Source of the DNA: Sclerodactyla briareus
Taxonomy: Eukaryota > Echinodermata > Holothuroidea > Dendrochirotida > Sclerodactylidae
Assembly (NCBI GenBank): GCA_026419785.1
Contig: JAODTK010005840.1
Coordinates: 62,001-126,000 of the forward strand
Length of the DNA: 64,000 bases
Direction: 5' to 3'
Part shown: positions 1 to 64,000 of the stretch, one piece after another
Numbering within the stretch: position 1 is the first letter of the stretch
Layout: every line of letters begins with the position of its first letter
Position numbers and translations under genes: made by a program
The notes under the pieces: generated by a model
What the model was told of the DNA's origin: nothing
The model's database searches: none
Seen by the model: only the letters and a program-made list of their open reading frames with translations

Positions 1-1079
1 ACGGCAATATCCTGAAGTGAATTCAAGAGTAGCTCCCCCTTGGCCCAGCGAGTTGTCCATTGTGGGTGTCTGTTCTTGCCGTTCCAACTCCTTTTGGCTA
101 TATAAACTCTTGATCTCGATGGGGTTTGTTCTAGGCCTACTGGTGGAATAATATGCGGACATGGTGGAGGACACCAAGTTCTATCGGTAGTGACTTCAAT
201 GACGATGCCGCAATCGTTCAAAAGGAATTTAGACCAAATCTCGATCCAAATGAATTCCGATTACACTTGCGATCCAGATGATATTCCGATTAGCATTGTC
301 GGCATATCGTTTGCCAGTGCCTCTCCACGGACTCACGATACGCTGGACCTCCTCCTCACGGTCGCGCTGCATGGCCCCTCAGTGCTGTGGGCCGAAAGCC
401 TCCCCACAATCAGAGTCTCACCACCTAGCCTGGCATGGTGGCTCCGCTCGATGGCTTCGACTTTTCCTGATAATTGCCCCAGTGGCCTCCTAAGAGCACT
501 CCCCTTCTGTCTGAGGATGCAGGCTTGGAAGTCTACCCATCCCAGCTCAGGGTCCACAATACGGCACATACGCCTCAGCAATTCAATCGACTGCTCCAGC
601 TTGTCCACTTGTCAGCATACACTTTAACTACTTCGCGTCCTTCAGTTGTCCCACGGGCCACGTCCAACTTTCTTGACGGCCGACCAGCTTTCCTTGGGAT
701 TGTTGAAGTAAGCCTGAGGTGTAATGAGTAAGACCAGCAACCCATGATCATTGTGAAGAAACTGGCACTCCTGAAACCCAGCATTTCATGAGCATCACCT
801 CTCCCGTCTAATAATACATGGGCAATTCCTTGAAGTAACCATCCTGGAGTCAAGTCCAGCGCCTCGCATCAGAGCTTTGGAACCAAGAAGACCATCAATT
901 CTAAGGCACCGACTTCTGGCAAAGTTCAGTAGCCTAAAGACTGTAAATTAATGCACATTGGACAACTTGATCCCCTCTTGCACACTGAAAATCTATCATT
1001 CCATCATTACAATATCAAGGTTTGTTTGTAAACTTGCTAACAATCTCAAAAATAAATTAATCATGGAATGAGCTAATTA

Positions 1080-1275
1080 CCCTTCTTAACCAGGGACTCT
1101 CGTGCCCAAATCGAATAATATTGTGTTCACCCAACCTGATACTACATACAAAATTCCCATAACATCGGATCTAACCCTTGTCGAGAAATCCTCTAACAGG
1201 AAAGCAGGCACACAAATACACGCACACACACTACACAGTGATCGCTAAGTCTTTCCCTGACTTGTTTAGCAAGAA
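1080..1275 (+). repeat. diverged end of a CAGGCGAGAC-type element
   Basis: The stretch holds the same ordered blocks as the better copies at 11.4-12.0 kb: an AAATTCC-CATA-C block, a GAGAAATCCTCTAACAGGAAAG-like block, a CA-rich CACACACACTACACAGTGATC block, and CTAAGTCTTTCCCTGACTTG. The terminal repeat itself is decayed. It looks like an old fragment of the family described at 15514-16891. Confidence 0.35.
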
Positions 1276-1339
1276 CAAAAATGTGAGTTTTTACTTCCAC
1301 TGACCAAATGTCACCCCCCCATACTTTCCATTTTTTTTT

Positions 1340-1690
1340 TTTTTTTTAGGTATACTCCGAGCAGGCGGATCGAACCTATTCAAGGCCCAGCAAGGATGCA
1401 GACCTGGATACTGCACCTATCGCCAGCCTGCGAATTCCTCACCAGGCACAGAATAGGAAATGCCTCTTTGGCCGTACGTTAATGTGGGGGTTTGGGTTAG
1501 CACACGCAGAGGGCTACTTGCAAATTGCGTACCCCTCTTTTGTCCCTGCTCCAATTCCTTGTGCTGTGCCGTCTAGCGCGAAGTCAACAGGTACCATTTT
1601 TTTTAAGTCTTTGGTATGACCCGCCGGGGAATCATAACCCCTGTCTCCCGGTTGGGAAGGCCGAGCCTCTACCACCATGCCAACCACTTG
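1340..1690 (-). repeat. tRNA-like / SINE-like sequence
   Basis: Read on the minus strand there are two tRNA-like stretches. One (about 1610-1690) has an A-box-like TGGTGGTAGAGGC and a B-box-like GGTTATGATTCC. The other (about 1363-1433) has TGGCGATAGGTGC, a good B box GGTTCGATCC, and ends that pair as an acceptor stem (GCAGGC with GCCTGC). The minus-strand 3' side runs into a poly-A tract (poly-T at 1331-1347 on the plus strand), which is typical of a retroposed SINE. Stems in the T and anticodon arms are imperfect, so this is not called a functional tRNA gene. A pair of decayed tRNA pseudogenes is the alternative. Confidence 0.35.
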
Positions 1691-3099
1691 CCTGGGATGA
1701 GACCTAGCTTCCTATGACTACCTCAGGTCACCACATCCTCATTAACACCCCCAGGATGGCCACGGCGGGGATTATCTTACAACAGGAAAACTAAACAAGA
1801 TCCTCTGGATGCAGGGCCCATTTCGAATCATCAGACTATATATATAAGCTATTTCACAGTCGTAAGTACGCATGCTCACAAAATCCTGGCTTGCAAACTG
1901 GTGGTACACTGCGGTACAGACAAATGATTCCAACAGAACATTAGTGGGGCCTCATTTTCAAACGGTCACCACTCTTCGAGTCATACCGTTTTCCAACGTA
2001 CATTTCAATGAGGGTCCTCAAGAAATCCCTCACCTCGATTGTTCCTGCCGGGTGGAACACGTTATATTGCCATTGTTCCCAAGTGACGCTTAACATCACA
2101 TCATCACACTACACTAATGAACAACCCATTGGCTCACTAAGGTGTGGCCTAATTTGTTTGTAGTCAGATGCAATATCTCGAGTGTCCCAGCATGTACAAC
2201 AGCCACAAACAAGTGGATAAGTAGCCAAGGAGAAATTCACAGCGTCATGCTCCATCAGACCATTCCAAATCATCTGTTACCAAACCAGAAAGATAACATG
2301 TAACAATTCTCTTCTTTTGTGTGTGTTATTTATCACAATCTACATAAAAAAAATGTGCATTAGGAACTAATAATCTGAATGCCTTCAGAACGAACAATAC
2401 ATAATTGAATGAGATATACACATGTTAAGATAGGTACAAGAAACATTTACGGGACTTCCTTTCCAATGACTACTAAACTGCATGTGTGCACGTAGTGTTT
2501 CATCATTGATATTCAGTGTGTTTAGTGTAGCAAACCAAAACATTGTGATACATGTATTTTTTTTCTTAGTTTCTCAACAATTTTCATGGGGTTACAAACA
2601 CATACAATGCAAGAGAATAGCTCTGATCAGGAAATCACTGCCTGTTGATCCCAGCACCTCCGCCTGACAGTCCACTAAAATTAGTGATGAGTAATACCTT
2701 ACCATAATTGTAGAGCACATAATGCCATTAATTCTTACTCTCACTATTGTCCTACAATTGTCTTGAGCACATACATGTAGAGTGGTTGTATAGGATAGTT
2801 TCATATTGACCGTTATGGATGATTAATTTTAGATGTTGATGAATATCGTGCTATCTATAACAATAGGAAATATCTGATGTGATCGTAAGAAAATTAGTTC
2901 CCTAAAATTCCCATCATACATCTCAAATCCCTAAAAGTGGAGTGAAAGGGTCACAACCGTGTACGGTCCACCCCTAATTAGGCCTGGTTCTATCCTGTGT
3001 CCAAATTGGTGCATAACACACATTTTGATGAAATTACCTCTATGTTGTGCAGCTACTGAGGGTAGAGAAGGGGGTCCCTGCTGCAAATGAGGTGGTAGA

Positions 3100-4400
3100 A
3101 TGCCATGCAAGGGTATTTAACAGGTTCAGCTCAGGGGTTAAAACACAAAAAGTAATTACAACATGACATTAGCGACCCTTGTCAGTTGGTAAACCTAGAA
3201 AGAAGACTGGGGGCTCACCAAAACTCCCATCAAATAGCACGAGGGCAAATGTAGCAACATCCTACCTTGTACAGTCTACACACCCCGATGAATACTGTCT
3301 TAAACCAGCAGTGCCAGGAACGGTAGCAGCACAAAAACTAGCCTGCGCTCGCAGGCTTTAGTACCTGTACTAAAGCCTGCATTCACAACTCAAGGAATAG
3401 GCTGTTTTTTAGGCTAGCGCTAAGCGGCCCACTTTCTGTTTCAACTTCGGTTCCTGACAAGCTTGCATCTCAATTAATAAACCCAAAAGACCAATTATTG
3501 TAGTTAAGAAAAGGTTTGGAACTCATTTATTCCCATATTGGTCTTTGGCAAGTGAGAATTACCAAAAATATGCCTAGAATCTGTCAGTAATCTCTTCAAA
3601 CTTCATGATCACAAGTTGATCAAGACCTTGAACAAGTTTTGTTCGCATTGCCACTCTTAAGTGATGAATGTGTGAATAATCAGGCAGATTTTCCAAAGTA
3701 ATGTATTGCATGTGTCCAATATGAATGATAGGTTTGCCAAAATTGAGCCCTGAGTGGCAACACTTCTGTTTACAAAACTATGTTTTTCAAAACAAGACAG
3801 GCTGGGGAAAAAACAGGTTGTGATTTTCCCTAATTACTACAGTCAAAATTAGGCTTACAAGTATCATTTTTATACTAATGAAATTTCAACATTGTAGTGG
3901 ATTGGAATGCTCTGAATGATGTTTTGAAGCTTATAGAGGGCTGTGTAATCGGAGAGAGAAGTTGGAGTCATGAGGTGAGGAATTTTGTCACCTTCAATGG
4001 GAATGTGCTACAGTAAAATTTCTTCTGATACGTTACTAGTACAAACCAACAAAGTCAGTACATGGGCTTCTCATCGGTATCAGCTCCCCTGCATGCGCCT
4101 TAAACCTTGTGAGCTAGAGGGGGGCTAATTGAGAACAAAAACCATGGAAAAATCACACAATTTTACTATTTGAAACTAGCAGGACCGGGAACAGTTAAGA
4201 AGTACAAAAACAATACGTCTGAGTTGGGTACAAGTGTTCCCAAATAGCATCGGCCTCCACTGTGTTGCCTGTTTCCCTGACAGCTGGAGGGGGCTAATGT
4301 AGTAACATCAAACTTTTAACATTTCACACACCCAGATGAATACTGTTCGAAACCAGCCAAAGCAGGAACAGCTAACAAACACTACACAGAGTTGATAACA
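3100..4400. repeat. degenerate repeat downstream of GPS2
   Basis: Three related blocks share the order 'gggggctaat-tag-aacat ... cacacacc--gatgaatactgt ... aaaccagc--gccaggaacagc'. They lie at about 3225-3345, 4115-4205 and 4270-4385. They immediately follow the GPS2 stop codon on that gene's strand and could be partly 3' UTR. No coding potential is seen. A minus-strand AATAAA at 3526-3531 lies between the blocks. Confidence 0.4.
3526..3531 (-). promoter_or_regulatory. possible GPS2 polyadenylation signal
   Basis: This is the first AATAAA seen on the minus strand past the GPS2 stop codon (4410-4412), about 880 bases downstream. Position and strand fit a 3' UTR end. AATAAA is common by chance in AT-rich DNA and no other supporting signal was identified. 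Confidence 0.25.
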
Positions 4401-4409
4401 TGGTCCCTC

Positions 4410-4505
4410 TCAATAATATCGGCCTGCCCCGCCATGCTGCCCATGGCCTTGGGAACTGGAGTATCCTGACGGCCGGACCTGCGGGGGAGAGCCTTGATAG
4501 GAAGC
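4410..4505 (-). CDS. GPS2: GPS2 last coding exon (C-terminus)
   Basis: After CCTTGCAG the frame reads ASYQGSPPQVRPSGYSSSQ, GHGQHGGAGRYY and a TGA at 4410-4412. A short Gly/Ser/Gln tail ending in an R-aromatic-aromatic tip resembles the vertebrate end (NPRFYHK). Another frame through the same bases is open for longer (ending NSV) but lacks the family's composition. The TGA frame is preferred for that reason. Confidence 0.7.
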   Translation of the reverse strand, partial: ASYQGSPPQVRPSGYSSSQGHGQHGGAGRYY

Positions 4506-7500
4506 CTGCAAGGGAGGAAGATAATAAAATATAGATGTATTCGTACAACAGACAGCAAACTGGATTGCGTTCATGTCTCAGTACCACAACCTGAATTGAG
4601 GAGGGAGACAGACCAGTGTCAAGGGTCAGGGAAAGTGTGAACCAACTTGTCTTGAAAATTATGATTCCTTCTAATCAGCATATTGAGGAAGCCAACCCTC
4701 AAAGTGACTATCAGACTGTCAGTGTGATGTTAAGAGGGAGGAAGAGAGAGACAGGTCAACACAAAATTCACATTTTTCAAAAAAAAAAACTCACGAGTGT
4801 GGTGAATCTGATTCAAAACAAAAATTTGCAGATTTATTCCAAGAATGGATGCAAACAATTCACCCACTTCGGAGGAAATATTGGATCTTGCACCTCCCTC
4901 ATGGCAGAATGAGAATTGAAAAATACTGAGCAATGGCAATATTGACTTTGTTCCCCTTGTGACATCACTGGACCCAGATGACCAATGTTGATAACACAAC
5001 GAGAAACCCTTCTTAAAAGAAAGTACCCAAAAATGCCAGAGTTTTACAAGTTTCACTCTTTTTCCCAAATCGACTCGTACAAAATGAACCACATTCTTGT
5101 ACTCATAACGGGGAACAAACCTAACAACCATAGCCTGTCCAATTTAGCCTGATCACACACACACGACATGCTACTCGTGACTGTATAGACAAGTTGGGAC
5201 TTTCATCCAGGGAAAAAATGTGAGTTGACCCTCACAGAGACCATCATATGGTGCGTATAGCACTTTTCCACCTTCAAATTGGGGAAGTCATCCCAAAGGC
5301 ATATCAGGGAGGGGACTAAGAACCATTATGCTGAGGTTTCTGGTACAGAACAACTAAACCTTCAGCAACCAACAGCCAGAATCTGAGCAGTCAAAAGAGA
5401 TTTTTGCGAGTGGTAGGATTTGTACTGAATTCTGCAAGCTTTGTCTGTGCAGCATTTTGGCTGCAGAGAAATTTTGAAAGTTGTGAGATCCAGGCAATTT
5501 ATTCAGCCCTCCTCCCCCTCCAACTAGAATTTTCTGTATGTCTTTGTCACCCCACCAGCTGAGGAACCCCGCCTTCATGTATGGTACCTCACCCCATGTG
5601 GTTGTGGGACTGGTTTCTTCTGTGAACCATAACCGGAGACTCTGGCTTCCTCCTTGACTGGTATGCTCCGGGTATACCCTGGAAGAGAGACGAAGAGAGG
5701 TACCGATATTCAGATTTGTTTCGTCTTGGAATTGACAAAGCAAACAGTACACCATCACCTAGATTAGATCAGTTTCTTGTATGGATGATTCATGGCTCTG
5801 TGGATCCCATACCCATCTCTGTAAACCTAATACCGCATATTCAGACACTTTCCCTCTCTGCGCTCGAGGGAATATGGCATTATATGAATGAATATGAGTT
5901 ATGTTTCATCCTGCATCCATACCTCCAGAATCCTAGCCTTACACAGGTAACATTGAGGATGTTCTCACCTTGTTCTGGGCCTGTTGTATATGGGTGACCT
6001 GCTGATATAACAGTTCCTGGTGAGGCAGAGCCTGGCCGGCGTGTACCGCACCCATCGGTCGCAAATGCTGCAAAACAAGAGAGATTTTGGGGTTCACACC
6101 AATGGTTCCGGAAACCTTTATCTCCAGTGCAGTTCTTCCCTTCCTCGCCAATCAGCCATTGGCAGCCCAAGGTTGTTCCTCAGAAAATATATCCGATACA
6201 GAACGGACAATACAGACTGCATACACCAGTACATGTATGTGTGAGCAGTGAAGAGATAACAGTAAAAAGATCCTTTTACGTGCAGTTACCACTTTGAGAT
6301 CTATATGTCACAGTTAGTTCTTACCATACTCTTTGGTTCAACAAAATTGGTTGCCTTCCCTACTCCTGCTACAAACCAACTTTGGGGACTCAGAGATCCA
6401 CCTTTGTTATCTCACATCCCTCCTAATATATGCCCCTGGGTTACCACTGGTATTCCTAGCAGATCAACAGGCTTCTTCCAGTTGCAGAGCACAGCACAGC
6501 ACCTTTCTCCTGATAAGCAAGCTTGGAGTTACAGTTTAATGAGAAGATAATGATATTGCATCAGAGGTCATAAGGAAACAACAGCAGTTTGACGTTGAAC
6601 GTACAGTATGCAGAACGAAACTCCCGGAACTCCCCTGCCGAAAATGACAAATCCTACCAAACAGACTTGCCCCGGATTGCCCCCCATACTCATCAACGAT
6701 GACATCCAAAAACATGGTATGAATTGTTTGCGTTTTCAAATAGTGGTGAGAGTTTAAAAATAAGCCGTAACATATTGGCAATGGGGGAAATCTGGTTTAT
6801 TCCTCCGAACTGTCCAGTGGAGAGCATGCACACTTACAACTTATTAGCTGCAGTTTGATCATCAGTTAGCAAAGTATAACCGATCATGACCTCAGGGTGT
6901 GCTGTTTGACGCTGTAAAGGGCTGGTCCCACTATAACGATTTCTATCGTTCTGCTACACGATCTTTTTAGATTTCAGGCTGAACCAGGAAGGAGAGGGTC
7001 TGTGTGGTAACAATTGTCATGAATACTAGTACATTATCACAATACCTTCTCAAGATCGAAAGTGTTCGGAAAAAAAACCTCATTCCTAAATGACGTCATA
7101 TCGAAAAATGGTAAAGTCGTACGATAAATCGTTGAGGTCAACGATAAATAGGAAAATGTGATTATCAAAACGCCGGGAAGGGTTTTTCCACATTGAATGG
7201 TTTGGCAAATAGCGAATCAAGTCCTCCATTTATGTGGCCAGGGTGTTCCAGCTGTCATATTAATAGGCCCAGTATTAATCGGCCTGAACCAATAATATCG
7301 GATGTTGCACGACACGATATCGTTATAGTGTGACCGGCCCTTAACTTTCAATTAGGCAAAATCAGGCACAGTCTCCAACCCAGAGAAGCAATATTGTCTG
7401 GAGGCAACTGTGGAAAACTGAGAACGGCGTTTGTCATTATGCACACCAGGAATCGTTGCAGTGGAATTCTATACAGATAAAGAGTATACGATCACTATCT

Positions 7501-10500
7501 CAAAACAGTTATTAATTTTTGCCTTTTACTATACAACCAAAATAAAGCACGCCACACAATCGGTACAGTCCATTTTTTGCCAGCTGCTGAGGCTATATTG
7601 GCTCTTTAACATTAAAAAATACTTTTGATGTCACATATATCAAAGGCCCTGTTGGGAGGGAGAAGAAAGTAGGGAAATGATTCTCAGCACTGCCCCAACA
7701 CAAATCAGGAGGTAAGGTGTTTACATTGAAACAGGGATCATCCCCTCTATGGTAAACTGATTCTGAAAAATTGTGTAACATTATCTCCCCAAAATTGTTG
7801 ACAAGCGGGCAGTTTCTTTCAATCATCGGGCTGGAGCTGCTGAGCTATCTAAATTCCAACCAAAGAACTGTAGGCTACAACTTGGGAGTCAGCGGTTGAA
7901 GTCAAACAGGCATTTTGTCAATGGCTTATTTTTCCAAGTGAGGGACCTGTTTCTAAAACAGAAACACCACATGTCACCACAGCGTGCTACTATGCCATAT
8001 CTAATTCTATACCTGTCCCTGCATCATCAAATGGACCCCTGTGGGGCTTAAAGGTTGTAGAATGGAGCTGAATCTCGAAAGAGGTGACTAAATCGGAGAA
8101 CAACACCTTATGCACTTGAGTCATCGTGGAGTCACTGTCCCAATATCTAGGTGACGCACTACTTGGGTCATGTACCAATGCTGTCAGTCCCTGAAGTGAC
8201 TGAGGGGTCAGTCTTGTCAGTCAGTTGTTTCACTTTGTTCAGCAGAGTACAGTCTGTGGTCTCTTGAAATTGACTGTGGGTTGTGTCACTTCCAATGATT
8301 TGTCAGTCACAAAAGTGACTGAGGGGGTGGGTCACCATGCTCAGTTTGTGGAACAACTTCAGAGCAATGACACCACCTTGTTCGGTGGTAGCTAAGCTAG
8401 GGGTACATCATGCTATTGACAGGTACATTGCAAGTTTGCAAATCAAAACATGATGTAACATAAACTAATGCCCACGAAGGGCATCATATCCAACCATGCC
8501 GTTGAGTCACATGATCAGTCATGTCACTAGACTCACCTGGGTCTGCAGCTTAGACTGGTAGTGTTCATCTGCATGGCTGGACGCCTTACTGGATGAGTCT
8601 AGGCCACCTTGGACAGCCGCAGGTGGATAACCTGGATACAGAAAAATAATTATCAATATTACAAAAGTTATTTCACTCAATATGGCGTACAAGTCATGGC
8701 CAAACATTTCCAGTGAGGACAACCTCCCTCCCCCCTCCCCCTGGTGGCAATTATTCCTGAAACATTTTGTACAAGCAATTTTCTACAAATAGGCTCTCCT
8801 GGGTGTTGCCCACTCGCAGTTGTTATTGTTTAACCTCTTTACATCCATTTCCCACATAAATGTCCACTAGGAGCCTTCACATGCATGTAGAACGACTTGC
8901 GAGCCCTGGTGTTTCGAGGTTGGGGCTGCTCAGTGGTAACTATACCAGTGAAATTATCACTTATCGGGGGTACATGCTCAGAAACTCCATAAAGGATATT
9001 AGGATGCATCTAGTAACCCTGGCCATATGGACTTGATTTGATTTCCATGGGTTCAGAAAGCCATTCAAGGCTCATCTAGGAACCGGGCTATGATGAACGT
9101 GGATGAGCACCGGCCATGACTCGCTCTCTTCTCAACTAGTACTCAGATTACATCGAGTCAGGGTGTACCAATCCCATCCTCTCCCAGGACAGCCATTCTA
9201 CGTCACCATCTGAAAGGACTATCAGTGTTCAACGTGACTGCTCACAGCCAACACTTATTGCAAAGATTCCGTAACAAACCCCAGAAAATCAACTCCATTA
9301 CAGCAGAACCATTGAGTGAAGACCAAGACGTCACCTATCTCATAGTAAGTACAGCCACCTAGGGAAAACGTACGACGACTGCTGGATTTCATACCCAAAC
9401 TTTTGCTTGCAAAGTGTCACTGATACCAATCTACCATTCTTCTGCCCATGCTTTCATACCTATGGGTATTTGAAATTCCAACTCGCCATGACAACCATAA
9501 TATCTTTAACCTTCCCTTCACAATGGAAAAAAATGCATATAGGTCTTTGCATTCGAATACCCGAATTCAAATACCCATAAAGATCGGAGCAAGTAACACA
9601 TATTGTAACAACTGACAGGTTGACTGATTCCCTATATTCAGGTTCATTTTTTGCTGACATCTCCGAATTTGGAAAGAGCCCCGTGTGGGTCAAAGGAGCC
9701 TCAACGCCCTCTTCCGTGGGGCTTCTTTGAAGGACAAAATTGAAAAGAGCCCCTGTGAGGCAAAATTAATTCCTACCCTGGGTAAGGAAGCATGCACAAT
9801 AAACTGAGACTCACCGTGGAAACCCTGTGTATAGTGCTCCCCCTGGCTCTCATGAGGATTTCGTGCAAGCGATTGGCCCATAGTCCCTAGCTCCTGCAGC
9901 GGTGGCCTGGTACTTGGATGGGTTGCTCTGAGCCCCGGAGGGGAAGGTCCCATGGAGGCCAGCTGGCTGCCGGTTAGGGGGGTAACCCACTCCGCCCCCG
10001 GACTGGGACTGGGAGATGAAGGCGGAGGACGAGGCTTGGGCACTGGTATATGGGGGGTGCCCTGAGAAGTGAAGGAAGAATATTGACCAACGGATTTGTG
10101 AGAGTAGACAGTCTGATCGTTCAAAATAGCGACGTCTTCAAAAAATCTGCTGCGAGGGTTGTCACTGGTACATCTGACCTGAACAACCCTTACACTGGTT
10201 ACCCGTCACGTACGCAAATGTCTCTCTAGAAATGCCCCCACCTACTTGACGAAATGGGCTAAAGACGGGTTGAATATTGCGGGCCCTTACGTTGAATTCA
10301 CTTCTGCTTCAAACTTGTAGTATTGAAGATTTCACGAAAACCAAATCTACTGTTGAGACTCATTTTAAGGAGGATCTTTGTAAATATCTGTAATTGTTAT
10401 TGTTTGTACAACACAGTCGAGTATTCCTCAAATGTTCGGGCTTAAGAAATGATCCAATAATAATAGGCACACTCACAGAGGCTTTGAACTGGAACATGGA

Positions 10501-13500
10501 AGTCCTTAAGGAGGGAGAAATTGACTAACAGTTGTGTGAGAATAGACAGTTTATGACTCAGGCTGGGCCCGTCATCTAAGCACACTGATGGATGTTCTGG
10601 CCTTGGTATACCGTGAGGGGGGGGGGGGTGTCTTGTGAGAGTAAGAATACGGACTGATGTGAGCAAATTGACAATTCATGAATTAGGCTGGGGCGATTTA
10701 GGCACACTGATCAAGTTCATGGCCACTGGATCATAGACAATGATATAGAGATTTATTTTCCCATGCTCACTATCATGACAATGAAACATACTACATTTCA
10801 ATGAGGATGTGTGCTATCGCATGTGGTTCTGATGAATGTAAATTGCTTGGCAGATGCAGATATAACTAGCAAGATAAACATTTAACAGAGACTGTCCACA
10901 TAAAAAAATTGTCAGGATAGCTGTAAAACATGGTTTTAATCTGTTTTAAATTCCAATTTGTCTATTCCCTGATTTCCAAAATAACATGTTACATGCTTAC
11001 ATTCATTGGGAGTAGTTTTATCCCTGATCCCATACCTCTAAAAAACAGGAACACTTAGGCCATGGCCAGGAGAGAAATGTAATCTTCCAATATGACTGAG
11101 CCAGCACTTTCTTTCATTTTCGAGTCTCACTACTGGGCATGGGCTAACATGCAGGAGGGTGGAACTCCTGCAGAGACTAATTAACCTCTTGGTCTGAAGG
11201 ACCCTGCAGGGTACATTCCTGGGGGGAAGTGGCCCTGCTGGACAGCGTGCTGGGGGTAGAGATCAACCACAGGGGGTGAGGGACTCCTGGCCCGCTTGAT
11301 ACCCTGCAAGATGGAAGAGTTAATACTGATAAATGACCACTCTCACACACCCCTACATAGGATTTTCGGGAGGAAACCTGCAAAGTAATGTGGTGAGTAT
11401 TCATGGGGTGGGGGAAGGTGTAGGGGATCCCTGAACTATAAGTTGGAAATTGGAATAAATTATGCAAATTAAGGCACATACAATGACTTCTACTGACCCC
11501 AGCTGTACCTTTAAAATGATCAGGATCAAAGGTGGATCACATCTACCAAGTTTTGTGGAATTCCAACAAACTTTCAAAAATTGCATAAATTATGCAAATT
11601 AGACACATTAAATGACCTCCAGTGACCCCGACTTCACTTTTAAATTTCTCGGGAACCATGTAGACCACATTCACCAAGTCTTGTGAAATCCGACAAACTT
11701 GAAAAATTCGTCATAAATTATGCAAATTAAAGCACTTAATTAGCATCTTTGAGGCTGAAAATCTAATCAGTTCATCTACCTGTCATCCAGGTCCTACATG
11801 CCAAACTACATCACTGTAGCACATACGGTTCTACACACAAAATTTTGTCATATCGCCCTCACGGTTTGTGAGAAATCCTGCTAACAAGAAAGTGTGACAC
11901 ACACGCACTGGCACACGCATGCACACACACGCCATAGTGACCACTATGTCTCTTCCTGAATTTCATTCAGGCGAGACAATAAAAATTTAAAAAATCTATG
12001 TCACAAAACGATACTTTTGTTTTGAATTACCGCGACAACTTAAACTAACGTAACATTCTCGGTATCACCCAAAATACTGGCCGATAGAATGTATTGACGC
12101 TGCACTCGGCCGCCCTTCGCCATGCAAGTCCCCAGTGCAGTGCTAGGGTGCCAGCTGTCTAGCGAGCTAGCTGGCCAAAGATAACTTACAGTGCTGAATG
12201 TACTTGCATTGCACAGTGCAGACATACACATACGTACTAGCTTTGTGTACAAAACAGTGAATGCAATTACTTTCATGCCTGTCCTTTTTGGGACTCAAAA
12301 TGACACCTAGATGACCACCGACTCCAAATTCTTGAACACCACCCACCCCATAAAGTACTATTAGTCACTGATGACAATCACCCCATGGTATGATCATCAA
12401 ATTTATCCGCATGAGAAGCGTTTGACTCAACAAAATACCCTAACCCTGGATGACTGCTGACCCCCAACCCCTAGCACACGAACACAAGAACATTTTTAGT
12501 TTAGATGGAGTTTATCCCCACGAATGTTATATAACAGAATGTTATAAAGATTTGATTCAGTTTGAGGACCAGATGCACGCATGTTTTTCCCGAGTTCAGC
12601 CCCCTGTACGCCTACAGCATCTTGAGTTTCAAGTTTATATTCCACCATATACAAAGCCCCCATTGACCATCTACATAATCTTAACGCAGTGAATTATACT
12701 GGAGAAACGAATATACACTACAGTACAAGAAAACACAATGCAATACTACATATGAAACATTCTATAGGCAGCTGGAGGTGGAAGGACCAGAAATAAGTAT
12801 GACTGATCAGACTATCCCCTGTGCCAAGCACACACACATACAGGTGAAGTCAAACACCTTTGCTTCTATGTTTCCTGTTCATATATATAACAGGGGGAGC
12901 CAAGACCTGCAACACAGCCTGAGCGTCCAGTGAGTACTAATAACAGATGGACCAAAATGCTATTGTTTATTAGACGTATCATGGTTTTGTAGGTCCTATG
13001 TGTGGCGGCGAATAGGGCCGAGCAGCTCAATCAGAGGCCAATGTCTGCTATGGATATGCCACTGCCCACCACATTCATCAAAACCCCTGATTTGATCTAC
13101 AAAACTCACTTTTCACAGCAACGTACCCAATAGTCCGTTCGGAGTTCAATATTCTTCGCTGAATTGTGCAAGTTTTTCACTGAAATGCGCAATTCATCAC
13201 ATCCGATATTATAATATTTCCAACTTGACATCTGATAAAAATAACTGTATCATATCGCTTAAATAACACTTTTTTTTGACGTCCGATAAAGTTATCATAT
13301 CGTATCGCACTAGTGTGAACTGCCCTCTCGCATTGCGAAGCTTGAATATTTTTCTTTTACCTGTGGGGCGGGCGGAGTCTGCGACTTGAACATCTTGTCA
13401 TTGAGCATGGAGGGCCGACCGTGTTTGTGTTGTTGTTAATGGCGTCCCTGCAACAGAATCAAAAACATTCGCTGCTTGCTCTCCCTACCCAAAAATATGC

Positions 13501-16500
13501 ACCAAATTTTCAAGGAAGACATTGAACAAGATGAAAACTGAATAAGAAAATTATGCTCATACCCATGTGGTACCTTCCCAAACCAGAACATAGGCCAGCA
13601 CTCTAGACAATGATTGAAATACCTCACCGACCAATGAGGAGTTCGCAATAAAGAGATGACTTTACAACTGGCAAACCACGCACAACCTGTTTAGGAGTAA
13701 CTGCGATCAAATATTCTGCTGCTCCTGTCTGAGCTTTCACGAGGTGCACTGCATAGAGTTCACTTGTGGCAATGTTGCATACCAATCCGATGTGAAGTAA
13801 TGTGACTGGATTGGTCGCAACCAGTAGTTTAAAATTTGAATGCATCTGTTTGTGCCAATGCAATATAATTTGGGAATGCTAGTGCAATGCATGTACAAAA
13901 GTGAACAATTTTGGTCAGCATTCACATTTCTCATACTATTCCATGGGAGTTGATGCTAAGCTCACCTTGTGCTGAGAGAGCATATTGTGATCCATTCATC
14001 AATATCTGAGGGTACTGGTGGCGAGACAGATGTACTGATGTGGGCTCACCTTGTTCTGAGAGTGTATGTGACCCATGCAACTGGGGTTACTGGTGGTGAG
14101 TCAGATGTACTGATGTGGGCTCACCTTGTACTGAGATCATATGTGATCCAGGTATTGGTATCTGGGGGTACTGGTGGTGAGTCAGATGTACTGATGTGAG
14201 CTCACCTTGTACTGAGATCATATGTGATCCAGGTATTGGTATCTGGGGGTACTGGTGGTGAGTCAGATGTACTGATGTGGGCTCACCTTGTACTGAGATC
14301 ATATGTGATCCATGCATCAGTATCTAAGGGTACTGGTGGTGAGTCAAATGTACTGATGTGGGCTCACCTTGTACTGAGATCATATGTGATCCATTCATCA
14401 GTATCTGAGGGTACTGGTGGTGAGTCAAATGTACTGATGTGGGCTCACCTTGTACTGAGAGCATATGTGATTCATGAATCGGTATCTGAGAATACTGGCG
14501 GTGAGTCAGATGTACTGATGTGGGCTCACCTTGTACTGAGAGCATATGTGATTCATGAATCGGTATCTGAGAATACTGGTGGTGAGACAAATGTACTGTT
14601 GTGGGCTCATTTTGTACTGAGAGCATATTGTGATCCATTCATCAGTATCTGAGGGTACTGGTGGCGAGACAGATGTACTGATGTGAGCTTACTTTGTACT
14701 GAGATCATATGTGATCCGGGCATTGGTATCTGGGGGTACTGGTGGTGAGTCAGATGTACTGATGTGGGCTCACCTTGTACTGAGATCATATGTGATCCGG
14801 GCATTGGTATCTGAGGGTACTGGTGGTGAGTCAGATGTACTGATGTGAACTTACCTTGTACTGAGATCATATGTGATCTGGGCATTGGTATCTGGGGGTA
14901 CTGGTGGTGAGATGGGTGACTGATGTGAGCTTCCCTTGTACTGAGATCATATGTGATCCGGGCATTGGTATCTGAGGGTACTGGTGGTGAGTCAGATGTA
15001 CTGATGTGAGCTTACCTTGTACTGAGATCATATGTGATCCGGGCATTGGTATCTGGGGGTACTGGTGGTGAGATGGGTGACTGATGTGAGCTTACCTTGT
15101 ACTGAGATCATATGTGATCCATTCATCAGTATCTGAGGGTACTGGTGGTGAGTCAGATGTACTGATGTGGGCTCACCTTGTACTGAGATCATATGTGATC
15201 CGGGCATTGGTATCTGGGGGTACTGGTGGTGAGATGGGTGACTGATGTGAGCTTCCCTTGTACTGAGATCATATGTGATCTGGGCATTGGTATCTGAGGG
15301 TACTGGTGGTGAGATGGGTGACTGATGTGAGCTCCCTTGTACTGAGATCATATGTGATCCGGGCATTGGTATCTGAGGGTACTGGTGGTGAGATGGGTGA
15401 CTGATGCTGTAGTCATTCATAGCTGGCCTCATTGCACTGCAGAAGAAAAAGTATGTGGAAGATTTCAAAATTAACATGGAATCATCAGTGTAAACAAGGC
15501 GATCGCCAGAATTGTCTCGCCTGGTTGCACGATCACTACACTACACACTATAACACAACCACTGTTCAGCAGACCATCTTTATTTCCAAACGAACATCAC
15601 ACAACATTTCACATATAACACATCGAAATTCCTGACATAACGACCCATAAGTTAGACTCTTATACCGAAGTCTCTTATTGTGTTTTTTCTTATTCATGCA
15701 CCCCCCACTCTTCGCGCCATAAATACCCAAATTTGAATAAAGTTTTATTGCTCAGTCAACTCACTCCTTTGACCCAGAATGCAACTTGAGAGGTTCTAAA
15801 CCCCCTTAGCAGCCCGGGCTTCTTTGCTTTTTAAAATCATTTCCTTCATTATTCATGCCTTTTTATTTTCCAAGCAGTCAGGACATGCCAATTCCCCCCC
15901 CCCCCCGCCATGCAGCCACATGACCCTCCCCCGCCTCGCCCACACACCAACAACTATCCCCACGCAGCAATCAGGATCTCCCAAATATATCTTTAGGAAA
16001 CCTCCGATTTGTCCCCAGGCAAAAAAAATGTTACAGCATTTGAGTGTCTAATCAACCTAATCAAAATTGGTTTGTTGGTGGGCAGCTTATAACAGCACAA
16101 TTGTCACAGGAGCTATGGTTTACTCGTTCCTCAGTGCTTCATTCTAACAGAAACTATCATATGATGGAATTCAATCAAATTCATGAACATCAAACACATT
16201 AGATTCAGAAAATGGTAATGAACCATACCTACTGAGTTTCGCAAAATTCTTACCAACTTGGAATTTGGAATAAATTATGCAAATTAGCACATCAATGATT
16301 CTCATGACAGCAGTAGAATTGTCACAGGAGCTATGGTTTACTCGTTCCTCATTGGCTTCATTCTAACATACTATCATATGATGAATCAATCAAATTCATG
16401 AACATCAAACACCAGATCCAGAAACAGACCATACCTACTGGTTTGGCCAACATTCCTTACCAAGTTGGAAATTGGAATAAATTATGCAAATAGGCACAAA

Positions 16501-19500
16501 CAATGACCTCCACTGACCCCATCTGTACCTTTACAATAATCAATATCAGTATCAAAGGTGACACATCTATCCATTTTGTGGAAATCCAACAAACTTCAAA
16601 ATTGCCTAAAATATGCAATTAGACCATTATGACAGCCTTTACCCCCACTTCTCTTTTAAATTTCTCGGGTACCATAGTAGAGTCCACATCCACCAATTTC
16701 TTGAAAATCTGAAGAACTTGAAAATTTACATAAATTATGCAAATTAGACACTTAATTAGCATATTCAGGCTGAAATCTTCAGTTCATCTACCTGTCCATC
16801 CAGGTCCTACATGCCAGAGAAGTGTGACATACACACATCACACACATTCATATGATCACTAAGTTTCTTCCTGATTTTCTTTCGGCGAGACTCAAATTGT
16901 GTAACCTGTGGGGCCTTCATTGCACTATTGAAAAAATAATTAGGAATCACCTTTTCCATTTAGTAGAAATATTTAAGGTTTATTTATTTATTTATTCTTC
17001 ATTAGGAAGTTTTGCAGCAATCCAAAATTCCTTAGAACCCTGGAGGTACGGCTATTAGACTGTCTTTACAACTGAACATCACACGACCTTGTGCATCAAT
17101 CTTGCACTATTGCCAATTGGATTCTCCCTCAATTTCTCTGCATAATTGGACCACACTTTGGGGCCAATAACTCCACATAGGAATGTCGTAGTGATTCAAG
17201 CCTGCAGTTGTCCTTTAAGACAATGGACGGTCTATATGTCCCATTGAATCAACAAAGAGACCAATCAAATCAACTCACTGTTCTGTTCCTTGATCTGTTT
17301 CCGTCGGTTCTCAGCTTCGTGGATTACCTTTTTCAGCATGCATGATTTTCATGCTTCTCTCCTCTCAATGAGACCAGCTTTTTCTCCAGGGTGGTGATCT
17401 GAAGGGAGTAAGGTATACATCATGCCCAGAATAGCACGCTGAGCTGGGCCTTGGACAATCCTATCCATCCCTGTAGGTGGTCCCTGGTATGCTAAGCATT
17501 CGTGAACTCAGTATTATGCATACACTGCAACGCTCGAAGCCGGTCTGGACAATTGGAACCTATTATGCCCCTGTAGATCCTGGTTTCTACACGCAATGCA
17601 TGAACTGCGTGATGCGTACACTGCACGCTGATATTGTTTTGCACCCTTTTGCATATATGTTCAGTGATTCACGTATTCTAACAATAGCACAGGGCAACAC
17701 TCCACTGAAGATGTTTTCATTAACTTGGATTGGGACACTGAGGAGAGCTATGAGGCAATGACGGCCTGTGTGCCCGGGGTGGGGGGCATACCCACTGTTA
17801 CCTGAGACATGAGATGCGTTCTCATGCCCTCTCTGAAGTGACAGGGCCTGACAAATTGACACAAGGGCTGATTGAAGCAGATTCAACTCAATACAGTTTA
17901 TGAACAAATCAATGTATCCCGGAACACTGTGCAATCGAGGTGCAGGTAACTTATAGCTCCTTGGTTAGTTATAATAATGAACATAGAAATACTAAATTTT
18001 TATACAAGGCGATTGTCCAAAAAGTTGTCCTCGCCTGGATGCGCGACAGTGGGTTTGTATATTCACTCCCAAACACCACTAGTCATGCAGACCATCGTCA
18101 GGTCAAACGAACATCACATATTTTCACATATAATACATGAAACTTCCTAAAAAATCCTAAAATACTGACCACTAAGTTTGACTCTTACTACACAATTCAC
18201 TTATTCCGCTTTTTCTTCTTCAAGCCCCTCCCCCCCCCCCCACTCTTCTCTCCATAAACACCCAAATTTGAATAAAGTTTATCGCCCGTTCTTTCTTTGA
18301 CCCAAAATCCACTTGAAATATCTAAATTCCCTTGTAGCCTCATGCTTCTTTGCCTTTTAAAATACAAATTTCCTTTTCCCATTATTCACTTGCCTTTTAT
18401 TTTCCAGCACCAGGACTGCCATCCATCCCCCACCCCCTGCCATGCAGCAAACACCCTCTCCTCCCCCACCCCCCCCCCTCCTCCGCCACACACCAACAAA
18501 CTAGTCCCCATGCAGCAGTCAAGGTGTCCCAAACTAATCTATATAAACTCCCCATTTGGTCTATCTATTGTTTGCCTATTTTGACATATAAATTTGACAG
18601 ACTGCAGCACAACAGTTCCTGGCATAGTCCCATGTAAGAAGAGAGTCAGAAAGAATGTTTACAGTATTTTTGTCAGGTCTAATCACCTAATCAAATTGGT
18701 TGGGGTAAGATAGGGTTTGCTTGTGGCAGCTATAACAGCAGTGAAATGTCACAGGAGCTATGGTTTACTCGTTCCTCAGTGCTTCTTCTAACATTAGCGA
18801 TCCTATGATGGAATTCATCAAAATTCAGGAACATCAAACACATCAAGCCAGAAAAATTTTAAACATACCATACCTACTGAGTTTGGCAAAATTCTTACCA
18901 TGTTGGAATTGGAATAAATTATGCAAATATGCACATACAATGACTCCCACTGACCCAGCTGTACCTTTAAAATGATCAGGATCAAAGGTGGATCACCTCG
19001 ACCCCACGTTTTGTGGACATCCACACACTTTCAAAATTGCAAAATTACCATATTCATTCCACTAGCTCCCTGGGCGGCTTACAAAGTTTCAGGATGGGCC
19101 GTATCGAGTATTGCTTTACAAGTGGTTTTTATATTTGTTTTTGGGTGTATTTTTCGCAAAACTGCACCTGTCTACTTATAACACACATTAACAATATCGC
19201 ACGATGGAGCCGCGATTACTAGGCTGGAGCTGGACCAATTTTTTTATGTACGGTTATGGCTGTATGCACTCCCAATGAATCAAGCTAGTGCTGTGCTACT
19301 GGCTTGCATTCAAACAGAACATATTTTCAGGATTTTTGGCCGCGCATATCAACCTTATATTTACAAGAGTTTGAAAAGAGTTGGGTGGGCGCTTAATACG
19401 GGAGATGGGCGCTTAGCAGAATGAATACAGTTGAACATAGACACATTATTTTGACCTCCAGTGACCCCGATTTTTTTTAATTTTCAAATTTTCTTAATGA

Positions 19501-22286
19501 TTACAATAATCCACATCCACCAAGTTTCGTGTAAATCCCCAAACTTGAAAAATTGCATAAATTATGCAAGTTAGACCACCTAATTAGCAATTTTTACGGC
19601 TGGAAATCAATCGGGTTTCATCCTACCTTCCATCCACTTCCTACATGCCAAACTACAGTCACTGTAGCCCATACGGTTCCTGCGTACTCTTGCCAAGGAG
19701 CTCAACGATGAATCACTAAACTGAGCTATTATCTCCACCTGGTCCTTGGTCTGCTCCAGGTCAGCGATTCTGCCTCTCGCTTCTTCCTGAGTTTTCTCTC
19801 CTGCTTCCGCCGCTCACGATCTTGTCTGCCCTCTCCTCCGCTGCGTAAGGGCCAGAAAGGTAGTTCTAACTTTGATGAAGTTACAAGCACTTTTCTCCGA
19901 CCAATTACCACATGCATGTATTGTACGTAGTTAGGTGGTGTTGGAATGACATTTTCCCCCCATTTGCAGGCCTTTGCCTATGTTTTTGTATGCATGATGT
20001 AGGATAGTGCCCTCTCGCAACTTTCTTGTGGTATATTGTCCCTAAAAACATTCTGTAGGAAAAAATCATGATACAATTGCATATATCCTGCAACTCTCCA
20101 CACTGCTCGTTCTCATGGATGTCAGCCCTGAGTTTCACTTACCGTGTGTGATTTTGAGAGTTCGAAGTTCAGGGTATATATCCGCAATTGCTCCAAACAT
20201 TCACTGGTGCATTAGAGTTCAGATTTATGTAATAACAGAGAGCCCTAACATTGCTGGGTGTTGTTGATAATGTAGGAATCCTTAAACAACTAGGCGATTA
20301 TTGAGCGACAATGTGCACTACTGCCATTCATGTGTTGGCCTCACTTGTTCTCTGGGTTATGTCAGGGACATGGTAACAATAGACAGAATAGTTACTCTAC
20401 AGCAAAACTGAGTCAGGACTCGACTCACTCAAGGAGTGGAAATTTTTAAATTTTCCACAATGCAAAAAGTATAAATGTAACCCGGCAGAAAATGGAAAAA
20501 GGGAGGAAAATGAATGAACATTAGATGAGAAATGGAAGGAAAAGATCCAATGGCATGTGGGACTTTCAATTATATCTATTTCATTGCGATCTTTGTTGAT
20601 AATCTCGTCATCAGCTAAACAGTAATTCATTCTAACTAGAAGCTCATGCCCCAATAGAATCACACATGGAATTTTGTATTGACTTATCATTTTTGTTACC
20701 CCAACGGAAGCACACTTTCAAAACTGGTCGTAACACTAATGTGGACACTGACAAACACTTTGGGAGGAATAATTATTAAATGGTATTGGCCAAGCATCAA
20801 AAACACTCAGTTAAGTAATTGTTCCAGCTTTGCACTGTCAGAATTTGCTCCGTGGAACGTATACCTAGTTGGTATCTCCAGTACGTGGCCGGCCGTGTTG
20901 TTCGCTTTTTCCCCACATACGGCAACGCTTATGAGCTCCCCCTTCTCTTCAGAAAAAATTTACAAACTTTACTATACTCGCGTGGCACGTGACCAACCAA
21001 GCAGCCCTCCTTCACAGTTGCCATAGCATTGTCGGTTGTGCATTGCTTCTCCTGAATTTCACAGCATTAATATTTTCGGCGACCAGGATTCCAACACCTT
21101 TATAGCCGCGTTTATGCATGAGCACACTAAGCTAGACTTCTGTGGTATCTGTAGTAATAGAGCCCTGCATCATTACATGTGGACCCAGTTCGGCCCCAAG
21201 AGACGACCGTAATGGATCAACGCGCAGTGTCAGAGGTTGCCGTAGAGCGTGCGCGTCTAGTAGATGAATACGGATGTGTGGGTCAGCAATTAGCCCACAG
21301 CTCTCAAGGAGATCTGGATCCAAAATGGACCCATGGGTTCGCATGATCAAAGTACACATTTTTTCCCAAAATAGATTGTCCCAATGCCCAAGATCCATTC
21401 GAAAGTGTGACACAAAGAGTGTGGAAAAGTTTAGAAAGGGCATGAATAATGCCGGCGTCTTCGAACCTCGTATATACCATATATACCAGGGTAGAAGCGG
21501 ACAAAAAACAAGAGGGTTTGTGTACTGCGTAGCGTAACCGTTGAAAGCACGTACGGTTTGTATTCAATCTATTATGGTAATTACCAAAAGTCACCAGTTC
21601 GAAAAGAACGCACCATTATCTCTAGTTGAACCTACGTGATTGACATAACAGTGATGATACCACAAATAGTTCCCATACCGTATATCTAATTAAACGCCTC
21701 GGGGGCGTTACATTTTCAAAGAGGGGGGTGATTATTTCAGGTAATTTCCTAAGGCAAAAATATAATTTGGCAGTCTGGCTCCCAAAATTTCCTATACTAA
21801 CCTGTGTTAGGCTACTTCCCAAAACCATAATTGGTGTACAACCTGTTCAAGGAGTAATTTCCATCGTTACTCGGTGAATATGCTTCCTAACTTCACTGGA
21901 ATGTCCCCAAAAAAGGGGGGAGGGCCTTTTTCACAGGGGGCTTCTATTACAGATTATACGGTATATAGGTTAAACCTACCCACACACATTTTAAGTGTAA
22001 CACTACATTTACCCCTACAAGAAAATGCAGGAAAGGAAGAGTCCTTCCACGTGGAGTGACCGGAACGTCATTAGGCTAGCCTACCAACACAATCTTTCAA
22101 ACCCAATTCAACACCACAAAGATGCGTCACGTTTTCGATACTTGATGACCAACATACCTGGCCGCTTTCCTATCCCGCTCCCTCATGATGACGGTTGTGC
22201 ATGGCCCCATCATGGACTTGGGATGCCTCTGTTCCAGCGGTGCAGGCATCTTGTCTGGGTTCTTGCTGTTGTTGCCCGTTGACATA
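4410..22286 (-). CDS. GPS2: GPS2 homologue, whole coding span (11 exons joined)
   Basis: G protein pathway suppressor 2 is a nuclear subunit of the NCoR/SMRT corepressor with TBL1 and HDAC3. Its N-terminal coiled coil binds the corepressor; it also inhibits Ubc13-type ubiquitin signalling in vertebrates. Exons on the minus strand, in order: 22158-22286, 19739-19840, 17279-17398, 15177-15436, 13361-13447, 11186-11303, 9815-10061, 8537-8631, 5969-6067, 5593-5678, 4410-4505. All but the first are preceded by AG and all but the last are followed by GT. Collinear landmarks shared with vertebrate GPS2 are MPA-LE at the start, RHIM-RER-RK, LE-TK-Q, LE-KL--L--EKH, LKKV-HE-E-RR, a HSM/HMIS-VQG stretch, GRP, LRPM---AL and a final aromatic-tipped tail. 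Several exons need one-base corrections to stay in frame. Any 5' UTR exon upstream of 22286 was not found. The identity is firm; exact joins in the fourth exon are not. Confidence 0.85.
5593..5678 (-). CDS. GPS2: GPS2 coding exon 10
   Basis: Acceptor CTTCCAG, donor GGG|GTGAGG. The exon enters in phase 0 (GIPGAYQSRR...) and, to join exon 11 in phase 0, must leave in the frame reading GYGSQKKPVPQPHG. The 86-base length is one short of 29 codons, which fits a single missing base. The whole exon is also open in another frame, so the residues of the middle part are uncertain. Confidence 0.6.
5969..6067 (-). CDS. GPS2: GPS2 coding exon 9 (LRPM motif)
   Basis: This is a clean 33-codon exon between TTTTGCAG and GTGAGA, phase 0 at both ends. 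It reads HLRPMGAVHAGQALPHQELL, then YQQVTHIQQAQNK. Vertebrate GPS2 has LRPMHPQALHPAPGLL followed by a Gln-rich stretch, so LRPM, the AL-P core and the spacing are conserved. No frameshift is needed in this exon. It is among the better diagnostic exons for the assignment. Confidence 0.85.
6917..7342. mobile_element. short TIR element (MITE) in a GPS2 intron
   Basis: The left end AAGGGCTGGTCCCACTATAA and the right end TATAGTGTGACCGGCCCTT are inverted repeats, each continuing with ACGAT. The flanks read TA on the left and AA on the right; with the TIR they may represent a TTAA-like or TA target duplication, but this is not clear. The internal 380 bases have no coding potential. A possible related end (CGCACTAGTGTGAACTGCCCT) occurs at 13305-13326. 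Confidence 0.7.
8537..8631 (-). CDS. GPS2: GPS2 coding exon 8
   Basis: A polypyrimidine tract with ATCCAG precedes the exon and CAG|GTGAGT follows. With the last base of exon 7 the frame reads GYPPAAVQGGLDSSSKASS, HADEHYQSKLQTQ, no stop, ending in phase 0. The family has GFSDSSSLRPMHP here. Thus the DSSS motif sits at the end of one exon group and LRPM starts the next, as found. Confidence 0.75.
9815..10061 (-). CDS. GPS2: GPS2 coding exon 7 (Gln/Ser/Pro-rich)
   Basis: Acceptor TTCTCAG, donor ACG|GTGAGT. The phase-1 frame from exon 6 reads HPPYTSAQASSSAFISQSQ, SGGGVGYPPNRQPAGLHG, TFPSGAQSNPSKYQATAAG. It then needs a one-base shift near 9870 to continue NPHESQGEHYTQGFHG, which joins in phase 1 to GYPPAAV of exon 8. 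A different frame (PVPKPRPPPSS...) is also open but gives no consistent join. Low-complexity Gln/Ser/Pro sequence is usual for this segment of GPS2. Confidence 0.7.
10137..10405 (+). pseudogene. relic of non-LTR retrotransposon RT C-terminus
   Basis: The plus strand reads KSAARVVTGTSDL and later SIEDFTKTKSTVETHFKED. This resembles the 'QKSAARVVTG...' and 'SIE-FK--LKTHLF' blocks at the C-terminus of CR1/jockey-type reverse transcriptase polyproteins. Frames are broken by several stops. It lies in the GPS2 intron between exons 7 and 6, on the opposite strand. The match is short, so the family is uncertain. Confidence 0.4.
11186..11303 (-). CDS. GPS2: GPS2 coding exon 6 (Pro-rich)
   Basis: After a CTTGCAG acceptor the exon reads GIKRARSPSPPVVDLYPQ, HAVQQGHFPPGMYPAGSFRPR in one uninterrupted frame. 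It joins in phase 0 to exon 5 and phase 1 to exon 7. The donor AAGAG|GTTAAT is weak at position +3 (T instead of A/G). It is nevertheless the only one that lets exon 7 be read in a sensible frame. Composition and position correspond to the Pro/Gly/Gln-rich middle of GPS2. Confidence 0.7.
11430..11977 (+). mobile_element. truncated copy of the CAGGCGAGAC TIR family
   Basis: The stretch has the family's ordered blocks: 'aaattatgcaaatta' three times, 'tgacctcc-gtgaccc', 'agaccacattcaccaagt', 'gtcctacatgccaaactaca', 'gtttgtgagaaatcctgctaac', a CA-rich run, and the terminal ATTTCATTCAGGCGAGAC ending at 11977. The left end is missing. It lies in a GPS2 intron. Confidence 0.65.
13361..13447 (-). CDS. 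GPS2: GPS2 coding exon 5
   Basis: The exon lies between a GTTGCAG acceptor and a GTAAAA donor. It reads QQHKHGRPSMLNDKMF, then KSQTPPAPQ. The family has GGHNRPGTLMAADRAKQMFGPQ at this place, directly after the SMQG that ends the preceding exon, so order and motif agree. The first few codons contain a TAA in the matching frame. Removing one A restores a phase-1 join to exon 4, so a one-base insertion is likely. Confidence 0.75.
13961..15405 (-). repeat. 81-bp minisatellite made of GPS2 exon end plus splice donor, about 18 units
   Basis: The period is 81 bases (for example GATGTACTGATG at 14104 and again at 14185); some units are 80 bases. On the minus strand each unit reads CATCAGT-CATCTGACTCACC-CCAG..., YPQI-MPGSHMISVQ, then AAGGTGAGC or AAGGTAAGC. 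Each unit is therefore the last ~70 bases of GPS2 exon 4 plus the donor and a few intron bases. Of 18 donor positions, about 14 keep GT; those near 14608, 14931, 15255 and 15336 are broken. Because 81 is 27 codons the minus frame stays open over long runs. Units with CACCCATCTCACCACCAG lie next to the exon and look ancestral. Confidence 0.9.
15177..15436 (-). CDS. GPS2: GPS2 coding exon 4, 3' part expanded by a minisatellite
   Basis: After a TTCTGCAG acceptor the exon reads AMRPAMNDYSISHPSHHQ, then YPQIPMPGSHMISVQ, aligned to the family's TSAAYQQSLTVHTGTHLLSMQG. In the normal design a donor would follow VQ|G. Here the first two donor positions (about 15336 and 15256) are mutated from GT to GG, and the first intact donor (CAAG before GTGAGC) follows base 15177. 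The end given is that first intact donor. The frame stays open far beyond it, to 15028, so other ends are possible (see the array at 13961-15405). Confidence 0.6.
15514..16891 (+). mobile_element. full-length copy of the GTCTCGCCTG...CAGGCGAGAC element
   Basis: The copy begins GTCTCGCCTGGTTGCACGATC and ends TTTCGGCGAGAC, so the ends are short inverted repeats. Between them are 'cgaacatcacacaac', a C-rich stretch, 'caggagctatggtttactcg' (present twice because of an internal duplication near 16090 and 16320), and several 'aaattatgcaaatta' blocks. No transposase is seen; it is non-autonomous. It lies in GPS2 intron 3, immediately upstream of exon 4 in gene order. Confidence 0.65.
17065..17219 (+). 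mobile_element. fragment of the AAGGACAACTGCAGG element
   Basis: The block 'ggccaataactccaca-aggaat' and the end CAAGCCTGCAGTTGTCCTTTAA match the right end of the fuller copy at 43348-43943. The left end is not recognisable. It lies in GPS2 intron 3, next to exon 3. Confidence 0.5.
17279..17398 (-). CDS. GPS2: GPS2 coding exon 3 (coiled-coil heptads)
   Basis: After a CTTCAG acceptor the frame reads ITTLEKKLVSLRGEKHEN, then after a one-base shift LKKVIHEAENRRKQIKEQN, ending before a GTGAGT donor. The family counterpart is ILKLEEKLLALQEEKH followed by LKKVLHEEEKRRRKEQ, so both halves match in order and spacing. The shift lies at a CATGCATGC stretch around 17340, where one base seems to be missing. 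A fragment of a TIR element ends about 60 bases away in the intron. Confidence 0.85.
18027..19719 (+). mobile_element. CAGGCGAGAC-family copy, 3' truncated, with a nested insertion
   Basis: The copy starts GTCCTCGCCTGGATGCGCGAC and follows the same block order as the 15.5-kb copy. Its sequence stops in the block 'ggttcctgcgtactcttgcc' right before GPS2 exon 2 (19739). A 377-base insertion at 19051-19427 interrupts it. The missing right end suggests deletion up to the exon boundary. Confidence 0.6.
19051..19427. mobile_element. nested small TIR element
   Basis: The ends TATTCATTCCACTAGC and GCTTAGCAGAATGAATA are near-perfect inverted repeats. The insertion splits the family blocks 'ttcaaaattgc' and 'agacacattattttgacctcc' of the surrounding element, which defines its borders. 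No coding potential is seen. Confidence 0.6.
19739..19840 (-). CDS. GPS2: GPS2 coding exon 2 (charged coiled coil)
   Basis: The exon starts after a CAG acceptor and ends GACCAG before GTGGAG. It encodes a strongly charged helix. One frame reads EERADKIV, the next RERRKQERKLRKKREAE, and the last RIADLEQTKDQ. Joined, they follow the family order EEEE-DK, QERRKKKE-EER, LEETKEQ. At least two single-base shifts are needed, which is why no single open frame covers the exon. It corresponds to the part of GPS2 that forms the corepressor-binding coiled coil. The upstream flank is the truncated end of a TIR element. Confidence 0.75.
21455..21611. mobile_element. MITE with GCGT(T)CTTCGAA ends, copy 1
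   Basis: The left end GCGTCTTCGAACCTCGTATA and right end AGTTCGAAAAGAACGC form inverted repeats. Internal blocks 'gcggacaaaaaac', 'gcgtaaccgttgaaagcac' and 'ggtaattaccaa' recur in the copy at 50176-50332. It lies upstream of GPS2 exon 2 within intron 1. Confidence 0.65.
21678..21961. mobile_element. MITE with CCGTATAATCTGTAATA ends, copy 1
   Basis: The left end CCGTATATCTAATTAAACGCC and right end GGCTTCTATTACAGATTATACGG are inverted repeats flanked by TA on both sides, fitting a TA target duplication. The inverted second copy lies at 42440-42731 in RPL22. It lies in GPS2 intron 1, about 200 bases from coding exon 1. Confidence 0.75.
22158..22286 (-). CDS. GPS2: GPS2 coding exon 1 (start codon)
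   Basis: The reading frame opens at an ATG at 22284-22286 (MSTGNNSKNPDK...). A second in-frame ATG at 22247-22249 gives MPAPLEQRHPKS, which aligns with the start of vertebrate GPS2 (MPALLERPK...). Either could be the start. Further on come MHNRH (one frame) and IMRERDRKAA (another). These together match the family's MARALHRHIMMERERKR, so a base appears to be missing and another added about 20 bases later. The exon ends CAG before a GTATGT donor. A further in-frame Met exists upstream but is not supported by similarity. Confidence 0.8.
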
Positions 22287-22629
22287 AATGAATACTTAGA
22301 TGAGAGTACGACTGGCGCATGGAGGAAAACAGAGCACAATCAGGAAGAGTGGTGGAGCATGGTTCTTCTCCATTATAGGCCTGTTAACTTCGCAATTGTA
22401 CAGGGTTGGTGGATGTATAATACAATATTTTTTCCATAGCACTTATCATAATGATTCATGACCGCACAGCTTCTCACGTCTTGGAAAGGAAATGACTTCA
22501 TCCCCATTTCTTGATGACTGTGGGGGGGGGGGATTGTAAGTTTTCATTTTGATCATGGGAGTTTTTTGAAGGATCTTCCCACTCTCGCTTGCAGGTAGGC
22601 CTATCCACAAGGCTAATCGCCAAGGAGTG

Positions 22630-25600
22630 TCTCGCCTGGTTGCGCGATCGTGGTTTCTATTGTCACTACACAAACAACAAACTAGTTAATGCAGACCATC
22701 GTCATTTCCAACGAACATCACATATTCTCACATATAACACATAAAAAATTCCTAGAATAACTGACCAATAAGTTTACTCTTAATACAAAAGTCCCTTATA
22801 TAATTGCTTTTTATTTCTTCATGCCCCCCCCCACTCTTCTCTCCACAAATATTATTATTATTATTATATACCATACTTCTATACGCCTCTTTCGAAAGAA
22901 ACTATCGTTCAGAAAACAAGGCTCTTTACAGATAAATGCATTCAATACAATGCCTCAAATGAATGAACCACCACTATAAACAGCGAATAAAAACATGGAC
23001 GAATGAACTAGGTAATAAAACTAACTATGGAGAAAAAAAATTTTTAGAAAAGTCCATGTATGATTATGAAAATCTCTATGATATAATATTGAATACAAAA
23101 AGGTCTGTAAGAGTTTAAAACAATATTGAAATTATATTTAAATGATACCGTTTTTAGACATTTCCTGCAATCCAGTGATTGCTCACATGCGAATGTATAT
23201 GGCAACTGATTTCAGAGTTTGCTGGCAGTGAAGCTGAACAGCTTATCACCAACCGCGTTGTTCTCACCCTGGGCACAGTTAACGATAAAGTGTTTCCTGA
23301 TCGCAAAGCCCTGGTTGGTCGATGGACAGTAAGCATCTTGTCCAGATATGACGGTGCTTCTTTGTGGCTGCATTTATAGGCCAGTACCAGTATTTTGAAT
23401 TCATGCGGCGTTCGACAGGTAGCCAATGTAGCTCACGCAGGGTAGGGGTGATGTGCGCGTGACAAGGTGTTCTGGTGAGACACATGCTGCCGTATTCTGC
23501 AACCGTGTAGCTTAGCCGTTGTCTAGGGGTACAGACGAGCAGAGAGTTGCAGTAGACCATGGGAGAGGTGACTAAGCCAGTGACCAATGAGTTGGTTGCG
23601 TCGTTGGTCAGGAAAGGTCTTATCCGGCTGATATTCGGCGGCTGGCGTACCCAGACCGGCAAAGCTGTGACCTGTCGGGCCATACTGAGAGTCGTGTCAA
23701 ATGAAACACCGCGGCTTCTGGCTTCCGACGTCGGTGTGATTGTCGATTCACCAACAGTAAACGATATGTGATCGATGTTTTCGGAGTCGTTTTAGAGGAA
23801 AAGAAACAATGGCTCAGTTCCACTTGTGTTTAATTTGAGTTGACACAATCCATTCCTCAATATCGTCCAAACAGCTTGACACGCGGGATAGTGCATCTTG
23901 TCGGAGAGCTGGTTGTTGGAATTGAAGGAGACATACAACTGGTGTCATCAGCATTAAAAGTGGTACTGAGGTGATGTCTACGGATAAGGTCTCGAGTGGC
24001 CACGTATAGAGAGGTGAGAGTACGACCAAGCACCGATCCCTGAGAAACACCGTATTTCACAGAGGCCGGTTCAGAGCGTGAAGTGCCAATGTTGACGACT
24101 TGATGGGCGGGTTGCGAGTAGGACGACAGGCCAAGCAGCGCAAGCCCTGTACAGCGTGACCGTCTCGGAGAGTCCCTCTCTAGCAATAGGCATGGTCAGA
24201 GTGCGAATGCAGGCGGACATATCCAACATTAAAAGTGCAAGCTGCATGGCCCTTGTCGATATCTGCAAGAAGGCGTTTTCACGCAGAGCAAAGCTGTTTC
24301 AAATGAATGTGCCTTCCGATATGCAGACTGCATTGAGGTTTGCAGATTTGCAGATTGCATGGAGGCTGTTGGTCACAAGGTGTCCTCAATGACGAATATC
24401 AACGACTTTCTCCAGTAGCTTCGAGACGAAGGCAAATTGGAGATTGGCCTGTAGTTACTGAGATTGTCTTCATCAAGGCTGGGATCTTAAATTGATCTGG
24501 GACCTTGAGAGAGATGAGTTGATAATCACGTTATTAGAGGCAACAGCTGGTCCACACATGACTTGAGCAACCAGGTTGGAACCGGGTCGAGGGCGCAAGA
24601 CTTAGTTGGTGATTTTAAAATAAGAGCTCTCACCTCTGCCTCAGTGATAGGGCTGAATCCATCAAGGGTCGACTGTACCGTTGGGGAATCTTCCTGGTGA
24701 TCCGTGGTGCTGGTCGTCGGAGCTGCCAACTGTTCGCAGATGTTTTCAATTTTAGTCGCGAAATGGTCTCTGAAGATGTTGGGGAAGCTGATCAGAAGGG
24801 AAGGCTCCTGGAAGTTTTGAGCTTTCACGCCCGCCCACATGAGCAATACTCTCTGAGAAGAAGTGTTCCTTTGATTTCTTGAAAAGCCGGTTGTATTCAA
24901 CACAGTGGTCCCGGTAGATATGGTGGTCGACAGATAAGCGACTCTCGCACGATTTCCGCTTTAGTCTCCTTCTCTCGTGCTTGGCGGATTGAATCTCGTC
25001 CGTGTACCACTGACAACCAGGCCTAGGAACAATGACCTTTGTGATGATAGGCGCGTGCTTGTCGAGAAGCGAGGTCAATCCACTGTTATAAGCACTCACG
25101 AGGTCAGTTGGCGAATCTGGAAATTGGTTTAACAGTGGTAAGTCGACGATGTCCTGTCGGAATGCTTCCACGTCGATCTTGGACAGTTTCTCGGCAGACA
25201 CCTTCTGCTGGCTAAGAGGAACCGGCTTGTGATAGTCATAGTGAAGTTGTGCGAAGTGGTCACGGGATGTTTTTCCACTGTAATTGACTAGAACGAGAGA
25301 CCGACGCTCAGAGTGATAGTATAGAAATTTTTATAATATAAGAAAATAATCCATAGAAAGTTTTTTCGCAATCCAAGCACAAATCCGGGGGTGGGGTTAT
25401 GGGGCCGGGGGTCAGCGTTCCCAGGTAAAAAGAGAGGAAAGAACAATTTCATCACGTATTTTTGGTGGGTCTAATACCTTATCAATTGTTGGGTAACGTA
25501 GGGTTTGCTTGTGGGCAGCTTATAACCACAGTCAAATTGTCACAGGAGTTATGGTTTACCTCGTTCCTCAGTGTCTTTACTCTCCCATATGGTTACTATA

Positions 25601-26311
25601 GGAGGAACTTCAATCTAATTCAATGAACCTCCAACACATATCCAGAAAATGTTAACAGTACCATACCGTCCGAATTCTCACCCAAGTTGGAAATTGGGAC
25701 ATAATCATGCAAATTAGGCACATACAATGACCTCTACGGACCCCAGCTGTACCCTAACTGATCAGGATCAATGTAGCCACCTACATTCAAGTTTTTGTGA
25801 AATCCAAGAAACTTTCAAGAACTTGCATAATTATCAAATTAAGAGATTGATGACCTCCAATTGACCCCAACTTCACTTTTATTTCTCAGGAACCATGGTA
25901 GACCACATCCACCATTTCATTGATCCAACAAACTTGAAAGATTTGCATAAATTATGTCAAATTAGCCTACTTAATTAGCATTTTTAGGCTGAAAACCTAA
26001 TCATTCATCTACCGTCATCCCGTGTCCACATGCTACTACCGTACCACCTCAGTGTTAGCACATACGGTTCTTGTGTAATCTGGCTAAACGAGCTTACACA
26101 ATAAATTACAATAAAATAGGCTGAAGCCTATCTCCAAAATATAATCCGATCATGTACACCCAACCTCCGTGCTACACAACCAAACTTTTTTCATAATCGG
26201 CCGCATGGTTTGTGCGGAATCCTGTGAACAAGAAAGGTGACATACACAACACACGTACACCGCCAAATTGACCACAAGAATTCTCTTCCCCAATTTCATC
26301 AGGCCCGACAA
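22630..26311 (+). mobile_element. CAGGCGAGAC-family copy split by a retrotransposon
   Basis: The left part (22630-22852) begins GTCTCGCCTGGTTGCGCGATC and runs to CTCTCCACAAAT. The right part resumes near 25370 with family blocks ('gtttgcttgtgggcagctt', 'caggagttatggttta', 'aaattgggacataatcatgcaaatt') and ends CATCAGGCCCGAC at 26311. The sequence in between is a CR1/L2-like retrotransposon on the other strand, so the TIR element is the older of the two. Confidence 0.6.
22853..25345 (-). mobile_element. decayed CR1/L2-like non-LTR retrotransposon
   Basis: Reading the minus strand from 25.3 kb down, the ordered motifs of a CR1/L2-type ORF2 appear in shifting frames. They are a linker with WYTDEIQSAKHERRRLKRK; VRALILKSPTKSCALDPVP with TWLLKSC; a shortened LLDMSA block; YGVSQGSVLGRTLTSLYVA and the catalytic box as FNADDT; then RIRPFLTNDATNSLV, YCNSLL, HITPTLRELHWLPVE; and a terminal block to about 23160. 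The endonuclease domain is absent (5' truncated). The low-coordinate end carries an (ATT)n run, usual for L2-type 3' ends. Stops and frameshifts make it inactive. Confidence 0.8.
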
Positions 26312-28250
26312 AAAAAAAGTAGTAGTTGCCAAGCTTTGAAATAGTTACTTACTTCAGGCAGGCATTCCATTCTCAGTATTATTCCCCAGAAACGTGCAAC
26401 TGTGGCAGTTGGAAAATTTTAACCGATTAACGATCCAGCTGCCAAATTCTATGTATTTTGAATGGTTTTCAGTATAGAAAAAAATTGACGAATTTTGTTA
26501 CTCATCAGGTGATTGAATCCCAATCACGCCTTTATACTGCCGAACCATCCTTGGATGAAGTACATTCCGATGTCGCCACATCAAAACTATTAATCAACCC
26601 ATTTTGTTCCATTTCGGGAGAACAAATTTATACCCTCAAGATTTTGGTGTTTTATAATGAAGTGGCTGAATCACCCTGCCTAAAAAGCATAGAAAGGGTT
26701 TTCTTTCATGTTCCATTTCCCGGTGGATAGTTTCGACAAAATTGTTTAATACGGTGAATGCAGGTAACGAAGTTCAGCATGTTTTTTGCAGTGCCGTGTA
26801 AGGAGAAAATTTCTGCCTGGTGATCCAACTCACCGATCGTTACACAGCTTGCATGCTGCCTGCCAATATAGAACATTGTTGTCAAGGGATGTTCTTTTTG
26901 AATAATAACAAATCCACTTAAAAAAGGTGCCCAGGATCAGTGATTCTGGTCAGTTTCCATCAATTTATGCACTGTTTCATGGTTCCCCTAATCCAAACAT
27001 TTTCGCCAGACACTTTCAAATTCTAGACTGGTATAGCAGATTGTGGGATCTTTCAAGGTTCAATTGAGACCTCCAATCCCGACGAAGCCGGTTCCTTCAA
27101 TACACTCGACTGAGCTACGTTGATGGGATGGCTGTCCAGGTAACTCCAAGTGATTCGACTCCGAGTATAGTGGGGAGGATACGTATTCGTGCGGGTGTTG
27201 GTTTTCGGGGGGATTTAGATTTCGCGTACTGGTTTCAATGATGCGCGTATCCATAGGTTAGACATGCTAGATGTCAAAACACGCTCCATATTCTTCATCA
27301 GTAGAAATACCAAACGGGCTCGGAAGACAATTGCCAGGAACAATACGATACTCGTGCCACTTCCAATCTCTATCTATTCTTAAGAGATATTGCCATATCA
27401 AGTGAACTCAAACCATTTTAGTAAACATTTTCATACATACCAAACAGATTTTCAGTAAAATATGTGATGATTCTGCTCCCAGTTTTTTGCTGTTCGGATA
27501 TATCGAAGATGTAAACCAACATCAGCATTATCTGTTACCCCAATACCAACTAACTCCTACTGGCGCTCACAAAGGGCAAAACACCCATACACACTTGCAT
27601 ATAACCCAGTATCATATAACCCTGTAACTTGTCATCTGGTATTATGAAGGCTGTGAGTCTTGAACTTCTTTGAATATCAGAAACATAACATTGCATCATA
27701 TGACACTGCACACATTTAGGACCATGCACATTTAGGACCATGCAGTGTCAGAGTATACCTTACATGCAGGCCCGCCTAAGTCCAATGGGTGGTCTTGGGT
27801 TTGGTAGTCACCTAATGTGGGGTCCGAATGTGAAACTTAGATTTGAGAGTTTTTTGAAAATCAAGACCATTTGTGTGATATCAATTGTAACTAATTGTCA
27901 CCATACAGGGAAGGATGTGTTATTCTTATCATACAATCTTTTTGCTTTAAGTACACAGAGCGTTTGGTGTGGGGGAGGAGTTTAGGTTTAGGGGTTTTGG
28001 GGGGGGGGGGGGGGGGGGGGGGGAAGGAGGGGAAGGGGTGGGGGAGTTTGAGGGAGGGTTTTTTTGTTTTTATTTTTTTTTTGTGGGAATGTGTGAGGGA
28101 GGGGGGTTCGTGAACTGTCATCTCGAGGGTAACTGAATTTAGAATTAAGTGCCCGGAAGTACAGAGTGTCCACTGCATCCCTAACCTTGTGTGGTAACTC
28201 CGGGCACTGATTCTAAATAGAGCCCCTCGATGTGTTATCAGCAGCATGGA
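26312..28250. other. gene-free stretch
   Basis: No conserved coding signal, TIR pair or tandem repeat was recognised apart from the poly-G tract near 28.0 kb. A 64-codon minus frame at 27060-27254 (ending GTGFVGIGGLN) is open but matches no family I know. Confidence 0.5.
27999..28023 (+). repeat. 25-base poly-G run
   Basis: An uninterrupted G run followed by further G-rich sequence to 28052. Shorter G runs occur at 10618-10628, 22524-22533, 48840-48853, 60680-60696, 61239-61249 and 63056-63071. The runs are copy-number-prone and their exact lengths should be treated as approximate. Confidence 0.85.
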
Positions 28251-28341
28251 CAAAATAAGGTCTCTTGGACCGGGGTCTACTATGTGTTCCCAACGAAGAA
28301 AACCCGGTCAATCAAGATCAGAAGAGACCGGCTCTATTTTG
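28251..28341. mobile_element. small inverted-repeat element, copy 1
   Basis: The ends CAAAATAAGGTCTCTT and AAGAGACCGGCTCTATTTTG are inverted repeats; the centre has 'ccggtcaatcaagatcag'. The same unit recurs at 35991-36080. A second conserved block follows 270 bases later (28607-28745) and also follows the other copy, so the two together form a longer repeated segment. Confidence 0.6.
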
Positions 28342-28606
28342 AGGGATACCGTGCTCCATTTTCCAAATCAACAGTTTGTTATGTAAGGTGTTTGTAGTGT
28401 GTGATGTAGTGTGCGTACATTAAGTTTTACGTAATATGAGCTCAAAAAAAACAGAAGTCAATAACTGAATGCGCCACTCCCCACATCTTTCCATCACAGG
28501 AGACCACTACAGTAATTGCTATGTTACCAATGTCATAATTCCTAGAGTTTAGATATTGCCACTCTTGTCTTTGACAATGAACATAGCACACACTCATGGC
28601 CTCTGC

Positions 28607-28745
28607 AGTCGCTACTCAAACGTTTGTTTAATAGTTCATCTTCGCTGGCAAACTTTTAACCAACGATGCTCGAGGAGCGAGTTACATGATACGTCGCACG
28701 AATGTGGTAGCTGAGAACATGGCCGTAAGTAGGTCAAACATATCA
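28607..28745. repeat. block repeated at 36107-36250
   Basis: The shared core reads GCTCGAGGAGCGAGTTAC-TG, then ATACGT, preceded by 'tttatcttcgctg' and followed by 'ggtagctg'. The order relative to the adjacent small inverted-repeat element is the same in both places; the spacer is longer here. No coding potential. Confidence 0.55.
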
Positions 28746-29839
28746 GTCCTAATAATGATATCGTAATCAAGTGTTTACGCTAGGTTTCAAAATCCCTCCC
28801 AATATCCCCCCCTCACAATTGTTCAAAGGGGATTTTGAAATCTGGGGTGTTCTCAGAAAATATATCAAGCAGTCTTTTGGTACCATGCATACCGCCGAAC
28901 AGTGCCACATCGCCAGTTTTTAACAATAGGATCTGATGTGTTGGCTACAGGGGACAGCCTCCCTGCTGTTGGCCCAAGTTTGTCTGCCTGACTCCCTCTC
29001 TCCAATCGACTTGCACTGCAAACTATTGCTACACTACACAAGTTACACTGATTTAGGCAGTGGGTACCTGGGGAAAACAATAATTCCAACCCCGCGGCCC
29101 TTCCATTACATTCCTGTTTCCATCCGCAACATGACTGTACCCCGCAAGGGCAAATCCTTCCAGGGCAACATTCTCCTTCTGGCCATCGTGAAGTTCTTCC
29201 AGGCAAAATTGTATTGTGTGAATGAATAGAAAACGAAAATGATAATTTCAATGTTGGCTTCACTAATTCCCACAAGGTCGTCCAGCAGTACACCTAATCT
29301 ACTGAACTTGCATGATTTGGTACAGGGACCACAACACTTAGCCTAAATCAGAAAAGTGGTTATCTGAAGACACCCTTGTCCAATAACATGATTCAATCTT
29401 TTGTGAGATGTGTTTGTACAACCATCTACATGCCTGTTTCACTCATATTTTATGATTTTAAAATGTTTCCAATTGCGATTCTAAAGTTATTTTGCAGTGA
29501 CTTTGTCCCATTCCACCTGGTTAACATGGAATGTGTATAAAACATACCCAGTTCTACAAAATCATGTCAATCGACGTTACGGCTGTGTGGGCTGAAAATA
29601 GTGTTCTGGCAGTGTAACAATTCTGACACACAATATATGAGGATGCGCATACACTGTGCCTCTGCAGTACGCGAGATCGGACTGGTTGCAGAGATGCAAA
29701 ATTTACTATCCTTTGGTGGAAACGCATAAGGACATTTCCCCCACATAATACTTACTTTTATATAAAAGTATTTTTTTCCCCTGCACTTCAGCGTGAACAT
29801 TAATCGTAATGCACAGTTCACTAGGGGGTCTGGGTACAC

Positions 29840-30165
29840 GTGGGGCCGGGCATTTATTGTACTTAATTAATCTTTCAAACTTTTCATTATGAGACTACGG
29901 TCATTATCGCTACATTTTCTGACTGGCGAGTGTCCCCTGTCAGTGTCGCGGCCGATGTTGGAGGTCTTTCGCAGAAGCCCATTTTCCTTTTCCGCAAATT
30001 TTAGTTGCAAACTGCTAGTTCACTCAGGTTGTGACCCGGGCGACATGGCAATGGAAATACCTGCACCCCTAGTGCATACTCCAACAATGACCAGGCTCTA
30101 CAAAATCTTCGGGGACCGATGGGTAAAAATTGCCCAGCGCCCGCTTATTTCTGTCCCTGGTTTAA
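29840..30165. repeat. segment repeated at 38850-39150
   Basis: The shared string of blocks is GTACACGTGGG, 'tatgagactacg', 'gccgatgttg-aggtctttgc', 'cattttccgc', 'gacgacatggcaatg-aaatacctgcacc', 'gtgcatact--aacaatgaccaggc' and 'gcccagcgcccgct'. Divergence is mostly small indels. It may be part of an unrecognised transposon. Confidence 0.6.
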
Positions 30166-30214
30166 CAGTATTGTGCGCCTACCTTTTGATGGAAGTTGCT
30201 CGACGCGCCCTCTA

Positions 30215-30490
30215 TCTAGGCTTGCCTAGGCCTATTTGCGATAGCCTAGGCTAGGCCTATATCATGGTACTTAGAGCCAAATTCACTGGCGTAAGCTAGT
30301 AGCTTTTAGTGTTCTGTGTAGGTAATTGTAGTTATTAGTTAACGACTTATTACGTGTATAAGCTAGGGCATAACCCTTTTAACGTTCTAATTAGGCCAGC
30401 GTAGGCCTAATCTAAGCTAGGCCTAGGCTAGGCCACTAGGGCTAGGCCTACGTCACATCTGCCGAAAAAAGAAATAGGCCCTAGCCTATA
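30215..30490. repeat. cluster of TAGGCCTA / CCTAGG palindromes
   Basis: The 275 bases contain many overlapping copies of TAGGCCTA, GGCTAGGCC and CCTAGGC, for example around 30220-30262 and 30392-30455. Another occurs at 31123. No ORF is supported here. The motif is abundant in several marine invertebrate genomes, to my knowledge, and is used here only as a weak lineage hint. Confidence 0.6.
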
Positions 30491-31789
30491 CAGCAAATCA
30501 TAGGAGAGTTCAACGCGAATGCATTATGTGAAAATACATGATTTATTTATACTGCAAATAGAGAAAGTTCTCGAGTCGGATAGTTTATTTTCTCTTCATT
30601 TTAACGATCCTTCGTTCGAACTCGAAAGATTTTTGTTATTCCATCCTCGTCCAACCCTTGCGATGGTTGCCAGTTTGGCATATCCGGATCCAGAAACTCA
30701 CAAAATCTGCTCTTTGAGTTGAGCAGAACTAGTCATATAAACTTCATAATATCACGTCACTCATGTCTTCATATATCTCTTCATCCACCATGAGAGTTTC
30801 CGTCTTCATGTCAAGGTAAGTGGGGGGCAGCACTAATTCCCAGTGTTCATGAAACGATAATCTAGCAGCCCCGGGTGAGATCGACCTTTCACAATCCTGA
30901 CAACACCTGCCAACATGCCTATCTCAGACCTCTCATTTCCATGATTTTCATAAGAAACATGCTATTTTGAGCATGTGTATCCACTAACAAAGCCTGAATG
31001 TTAGCAAAACACGGTAAAATACAGTCCTGTGCGTTACTTAATGCCCACCTGCAGAAATCACAAATTCATTGCATCGACCAATTTAATCACCAAGTTCTGT
31101 TTCTCTTGTACAGTGCTAGGCTAGGCCTACTTCACTGTGCAGTGTCGGCCCCATTAGCCTTTTTCGCAAATAGCATAGTTGCCGTGCACCGTGACATAGT
31201 TTTGATGCCTGCTGGGGATACTTATTGGAAATTCTGTAAATTCCATTTATCCTTCTCATTCTTTTCTCCGTGCATTAACTTTGTGTTAGCGTTTTAAACG
31301 TTAGAACCGATCTTACTTTGAAAGGCTTGGTCTGTCAGGAAAAAAAATTCTCTTCAAACTAGAATACGCTAGGCAATGACATTGTGGTAATAATTAATAA
31401 AACCCCATGTGTACCCAAAGACTATCATATAGACAAACATGGCAAAACTTCTTTCATATGGGGCCTTTGTTTTAGCACTAAGCTCAATCACCCAGTCTGA
31501 CCAAAACAATGGAGCAAGCCAGTAAAGATTAAAATCACATTTCTCTCATTGTTGGGTGTATTGCCACCAAATCCTTATAGTTTGTTCTTGTTATTCTATT
31601 CACATAAAATTTGAAAATTCTGATCCAATCCGATTTTTGATTCCTTCACACAAGTCAGAGGAATCTATTCAGTCAATGACAGTTGTGTGTGTATGTAGGC
31701 CCTTTGTGTGTATGGCAACGCTGGCTTGTAAACTGCCTAACTCCAGGTCGGTCTATGCGCTAACCAATGCTAAAAACTTTACATTACAC

Positions 31790-34010
31790 AGCATTGCGCA
31801 GCTATTGTTGACTTTTGTAGGAAAAATCCCATTGACTTTAGTATGTGGAATTTGGTGTTTTCTTAATTACGTGTGAGGTTCTTTTTGTTTTGGGCCGCCT
31901 CTCGTGGAGGAAAAGGCTTAGCCTCAAATTTTTTGGAGGGAGGTGGAGACACCATTAGCTCTATCCCCCAGTACTATCCACTTGTACACCGAGCCATATG
32001 GCACGAGGAGGGTGCCTCCGAAGAGTGCCTGTTGTGCAAAAATTCCTCGCCTTGACGTTAGTGGTGTAGTACTGTGAGGTGCTTTTCATTTTTGTCCCCC
32101 CCCGTCACAAAGGCCCCAGCCCACTGATTCTTCCAGAGACGGAATACGCTACTTAGACTCTATAACCATGGTACCATCCCCACGTCGTTGGACGCACGGT
32201 GCACCGGGCGAGTGCCCTAAAAAGTGCTATTTGTGCAAAGATGCTCCATAGCGCTAACCCATGTAATAAACCCGAATCTTTACACAGTCAGTGCGCAGCT
32301 AGTGGTGTTTGACTGTGGTAAGAAAAATCCTATTGACTTAGTGTGTGGATTTGGCATTTTACCTGTGGAGGTGCGTTTTGTTTGAAGCCCCTCTTCGGTG
32401 ACAGGAGGGCTCAGCCTCAATATTTTTTAAGGGAAGGGGGAAGACACGCTTAGCTTCATACCCCAGTACCATCCACTCGTGGCACCGACACCAAGATGGC
32501 GAAAGAAGGGCGCTCTGAAATTACCTGTGGGGTGCTTTTCGTTTTTTGCCCCCTCCCCGTCACAAACCGCCGCAGCCCACTGATTCTCCCAGAGGACCAA
32601 AGACGCTACTTAGCTATATACCATGGTACCATCCCTCACGTCCTTGGATGCCACAGTGGCAAAAGCCGGAGAGTGCCCTAAAAATGCTATTTGGTGCAAA
32701 ATGCCCCCATGGACGTAGTGTTGGATTGTCGTAGAAGAAGTTTGCAGCAAATTGCACTTTAGGGCAGTCTCTCCTGGCGGCCATGCCTCTTGGCATGGAA
32801 ACAGATGTGCGGACGGTACCATGATATAAGCTAAGGAGCTTCATATCGCCTCTGAGAGAATCAGTGGGCTGAGCCACTCCCGTGGAGCAAAAAAAAATGC
32901 ACCGCACATGTAAAATCACGCACAATGTCCATGGTAAAATTTGGCTCAACAGGCACTTTTTTGAGCGCCCTCCTGTGCCATCCGGCGTGGTTGTACGAGT
33001 CGATAGTACTGGGAATAGAGCTAAGGTGTCTTCCCCACCCCCTACATTTTTTGGGGGGGTTAGCCCTTCCGTCACCGCGAGGGGTCCAAAAACAAAAAGC
33101 AACCTCACAGGAAAACGCAAATTTCTACACACTAACGTCAAAGGATTTTTTTTCCTACCCCAGTCATGGGAGCATCTTCGCACAAATAGCCTTTTAGGGC
33201 ACTCCCGGTGCCACAGTGGCGTTCAAGGACGTGGGGATGGTACCATGGTATAAAGCCAATAGCCTATTCCCGTCTCTGGAAGAATCCGTGGGCTGATGGG
33301 GCCTTTTGTACGGGAGGGGGTCAAAGATACGAAAATCACCTCACATGTAACTTACACCTAATTCACTGGGAGAATTTTTGGCACAATGGCACTTTTCTTT
33401 AGGGCGCTCTCCCGGTGTCCACCGTGGCATTCAAGCAGTGGGATGATACCATGGTATTAAGCTAAGTAGCGTCTTTTTTGTATCCGAGGAGTCAGTGGGC
33501 TAGAGTGTTTGGTGACGGTAAGGGGGAAAAAAAACGAAGAAGGCACCTCACCGGTAGTTTAGCACAACAAAGTCAATGGGAGAATTTTTTGCACATTAAC
33601 CTCACTTTTCGGAGCGCCCTCCTCGCGCCAATTTGGCGTGGGTGTCACAAGTGGATGGTACTGTGTTAAAGCTAGGGTTGTCTTCCCCCTCTCCTATAAA
33701 ATCTTGAGGCTTAGGAGTGGTCTCCAGGCACCAAACGCTACCTCACAACTGGTAACTGCCACATTCCATCCACACCCCAAGCCATGGGATTTTTCCTACA
33801 CAAAGTCAATGGGAAGTCATTTTGCACAATAGCACTATTTAGGGCAATTCCCGGCGCCATCTTGGCGTCAAAGCGCGTCGGGATGGTACAATGATGTAAA
33901 GCTAAGCTTAGGCCTCTTCGGCTCTGAGAGATCGTGGGCTGAGCCATCCTGTGACAGGAGGAGCCAAAAACAAAGGCACCTCAAAGGTAATTTACACACT
34001 AAGTCAATGC
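31790..34010. repeat. head-to-head (fold-back) satellite array
   Basis: Units carrying 'agtgccctaaaaa-tgctatttgtgcaaa', 'ccatggtaccatcc' and 'cactgattct-ccagag' run in plus orientation from about 31.8 to 32.71 kb. The same blocks run in reverse complement from about 32.72 to 34.01 kb ('gcactttagggc', 'ggtaccatg', 'agaatc-gtgggct'). In the right arm the 'gggcactcccgg' block recurs at about 32753, 32952, 33189, 33382, 33600 and 33831, so two ~215-base half-units alternate within a ~430-base repeat. ORFs in it are by-products of the array. Confidence 0.75.
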
Positions 34011-34049
34011 GAGCAAATTCCCACACCAGGCAATAAGCAGTTTTGGACT

Positions 34050-35100
34050 TCGGGTTTAACCCTCCGTAAGCGCTATAGACCTTCTCTGCTAACTTGACGC
34101 CACCTGGATGAATGAAGCTCATACTTGTATGTGTGTTTCCCCAATGATGATTACATGGACCCATTGTTTATGGGGTTAGGTCAAGGTCAACATAGTCAAA
34201 AGTTTGGGAGCCTTGTAAAAATGTTAGCCTAAGTCCAGAGGGTTGGTCTGATCAAGTTGAAATCTGGTGTTGCTTATGGGAGTACAGGAACCCTATTGCT
34301 TTTGTTTTAGGTCAGGTGAATTTTGGTCAAAAATAGGAAAGTTATGAAAACATGACATATTGTTGGCTCACTTTTTGGCTTGTAACACGATAACTCTACC
34401 CCACCTCTGAAGATGAAAGCTCATACTTGGTATGTGTGTTCCCCATGATGAGTACATGGACCCAATTGTTTTTTTGGGGTTAGGTCAGAGGCAACATAGG
34501 TCAAAGTTTGGGCGCCTTGTAAAAATGTTAGCCTAAGTCCAGAATGGGTTTGTCTGATCAAGTTGAAATCTGGTGTTGCTTATTATGGGAAGTACAGGGA
34601 CCCTATGGCTTTTGGTTTAGGTCAGGGGTAATTTGGTCAAAAATAGGAAATGTGACAATCAATATTTTGGCCAATTTTGGCTTGTAAACAATAACTTTAC
34701 CCCAACCTGGATTGATGGAGGTCATACTTGGTATTGTGTTCCCCAGATGAGTAGCATGGACCCTATTGTTTTGGAGTCCAGGTCCAGAGGTCAAGTCTGA
34801 AAACCTTGTAAAACAGATAAGTCCAGAATGGTTGGTCCTGATCAAGTGAAATTCGATTATGGCTTTCTTACGGAGAGTACAGGAAGCCCTATTGTTTTTG
34901 ACTTAGTCGGAGGTGAATTCTGCCTGGTCAAAAATGAAAAACTGTGAAAAGTCATATTTTGGCCAATTTTGCTTGTAAACGTGATATCTCACAACCCCCC
35001 TGGATGATGCAGCGCATCTTATGATTTCCCATGATGAGTACATGAACCCATTGTTTTGGGGTCAGGTCAGAGTTCGTTTGCGGTCACCAAGGTCAGAGTT
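34050..35100 (+). repeat. tandem array, unit about 300 bp, 3.5 copies
   Basis: The block 'ggcttgtaaacacgataact' starts near 34379, 34680 and 34971, a spacing of about 290-300 bases. Each unit also has 'cctggatgatgaagctcatac', 'ccccatgatgagtacatggaccc', 'gggttaggtca-aggtcaa', 'ttgaaatctggtgttgctta' and 'agtacaggaaccctattg'. It abuts the fold-back satellite. No coding signal. Confidence 0.75.
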
Positions 35101-35990
35101 TTTGGAAACTTTGAAATTCAGTGTGTCGCTTCCTTATCAGAGTATAGGAGGTCCCGATTGGTTGGTTGGAAAAAATGGGAAAATTTGTCATATGTTATGT
35201 TGTCCCCTCATGAGCTGGTGGTGGCAATATCCCATTTGTCCTTTGCGTCTGGCTATAGGTTGTCAGAAAAGTCAAGGAAAAACTAAGCCCTTCTGGCTTT
35301 CTGGTTCTTACTCAGTAGCCATATCAAGCATTCCATTTTGGTTTTTGGCTCGATATTGGGGGTCACTAAAAAACGTGGGCACACAATACAATATGTGAGT
35401 AACCATGAGCGCGCCATACATGTACGGAGAAGTTAACCGGACCACGAATTGGCAATTCTTCATAATATATGTTCAAAGGATGTGCCAGAAAGTCTGAGTA
35501 CCACGGGTGAAACCGGTCACAACGGGCATTGGAAACTCGAAAACTACCATTGGTATGTAATTTATAATAGAAACGAGATAGTGCCGGTTTCGGTAAATTT
35601 GGCTAATTTGGCATGAGTGCCGGGTAAATGCTTGAGTGCCGGCATTAACCACCCGGTGCCAGCTCGCTTGTGGCACACCCTGTGGTTAGCTAGCTGCGTT
35701 CGGACTGGCTTTGTAAAAGATACATCGGCGTATGTCCAGGACTCTGAAAGATCTAATCAATGGTTCCTTTTCAATGATAATAACAGTAAATACATGTAAC
35801 GTGCAAGTAGCCAGTGTTAATAGGGATTCATTGGGATTCTTTTTGCTTGTCCGGACTTTTGTTGTGTATTTTTGTACGTTTGTATATATTTGATGGATCA
35901 AATACTATGGAATGAATGGGTTAGGCATTAGGAGGACTTGCTCATAATTGTGACAATTGTTGCAGGGGGCAATAAAATTGGGAGCAGGGA

Positions 35991-36250
35991 CAAAAATAAG
36001 GTCTCTTGGACTGGTCTCCTATGTGGTCCCAAAAGTAGAGTCCGGTCAATCAAGATCAGAGGGGAACTGGCTCTATTTTGGGGAATCCGGGCACAACTAA
36101 TGGCCTATGTAGGCTGCTACTCTGCCAGTTGTTTAGTTTATCTTCGCTGCTGCGAAACTTCCAACCAACCTGCTCGAGGAGCGAGTTACGTGATACGTTG
36201 TGCGCAGCGGTAGCTGTCTCGAACGAGCCGAAAGTATGTCGAAGATATCC
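35991..36250. repeat. second copy of the 28.25-28.75 kb segment
   Basis: It contains the small inverted-repeat element (35991-36080) followed by the GCTCGAGGAGCGAGTTAC block. The intervening spacer is about 240 bases shorter than at 28.3-28.6 kb, so one copy has gained or the other lost sequence. Confidence 0.55.
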
Positions 36251-38850
36251 ATTCATATCGTAGGCACAGTACATCGGTGAGTTTGTTTTAGTGGTGCGCA
36301 GTACCTATATTTCTTGGAACCATACTAGTCTAACGCATGCCCTGGCAACCGTTATTGGTGCTGTAAGGTATTCCCGCTTGCCTAAAATACTGCCACGATT
36401 CATTATACTACATATTGCATATTGCAGGCTCACGTATGGCGCATCTATTTTCACAATGTCTTCTTTCCATAATATTTTTTCATGTAAAAAAATTGTGCCA
36501 AAAAAATTATTTTGTGTATCAAATGAATGTTAATATTTCTTCGTTTGTATCGATAGTTGAACAGAATTTATGACAACGTACGGTATGGCAAACAGCACAT
36601 GCATGTGACCTCTGTCGTGCTGGTAGTATATACTAGTATGCAGCAGAAATACAGGTAGTACAACTATCTAATTCTCCATACATCTGGTAGCCCCCTGCCG
36701 AAACAGGTCTGCAGTGCAATTACCAATAAGCCTTAACTTAACTGTGATTCTTTTATCAAGAAAACCGAAGCAGGCGCGATCTTGAATTTGTCGTGAATGC
36801 CACCAAATCAATGCTAAACCGTCATGTATAATTGTTTTATTAATCCCCCATTGTCTAATTAATCACGTTTGTTCATTTATAGAATTGTAGGCTTAGTTGC
36901 TAACACGAATTTGTTGGCAGTATTGCTGTTCTCGACGATTGTAAATAATCCCCACTCTTAACCACAGAGTCATATGGAAAATCTATTGAAGTTAAGTTGT
37001 GCGATAGGGTCCGTTGCTGGTCATCAGTCCTCCGTAGAATTTGGTATCGTTGTTTAGCGCGCAGTGGGAAGTGGAGCACATTTGAATGCTCGTGAACGTA
37101 TAGGTGATGACCAGTGTTCCAAGCAGACGCTTATATTTAAAAGAGGGCAACAGCAATTGGTCAATGAGCTCGCAACAAACATTAGGCTACAGCTTTGTAT
37201 GTTATGTTTCGGGGAAGCTGCGATGTTTGCAAAACGGCTGGTTATTCTGAAATATGCCAATACACAGCTACTGCAACACACGTGGGGCAGTTTCAACTTC
37301 AATTTTAACAGATTGCAATAAAGTTGTATGCGGCGGCTGAATCAACACAAACTACAACAAAGTACAGGGCTTGCCTTAACAATTTTGTTCTCACTCGCCA
37401 TCGGGTAGAACATCTTAAGCTTTTGGTAGCCCGCATGTCCTGTTCAGTAGCCCTGCAACAAGTGTGTTTAATTAATGTTTATTGGATTTCCTCAAAATAT
37501 TCCTCAACTCGCCAAAACGGTGCCTACGAAGATGTGTGTTTACTCAGCCCGCGCCATTTCACTAGCATTTGGCCGGCGGGCGAGTGCTTATTATGGCAAA
37601 TGATACTTACGCTTTACCCACTAACGTTGGCAGTATCACCCACCTACTAACCGCAGGGATCTGGCATATTCTTGTATCTTGTGCCGGCAAACCCCTTCAA
37701 TTCACCGTTCATTGCCAGCCTTCACGTGAACGTCGCAGAAACGGATCGAAAGAGCTGACTAAGTCCTTCAGGTTCTGTCGAATTCTCCTTACGAGCTTCT
37801 TCATAATGCTCCACTGGACTTGTTGAAACACAAGACGCGTTTCCTGATATCATTCAGCTTCAGCCCATCGACGCAGCTGTCTACAAACGGCCCCTAACAA
37901 CGAAGCCAGGAGTTTCTTAAGATAGATATCCCAATGTGCACTGATTACTACCAGACTCACAGTTCCTGCCTGGCTGGAAATCAGTCACCGAGCTTCACCC
38001 CAGCAGAGATTTTTTTGTTTTCCCAGCAATGCAGTCCATCTCGCAATTAGGAGAGGAAATAAGCTGGTTTGCCCGGGGGAGAGCCCTACAATGGTATCGA
38101 GAGAGAACAAGTGCAGTGAGAGACTCAGAGAAGCCCTTCCTTTTTTTCCGAGGCAGTTTATTCGCCAGCTTCGAGAGTACTTATCACGATGGATTGTAAG
38201 CTTGATTAAGCCACACGCTGCCCAGGAGGGGCCAGTGAGAGCTCACGATTTGAGAAGCCGTGCTACTTCTAGGTTGGGTTTTCTAGCATACCATGGAGGA
38301 TATCTTGAGGGCCGCAACGTGAAGACGCCACCTCTTTTGGTGTCCCACTAACTACCTCACGGACACCCTGACGGCCGAAGGGTCCTTCGCCAGAGCGGTG
38401 CTATCACAACCTCGCCGCCGAGTGGCGAACCCCCCTCCATCTTAAGCCCTGTCTCACGTCTGCAAACGTGGACACGTTTCAGACGTGCACAGGGCTTGAG
38501 ATGGAGGGGGGTTCGCAACTCCCCTCCAATGGAATGACGGGGTTGACGGGGAATGACGGGGTTGCCGGCACCAAGCTACAAGAATGTGCCAGATCCCAGC
38601 GGCTTAGTAGGTAGGTGTACTGCAAACGTAGTGGTAAAAGGAGTAATTGCCTTAATTGGCATAACAGGGGGTTCTGGACATTTCGAGCCCTGAAGTAATA
38701 ACAGCACTGGATTTTAATAATTTCAATGAGTACCGGGATTTGGTAGCCAATAGTAATTTCCGCCGGTATTGGTAATAGTAACTGCATTTGAACCGTCGGT
38801 ACCACGAGTAACCTGTGCTGCGGGTACTAATAGGTATACCCGCCCCCTAG
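36250..38850. other. gene-free stretch
   Basis: Only short unrelated ORFs are present. A local inverted repeat, 'atggaggggggttcgc' against 'gcgaacccccctccat', flanks a short loop at about 38425-38515. No gene is supported. Confidence 0.5.
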
Positions 38851-39150
38851 TCTGTGTACACGTGGGCATTCATTATACAACTTTTTGTTATGGGACTACG
38901 CTCGTTGATCGGCCTAGATACTTTCGTGACTGTCTAGTCGTGTCACGGCTGATGTTGAGGTCTTTGCGGAAGCTCATTTTCCGCGAATAGTTTTTGTGTC
39001 AAATACTGCTAACTCACTCAGTTGTGACTGGACGACATGGCAATGAAATACCTGCACCTGGTAGTGCATACTTAAACAATGACCAGGCACTACATGACGG
39101 GACCAGTGGGTAAATATCGCCCAGCGCCCGCTCATTTTGGTCCCTGATTG
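38850..39150. repeat. second copy of the 29.84-30.17 kb segment
   Basis: It shares the GTACACGTGGG start and the 'gacgacatggcaatg' and 'gcccagcgcccgct' blocks with the first copy, in the same order and orientation. Differences are mainly single-base gaps. Confidence 0.6.
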
Positions 39151-40930
39151 GGTTGTATGTGGCTGTGTGACTCCAGGGGTGAAAACGCATGGGTGGGGGG
39201 GCACCCCAAAGATAATGGAAAGTCGATCCCTGAGCAACAAACGTCTGTCCCTTTTAGTAAGTGGGTCATGGGGGGGCAGGAAGGGGAGGCCGCCCCCTAT
39301 ACGGATATAGGGGGCGTGAACGGGGCAGGAAGCTTAGGCAGCAGTTTCTGTATCACTCAGCACTGCTGATGATTCCACACAAGTTTTTAAACACTAATCT
39401 TCGTGCTCACAACCAAAATGGCTCTCATGGGCCACCGTCAACCACTCGTAACTGTTGTTCAATTTTCCTCCCGATAATTTACCCATTGTAGGTATGTCCC
39501 CGCCTTCGTCCCCGCTCTGCCTTTTACACGTAGTGTATTGTCCGCTTTTGTCCCTCTTTTAGTGACACCCCCACCCGATATGGGTTCCATGGCCTAGCCT
39601 GCACTGTTCATCATGGTAGGCCTTGGTTCAGAGATCAGAAAAACGACCTGTTGAGATAGAAAAAATGTGCCCCATTTTGAGATGAAAAAATGAACTTCTC
39701 CAATTTTTAATGTGAAGTAGAATACATCTCTAATCCCTGACACTAATCTAATTAATGGACAATTTAAGAGCCAGATTCTGTAACATGGAATTCAATCTGT
39801 ACGGGGAGTTGGGGTGATAACTGATATTACACCACTCCGGATCCCATCCAAATGTTTTTTTATGGGCCTATCGGCCCATTATAAGAATCATCACAAATTC
39901 TATATCCTTCACATTTTGTTGCACACAAGCTGTTGTTCAGATCAAAATACACCGCTATAAAAACAAAACGCGATGTATCCATTTTCCATGGATTTTTGTA
40001 ACAATCGCCTAAACCCAGTGCTAGTTTCATCAGCGATTGGTGCCTCCTTGGTTACCTTGGATCAGCTTTATTTCCCTGTGGAGGTTTGGCGTCTATATCA
40101 TTATGAATGGGAAATGGGATCACGTGTGCTGCATATGAAACGGGGTCCCTGTTGAGTTGATGGCCAACTATTCTGACTAATAGCGGCGAAAAGAGGCGAT
40201 GTTTAGCCAAAGTATAGCGTTGGCATAGTTTGACGGGCAAGTTCTGGTGTGGTATTTGTGACTCACCCTGCCTCACTGTGTCATTGTGGCATGTGGCTCG
40301 GTGATTTCTACAAACGCGGGAACACGGCGTGCCATTAATTACATGAATCGCTCTCGGCCAATCCTGTATGTGTCAATTGCGCCATATGGCGAGATCGGCC
40401 GTTCATGCTCCGTGTTGGGCCCATTGTAGCCAGTGTTACGCGCGGTGTATGCCAGTTTAACGTGGCTACTGTGATGAAGATAGTCATATTAGACCACTAT
40501 AAATTTCTGGATACCACTCAAGAGTTCGAGGTATTTGAGGGAGGAGTTTGATAAGACATTGTAAGTGGAATTCAAGGTTAGTTGTTAATGCTTGTAAGCC
40601 AGACTTTCACGGAAAAAGGGGACCATGGCGCGGAAAATGGCGATCTTGCGATGCGCGGAAAAAGCGGAATTGTGAAGTGGCCAAGCGGAGGAATTTTACA
40701 TTTCAAAACGCGGATTCTTCCGGGCCCTGATCTTATCACACAATCTACCTGAAGGAGCCCTTTCCATGTGAATAACGGACTCGCTTCTCAGAAGGCACCA
40801 AGCTGGCTGCCTGCTCATGATGAACCTGATGATGTGAACTCGAACTTTTTTTCTTCATAGAAACCTGGTCAGGATACCTTATGGTAGTATGGGTCCTGTA
40901 TCTACATTGCCTCTCCTGTGATCGTTATTG
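39150..40930. other. gene-free stretch
   Basis: Nothing recognisable as coding. The first exon and promoter of RPL22 could lie anywhere between here and 42.2 kb, but no ATG exon with a supported donor was identified. Confidence 0.4.
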
Positions 40931-40934
40931 AGTC

Positions 40935-41240
40935 ATGCTGAGCCAACTTAACAGCTTTTCTGGGGTTTCCGAAGATGAGAGCCCTGTGCTTGATCGAATG
41001 TCCAAGGTCAATGCTACTCTCCGGAAGCGCCGCATGTCAACCTCCTCAAACCTTCCCTTCATCGTCTTTTCAACTGTTAAGCTGGACCATCAACAAACCA
41101 TCTATCGTCCGGTGCCTTTCCTTCAGCACTCCTCACGCTTCTGTTAACTCAGCTTGCTGAAAAAGTCTGGTTTAGATGATGAAAACTTGTCCAACTATCG
41201 GTCAGATCTCATTTCCTCCTTCCCTTCGGAAAGGTTATTA
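40935..41240 (+). pseudogene. relic of CR1/L2-like reverse transcriptase
   Basis: In shifting plus-strand frames the stretch reads LNSFSGVSEDE and later LTQLAEKSGLDDENLSNYR. These match the 'F-PVTEDEV' and 'LLKKSGLDPENLSNYRPVS' blocks that flank the start of the RT domain in CR1/L2-type ORF2. Between them the frame is scrambled. It lies about 1 kb upstream of the first visible RPL22 exon. Confidence 0.5.
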
Positions 41241-42265
41241 TATCCCCGCAACACTGTAAGGTTTCGGGATATTATTATGGTTTTGGGGGGTAGCGTCGCC
41301 GACTCTGGAAACTTTAGGAGTCAGCGCAATTAACTCTTACGGTCATCCGTGGGGTCGATCTGAAAATTGGTACACATGTCCATCCCAGCAAAACTTGCAT
41401 GAGTTTGAAAGTGAGTTCCTGATGTTTGTGCCTCTATTTGGCAGGTTTTGAAAAAAAAAAAAACAGAGTTGGTCCGATTACATGCAACTTGGTGGGTGGG
41501 GACAAAAAAATGGTCCCGAAAAACATTACAGTGATTTCAAGGTCACCAGAGGTCAAATTTGCGTTTTGATCGAGATTTTTCTAACTTAAGTCAGATTCAA
41601 ACGAAACTTGGAGAATGTGAACTACAGTTGGTCTTGAAGGGCATTTCAAAGTCACCAGAGGTCACATGGACATAAACTTAAATGTGCTTCCTTCAAACAA
41701 GGTCAACAAAGGCCTTTTCTGTGGGGATTACACATCGCGGTTTACCCGCTGCACATGTATAGTTGGAGGAGTCGCTACGATCAATTACAATTATCTTTGG
41801 GTTTTTTTTTTTTTTTTTAAAAAAACCACCTTGTGAAAAGACCAGACTACTAGTTCTTCGGGTTAGAGGCATATGCATTAGGCGCTGTATTGAGTCCTCA
41901 TTAATATCATTATTGAAGGTCCAAAGTGCAATATTTTGTTTGTACTTGAGTCAGCCCTAGGTCCGACTTTAGCTGGGTGGTCTGGACTAGTGTATAGGCA
42001 GCCTGCGAAATCCATCTCTTAGGGGAAACTTTGTGACTTGTTGAATGTCTCAGGCAACGCAGCAAACCAGATAATCTTGATATGGTCTCGCTCCATTTGT
42101 GTGTTTGATGCCAATGTTCCACGATATGTTGTTCTTGGTATCTACTTTCATAAAAATCACAGCGAAATTTGGAATAGACTCCAATTTTCCCCAAGCTGAC
42201 CCTGGTACCTCTTCTGTTCCTGTGGGCTATCATACTGTCATTGGAACCCTATTTTCACGTTTCAG

Positions 42266-42390
42266 GGAAAGTCTAAGAGACCAAGAAGGTCAACCTGACC
42301 AAGGTCACGAGAAGAGGAAGGTCAGCTACAAGTTCACCATCGACTGCACCAGCCTGTTGTAGGACGGCATCATGGACAAGCGCCAACTTC
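42266..42390 (+). CDS. RPL22: RPL22 coding exon (N-terminal part)
   Basis: The exon follows a TTTCAG acceptor and ends CCAACTTC before GTGAGT. It holds KKVNLTK in one frame and [16 protein letters not shown] in another. It then has a TAG in place of the expected P-V-E before DGIMD; a missing C and an added T explain this. A further shift occurs in the last codons, where MDKANF joins to ETFLQ of the next exon. At least four single-base errors in 125 bases, with the protein otherwise recognisable. Confidence 0.85.
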
Positions 42391-45300
42391 GTGAGTACTT
42401 CAGAGTGCATATAGGCTGGTTGCGACTTGTGGGAACATACCGTATATCTGTAATAAGAAGCCCGCCCTGTAATAGAGCCCCCCCCCCCTTTTCCTTGGGG
42501 CATTCCAATGAAGGTTAGGAAGCATATGTTTCACCAAGTAACGATGACAATTAGTCTGAACAGGCTGTACACAACTGTTTAGTATTGGGAAGTAGCCAAA
42601 CACCGTGTAGTAGGGACTTTGGAAGTCTATACACAGCAAACTCATATTTTTTCCTTGAGAAAATTACCCTCAATCATCGCCCCCTCGTTGAAAATGAACG
42701 CCCGCCGGGGCGTTTATTACAGATTATACGGGTAGGTAGTCCTTGCAGTTATGAGGAGACTACAGGAAAGGGCTCGCGGATAGCTAGGCCGGAGTTAACC
42801 TGCTCTCGGAAGCACCATTTCATGTCCCCTCAGAAGGAAGATCAGCGAACTCCAGGCCCGAGTCACCTGACACGTTTTGAAACTTGGAGAGCCGAACTCC
42901 AAGCATCAACGTTACTTGCCTCACAGTTGAGCGATGGAGACCTATTGCAATATCCCCCGTAACAAACCCCATTCCCCCAGAGAGTCATGTATGTACTTCA
43001 TGTGCTACAAGGACACAGACATTAAACTTCACATTTGGTGACTTTCGTTCATCTGTTAGTGTGTGAGATGTCTGAACTTGAACAGAGAAAACATGCTTGT
43101 ATGCACCTTTCAAAAGGCAGTGTTTGCTTGTTCTTTACTGCATGTTGGTTGGCTGCTATCGAAGGCTGCCTATCTCAACAGAGAAATGTGGCTTGGTGTG
43201 TCGACATCCTCATCTGACAGGAACGTATCACTCTCCTGAGACTGTTAGCTCCTTGGGTGATGTTATGGTGTCACAGCCAATCAGTTGTTATCCAAAAAAA
43301 ACAAAATCCAATATAATATGTTGGAGGAGTGTTTGTTTTCAGCTCCCTTAAAGGACAACTGCAGGGCGAATTATAAAGAGGCTAATATATTAGCTGGTGA
43401 AAAACTAAATGTGTCAGCCCAAACCTATACAAGTCCATAAACTTTCCATACAGTTACAGTCCTCTGGTTTGTGCATGTGTAATGCACAAGATTGAAAAGC
43501 ATTCCATCGTGCAATAATAAAGGGTGTCATACTTGTACAGCCTGCAAATCATTCTCTGATTCTATGAAATTTTACACATTATTTCAATTTGAAAGAAATG
43601 CTTAAGTACTAGGGCTAGGATTGCTGCAGTGGGTTGGTGGTGTTGATGGTCACTTGGAGGAAGAAAGAGAACAGACAAACATATCTTCTGCTAAATGGGG
43701 ACTTATTCAACAAAATAAAACAATGAAATACATTAACATAATCCCTGTGTTGTGCAAATGGAGGTCATGCTTTTTGCATTGCGTAATTGGAATTTCTCCC
43801 CTAATTTCTATTGCATACCGGAAGAACTTCAAAGGCCAATAACTCCACACAGGAATATCCCATTGAATGGGGTTTTGAACCTATAGATAGTTTTCCATTC
43901 TCCATGACCTCTGTTGTATCCAAGCCTGCAGTTGTCCTTTGAAGCTATGAAATGAACACATTGGATGTTAGCAGGATACCTCTATTGGACCCAACTAACC
44001 ACTCCCGTTCATGGGGTAGGAATCTATAGATTCCTGGTCCACCCTAGGGCCACCTTCCCTAGGAAAAGCTGGAGCCGGCCCCCGCCCGCCGGGGGTCGGT
44101 TGAGGTTATTGGGCACCTTCCCTGATCTCGCCCCCCTCTCTTGATGGCCCCCCTACAGGAGACGTTCCTACAGGACCGGATCAAGGTGGACGGCAAGGAC
44201 AAAGAACTTTGGTAACCATGTCAGCATCGAGAGGAAGAAGAGCAAGGTCACGGTCACCGCCGATATCGAGTTCTCCAAAGGTCAGTCTCTGCTTAGGAGT
44301 GCATAAAATTGGTCTGAGTATAGTTAACTCATATTTCAGGGGCAATGTGCCGTGGGCCATTGGCCTTGAATTCTAGTAATTGCATGATTATGGCTACCAC
44401 CCCTGACTACTTGCCACCCTGGGACTGGAGCCAAGTTGTTGAAAGTTAACAACCTTGAATTTTAATTTCTGAGTAGCTAACAAGTAACTGTGACACTTCC
44501 TCACGCAGTGTTAATGTTTTGTAGATATATGGGCTACAATTGCATGATTGTATTTCAAATGTCACAGCCAGCACTAATCCTGTTACCGCCCATTGTACCT
44601 ATCCGTGATATATATCAATAGTACATACAACTCGATGTGAATAGTCGCAGGCGGGTGACCATCGCGGCATGAACCCACCGGCATGTTCTGTATATTCCAA
44701 GAGTTATCTATGTGGACCTCATTTGGAGAAAGCCCATGCACGTCATTCATCTTTGACTACGGTGACTTTGAAATGACCTACTGCTGTTCAGGACCAACTG
44801 CAGTCCACATTTCATCCAAGTTCCATCCATAATGACACAAAAAAAAAGGTACAGAAATCACATGAATGTGTAAGTTTGACCTCCTGTGACCTTGAAATTA
44901 CCTTCATGTTGTTTAGGACTATTAACAACAGTCCATCCACCAAGTTTTGTCCCAGTTCGACAAAGTCGGGCGAAACGAAAAGAACAAAGACTACAATTGC
45001 CTTCCAATGACCAAGGTCAATTTCTCAGGACCAACCTTTTCCCCACCCAGAATGCAGTAATGCCGACTTTCAAACCCATCCGAGACTTACTGTGGCAGAA
45101 ATTTGTACGAGTTTTAGATCACTTAGATTGAGCATTAAAGAGGATTATTGCACTAACACCTAAGATTTCCAGTGCAGACACAGCCCGCAAATACTACTGC
45201 TCTTACGTCGAATCCATACAGTATGCATTAAGGCATCCTTGGTATTTTTGTACAAGTATGCCTACAATATGGTTGACTTTTGGGCAGAAGGGTACCTAAC

Positions 45301-47279
45301 AAATCCTGAGCACTACGTGCTATGGAGGCAAATCACTGTAAAATAACATGAAATACGCAAATTTAATTTTACAAAAAAAAAACACTGAATAATAGAAAAC
45401 AGACCTGTAGGAGGATCAATATAATATTTCATCAATGGTCCCTGTGGTAGCATTAATTGTGGTTTGTCTTCAGGCCAGTGGGAATTTCCATTCTATGCCC
45501 AACTGGGCACCTGTATCTATGAAGCCAATTCAACAGCCTAATCCTATCCACCTATCCTGTGGAATTAATAATAAAAATCAACTCTTCTCTGTAAAATGCA
45601 AACCTATTACCCTGAGACATAAACTAACTACTGATCCGGGTAAGAAAAACTGATAAAGGATATTCCTTTCAGTGGGGTAGGGTCTCCGTTCAGTGCTGAG
45701 TATCTGAAAAGGAGTATCGGGTAATGACCTATCTCATGACCAAACACGTAATAAACTGTATATTAAGATGAATTAATTAGTTGAGATTAAGGAATTTTGG
45801 ATGATAAGTCAATACCATGGGGCAGTAATGAGGTTTTGGGACCACAGCCGAACTGTGCAAGGGAATTAGTGCCAAGATTGAATGACTATAGATCGCGTCC
45901 CATGATCACAAGTTGGAAAAAAAAACTCCCTCCCAAAAAAAAAGGATCTCAAACATCACTCTTCAGTGCTAACACTGGTCTGTGTTAGAGAATTGCTGTA
46001 GTGGGTTGGTGTTGTGTGAGTGTTCACTTTGTAGGGAGGATGCAATAATAGAGAAAATAAGAATCATGGAATGTTGGGTTCCCGAAACCAATTGTTCCAT
46101 TGTACTGCAGTCAACATCTGGGATCCCCACAAACTTGTCCATATCGAATCGATAGAGAAGGTGCAAAGAAGAGCAGCACGATTCGTTACGAACAATTTCA
46201 ACCGTGAATCCAGTGTTTCCCAGATGCTTCGAAGTCTTGAGTGGGAGAGGCTTGATATCAGTCGACAAAGAGCATGTCATTGTCTAATAACCATTTTTTT
46301 TTTTTGTTTTAAAGAAAAAACTCACTCGCTCCTTCGAACATAGACCACCTCAAGCTTCTTCAAATGACCGCAGCTTGCAGCACTACCAGGAATGACACAC
46401 CCAATTCTTAGAGAATTACATGTTAGTAAAGACTGCTATGTCTACAATATTCTCTGTATCCATTTAACTAATCCCCAGAATGGAATCTTCTCCCAGCCGA
46501 TCTGAAAGAATCTGACAACCTGAAAGACTTCAAATTTAAACTTAACGGAATCGTCCTGGAAGATTTGGCTAAGAAAGCCCACACTAGAACCTAGACCGTC
46601 TGCTGCCACTGCACAATTGTTATAATGCACCAACTGCGTGTTTAGAAAGCTATCCCAGGCGATTTCATGCGTAAATATTTTCTGAAGGTTCTGAAGTTCA
46701 ACTGTCACACATCATTGTGCAGTGGAGATCTTCCCATTTTCTCCTGCATAATGAACCAAACTTCAAGTTGATAAGTTAGCACTAAGTAAGCTTCGCAACT
46801 ATAGTCTTAGCACTCCCCACAACATTATCTCTGTTACAGTCGATTCTGCAGTTGTCCGCTCAACTCAATCCATAAGTGTACATGTCACTGCGTGGAGCTG
46901 TAATCCTCTGTGATCGGCACTGTATACAAGTGAAATTGCGAATTCATGATAGTGGTCACCTAATCTGTTACTTGCGGAAACAAAGCGTGCTGCTCGATGG
47001 TAGAGCACGTGGAGCTCAGATTGAGGATGCTGGATGCTGGAGAAGTCTTGCCGAACCTTGAACTGGGATTAACTCTAAGAAATTGACCGGAGAACTGTTC
47101 ATTCATATATATTTTCTCTCTCGCACGTTCACAGGTACCTGAATATCTGACGAAGAAGTACCTGAAGAAGAACAACCTCCGTGATTGGCTCCGGGTGGTG
47201 GCCTCGGACAACGAGACCTACGAGCTCCGCTACTTCCAGATCAAACCAGGAGTCTGACGAATCGGACGAGGAAGATTAG
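42266..47279 (+). CDS. RPL22: RPL22 (ribosomal protein eL22), visible coding span of 3 exons
   Basis: eL22 is a component of the large ribosomal subunit that contacts rRNA near the peptide exit tunnel. The visible coding exons are 42266-42390, 44159-44280 and 47135-47279, with AG/GT borders. The family landmarks [68 protein letters not shown] and an acidic tail are all present in order. Every exon needs one or more one-base corrections. The short first exon with the initiator Met and the promoter were not found upstream. Confidence 0.9.
42440..42731. mobile_element. MITE with CCGTATAATCTGTAATA ends, copy 2
   Basis: The ends CCGTATATCTGTAATAAGAAGC and GGGGCGTTTATTACAGATTAT (then ACGG) are inverted repeats. 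This copy is in the opposite orientation to the one at 21678-21961; the internal 'cgttcattttcaacgaggg' block matches it in reverse complement. It lies 50 bases into the RPL22 intron after exon 42266-42390. Confidence 0.75.
43348..43943. mobile_element. TIR element with AAGGACAACTGCAGG ends
   Basis: The left end TTAAAGGACAACTGCAGG and right end CCTGCAGTTGTCCTTTGAA are near-perfect inverted repeats of about 18 bases. The ~596-base body has no transposase. Related partial ends occur at 17065-17219 and, in reverse, at about 54640-54860. It lies in the same RPL22 intron as the CCGTATAATCTG element. Confidence 0.75.
44159..44280 (+). CDS. RPL22: RPL22 coding exon (central part)
   Basis: Acceptor CCCCCTACAG, donor AAAG|GTCAGT. 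It reads [13 protein letters not shown], then after removal of one G from the GGCAAGGACAAAG stretch [27 protein letters not shown]. This matches eL22 across the RNA-contacting core. One further base appears to be missing at the junction, where FSKRYL is expected. Confidence 0.9.
46070..46565 (+). pseudogene. relic of non-LTR retrotransposon RT C-terminus
   Basis: The plus strand reads [55 protein letters not shown]. After a broken stretch comes [23 protein letters not shown]. These are the standard C-terminal blocks of jockey/CR1/RTE-like reverse transcriptases (WDP...[22 protein letters not shown]). It lies in the last RPL22 intron and is disrupted by frameshifts and a poly-T insertion. Confidence 0.65.
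47135..47279 (+). CDS. RPL22: RPL22 last coding exon
   Basis: After a polypyrimidine tract and ACAG the exon reads YL(K)[33 protein letters not shown], then an acidic tail ESDESDEED and TAG at 47277-47279. A G is missing in the first K codon and an extra A lies in the ATCAAACCAGG stretch. The acidic C-terminus is typical of eL22. Confidence 0.9.
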
Positions 47280-47334
47280 GAACTTCCAAGGTCGTCTTTC
47301 GCTCCATTCCTACACGATGGGCAGGGAGAGCAGA

Positions 47335-47430
47335 CTCAAGTCAGCTCCATGCTACTCCAAGATCAACCGAGCGTCTCATGAATCGCATGGGGAAGATCAA
47401 AACTTGGGGTGATCCTTCGCTCTTCATCTA
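47335..47430 (+). repeat. diverged tandem duplicate of the RPL22 3' end
   Basis: The stretch GCTCCATGCTACTCCAAGATC, then AACCGAGCGTCTCATGAATCG and GGGGAAGATCA, repeats the sequence at 47223-47310. That original covers the last codons, stop and start of the 3' UTR, and includes the following 'gtcgtctttcgctcc' as 'gtgatccttcgctctt'. The copy lies about 115 bases downstream inside the 3' UTR. It has substitutions and indels and no open frame. Confidence 0.65.
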
Positions 47431-47507
47431 TATGAGGGTGGAGGAGAGTGATCACTGAGCTAGACTGTCGGTTAGAGTGGTGTAATATTGTGCGATATCC
47501 ATGTTCA

Positions 47508-47527
47508 AATAAAATTTGACCAATAAA
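47508..47527 (+). promoter_or_regulatory. RPL22: RPL22 polyadenylation signals
   Basis: Two AATAAA hexamers, at 47508-47513 and 47522-47527, lie about 230 bases past the RPL22 stop codon, followed by a T-rich stretch. Strand, distance and context fit the end of the RPL22 3' UTR. Confidence 0.6.
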
Positions 47528-49586
47528 TGGATTTCTGCTTCTCTTGTAATTTGGTCTGTAGAACTAAGCATCTTTCGAAATAGCTGGGTGTGCCTCTCGA
47601 ATGCTCCTCAAATAGCAAGATTCTACCCATTTTTTTGAAAAGCATCAGTTTTTACAGGAAACTATGGACAGCATACTGGTTCTCTCAATTCCTTCCTAAA
47701 TTGCTACACAAGTGTCCGTCACTTTTTCAAACACTGGAACCCGGACTTCTCGTATAGAGCATCAGACTCGCAGCTGGTCAATCCAAGTTTTGATTTGAAA
47801 TTTGCAGGTCAGATATCTGTAGAGACCAGCAGGGTCCTGTTGTAAGCATCAGCAAGAGAAAGAAACAATCCAAATTGAAACAGAAAGGCTTGGGAAAGGA
47901 TCCGTCTATTATTTGCAGGGGTTAAGTATAGAAAAGTGAAACTGGAGGAACGATGTTTATCCATAGGCTGGGTACAAAACCTTCATTGCTGGAGTAATAA
48001 CCCGCTCACTCAATCATTTTCAGCCACATGCCACCTAGCCAAATCTACCCGCCGCTTCTAATCGTCCGGCCGAATCCGGGCAAGTGACCAGCTGACCCCA
48101 TGACTCCCTGAGGTACCACAGAGCTGTGCCAACCATGATCTGTTGTGGATACTAGCAACCATCCCAGTGCAACTAACTAGAAAGGCACTGCTTGCAGGCT
48201 GCTGTTAGCTAAACGAGGAAGGTTGGCAATGTTGAAATTGAAATGTTGTACTTGCAGTTATAAATGAGGGATATGAGTTTGATCAACTAAGAGTGCGGGT
48301 ATTTTCAATTTATTGTTCCAAGAGCACTATTCAAAATACACAGAATTTTGGCAGCAACATTATGGATCAAAATTCTCCACCAGATGCCCCAATTTGCATC
48401 AATCTATAGAATAATTACTGAGAATGAAATGCCTGAAGGTCACTGCTTTTCACAGCTCAGCAAAGATGAGTGATCAGAGTCAATCACTGTGGTGAGTTAG
48501 ACAATCTGCTGCTAAACATGAAAAAAATTTGACAATGAAAAATATAGATAATGAAATATTTCTTTTGCAAGGGACTGAAAAACAAAATCAGAGAAGTAAT
48601 GAGTATCTGTCATTTAGTAAGCCATTTGAGAAAAAGTGTCATTCCAGTCGACCAGATTTAACTCAAATTTGTTGTGAAATTGGCTTTTCTAGGAAAAAGA
48701 GGAGCAATTATTCCAAAAAAATGCACTAAGTTTGATGAACATTGATAAAAAACTGTTTACCTTCAGGGAAAATAATAACTACACACCAGTATGCTGGTTA
48801 AAACGCAGAACATGTATATCCCATATTCGATCAATCAGTGGGGGGGGGGGGGGACAATGACAATCCCATTTGACATCGGAAGAGTTTCCAGACCACAATG
48901 ACACATTCACAGAGTTTTGTTCAAATCCAACAAGGTTTGGAAAAATCCCATGAATTATGCCAAAAATTTGACCTTGGATTGACTCTTTTTGATGATTTGG
49001 GACCAAATGTAATCCCAAAACATACACAGTATCTCTACATGGACAAGAAAAAATTGCCTTAACTTACATAAAAGGACTTTGGAAGGACCATGAAATGGAT
49101 CTCCTAATTTTGTCAAGACCAGATGAGCCTTACATCTACTAAGTTTCGTTGAAATCCGACAAACTTCAAAAGTCACAAAAATATGCAAATAGCGGGGTCT
49201 TACTCTAGCCTATTTGTGATGATGACCAGTCGAACCCATTCGAGGTCCTCGCTATATGGCGGACATTTATGGAACCAAGTTTCAGCTTCAATCGAACAAA
49301 AGCTGTTGTTGCCAAGAACAGAATAGGACAGAGCCAGAACCAGATATTCCAAGTCAGGAGTGTCGCTTATTTCATTTTTTTTTAGCTCAAACCAGCTATT
49401 GCGGTTGGGTTGTGAGCTGTTGTGAATTCCACCCATTCATCTATCTATAATTCCTGGGTCCACATTTGACTTTGGGTTCACCACCAATTGCATTCAGGCT
49501 GCCAATGATCAATATTCGATGATGTTGACCAAAAGTGAACATGATGATCATTGACCACTAGGACACTTCTGACCCTGGAAGGGTCA

Positions 49587-49599
49587 AGGTCAAAGGTCA
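49587..49599 (+). promoter_or_regulatory. perfect DR1 nuclear-receptor half-site pair
   Basis: The sequence AGGTCAAAGGTCA is two consensus AGGTCA half-sites with one spacer base, the preferred motif of HNF4/RXR/COUP-type receptors. It is embedded in a repeat that also has AGGTCAAAGGTTA at about 49888-49900. Binding is not shown by sequence alone. Confidence 0.35.
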
Positions 49600-50175
49600 T
49601 GAAGCATCAACAATTGGCCATTTTGTTCACCCTACAAAATGTTATTTCTACCCAAAAAAAGCATAGATGGTCTTGAAACTCAGTCATGTTCATTGGGTAG
49701 CGCCCTTTCTAGATTGTACACAGATTTTGGATGAGACGTTATATAATGCCATTAGAGTTAAAACAGTAACATCGGGTGGAAAGAAACTATCATTAGGCCT
49801 CTAACAGTTCATACTTTGATGAATGTGGGACCGAACTGGAACCAAAGTTCATTGACCCCTTGGGACCAATCTAACCTTGTTAAGGCCAAGGTCAAAGGTT
49901 AATAAAGCGGAAATAAAGGGGGCTATTTGTTTAAATTACAACAATGCATTTCTGCTATTGAAGAGGATTGGCCTGTTCTCAAATTGGCATTCTAATTTCT
50001 CTCAAAAAGTGCTTCTCCAGGACATGTTCACAAATTACATGTCATCATGTTATCTGAGGTAGTTTAAGGTGGACTATTCCATGGACAAAGAGGGGCATTA
50101 TTTCCCATTGATCCTTTTCAGTCTCCCATGAATCACTCGGAGATCTGACCTCGCAATCTGGCTGTACTGCATGCC

Positions 50176-50332
50176 GCGTTCTTTCGGATCTCGTATATAC
50201 TGTACATACCAGGTATTTAGAGCGGAACAAAAAACCAGGGGGAGTGTTATGCGTCACATAACCTTTGAGAGCACTTGCGGTTTGCATTCACTATATCTGG
50301 TAATTACCAACGTCACAACTTCGAAAGAACGC
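50176..50332. mobile_element. MITE with GCGTTCTTTCG ends, copy 2
   Basis: The left end GCGTTCTTTCGGATCTCGTATA-like and right end ACTTCGAAAGAACGC form inverted repeats. Internal blocks match the copy at 21455-21611, including 'ggtaattaccaa' next to the right end. About 157 bases long, non-coding. Confidence 0.65.
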
Positions 50333-53300
50333 ACCATACTGACATGCAATACAGACGTACGTACGTACACGTACACGGCCGGATGCGACCAATTCTTCGC
50401 GTCAGCCAGTCACTCGAAGTGACCCTTTATATCCTCTCGTTCCCGCAATAATCCATGGAAATACTCCTTCTCTAGTTGAAATTGTAGTACAGAATGAATA
50501 AATACGAATATGCAGAAGTTTCATGAAAGATCGGGAGCGATAGATTCTTGAACACACAGATGTGGAGTGCAATTTGCAAGGCGAAGTTGAGGCGAGGGGT
50601 TTCGTTCTTCGTAGCATTGAACGTTTAAGCCTATCTAATACTGTTAAGTACTAGTCCTAAGTAGGACCTATTATACAGCACAAGTCAACGTATCCTACGA
50701 TAACGTTAAAATCTGGACTCTGAAAACATTTGAAAATCATCAGATAATGAAACGGGCATGTAGGTTGGTTGATACAAACCATTTCACCAAAGCGTCGAAT
50801 CATGTTTTTGCAAGAAGTCTTCAGATATTCACTTTCTGATCTAGGCCAAGTGTGGTCCTGTACAAAATCATAGCAAGCACAGTAGCTTAGGCCTACTGCT
50901 GGCTACCCTTTGTGTAAGTTTTGGGAATGAATAGAGCCATTGGAAATTCTCATTTTTATTTCCAATTATTCACTCAAAATCCAATTTTGCCTGGAAAGAA
51001 CATTCATATGGCCCAAAAAATGTTGCAGTTGAAGGATTTCTTCGCCCTTCGGCGACTGTCACGTACTATGGGATGGAAGCAGGAACTAGGCATGGGTCCA
51101 TTATCCCGTGGGGGGCATGTACCACCACTGTTTAGTGTAACTTGTGTATTCAGTAGTTCGCAATGCACTCCATTGAAGAGTCAGGGAGACCACCTTGGGC
51201 TAAGATGAGCTGTTTTTGAGATTGGTATTAGGAGTGAGGTCAGGGATTAGGAGTGGGTTGAAAGGTACGGTAGGTTTAGATGTTTCGTAGCAACAGATTT
51301 GTGATTGAAATCGCAATTGAATCTGGACTCTACTCCTAGGCTCATTCCATGACAACGTGAACACTAATTTAATACATCCAATACACATGAGTACACATTT
51401 CAGTATGCAAATCATGCCGTTTTTGTTTTGCATGAACTGCCAAACTTTTTAGCAGGATTTCTTTGAAACGGGTGATGCAATTTTGATGATGAAATTTCGT
51501 ACTAGTATCAGGGTGGGTGGACAAACCTGAATTAGTTCTTGGGCACACAAAACTCACTATAAAGGGGTGGGTAATTGGTCCTATTTCAAATATTCATTGT
51601 TTAAGCGTCGTTAGCAAGATTACGATGATGAACTGCTATGGTGATCTGGTTTGGAACATAGGTGAAGTGAGGCGTCGAGAACTGATCAGATTGCAGCGTA
51701 AAAAAGTAAGTAGCTGTCTTAATTGCATAATTTATGCAAAATCATGAAAGGTTTTGGTTGGATTCAATGAAAACTGGTGGGTATTGCTTTACTTCAGTTC
51801 CAAATTTTTATCATGGATTCTGGTGGTAAAGGGGGGGTAGGGGAATAACATACTGTCATATTGCATAAGTTATGCTGAATGCTAAAGTTTGCCCGCATTC
51901 CCATGTGAAACTTTGAGGTATGGCTTATCCTACCTTACCAAACATATTGAATGAGACTGAAAGTCTTTTCAGTTAGTCATTTGCATAGTTCATAAGCTTG
52001 ATGTGTATGGTTTACCTTCAGTTCCATTTTTTTTTTTTTTTACATTGACTAGAGGCACTGTGGTTATCATGTGTTGTATAATTTTTCAATTCATGTAAAT
52101 GTTCAAGATGGTAAGATTCCCATGAAATGTGTAGAGTGTGTGGGTTCTACCAATTGGTGAGTCCTGACATATATATTGAAATGAAAAAAATGGGTCAATG
52201 AAAGTTGATATTGAGTCTAATTTTGCTAAGTCAGTCAGACAATTTCAGTATATTTCCACAAACTTGTAGAAAGCAGTAGGTTAACCAAGGCTAAACACCA
52301 CAAAAGAAAGAAATGTTGGGCCATATGCCAACAACCGTTTCAGCCAAGTTAACCCATCAAGATAACCTGTATCCATGGATGTTGACCAACCACGGCTGGA
52401 TGTTTTGGCCGGCTGCCTTAAATATAACCAACATACTCCTGATATTCATTCCCTGATGCCGCGCCGGCTAATGCAATACTGTGTGACCCAGTGCTAGTTC
52501 TAACCATAGAACGTCAAGATTCTCGATACGGACGCCACCTAATAAGGAAGGCCAAGCAGGGTGTATTTGAGCCCCAAAAATTGTCACAGGACTTTCAAAG
52601 GACTAATTTATTAACATTTTTTTCTCTAAACTCAGGTGTTTGAGTCTGAGGTGCTGAAATAATAATAATGGAACCACATCGAGGATAGGTCAAATCAAAA
52701 GAACTAAAGATCCAAACACCATTCACATACGTCATCATGCTTTTGTTGATCATTCTGAAGTGAAATATTATGAGAGTTCTTGAGTTGAGCTACAGCACCG
52801 TGGGTGCTCTTGTTTCTTCATTACATAGGTAATGTTACAACGGCCTTATAAAGATCTTACAGACTTGTTTGGGATTGCACAGAATTTTCTCATCCCACTC
52901 ACCGGATGGGTCCCTACAGAATGGCAACCGCTCTGAACAGGAATGGGAGGGGGAGCGAACTTGCTCTATCCTAATATTGCATCGATCGCTTCGCCCTCAG
53001 AATTAAAGACAAACTGCAGGCAGGCAGGCTTTGGATACCAACAGAGGTTACATCGCGGGAGACCGGAAAACTATCCTTAGGTCCAAAGCCCCATTTCAAT
53101 CGATGGTCCTATGTGAGTTGTGGCCTGGGAGAAATGGAGCCCCCATTCAATGTGACGATGTTGGCCATCTATACAGAAAATTTGGGAGATCCTAATTGGA
53201 CAAACAACGCATGACGTCACACTCGAAAACTCGGGAAGTATGTATTTCAGGTTTCATTCTGTTGCATGAGTCAAAGTTCCTTGTCTTACTTCAAGTAACC

Positions 53301-54639
53301 ATGAACACCTACCTATCCACACAGAATTGGCATAGCCAGAGTGGGGGCATGGCCCCCCAATCGCGAATTCCATCCATTTTTTTTTTTTCACATAATACAA
53401 AAACATTTGGAACTTTGCGGCGTATCTTTCATCAGTTTCATGGTTAGATCGCTCGAATCTCCTCTACAGCCCAATTTTTTGGTCAATATCTTCAGAACAG
53501 TGTGGCAGAAAATTTCGCCGCGCCAGTAGTATCAGTTATTACAGGTTTTTTTTTACCATTTGGAGTTGCGGCCAAGTTTCTTTAGGATCATAGAAAAAGA
53601 CATTGGCATACGAGGGGTTGCGTAGTAGATAAACCTCCGAAACATTTATTTGTCATTATGTTGGTTCCCGATGTCGCATTCCCAGTCAGATTGCTTGCAT
53701 AAGTCAAATTGTTTGGTCAATATCCAACCAACATAGCGGAGTGCAAGGGAGGAGGGCATAAGCCCTTCCCAGTTCGGGCAAAAAACAGTAGCAAAATGAT
53801 TGGTTTGAAAAACCCCTCCCAGAATATTGAATTGACGGCCGTAGACTATAGGAGGATATCATAGATGATATCCAAGCACTGCGCAAAAAATAGCGTGTCT
53901 TGCAGCAGTATTTAGGAGTAGCCGTGGAGTTTTTGTTGTCTGCTTTAATACAAACCGATAATACTATTTTGAGATCGGGCGCAAATTAGTTTTGTTAATA
54001 TTAAATTGTTGATCCTGTGGCTATAGCATCCTGGGTACATCCCTAGCCAGCTGAGGTGTCATGGCATAGAGGAGGGAGCGTAGACACCCTCAAATCATAC
54101 CAAGGAAGGTTGATTATTTGGCCAAATGTGGGGGGACGAAAAGGTTAAAAAATGACACCGGATTATCAGGCAGAAGAAAAAGAAAATACGCGAAAATGAT
54201 CAAAACTCAGACAAAGGCGAAATTCTGAAGAATTTAAATCAAAACAAGCAATTTTTCGCGCGTTTTGCGGGCGGTAGTACTCCATCATGCGTCTTTCAAG
54301 ATTTGGGGAACCAATTTCTAATTTTCCTGCCCCCTTCTGCCCCCACCCCCCACAAAAAATGGAAGAGTCCTTACGCCTATATGATCTGAAGCCACGTGAA
54401 ATGAGAAAATTTGACCACTTCCCAAGAACATAGTTTGTTTTGTATAGAAAAATCTTCAATTGATGGCAAATGTTGAACCCGATTTCATCTGAGGGTTCCA
54501 AAAAATGCAAAAATTTCCAATTTCAAAAAAAGCCCCTAGACCCCTCCCCCTTGCCACCCCAATCAAATTCCTGCTGCGCCAGTTGCACTACAGCAATCCC
54601 TTCCATAGCCTGCTAAATATCTTTTCGCAATGAAAATAA

Positions 54640-54860
54640 TGTGGAGTATTCAATAGAAACAAAAATTGTTTGCAGAGATGTGCAGGGTTATGACATCATT
54701 TATTATGCACAATATACAATGCACCACTTTCAAGGACTAACTCTGTAACTTGGTAACTGAAAGTCGTATGATCTTCGGGTTTGGACTGCACGCAGCAAGT
54801 TTTTTCTCCATCTAATATATTAGCCTCTTCATAATATTCCTGCATAGTCCTTTAAAAAAG
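54640..54860 (-). mobile_element. fragment related to the AAGGACAACTGCAGG element
   Basis: In reverse complement it starts TTTAAAGGACTATGCAGGAA and continues 'gaagaggctaatatattag', matching the left end of the 43348-43943 element. The remainder diverges. Confidence 0.4.
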
Positions 54861-55139
54861 CGAGTGAGACAACTTTTTCTGTCTACATGAATAATACTAT
54901 ACCAATCCTTGAGTGAGCTCGCTTCATCATACTGGTGGGCCATGGATGACGCACCATCTCTTCATGTGGCTCAAGGGAGGTTGGGCACTGCGTGTGCTAC
55001 TGTATATGGGTTAACTACAGATAAGGCTTCAGAACTGACCATGTCTCTTTTGATGAGTGCAGAATGAATTGGGGTAAGGCCAATAAAAAAAACAAAGATA
55101 GTTTTTTCCGTCCTAATTCGCGAAAGTTTGGGGCATGAG

Positions 55140-55220
55140 GGCCTGCCTTTTTTTTTGGTTCTTTTTTTTTTTTTGGTTTTTTTTTTTTTTGTGTTTTTTT
55201 TTTTGTTTTTTTTTTTGGGC
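55140..55220 (+). repeat. T-rich low-complexity tract
   Basis: Runs of 8 to 13 T are broken by GG or single G, C over about 80 bases, with a further T tract at 55300-55316. The Lys-rich ORF on the minus strand across it is a composition artefact. Confidence 0.8.
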
Positions 55221-55659
55221 ATCCAGAGTCCCGAATACCCATATTTAGTACTGTATTCGCGGTGGCAGGCAGTTCTGGAAATGAGCATGAGGCTTCTCTT
55301 TTTCTTTTTTTTTTTCCCCTGAGTTACCCCTAGTGCCAAAAGCCATCCCAAAATGTTCCTTTAATAGTTTGGCCATGGCATCATAGTAAGCTTTTTCCTG
55401 TAAAAAAAATTAACAATACAAACCATATTTTGAAGAAGTTATCACGGTGAAGTTGTCAAAACAAAAAGAAATTTGAACCATTATCTAAAAAAAGGCGGGG
55501 GGGGCCAGGGACGAGAACTGCGTTTTGTTTTACTCTTGGCATAATAGGCATTCATCATTTTTCCCCAAGGTTTTTAAATAAACGGGTGCATATATTTTTC
55601 TCTATGATCACATCATCCCGAAGACCAGGTAGTGGCACAGCTTCATAATATCATGGTTT

Positions 55660-57840
55660 TTTTTAGCTCAAACCAGCTTGGCTGGTTGAGCTATTGGAAT
55701 ATGCATGTCCAATCTATCTATCTACATCTATATATATATCTATCTCTCTCATCTATCTGTCTGTCTAGCTATCTATCCATCGCAGTGTGTTTACAATTGC
55801 TTTTTTGTCCCCAAAAAAAAAAAAAAAAAAACAGTCATTCTGTGATGATGTCGACCAAACTTTGACACAATGTTTTATTGACCCATGGACATCTTCGACC
55901 TTGTGAAGGTCCAGGTCAAAGTCACTTAAAGGGGCAGTATTGCCATTGTTGTGAAATTTTCAAATGTATCTCCTCCTATAATTTGGTGGACAGTGCTGAT
56001 GTTTGGTCTAAGGATGTCTAACGCGCTACCTTCGGGTGTTCAGGAATTTTTGTCCAAGGTCCCATTTGGGCCCGAGGTCCATTTTGTGAAATTTCACACA
56101 ATATACTTTAAATGCATCTTCTCCCACAAGATTCAATGATGTTCTTCAAAGTACTGTATGGTCCTTGGGTGAGGGCCATAGGGGGTGTTTTCCGGAATTT
56201 TGGATTCGAGGCCATTTTGGGCCCTTGGCCCATTATATGAAATACGCAAAATTTTGTATCTCCTACAATTTTGTTGCACCGTGCTGATGTTCGTCATATG
56301 GTGGTCTAATAGCTGTACCTCCGGGGCGCCCCGGGATTTAGGTCACAGGGCCCAGTGTGGCCCTGGGGCCTGTTCATATGGAATTACGATTACGCAAAAT
56401 GCTAAACTCCTCTTACAATTCAGTGCACATGCTGACTTCGGTCATAAGATAGTTTTATCAGCCGTACATTTGGGGTGTTTAGGAATTTTGGTCTAAGGTC
56501 CCACTTGGCCCGTGGGCCATTTTATGATTTTCACACAATGGTACTTGAAATTCATCTCCTCCCACAAAATTCAATTGATGTTCTCCAAAGTTACATGTCA
56601 CGGTCCTTGGATAGAGGGCCATTGGAGTGTTTCGGGAATTCTGTGTTCACGCCCAGTTTGGGCCCTATGGCCCATCATATGAAATAACTCAAAATCTGTA
56701 ACCACCTCCTCCTACAAATTTCGTTGCACAGTGCTCATGTTCAGTCATAATGGTGGTCAGTTGCCATGGGCCCAGTACTGTAGTTCCAAGGCCAGTGTGG
56801 GCCCTGGTGGCCATCATGTGGAATACGCAAAATGCTTCTCTTCTTAACGATTTTGGTGCCCAGTGCTGACATTGGGTCCATAATGATGTCTAACAGCTTT
56901 ACCTTTGGGGTGTTTACCAGGAATTTTTGGTCCATGTTCCTACTTGAGCCCATAGGCCTATTTCATGAAATTTCCACAATGGTACTTGAAATGATTCTCC
57001 TCCCACAAGCTTCAATTGATTTTCTTCAAACTAAATGTCATGTCCTTGGTAAAGGGCAATTGGGATTTGGAATTTTTGATGAGGAGACAATTGGACTATA
57101 TCCGCAAGATGCCATGACAATGATACTAAGCAAGCAAGAAACTCGAAATTTCGGAATTGTGTGTAGTTATAATCACATGTCTAAAGCACAGGAGCATTTT
57201 GGTGGTGAGATGGTAACATCAAACTTCACCTGCTCCCCCCTCCAATGCCCTTTTGGACCGCCTCCCCTACCCAGAGTATTGGAGGGGAGAGGTCAGCCGT
57301 TATCGAGCCTCCGAACCAGTTCTTTTCCCTTGGGGTGTTCAGGAATTTTTTGGGTCTAGTCCTCACTTGAACCCTATTGCCCATTTCATGAAATTTCACC
57401 AATGTACTTAAATGCATCTCCTCCCACAAGCTTCAATATTTCTCTTCAACATCCTACATGTAATGGTCCCTTGGGTAAGGGCCATTGGGAATTTGGGGAC
57501 CCTAGGGCCCAATATATGGAATACTCAAAATCTTGTATCTCTCCACCAATTCTGGGTTCTATGTGTACATATGCGTTGTTCAGTCATAATTATGGTCCAA
57601 TAACTGACCGTTCAGGGTGCCCAGGATTGATTTTAGGACCCAGAACAACCCCAGTGTCACTGTGGCCCCTGTGCTCATGTGTGAATATTTATATTGACTG
57701 CTAACAGTGCTACCGACATCCTTCAGGTCCATGTGAAGATCATGTTCAAAAGTCGTAAAAGGGCACAATGGGCCATTGTTCAAAACTGCCTACAAAATTG
57801 GTAGCATTCGTCTCGGTACATTTGTGCGGTTTGAGCTAAC
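55660..57840. repeat. tandem array, unit about 435 bp, four copies, with flanking repeat ends
   Basis: The block 'ggtgttcaggaatttt-ggtc-aaggtccca' recurs near 56035, 56474, 56907 and 57337, a spacing of 430-439 bases. Each unit also holds 'catctcctcccacaa-attcaat', 'ggtccttgg-tagagggcc' and 'atgaaatac-caaaat'. The left flank has TTTAGCTCAAACCAGC and a (ATCT)n tract; the right flank has 'ggtttgagctaacagcacc', a motif also seen near 49376 and 52790. The array may therefore sit inside a larger element. Confidence 0.75.
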
Positions 57841-57861
57841 AGCACCATTGGTTCTCTAGTT

Positions 57862-59987
57862 GTCTCGCCTGAATGAAATTCAGGAAGAGACTTAGTGATC
57901 ATTGTGGCGTTGTGTGGGTGTATGTCACACTTCTTGTTAGCAGATTTCTCACAAACCCCCGTGGAGGCCGATTATGACGAAATTTTGTGTGTAGCACCGG
58001 GTTTGGTGTACACTATCTGATTAGATTTTGTGCAGCCAAGTCATTGGGAGAGTCAATCAAAACGTGAAGTTGGGGGTCACTGGAGGTCATTTAATGTGTC
58101 CAATTTGCATATTTTATGTCAATTTCCTGCAAGTTTGTTGGTTTCCAAAACTTGGTAGATGTATCCACCTTTGAATCCTGATCAGTCTGAAGGTACAGCT
58201 GTGGGTCAGTAAGGTCATTGTATGTTGCCTAATTCGCATAATATATTCCAATTTCCTACTGGGTAAGAATTTCGCCCAACTGGTAGGTGGTTGGTTCCGT
58301 TAACCTTTTCTGGGGATCTACGTTGTTTGGATGTTCAGACTTTTATTGTAAGGTTCCATCATATCATAGCTTTTGTTAGAATAAACGCACTGAGGAACAG
58401 AGTAAAGGGGAGGGGAGACCATAGGGCGTCCTGTGACAATTGGTGGCTTTTATAGGAGCGGTGTGTGGTGTGTGTATGTCACACTCTTCCTTCTCTCCTT
58501 CGTGTTAGCAGGTTCTCTCACAAAGCGTGGGGCCGATTATGACAAATTTGTGCGTAACACAACGCGGGGTTGGTTGAAAACGATCTGATTAGGTTTTTGG
58601 CAACAAAGTCATTGATTAATTGGGGTAATTATTGTGTAAGCTCGTTAGCAAGATTACGCAAGAACCGTATTGTGCACAGTGATGTAGTTTGGTATGTCGG
58701 ACCTGTATGACAGTTGATGAACTGATAGATTTTCAGCCTAAAATATGCTCATCAAGTTGTCTAATTTATGAGAATTTCTCAAGCTGTCGGATTTTTCACG
58801 AAAACTTGGTTGATGTGGTCTACCATTGTTCCAGATAAAATTTAAAAGTGAATCGGGTCACTGGAGGTCATTTATGTGTCCTAATTTGCATATTTATGCA
58901 ATTCCTGAAAGTTGTTGGATTCCCACAAACTTGGTAGATGTGATCCACTTTGATCCTGATCATTCTGAAGGTACAGCTGGGGGTCAGTAGAGGTCATTGT
59001 ATGTGGCCTATTCGATAATATATTGCCAATGTCCTACTTGGTAAGAATTTCGCCAAACTCGGTAGGTATGATCCGGTAACATTTTCTGGATCTGACTTGT
59101 TTGAGGTTTCATAATTTGATGGAATTCCATCATGTAAGCCTTTTGTTAGAAGAAGCCTGAAGAATGATTAAACCATAGCTCGGTACATTGTGCGCTGTTA
59201 TAAGCTGCCACAAGCAAACCCTCTCTTACCCAACCATTTGATTATGTTGATTAGACCTACAAAAAATAAACTGTAACCTTTTTTTCCCCCCTTCTTCTTG
59301 CCCGGGGATGCATGCCCAACACCCCCCCCCCCGGATGTGCCTGGACTGCACTATTTTCACTTACTTTGTGTATACAATTCTAATTTGCATAATGACTTGA
59401 ATAGACCGCTTCCCTCTTACTGACAGCCCAAGTAACTTTATAGGTGCTTGCAGGGTCAGAGCTAAGCCCATCAATCTGTCATCACCTATGTTAGTTTATT
59501 CAAGGCCTGGTAACTTGGCAAATGGTCTGTGACTGTGTGCTATAAGAGTTCAAAATAGGCAATGTGGAAGGTTTCCTAAAGATCTATTTTGGGACAGTCC
59601 TGACTGCGGTGGGGATAGTTTGTTGGTGTGTGTGGGAGGCGTGGGAGGGGGCAGTCCTGGCTGCTTGGAATGAAAGGCAATGAATAATGGAGGAAATTTT
59701 TGATTTTAAATGAAAAGAAGCCCATGCTGCTAGGGGATCTAACATTTCAAGTTGAAATTTTGGGTCAAAGAAGTGAGTTGACTGAGCGATAATTTGGGTA
59801 TTTATTTGGAGAGAAGCAGTGGGTGGGCGGCATGAAGAAAAAAAACACTCTTATCGGGTCAGTTTATTTTAGTATTTTCATGTGTTAGATGTGAACATAT
59901 GTGTCGTTGAAATTACGATGGTCTGCATGAACAAGTTGGTTTTTGGTAGTGAATAATAGAAACCACCTATCGCGCAATCAGGGAGAC
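57862..59987 (-). mobile_element. inverted copy of the CAGGCGAGAC family with internal duplication
   Basis: In plus orientation it starts GTCTCGCCTGAATGAAATTC and ends GCGCAATCAGGGAGAC. That is the family read backwards, with both terminal repeats present. The blocks 'gccgattatgac', 'ggaggtcatt-atgtg' and 'gaaggtacagctg' each occur twice (for example near 57968 and 58531), so the right half is duplicated. The C-rich internal stretch appears at 59287-59333. Confidence 0.65.
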
Positions 59988-59989
59988 AC

Positions 59990-62900
59990 TATCATTATGG
60001 CGATCGCCCTTTCCTGCGAACTAGCCTGCTGAAGCTGATGATATGCCACAGCGAATTCCTAAGGTCATAACCTCACTGATACTCGACCTATCTACTGCAT
60101 AGTTTTCCGTTTGTACCATCCCCTAAAATGTGACTGTCTCTGAGGTATCTGTCAATCACCAAGAGCGCATGGCCATCGCCTATTACGCGATGTCGCCAAT
60201 CTACTGCGTCATTGGCCCGCACGAAGTGTGTGAATATACAGATCGACAGAGATCAAAATGCAACTAGACATTGCAGCGGGTAACCACCGACTTTATATCC
60301 CCTCCAAATGGCCTTCGGGACCTCTTCTGAAGGAAGTCCATCCATTGTTTTCTCTGTTCCATTTGACCTCTTTTATCGCCCTACCTTGTTCAGGACCACA
60401 CTAGTCCCAGTTTCGTTAAAATCTGGCATAAAGTTAGAAAAATCAGGAATAAAAGGCAAATTTGGGGGAATATTGAACCGAAGCCCTGCAGGTGTTTTGT
60501 TCTGGCGAGCCGCCGAACTGATTATTCATCTCCTTGTATGGTTCCTGTGTATGGAATGGAACGGGGAAGCATCGAATGGCCAGTTTCAACGCTAGCTGCG
60601 AATATCTGACAGTCCATCGTAAAACTACCGCACGTTTGTGTGGTGTCACAACGATATCTGTCTCGGATCAGGTTTTCCCAGGGGGGGGGGGGGGGGGAGG
60701 TCTGGGGCTGACACCAGTGCTGTGAATCTGGCCATGGAGGCTGGTCGGATTCTAAATGCTCTGTATTTTCCATCGAGGCTCATTTAGAACTTTTTTCGTG
60801 ATTTTGTTGACAGATTCTGGAAATTATCAAGACCGATGAATATCACCGCTGTGCATCGTAAAACAGACGTTGGGGTAATTATATAGGCCTTGGTCAAGTC
60901 TGGCGCCGCGTATGATTAGCGCCGGCTACTTTGTGTTGTCATAGCATAGAACAAGATACCAATTCGCGCAGCGCGAAAGCACTTTCGGCGTTGTTCTAGG
61001 CCGCTGTTGGGCCCTGAAGCTGTAACTCAGATGCTCTCTATTGCAATCTGATGCTCATTCGGACATTTCTGTTATTAATTCTGTGCATCATAATACAAAA
61101 CGTCCCGTGAGGCGGTTCACCCGGCCATTATTTGCAAAGGATCCCGAAATGAATAATCTAAAATAGGTTGGAAGTATAAGGTATAGTCAGTCGACCGATA
61201 TTCACTAGAACGGTATGCCTTATAATGCTGAAAATGTGGGGGGGGGGGGTTTGGAGGCAAAAATCCCCCGCGCTTTGCTCCGCGCCTAATGCTATTTCAT
61301 ATTACGCTATCATCATTTTGATAAGTCAATGCAATAATGTTTAGGATATACTGCGGGACCATTTTTCGTTGTGATGTCCATACCAATGGCACTGTCCATT
61401 TACCATGGTGTTGGATGTGATAATGCCCCTTTAACATGACGTAAGGAGGAGTTCCCCTAGACTTGTGCAAGCGGTAACAGATCTCATGATAAGGAGATGA
61501 TAGTAATGATGGTGTGATCCTCGCTAGGAACATACCAGAGAAGTTGAAATGGGGCTTACTACCTCTACCATGGCTTCCACTGAGGCAGCCTGATGTTGGT
61601 ACTCCTATGTGGTCCACATCCACCATGTTTGTTTCATTTAGACAGTTTGTTTTATTGCATAAATTAGCAAAGTTTGAAAACCTCAAAGGACGTCTTTTTT
61701 TGTTAGGTACCCGGTGTTGCTCCTACATCTAGCAACACTGCAGTTTGGTATCCGACAGAATTTCAAAAATCGCGCAATCCATGCAAATTACATAATTCAC
61801 TTCCCCCCCTATCCAATTGCGACGATGCCCAGTTCAAACCCATCCGAGATCCTACAATGGCTAATGTGTGTGCCAAGCGTTTCGGCCTCAATCGAACTAT
61901 GCCGAGACCCTTGAATGGCGCCCCGGCCACCGAATGTGGTGCTCCACAACAGAAGTCAGACGCCAAATGCTATGATTATTGCCGTCTTTTGCATCGATGA
62001 GTTCAATTCCATAGCTTGGACGCAGACCTTAAGGAACCATGGCTCTTATGGCTAACCTATATGCCATGTATAAACTTTTCACACTTGAATATCATTTTAC
62101 TGGTTACAGGTTTATCAGACTCCGACCTCGTTGAGCTTAGGTTACCATAGACGCGAACCCAAGCTTTCAATAGGGGTCATGGTACTCGACACCATGTGTT
62201 CATATTTTACGCTCGCTCCATGTTTTTTTTTCTTGCTTGACATCTTTATACCTTACATGACCTTGGACAAGGCCCACAAGAAAAATATATCATGCCCTCC
62301 ATATGATCAGCTTACATACATGTAGGAAACCTTTATAAAGGTGTACAATGGGCGTGACATGCTCACACAGGCCAACGAGGCCATAATAAATTGTTCTGCC
62401 ACTGGTGTAAAACCAAAATGTACTGCATGTATGTAGGCCTATTCTGGGTTTATTTTATTGCTTGAAAATGGGCAACGGCCATTGATCCTCGATAATTTAA
62501 GATATAGCTAGCAAAACCCTTTTTTGCACATTATTTGCCTAGGCCTAACCACAGATACACGGTTTAATCTCCGATTCACAACAGTTGGTCTTTTAACTTT
62601 TAGCACCTCTTTGTTGAACTCCATTGGGATTGCTTTCATCTTTATGCTCTCTGAGAATAAAGATTAGGCATTACATTGAGGGATCATCTGAATGAGGGGA
62701 GGGTAGTCTCTGGCTGGAGACTAAGTACTAGATGGAAGAATGAAAGACTAAAAACATCGGCCCCGCGATTGTCATTGTAGATTTTTGTTTTCATTGACCC
62801 AGTCGACGCCGAAGTCATTTGGCTCATCCGATACCTACTCAGGGTCTTAAATGCAATAGAAAGACCGAGGCACCATCGTTTCCATCCCCATTCATGAATG

Positions 62901-64000
62901 CAATGCGAAAGGGTTTAAGCCGCGGTTCAATTGTCAAGACAACGCTTCATTTTCCTCAGCCCTGTGATTGACGTCATCATCATTCCGAATGCAATGAGTG
63001 ATCTTGTCATCTCAAGCACCTTTTTGTTCCTCAGACGCGTACCGAGAGATCTGTCGGGGGGGGGGGGGGGCGGTTGAGGTCGGAACCCAGGGAAGTGCGC
63101 CTTAAATGGCCTCCCCTCCCTATTGGCAAATAAGTACAATTTATGGCCCCTAGACACATCTGGCTGCCATATTTGCTAAATAACAGCTGCAAACCTCTAC
63201 TGAACTGGCCGAAAAAATCAGTTGTTTTTTTAACAATTTATTGGTCCCTTGGGTCTGGGGGATGTGGGTCTGACCCCTCCCCGGGGGTACGCCACTGGTT
63301 CATCCCTAGTGTCCGGCCCTCTAAGCACGTTATTTTCATATCATTATTCTCTGATCCAACCACCAAATTATGTCATAAAGCCGTGTTTTTTTATTCGTCA
63401 GGATCGTCGCATACGCAAACCCAATCGGGCGGAAGATGCGGAACGCGACCAGCGTGCCCAATAAATATCCCAGGCAGACAACCTTTCATACCTACAAACA
63501 ATAGGCATGCATTCTTCGGAGGAACGAACCAGAAATCCGAGTGAAGAATCGACACGGAGAGCTTGATGCGCTCACCCGCCCCACCCTTAATCCGGCTCAC
63601 AGTACGGCAGTACTAGTACCATCCCTATTAAAATACCTTATTAAAACTTACCCTATTAAAAAAAAAGTTCGTCTGATTTGCATGAAACTTAGAGAATGTG
63701 GATTACAGTTCAGTTCAAAAACTTTCCACAAAGATTCGGGGTCAATGGAGGTCATTCATGTATCTTACTTACATAATTCATGCAACTCACGAAGTTGCAA
63801 GGGTGATTTTCTCGAAACCTAGTGGTATGGTTTCCTTTCGGTCCATTTTTTTTTTATCATTGATTCAGGTGACTGGAGGTCCACAACTGTCTAATTTGCA
63901 TAATTTATGCGTAATTTTCGCATGTTTGTCCGGGATTTTCATAACTTGGTAGATATGGCTTACCTTTATTCTCAACATTTTTACATCTACATGTAGGTCA
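59990..64000. other. gene-free stretch to the window end
   Basis: The ORF at 60308-60595 and others show no family motif. From about 63640 the sequence again carries 'gaaacttagagaatgtggattac' and 'taatttgcataatttatgc' blocks of an interspersed repeat that continues past the window end. Confidence 0.45.

Follow-up and report, generated by a model that had tools for sequence, protein, structure and literature searches.

The 3′ end of exon 4 of a gene that looks, by its sequence, like GPS2 (G protein pathway suppressor 2) is repeated together with its splice donor some 18 times, head to tail, across the boundary of exon 4 and intron 4 in the sea cucumber Sclerodactyla briareus. The array is a real feature of the sequence, and is probably a boundary minisatellite of the type called 'mirage' in amphioxus, mostly a passenger in its gene and largely intronic. 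The kind of structure is known, whereas the gene and the phylum are new as far as we searched. The array was analysed within a window of 64,000 nucleotides (the whole stretch of contig JAODTK010005840.1 under study), and all positions are those of the window.

The host gene lies on the minus strand. Homology to an Apostichopus japonicus GPS2 protein (P0122), placed on the window by tblastn, is co-linear and falls, by reading, into 11 exons between 22285 and 4410, with the start at 22285 and the stop codon at 4412-4410. The exons other than exon 4, which is listed below with the donors, are as follows:

22158..22285, minus strand: GPS2 exon 1 with the start codon (tblastn of P0122, sequence, donor)
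19739..19840, minus strand: GPS2 exon 2, homology in three frames (tblastn, sequence)
17279..17398, minus strand: GPS2 exon 3, homology in two frames (tblastn)
13361..13447, minus strand: GPS2 exon 5, with a stop of the conserved frame in its first codons, upstream of the aligned part (tblastn)
11186..11303, minus strand: GPS2 exon 6 (tblastn, sequence)
9815..10061, minus strand: GPS2 exon 7, homology in two frames (tblastn, sequence, donor)
8537..8631, minus strand: GPS2 exon 8 (tblastn, sequence, donor)
5969..6067, minus strand: GPS2 exon 9 (tblastn, sequence, donor)
5593..5678, minus strand: GPS2 exon 10, homology in two frames (homology, sequence)
4410..4505, minus strand: GPS2 exon 11 with the stop codon (tblastn, sequence)

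The full-length homology and the co-linear exons bear out the assignment to GPS2 made in an earlier note on this DNA, and the two exons that it had placed on either side of the array, 17279-17398 and 13361-13447, both match GPS2 in the tblastn search with P0122. A composite protein assembled from the window's exons (residues 1-395 of 413 scored) gave E 3.3e-134 (66%) against P0124 and E 2.8e-131 (62%) against P0122. Its seven matches were P0124 and three A. japonicus proteins, followed by proteins of a sea star, a sea urchin and a brittle star; the closest GPS2 proteins are echinoderm, and the nearest named one is holothurian. These matches place the animal among the echinoderms, nearest to the holothurians, with a divergence that sets it apart from A. 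japonicus, and a lancelet origin, which the literature on mirages had suggested, is rejected on them. A search scoring only the window-derived middle residues returned three proteins among 18 candidates, all from A. japonicus, and a query that was part human returned vertebrate proteins wherever a name was given, among the best 120 of 381 proteins, giving no guide to the animal's position. P0124 is 81-82% identical to P0122, so its source is probably a sea cucumber too, and this protein (411 residues, source contigs of at most 1528 bases) is probably transcript-derived. Both P0122 and P0124 carry PF15991, and in both the junction of exons 4 and 5 reads straight on, without a repeat. The window composite retains 99 of 118 echinoderm-invariant GPS2 residues. 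Pfam assigned no family to exon 3 (47 residues), to the frame of exon 4 and the array (170 residues) or to the open reading frame overlapping exon 7, pieces that were either short or read in part in a wrong frame.

Other repeats and open frames were seen in the window. At 11447-11729, some 145 bp upstream of exon 6 of GPS2, is a 129-bp tandem repeat of 2.2 copies, whose AT-rich part (ATAAATTATGCAAATTAG) resembles a motif seen again in GPS2 intron 3. A 441-bp tandem repeat of 2.5 copies lies at 55962-57063. Open frames on the minus strand at 23279-25330, two of them overlapping, appear by eye to be retroelement remnants, and three reading frames at 23.3-25.3 kb had no Pfam match. No known RNA families or tRNAs were found in the window.

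The array and the two short sequences at its edges are:

13951..15392, minus strand: minisatellite at the boundary of GPS2 exon 4 and intron 4, 81-bp unit, about 18 units (Tandem Repeats Finder, junctions, unit alignment)
15402..15408, minus strand: exonic copy of AGCATCA, at the point in exon 4 from which the sequence is repeated (sequence)
13951..13957, minus strand: intronic copy of AGCATCA, directly behind the last donor (sequence)

Tandem Repeats Finder delimits the array at 13951-15392 with a period of 81, 17.9 copies, 89% matches and a score of 1978, and a search of the minus strand for copies of the exon end gave 18 exon–intron junctions; the amplification of the exon end together with its donor into about 18 units, as first described, is thereby confirmed. 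The unit alignment resolves each unit into 71-72 nt from the 3′ end of exon 4 and 9 nt from the start of intron 4. A period of exactly 27 codons, as stated in the earlier note, does not hold, because the spacings from junction to junction range off 81 nt: counted from the exon they are 79, 80, 81, 80, 81, 80, 81, 81, 82, six times 81, 75 and 84 nt, so that 10 of the 17 intervals equal 81 and 12 are divisible by 3. One base that is present in 13 other units is absent from units U2, U3, U5 and U7 and from exon 4 itself, a difference that is probably real because it is common to several units. Over the exon-derived part, these same four units are 97.2-98.6% identical to exon 4, compared with about 79% for U17 and U18, and pairwise identity among the units spans 70-99%, graded and with distinct subtypes. 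The coding exon appears, from these identities, to have been homogenised with its nearest units, high proximal and low distal identity being the pattern to expect from an exon end that is itself involved in the turnover of the array. Between 15436 and 13900 the minus strand contains AGCATCA at these two places and nowhere else; once the array is left out, the copies stand 81 nt apart, a distance equal to the period of the array. The heptamer is not rare in itself (10 occurrences over both strands of the whole window), and the pair may represent the short homology on which the duplication was founded, or else a decayed partial unit.

The 18 junctions, D1 (the own junction of exon 4) to D18, divide the exon and the array into segments that differ in what they would add to the protein:

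15336..15436, minus strand: exon 4 as far as D1, its own junction, GG as assembled (acceptor, sequence, homology to A. japonicus P0122, donor table)
15177..15335, minus strand: units 2-3, 159 nt or 53 residues, open and in phase, which would be added if D3 were used (donor table)
15096..15176, minus strand: unit 4, which would bring the addition to a total of 240 nt or 80 residues, open and in phase, if D4 were used (donor table)
13966..15095, minus strand: units 5-18, with 12 further GT donors and a stop before D5 (junction search, frames, donor table)

GT is found at 14 of the 18 junctions (10 GTGAGC, 3 GTAAGC and 1 GTAAGT), in keeping with the earlier count of about 14 intact donors. The two donors nearest the exon, D1 and D2, do read GG, as had been reported, but they are not the only ones altered, with GG also at D6 and AT at D10, and D3 is the first GT donor of the array. 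In a simple generic donor matrix the array's GT donors score high, at 7.8-12.7; seven other GPS2 donors (those of exons 6 and 10 being unscored) reach 4.5-12.2, and 91 further GT sites lying between exons 4 and 5 reach 7.0 at most. As assembled, only 2 of the 14, D3 (15177) and D4 (15096), combine GT with an open frame and the right phase. Translation continued out of exon 4 runs into a stop at 15030-15028, codon 135 from the ATG at 15432, and this stop precedes D5 and all later donors, which comprise 12 of the 14 GT donors in the assembled sequence.

An array maintained for the sake of donor choice or of the protein would be expected to show constraint on its donors or codon positions. Column counts reveal no detectable donor-specific constraint in the array, the nine donor columns holding 13 minor cells of 152, compared with 101 of 1201 elsewhere in the unit, and thus varying like the rest. 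Minor-cell counts show no clear bias among codon positions in the units either (29, 26 and 39 at positions 1, 2 and 3, out of 355 cells each), the largest number, at position 3, being a weak lean toward coding. Donors kept by selection are thus unsupported by the column counts, and a maintained coding repeat is judged unlikely on the codon-position counts, the stops in the array frames and the phase table. A structure in which every unit is a micro-exon having an acceptor to itself, considered by eye, is likewise judged unlikely, the intervening introns being only about 40 nt long.

These counts bear on a different reading of the array, in which D3, D4 and perhaps more distal donors alternate and GPS2 gains repeat-derived segments in some isoforms, as in human IFI6. 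The 14 GT donors of the 18, all scoring above the best of the 91 other GT sites, speak for such donor choice, as do the open, in-phase segments ending at D3 and D4, whose use in splicing is possible on this sequence. We nevertheless consider alternation of donors unlikely, if worth taking seriously: as assembled, an in-frame stop precedes 12 of the 14 GT donors, neither donor columns nor codon positions are clearly constrained, and P0122 and P0124 lack the repeat. The proposal in the earlier note that the protein carries variable numbers of a 27-residue repeat is left mostly without support, only D3 (53 residues added) and D4 (80 residues added) being open and in phase, and it is weakened further by the unconstrained columns and positions and the repeat-free relatives.

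Much depends here on D1. Were it truly GG, the own donor of the exon would be dead and donors of the array would be required, so that at least units 2 and 3 would be coding, a point against the array being a passenger. The distance from D1 to D2 is 79 nt, the D1 unit being one base shorter than its kind, and D1 is possibly intact because, besides this missing base, one-base breaks are common in the contig. That D1 has been lost, and that GPS2 has acquired a His/Gln/Pro-rich insert of 53, or of 80 or more, residues that varies by allele and by splicing, strikes us as rather improbable.

Frame and donor calls on this contig are unsafe, given the one-base frame breaks in GPS2 and in a second gene. 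The positions of the tblastn segments show GPS2 homology shifting frame inside exons 2 (twice), 3, 7 and 10, so that, with the stop in exon 5, the conserved frame is broken in 5 of the 11 exons; by reading, junctions 1-2 and 3-4 also seem out of phase. Sequence on both sides of the breaks is conserved, and no stop lies within the exon segments that align. To find a control gene, the six-frame translation of about 22.4-52.4 kb of the window was compared with Pfam, which gave one family, RPL22 (ribosomal protein L22):

42300-47277, plus strand: RPL22 gene in at least three pieces, near 42.3, 44.2 and 47.1-47.3 kb (Pfam)

Inside the 44.2-kb piece of RPL22, and close to where the last piece ends, frame changes are plain, and the first piece contains an in-frame stop and, by reading, two one-base breaks, one of which creates that stop; we estimate four one-base breaks in all. 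The last piece is 85% identical to the human protein over 34 residues, and other segments are 61% identical over 23, 77% over 13 and 39% over 38 residues. Such frame changes in spite of a conserved last piece are a warning on the base accuracy of the whole contig, and since two unrelated intron-bearing genes are broken alike, indel error in the contig is indicated.

The same breaks could mark a decaying copy of GPS2, a pseudogene perhaps lying with RPL22 in a duplicated segment, within which the array would be neutral. Besides the broken frame in 5 of the 11 exons, such decay would account for the change of 12 of 111 aligned echinoderm-invariant positions in the window, where P0122 and P0124 by the same measure each have 4 of 103 changed, and for private indels in the array being fewer than the exon breaks predict. 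Within the array (13966-15335, minus strand) at most 2 private one-base indels are present in 1370 nt; the expectation is 6.7 from the GPS2 exon rate (6 breaks per 1236 nt), 8.8 when junction mismatches are included (8 per 1250) and 16.6 from the RPL22 rate (4 per 330), and the probability of 2 or fewer runs from 0.04 to 1e-5 as the expectation rises from 6.7 to 16.6. However, RPL22 has breaks of the same type and yet is 85% identical to human over the 34 residues of its last piece, the GPS2 breaks keep conserved flanks and lie among aligned segments free of stops, and decay should have added many more substitutions, so that the pattern looks like indel error in the contig and a pseudogene has only a slim chance of being the explanation. 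The shortage of indels may reflect collapse of the array with a gain in read depth, errors spread unevenly, or decay with homogenised units; it also means that the bases of the array may be more trustworthy than assumed, which counts against the array being a passenger. That the array was made or mis-sized by the assembly, through collapse or expansion, is very improbable: the contig does look error-rich, and the few private indels would fit extra depth on collapsed units, but graded unit subtypes with 70-99% pairwise identity go beyond a pure artefact, although the copy number could be wrong.

The preferred reading remains a boundary minisatellite that is mostly a passenger. Its origin would lie in a head-to-tail duplication of 71-72 nt of the 3′ end of exon 4 with 9 nt of intron 4, initially perhaps between the two AGCATCA heptamers, after which slippage or unequal exchange would have expanded the duplicated segment and kept its copies alike, with the exon-proximal units still sharing sequence with the coding exon. 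Splicing would most likely proceed through an exon-proximal donor, D1 if its one-base shortness is a contig error and D3 or D4 if it is not, and the remaining array would be removed with the intron. This reading is supported by the repeat-free junction in P0122 and P0124 and by the unconstrained donor columns and codon positions, and also by the amphioxus mirages, which are reported to have no effect on regular splicing.

The name 'mirages' was given to tandem repeats at exon–intron boundaries of amphioxus Adh3, and they occur in globin genes too; splice signals are described in many, not all, of the units, without interference with regular splicing (PMC3087553). Mirages are also described for amphioxus TnC and PGBD5, the latter imperfect (PMC3902484). 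The GPS2 array resembles the mirages of Adh3, BflGb6/BflGb9, TnC and PGBD5 in being a minisatellite-like duplication of the boundary with exon and intron parts in each unit (PMC3087553, PMC3902484), and also in its homogenised units and in the splice signal kept in many of them, here as GT in 14 of 18. In dimensions it has about 18 units, compared with 6 and 3 in the two BflGb6 haplotypes, and a unit of 81 bp, compared with 150-160 bp in BflGb6, 157 bp in BflGb9 and 10-72 bp in Adh3. Thus the minisatellite-size unit across the boundary and the splice signal in many units are those of a mirage, and the host, an echinoderm, and the gene, GPS2, are not, the term having been used for cephalochordates. 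Tandem repeats are present in the amphioxus huntingtin scaffolds as well, with none reported at boundaries in the excerpt of that paper (PMC2206037).

Donor-bearing repeats have a human counterpart in IFI6 (also 6-16/G1P3). The splice donors of its minisatellite were reportedly described by Turri et al. in 1995, a study to which PMC2572611 and PMC2915984 also refer. According to a later account, this minisatellite supplies several donors that are used (PMC4526556). The two arrays are alike in that tandem units carry splice donors; they differ in that donor use in mRNA is described for IFI6, whereas the GPS2 array is known from genomic sequence, with most of its donors behind a stop. In human segmental duplications, expansion of internal tandem repeats shifts the extents of exons and introns and can activate cryptic splice sites; these are duplicated genes of primates, and units comprising a boundary and its donor are not described in the excerpted text (PMC2812944).

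The structure accordingly has precedents in amphioxus mirages and human IFI6; its occurrence in GPS2, for which the earlier note knew of no described case, does appear to be new, no earlier array in this gene having been found by a strict search of the literature. No report of an echinoderm boundary minisatellite was among the literature matches listed for sea cucumber or echinoderm, minisatellite, intron and splice. The GPS2 array extends the boundary minisatellite, in a long form, beyond the lancelet and human cases found, and supports the view that exon ends and donors, and perhaps introns as well, are commonly reshaped by boundary repeats as a general mechanism. Should donor choice prove true, it would be another natural minisatellite, besides that of human IFI6, that tunes protein length through splicing.
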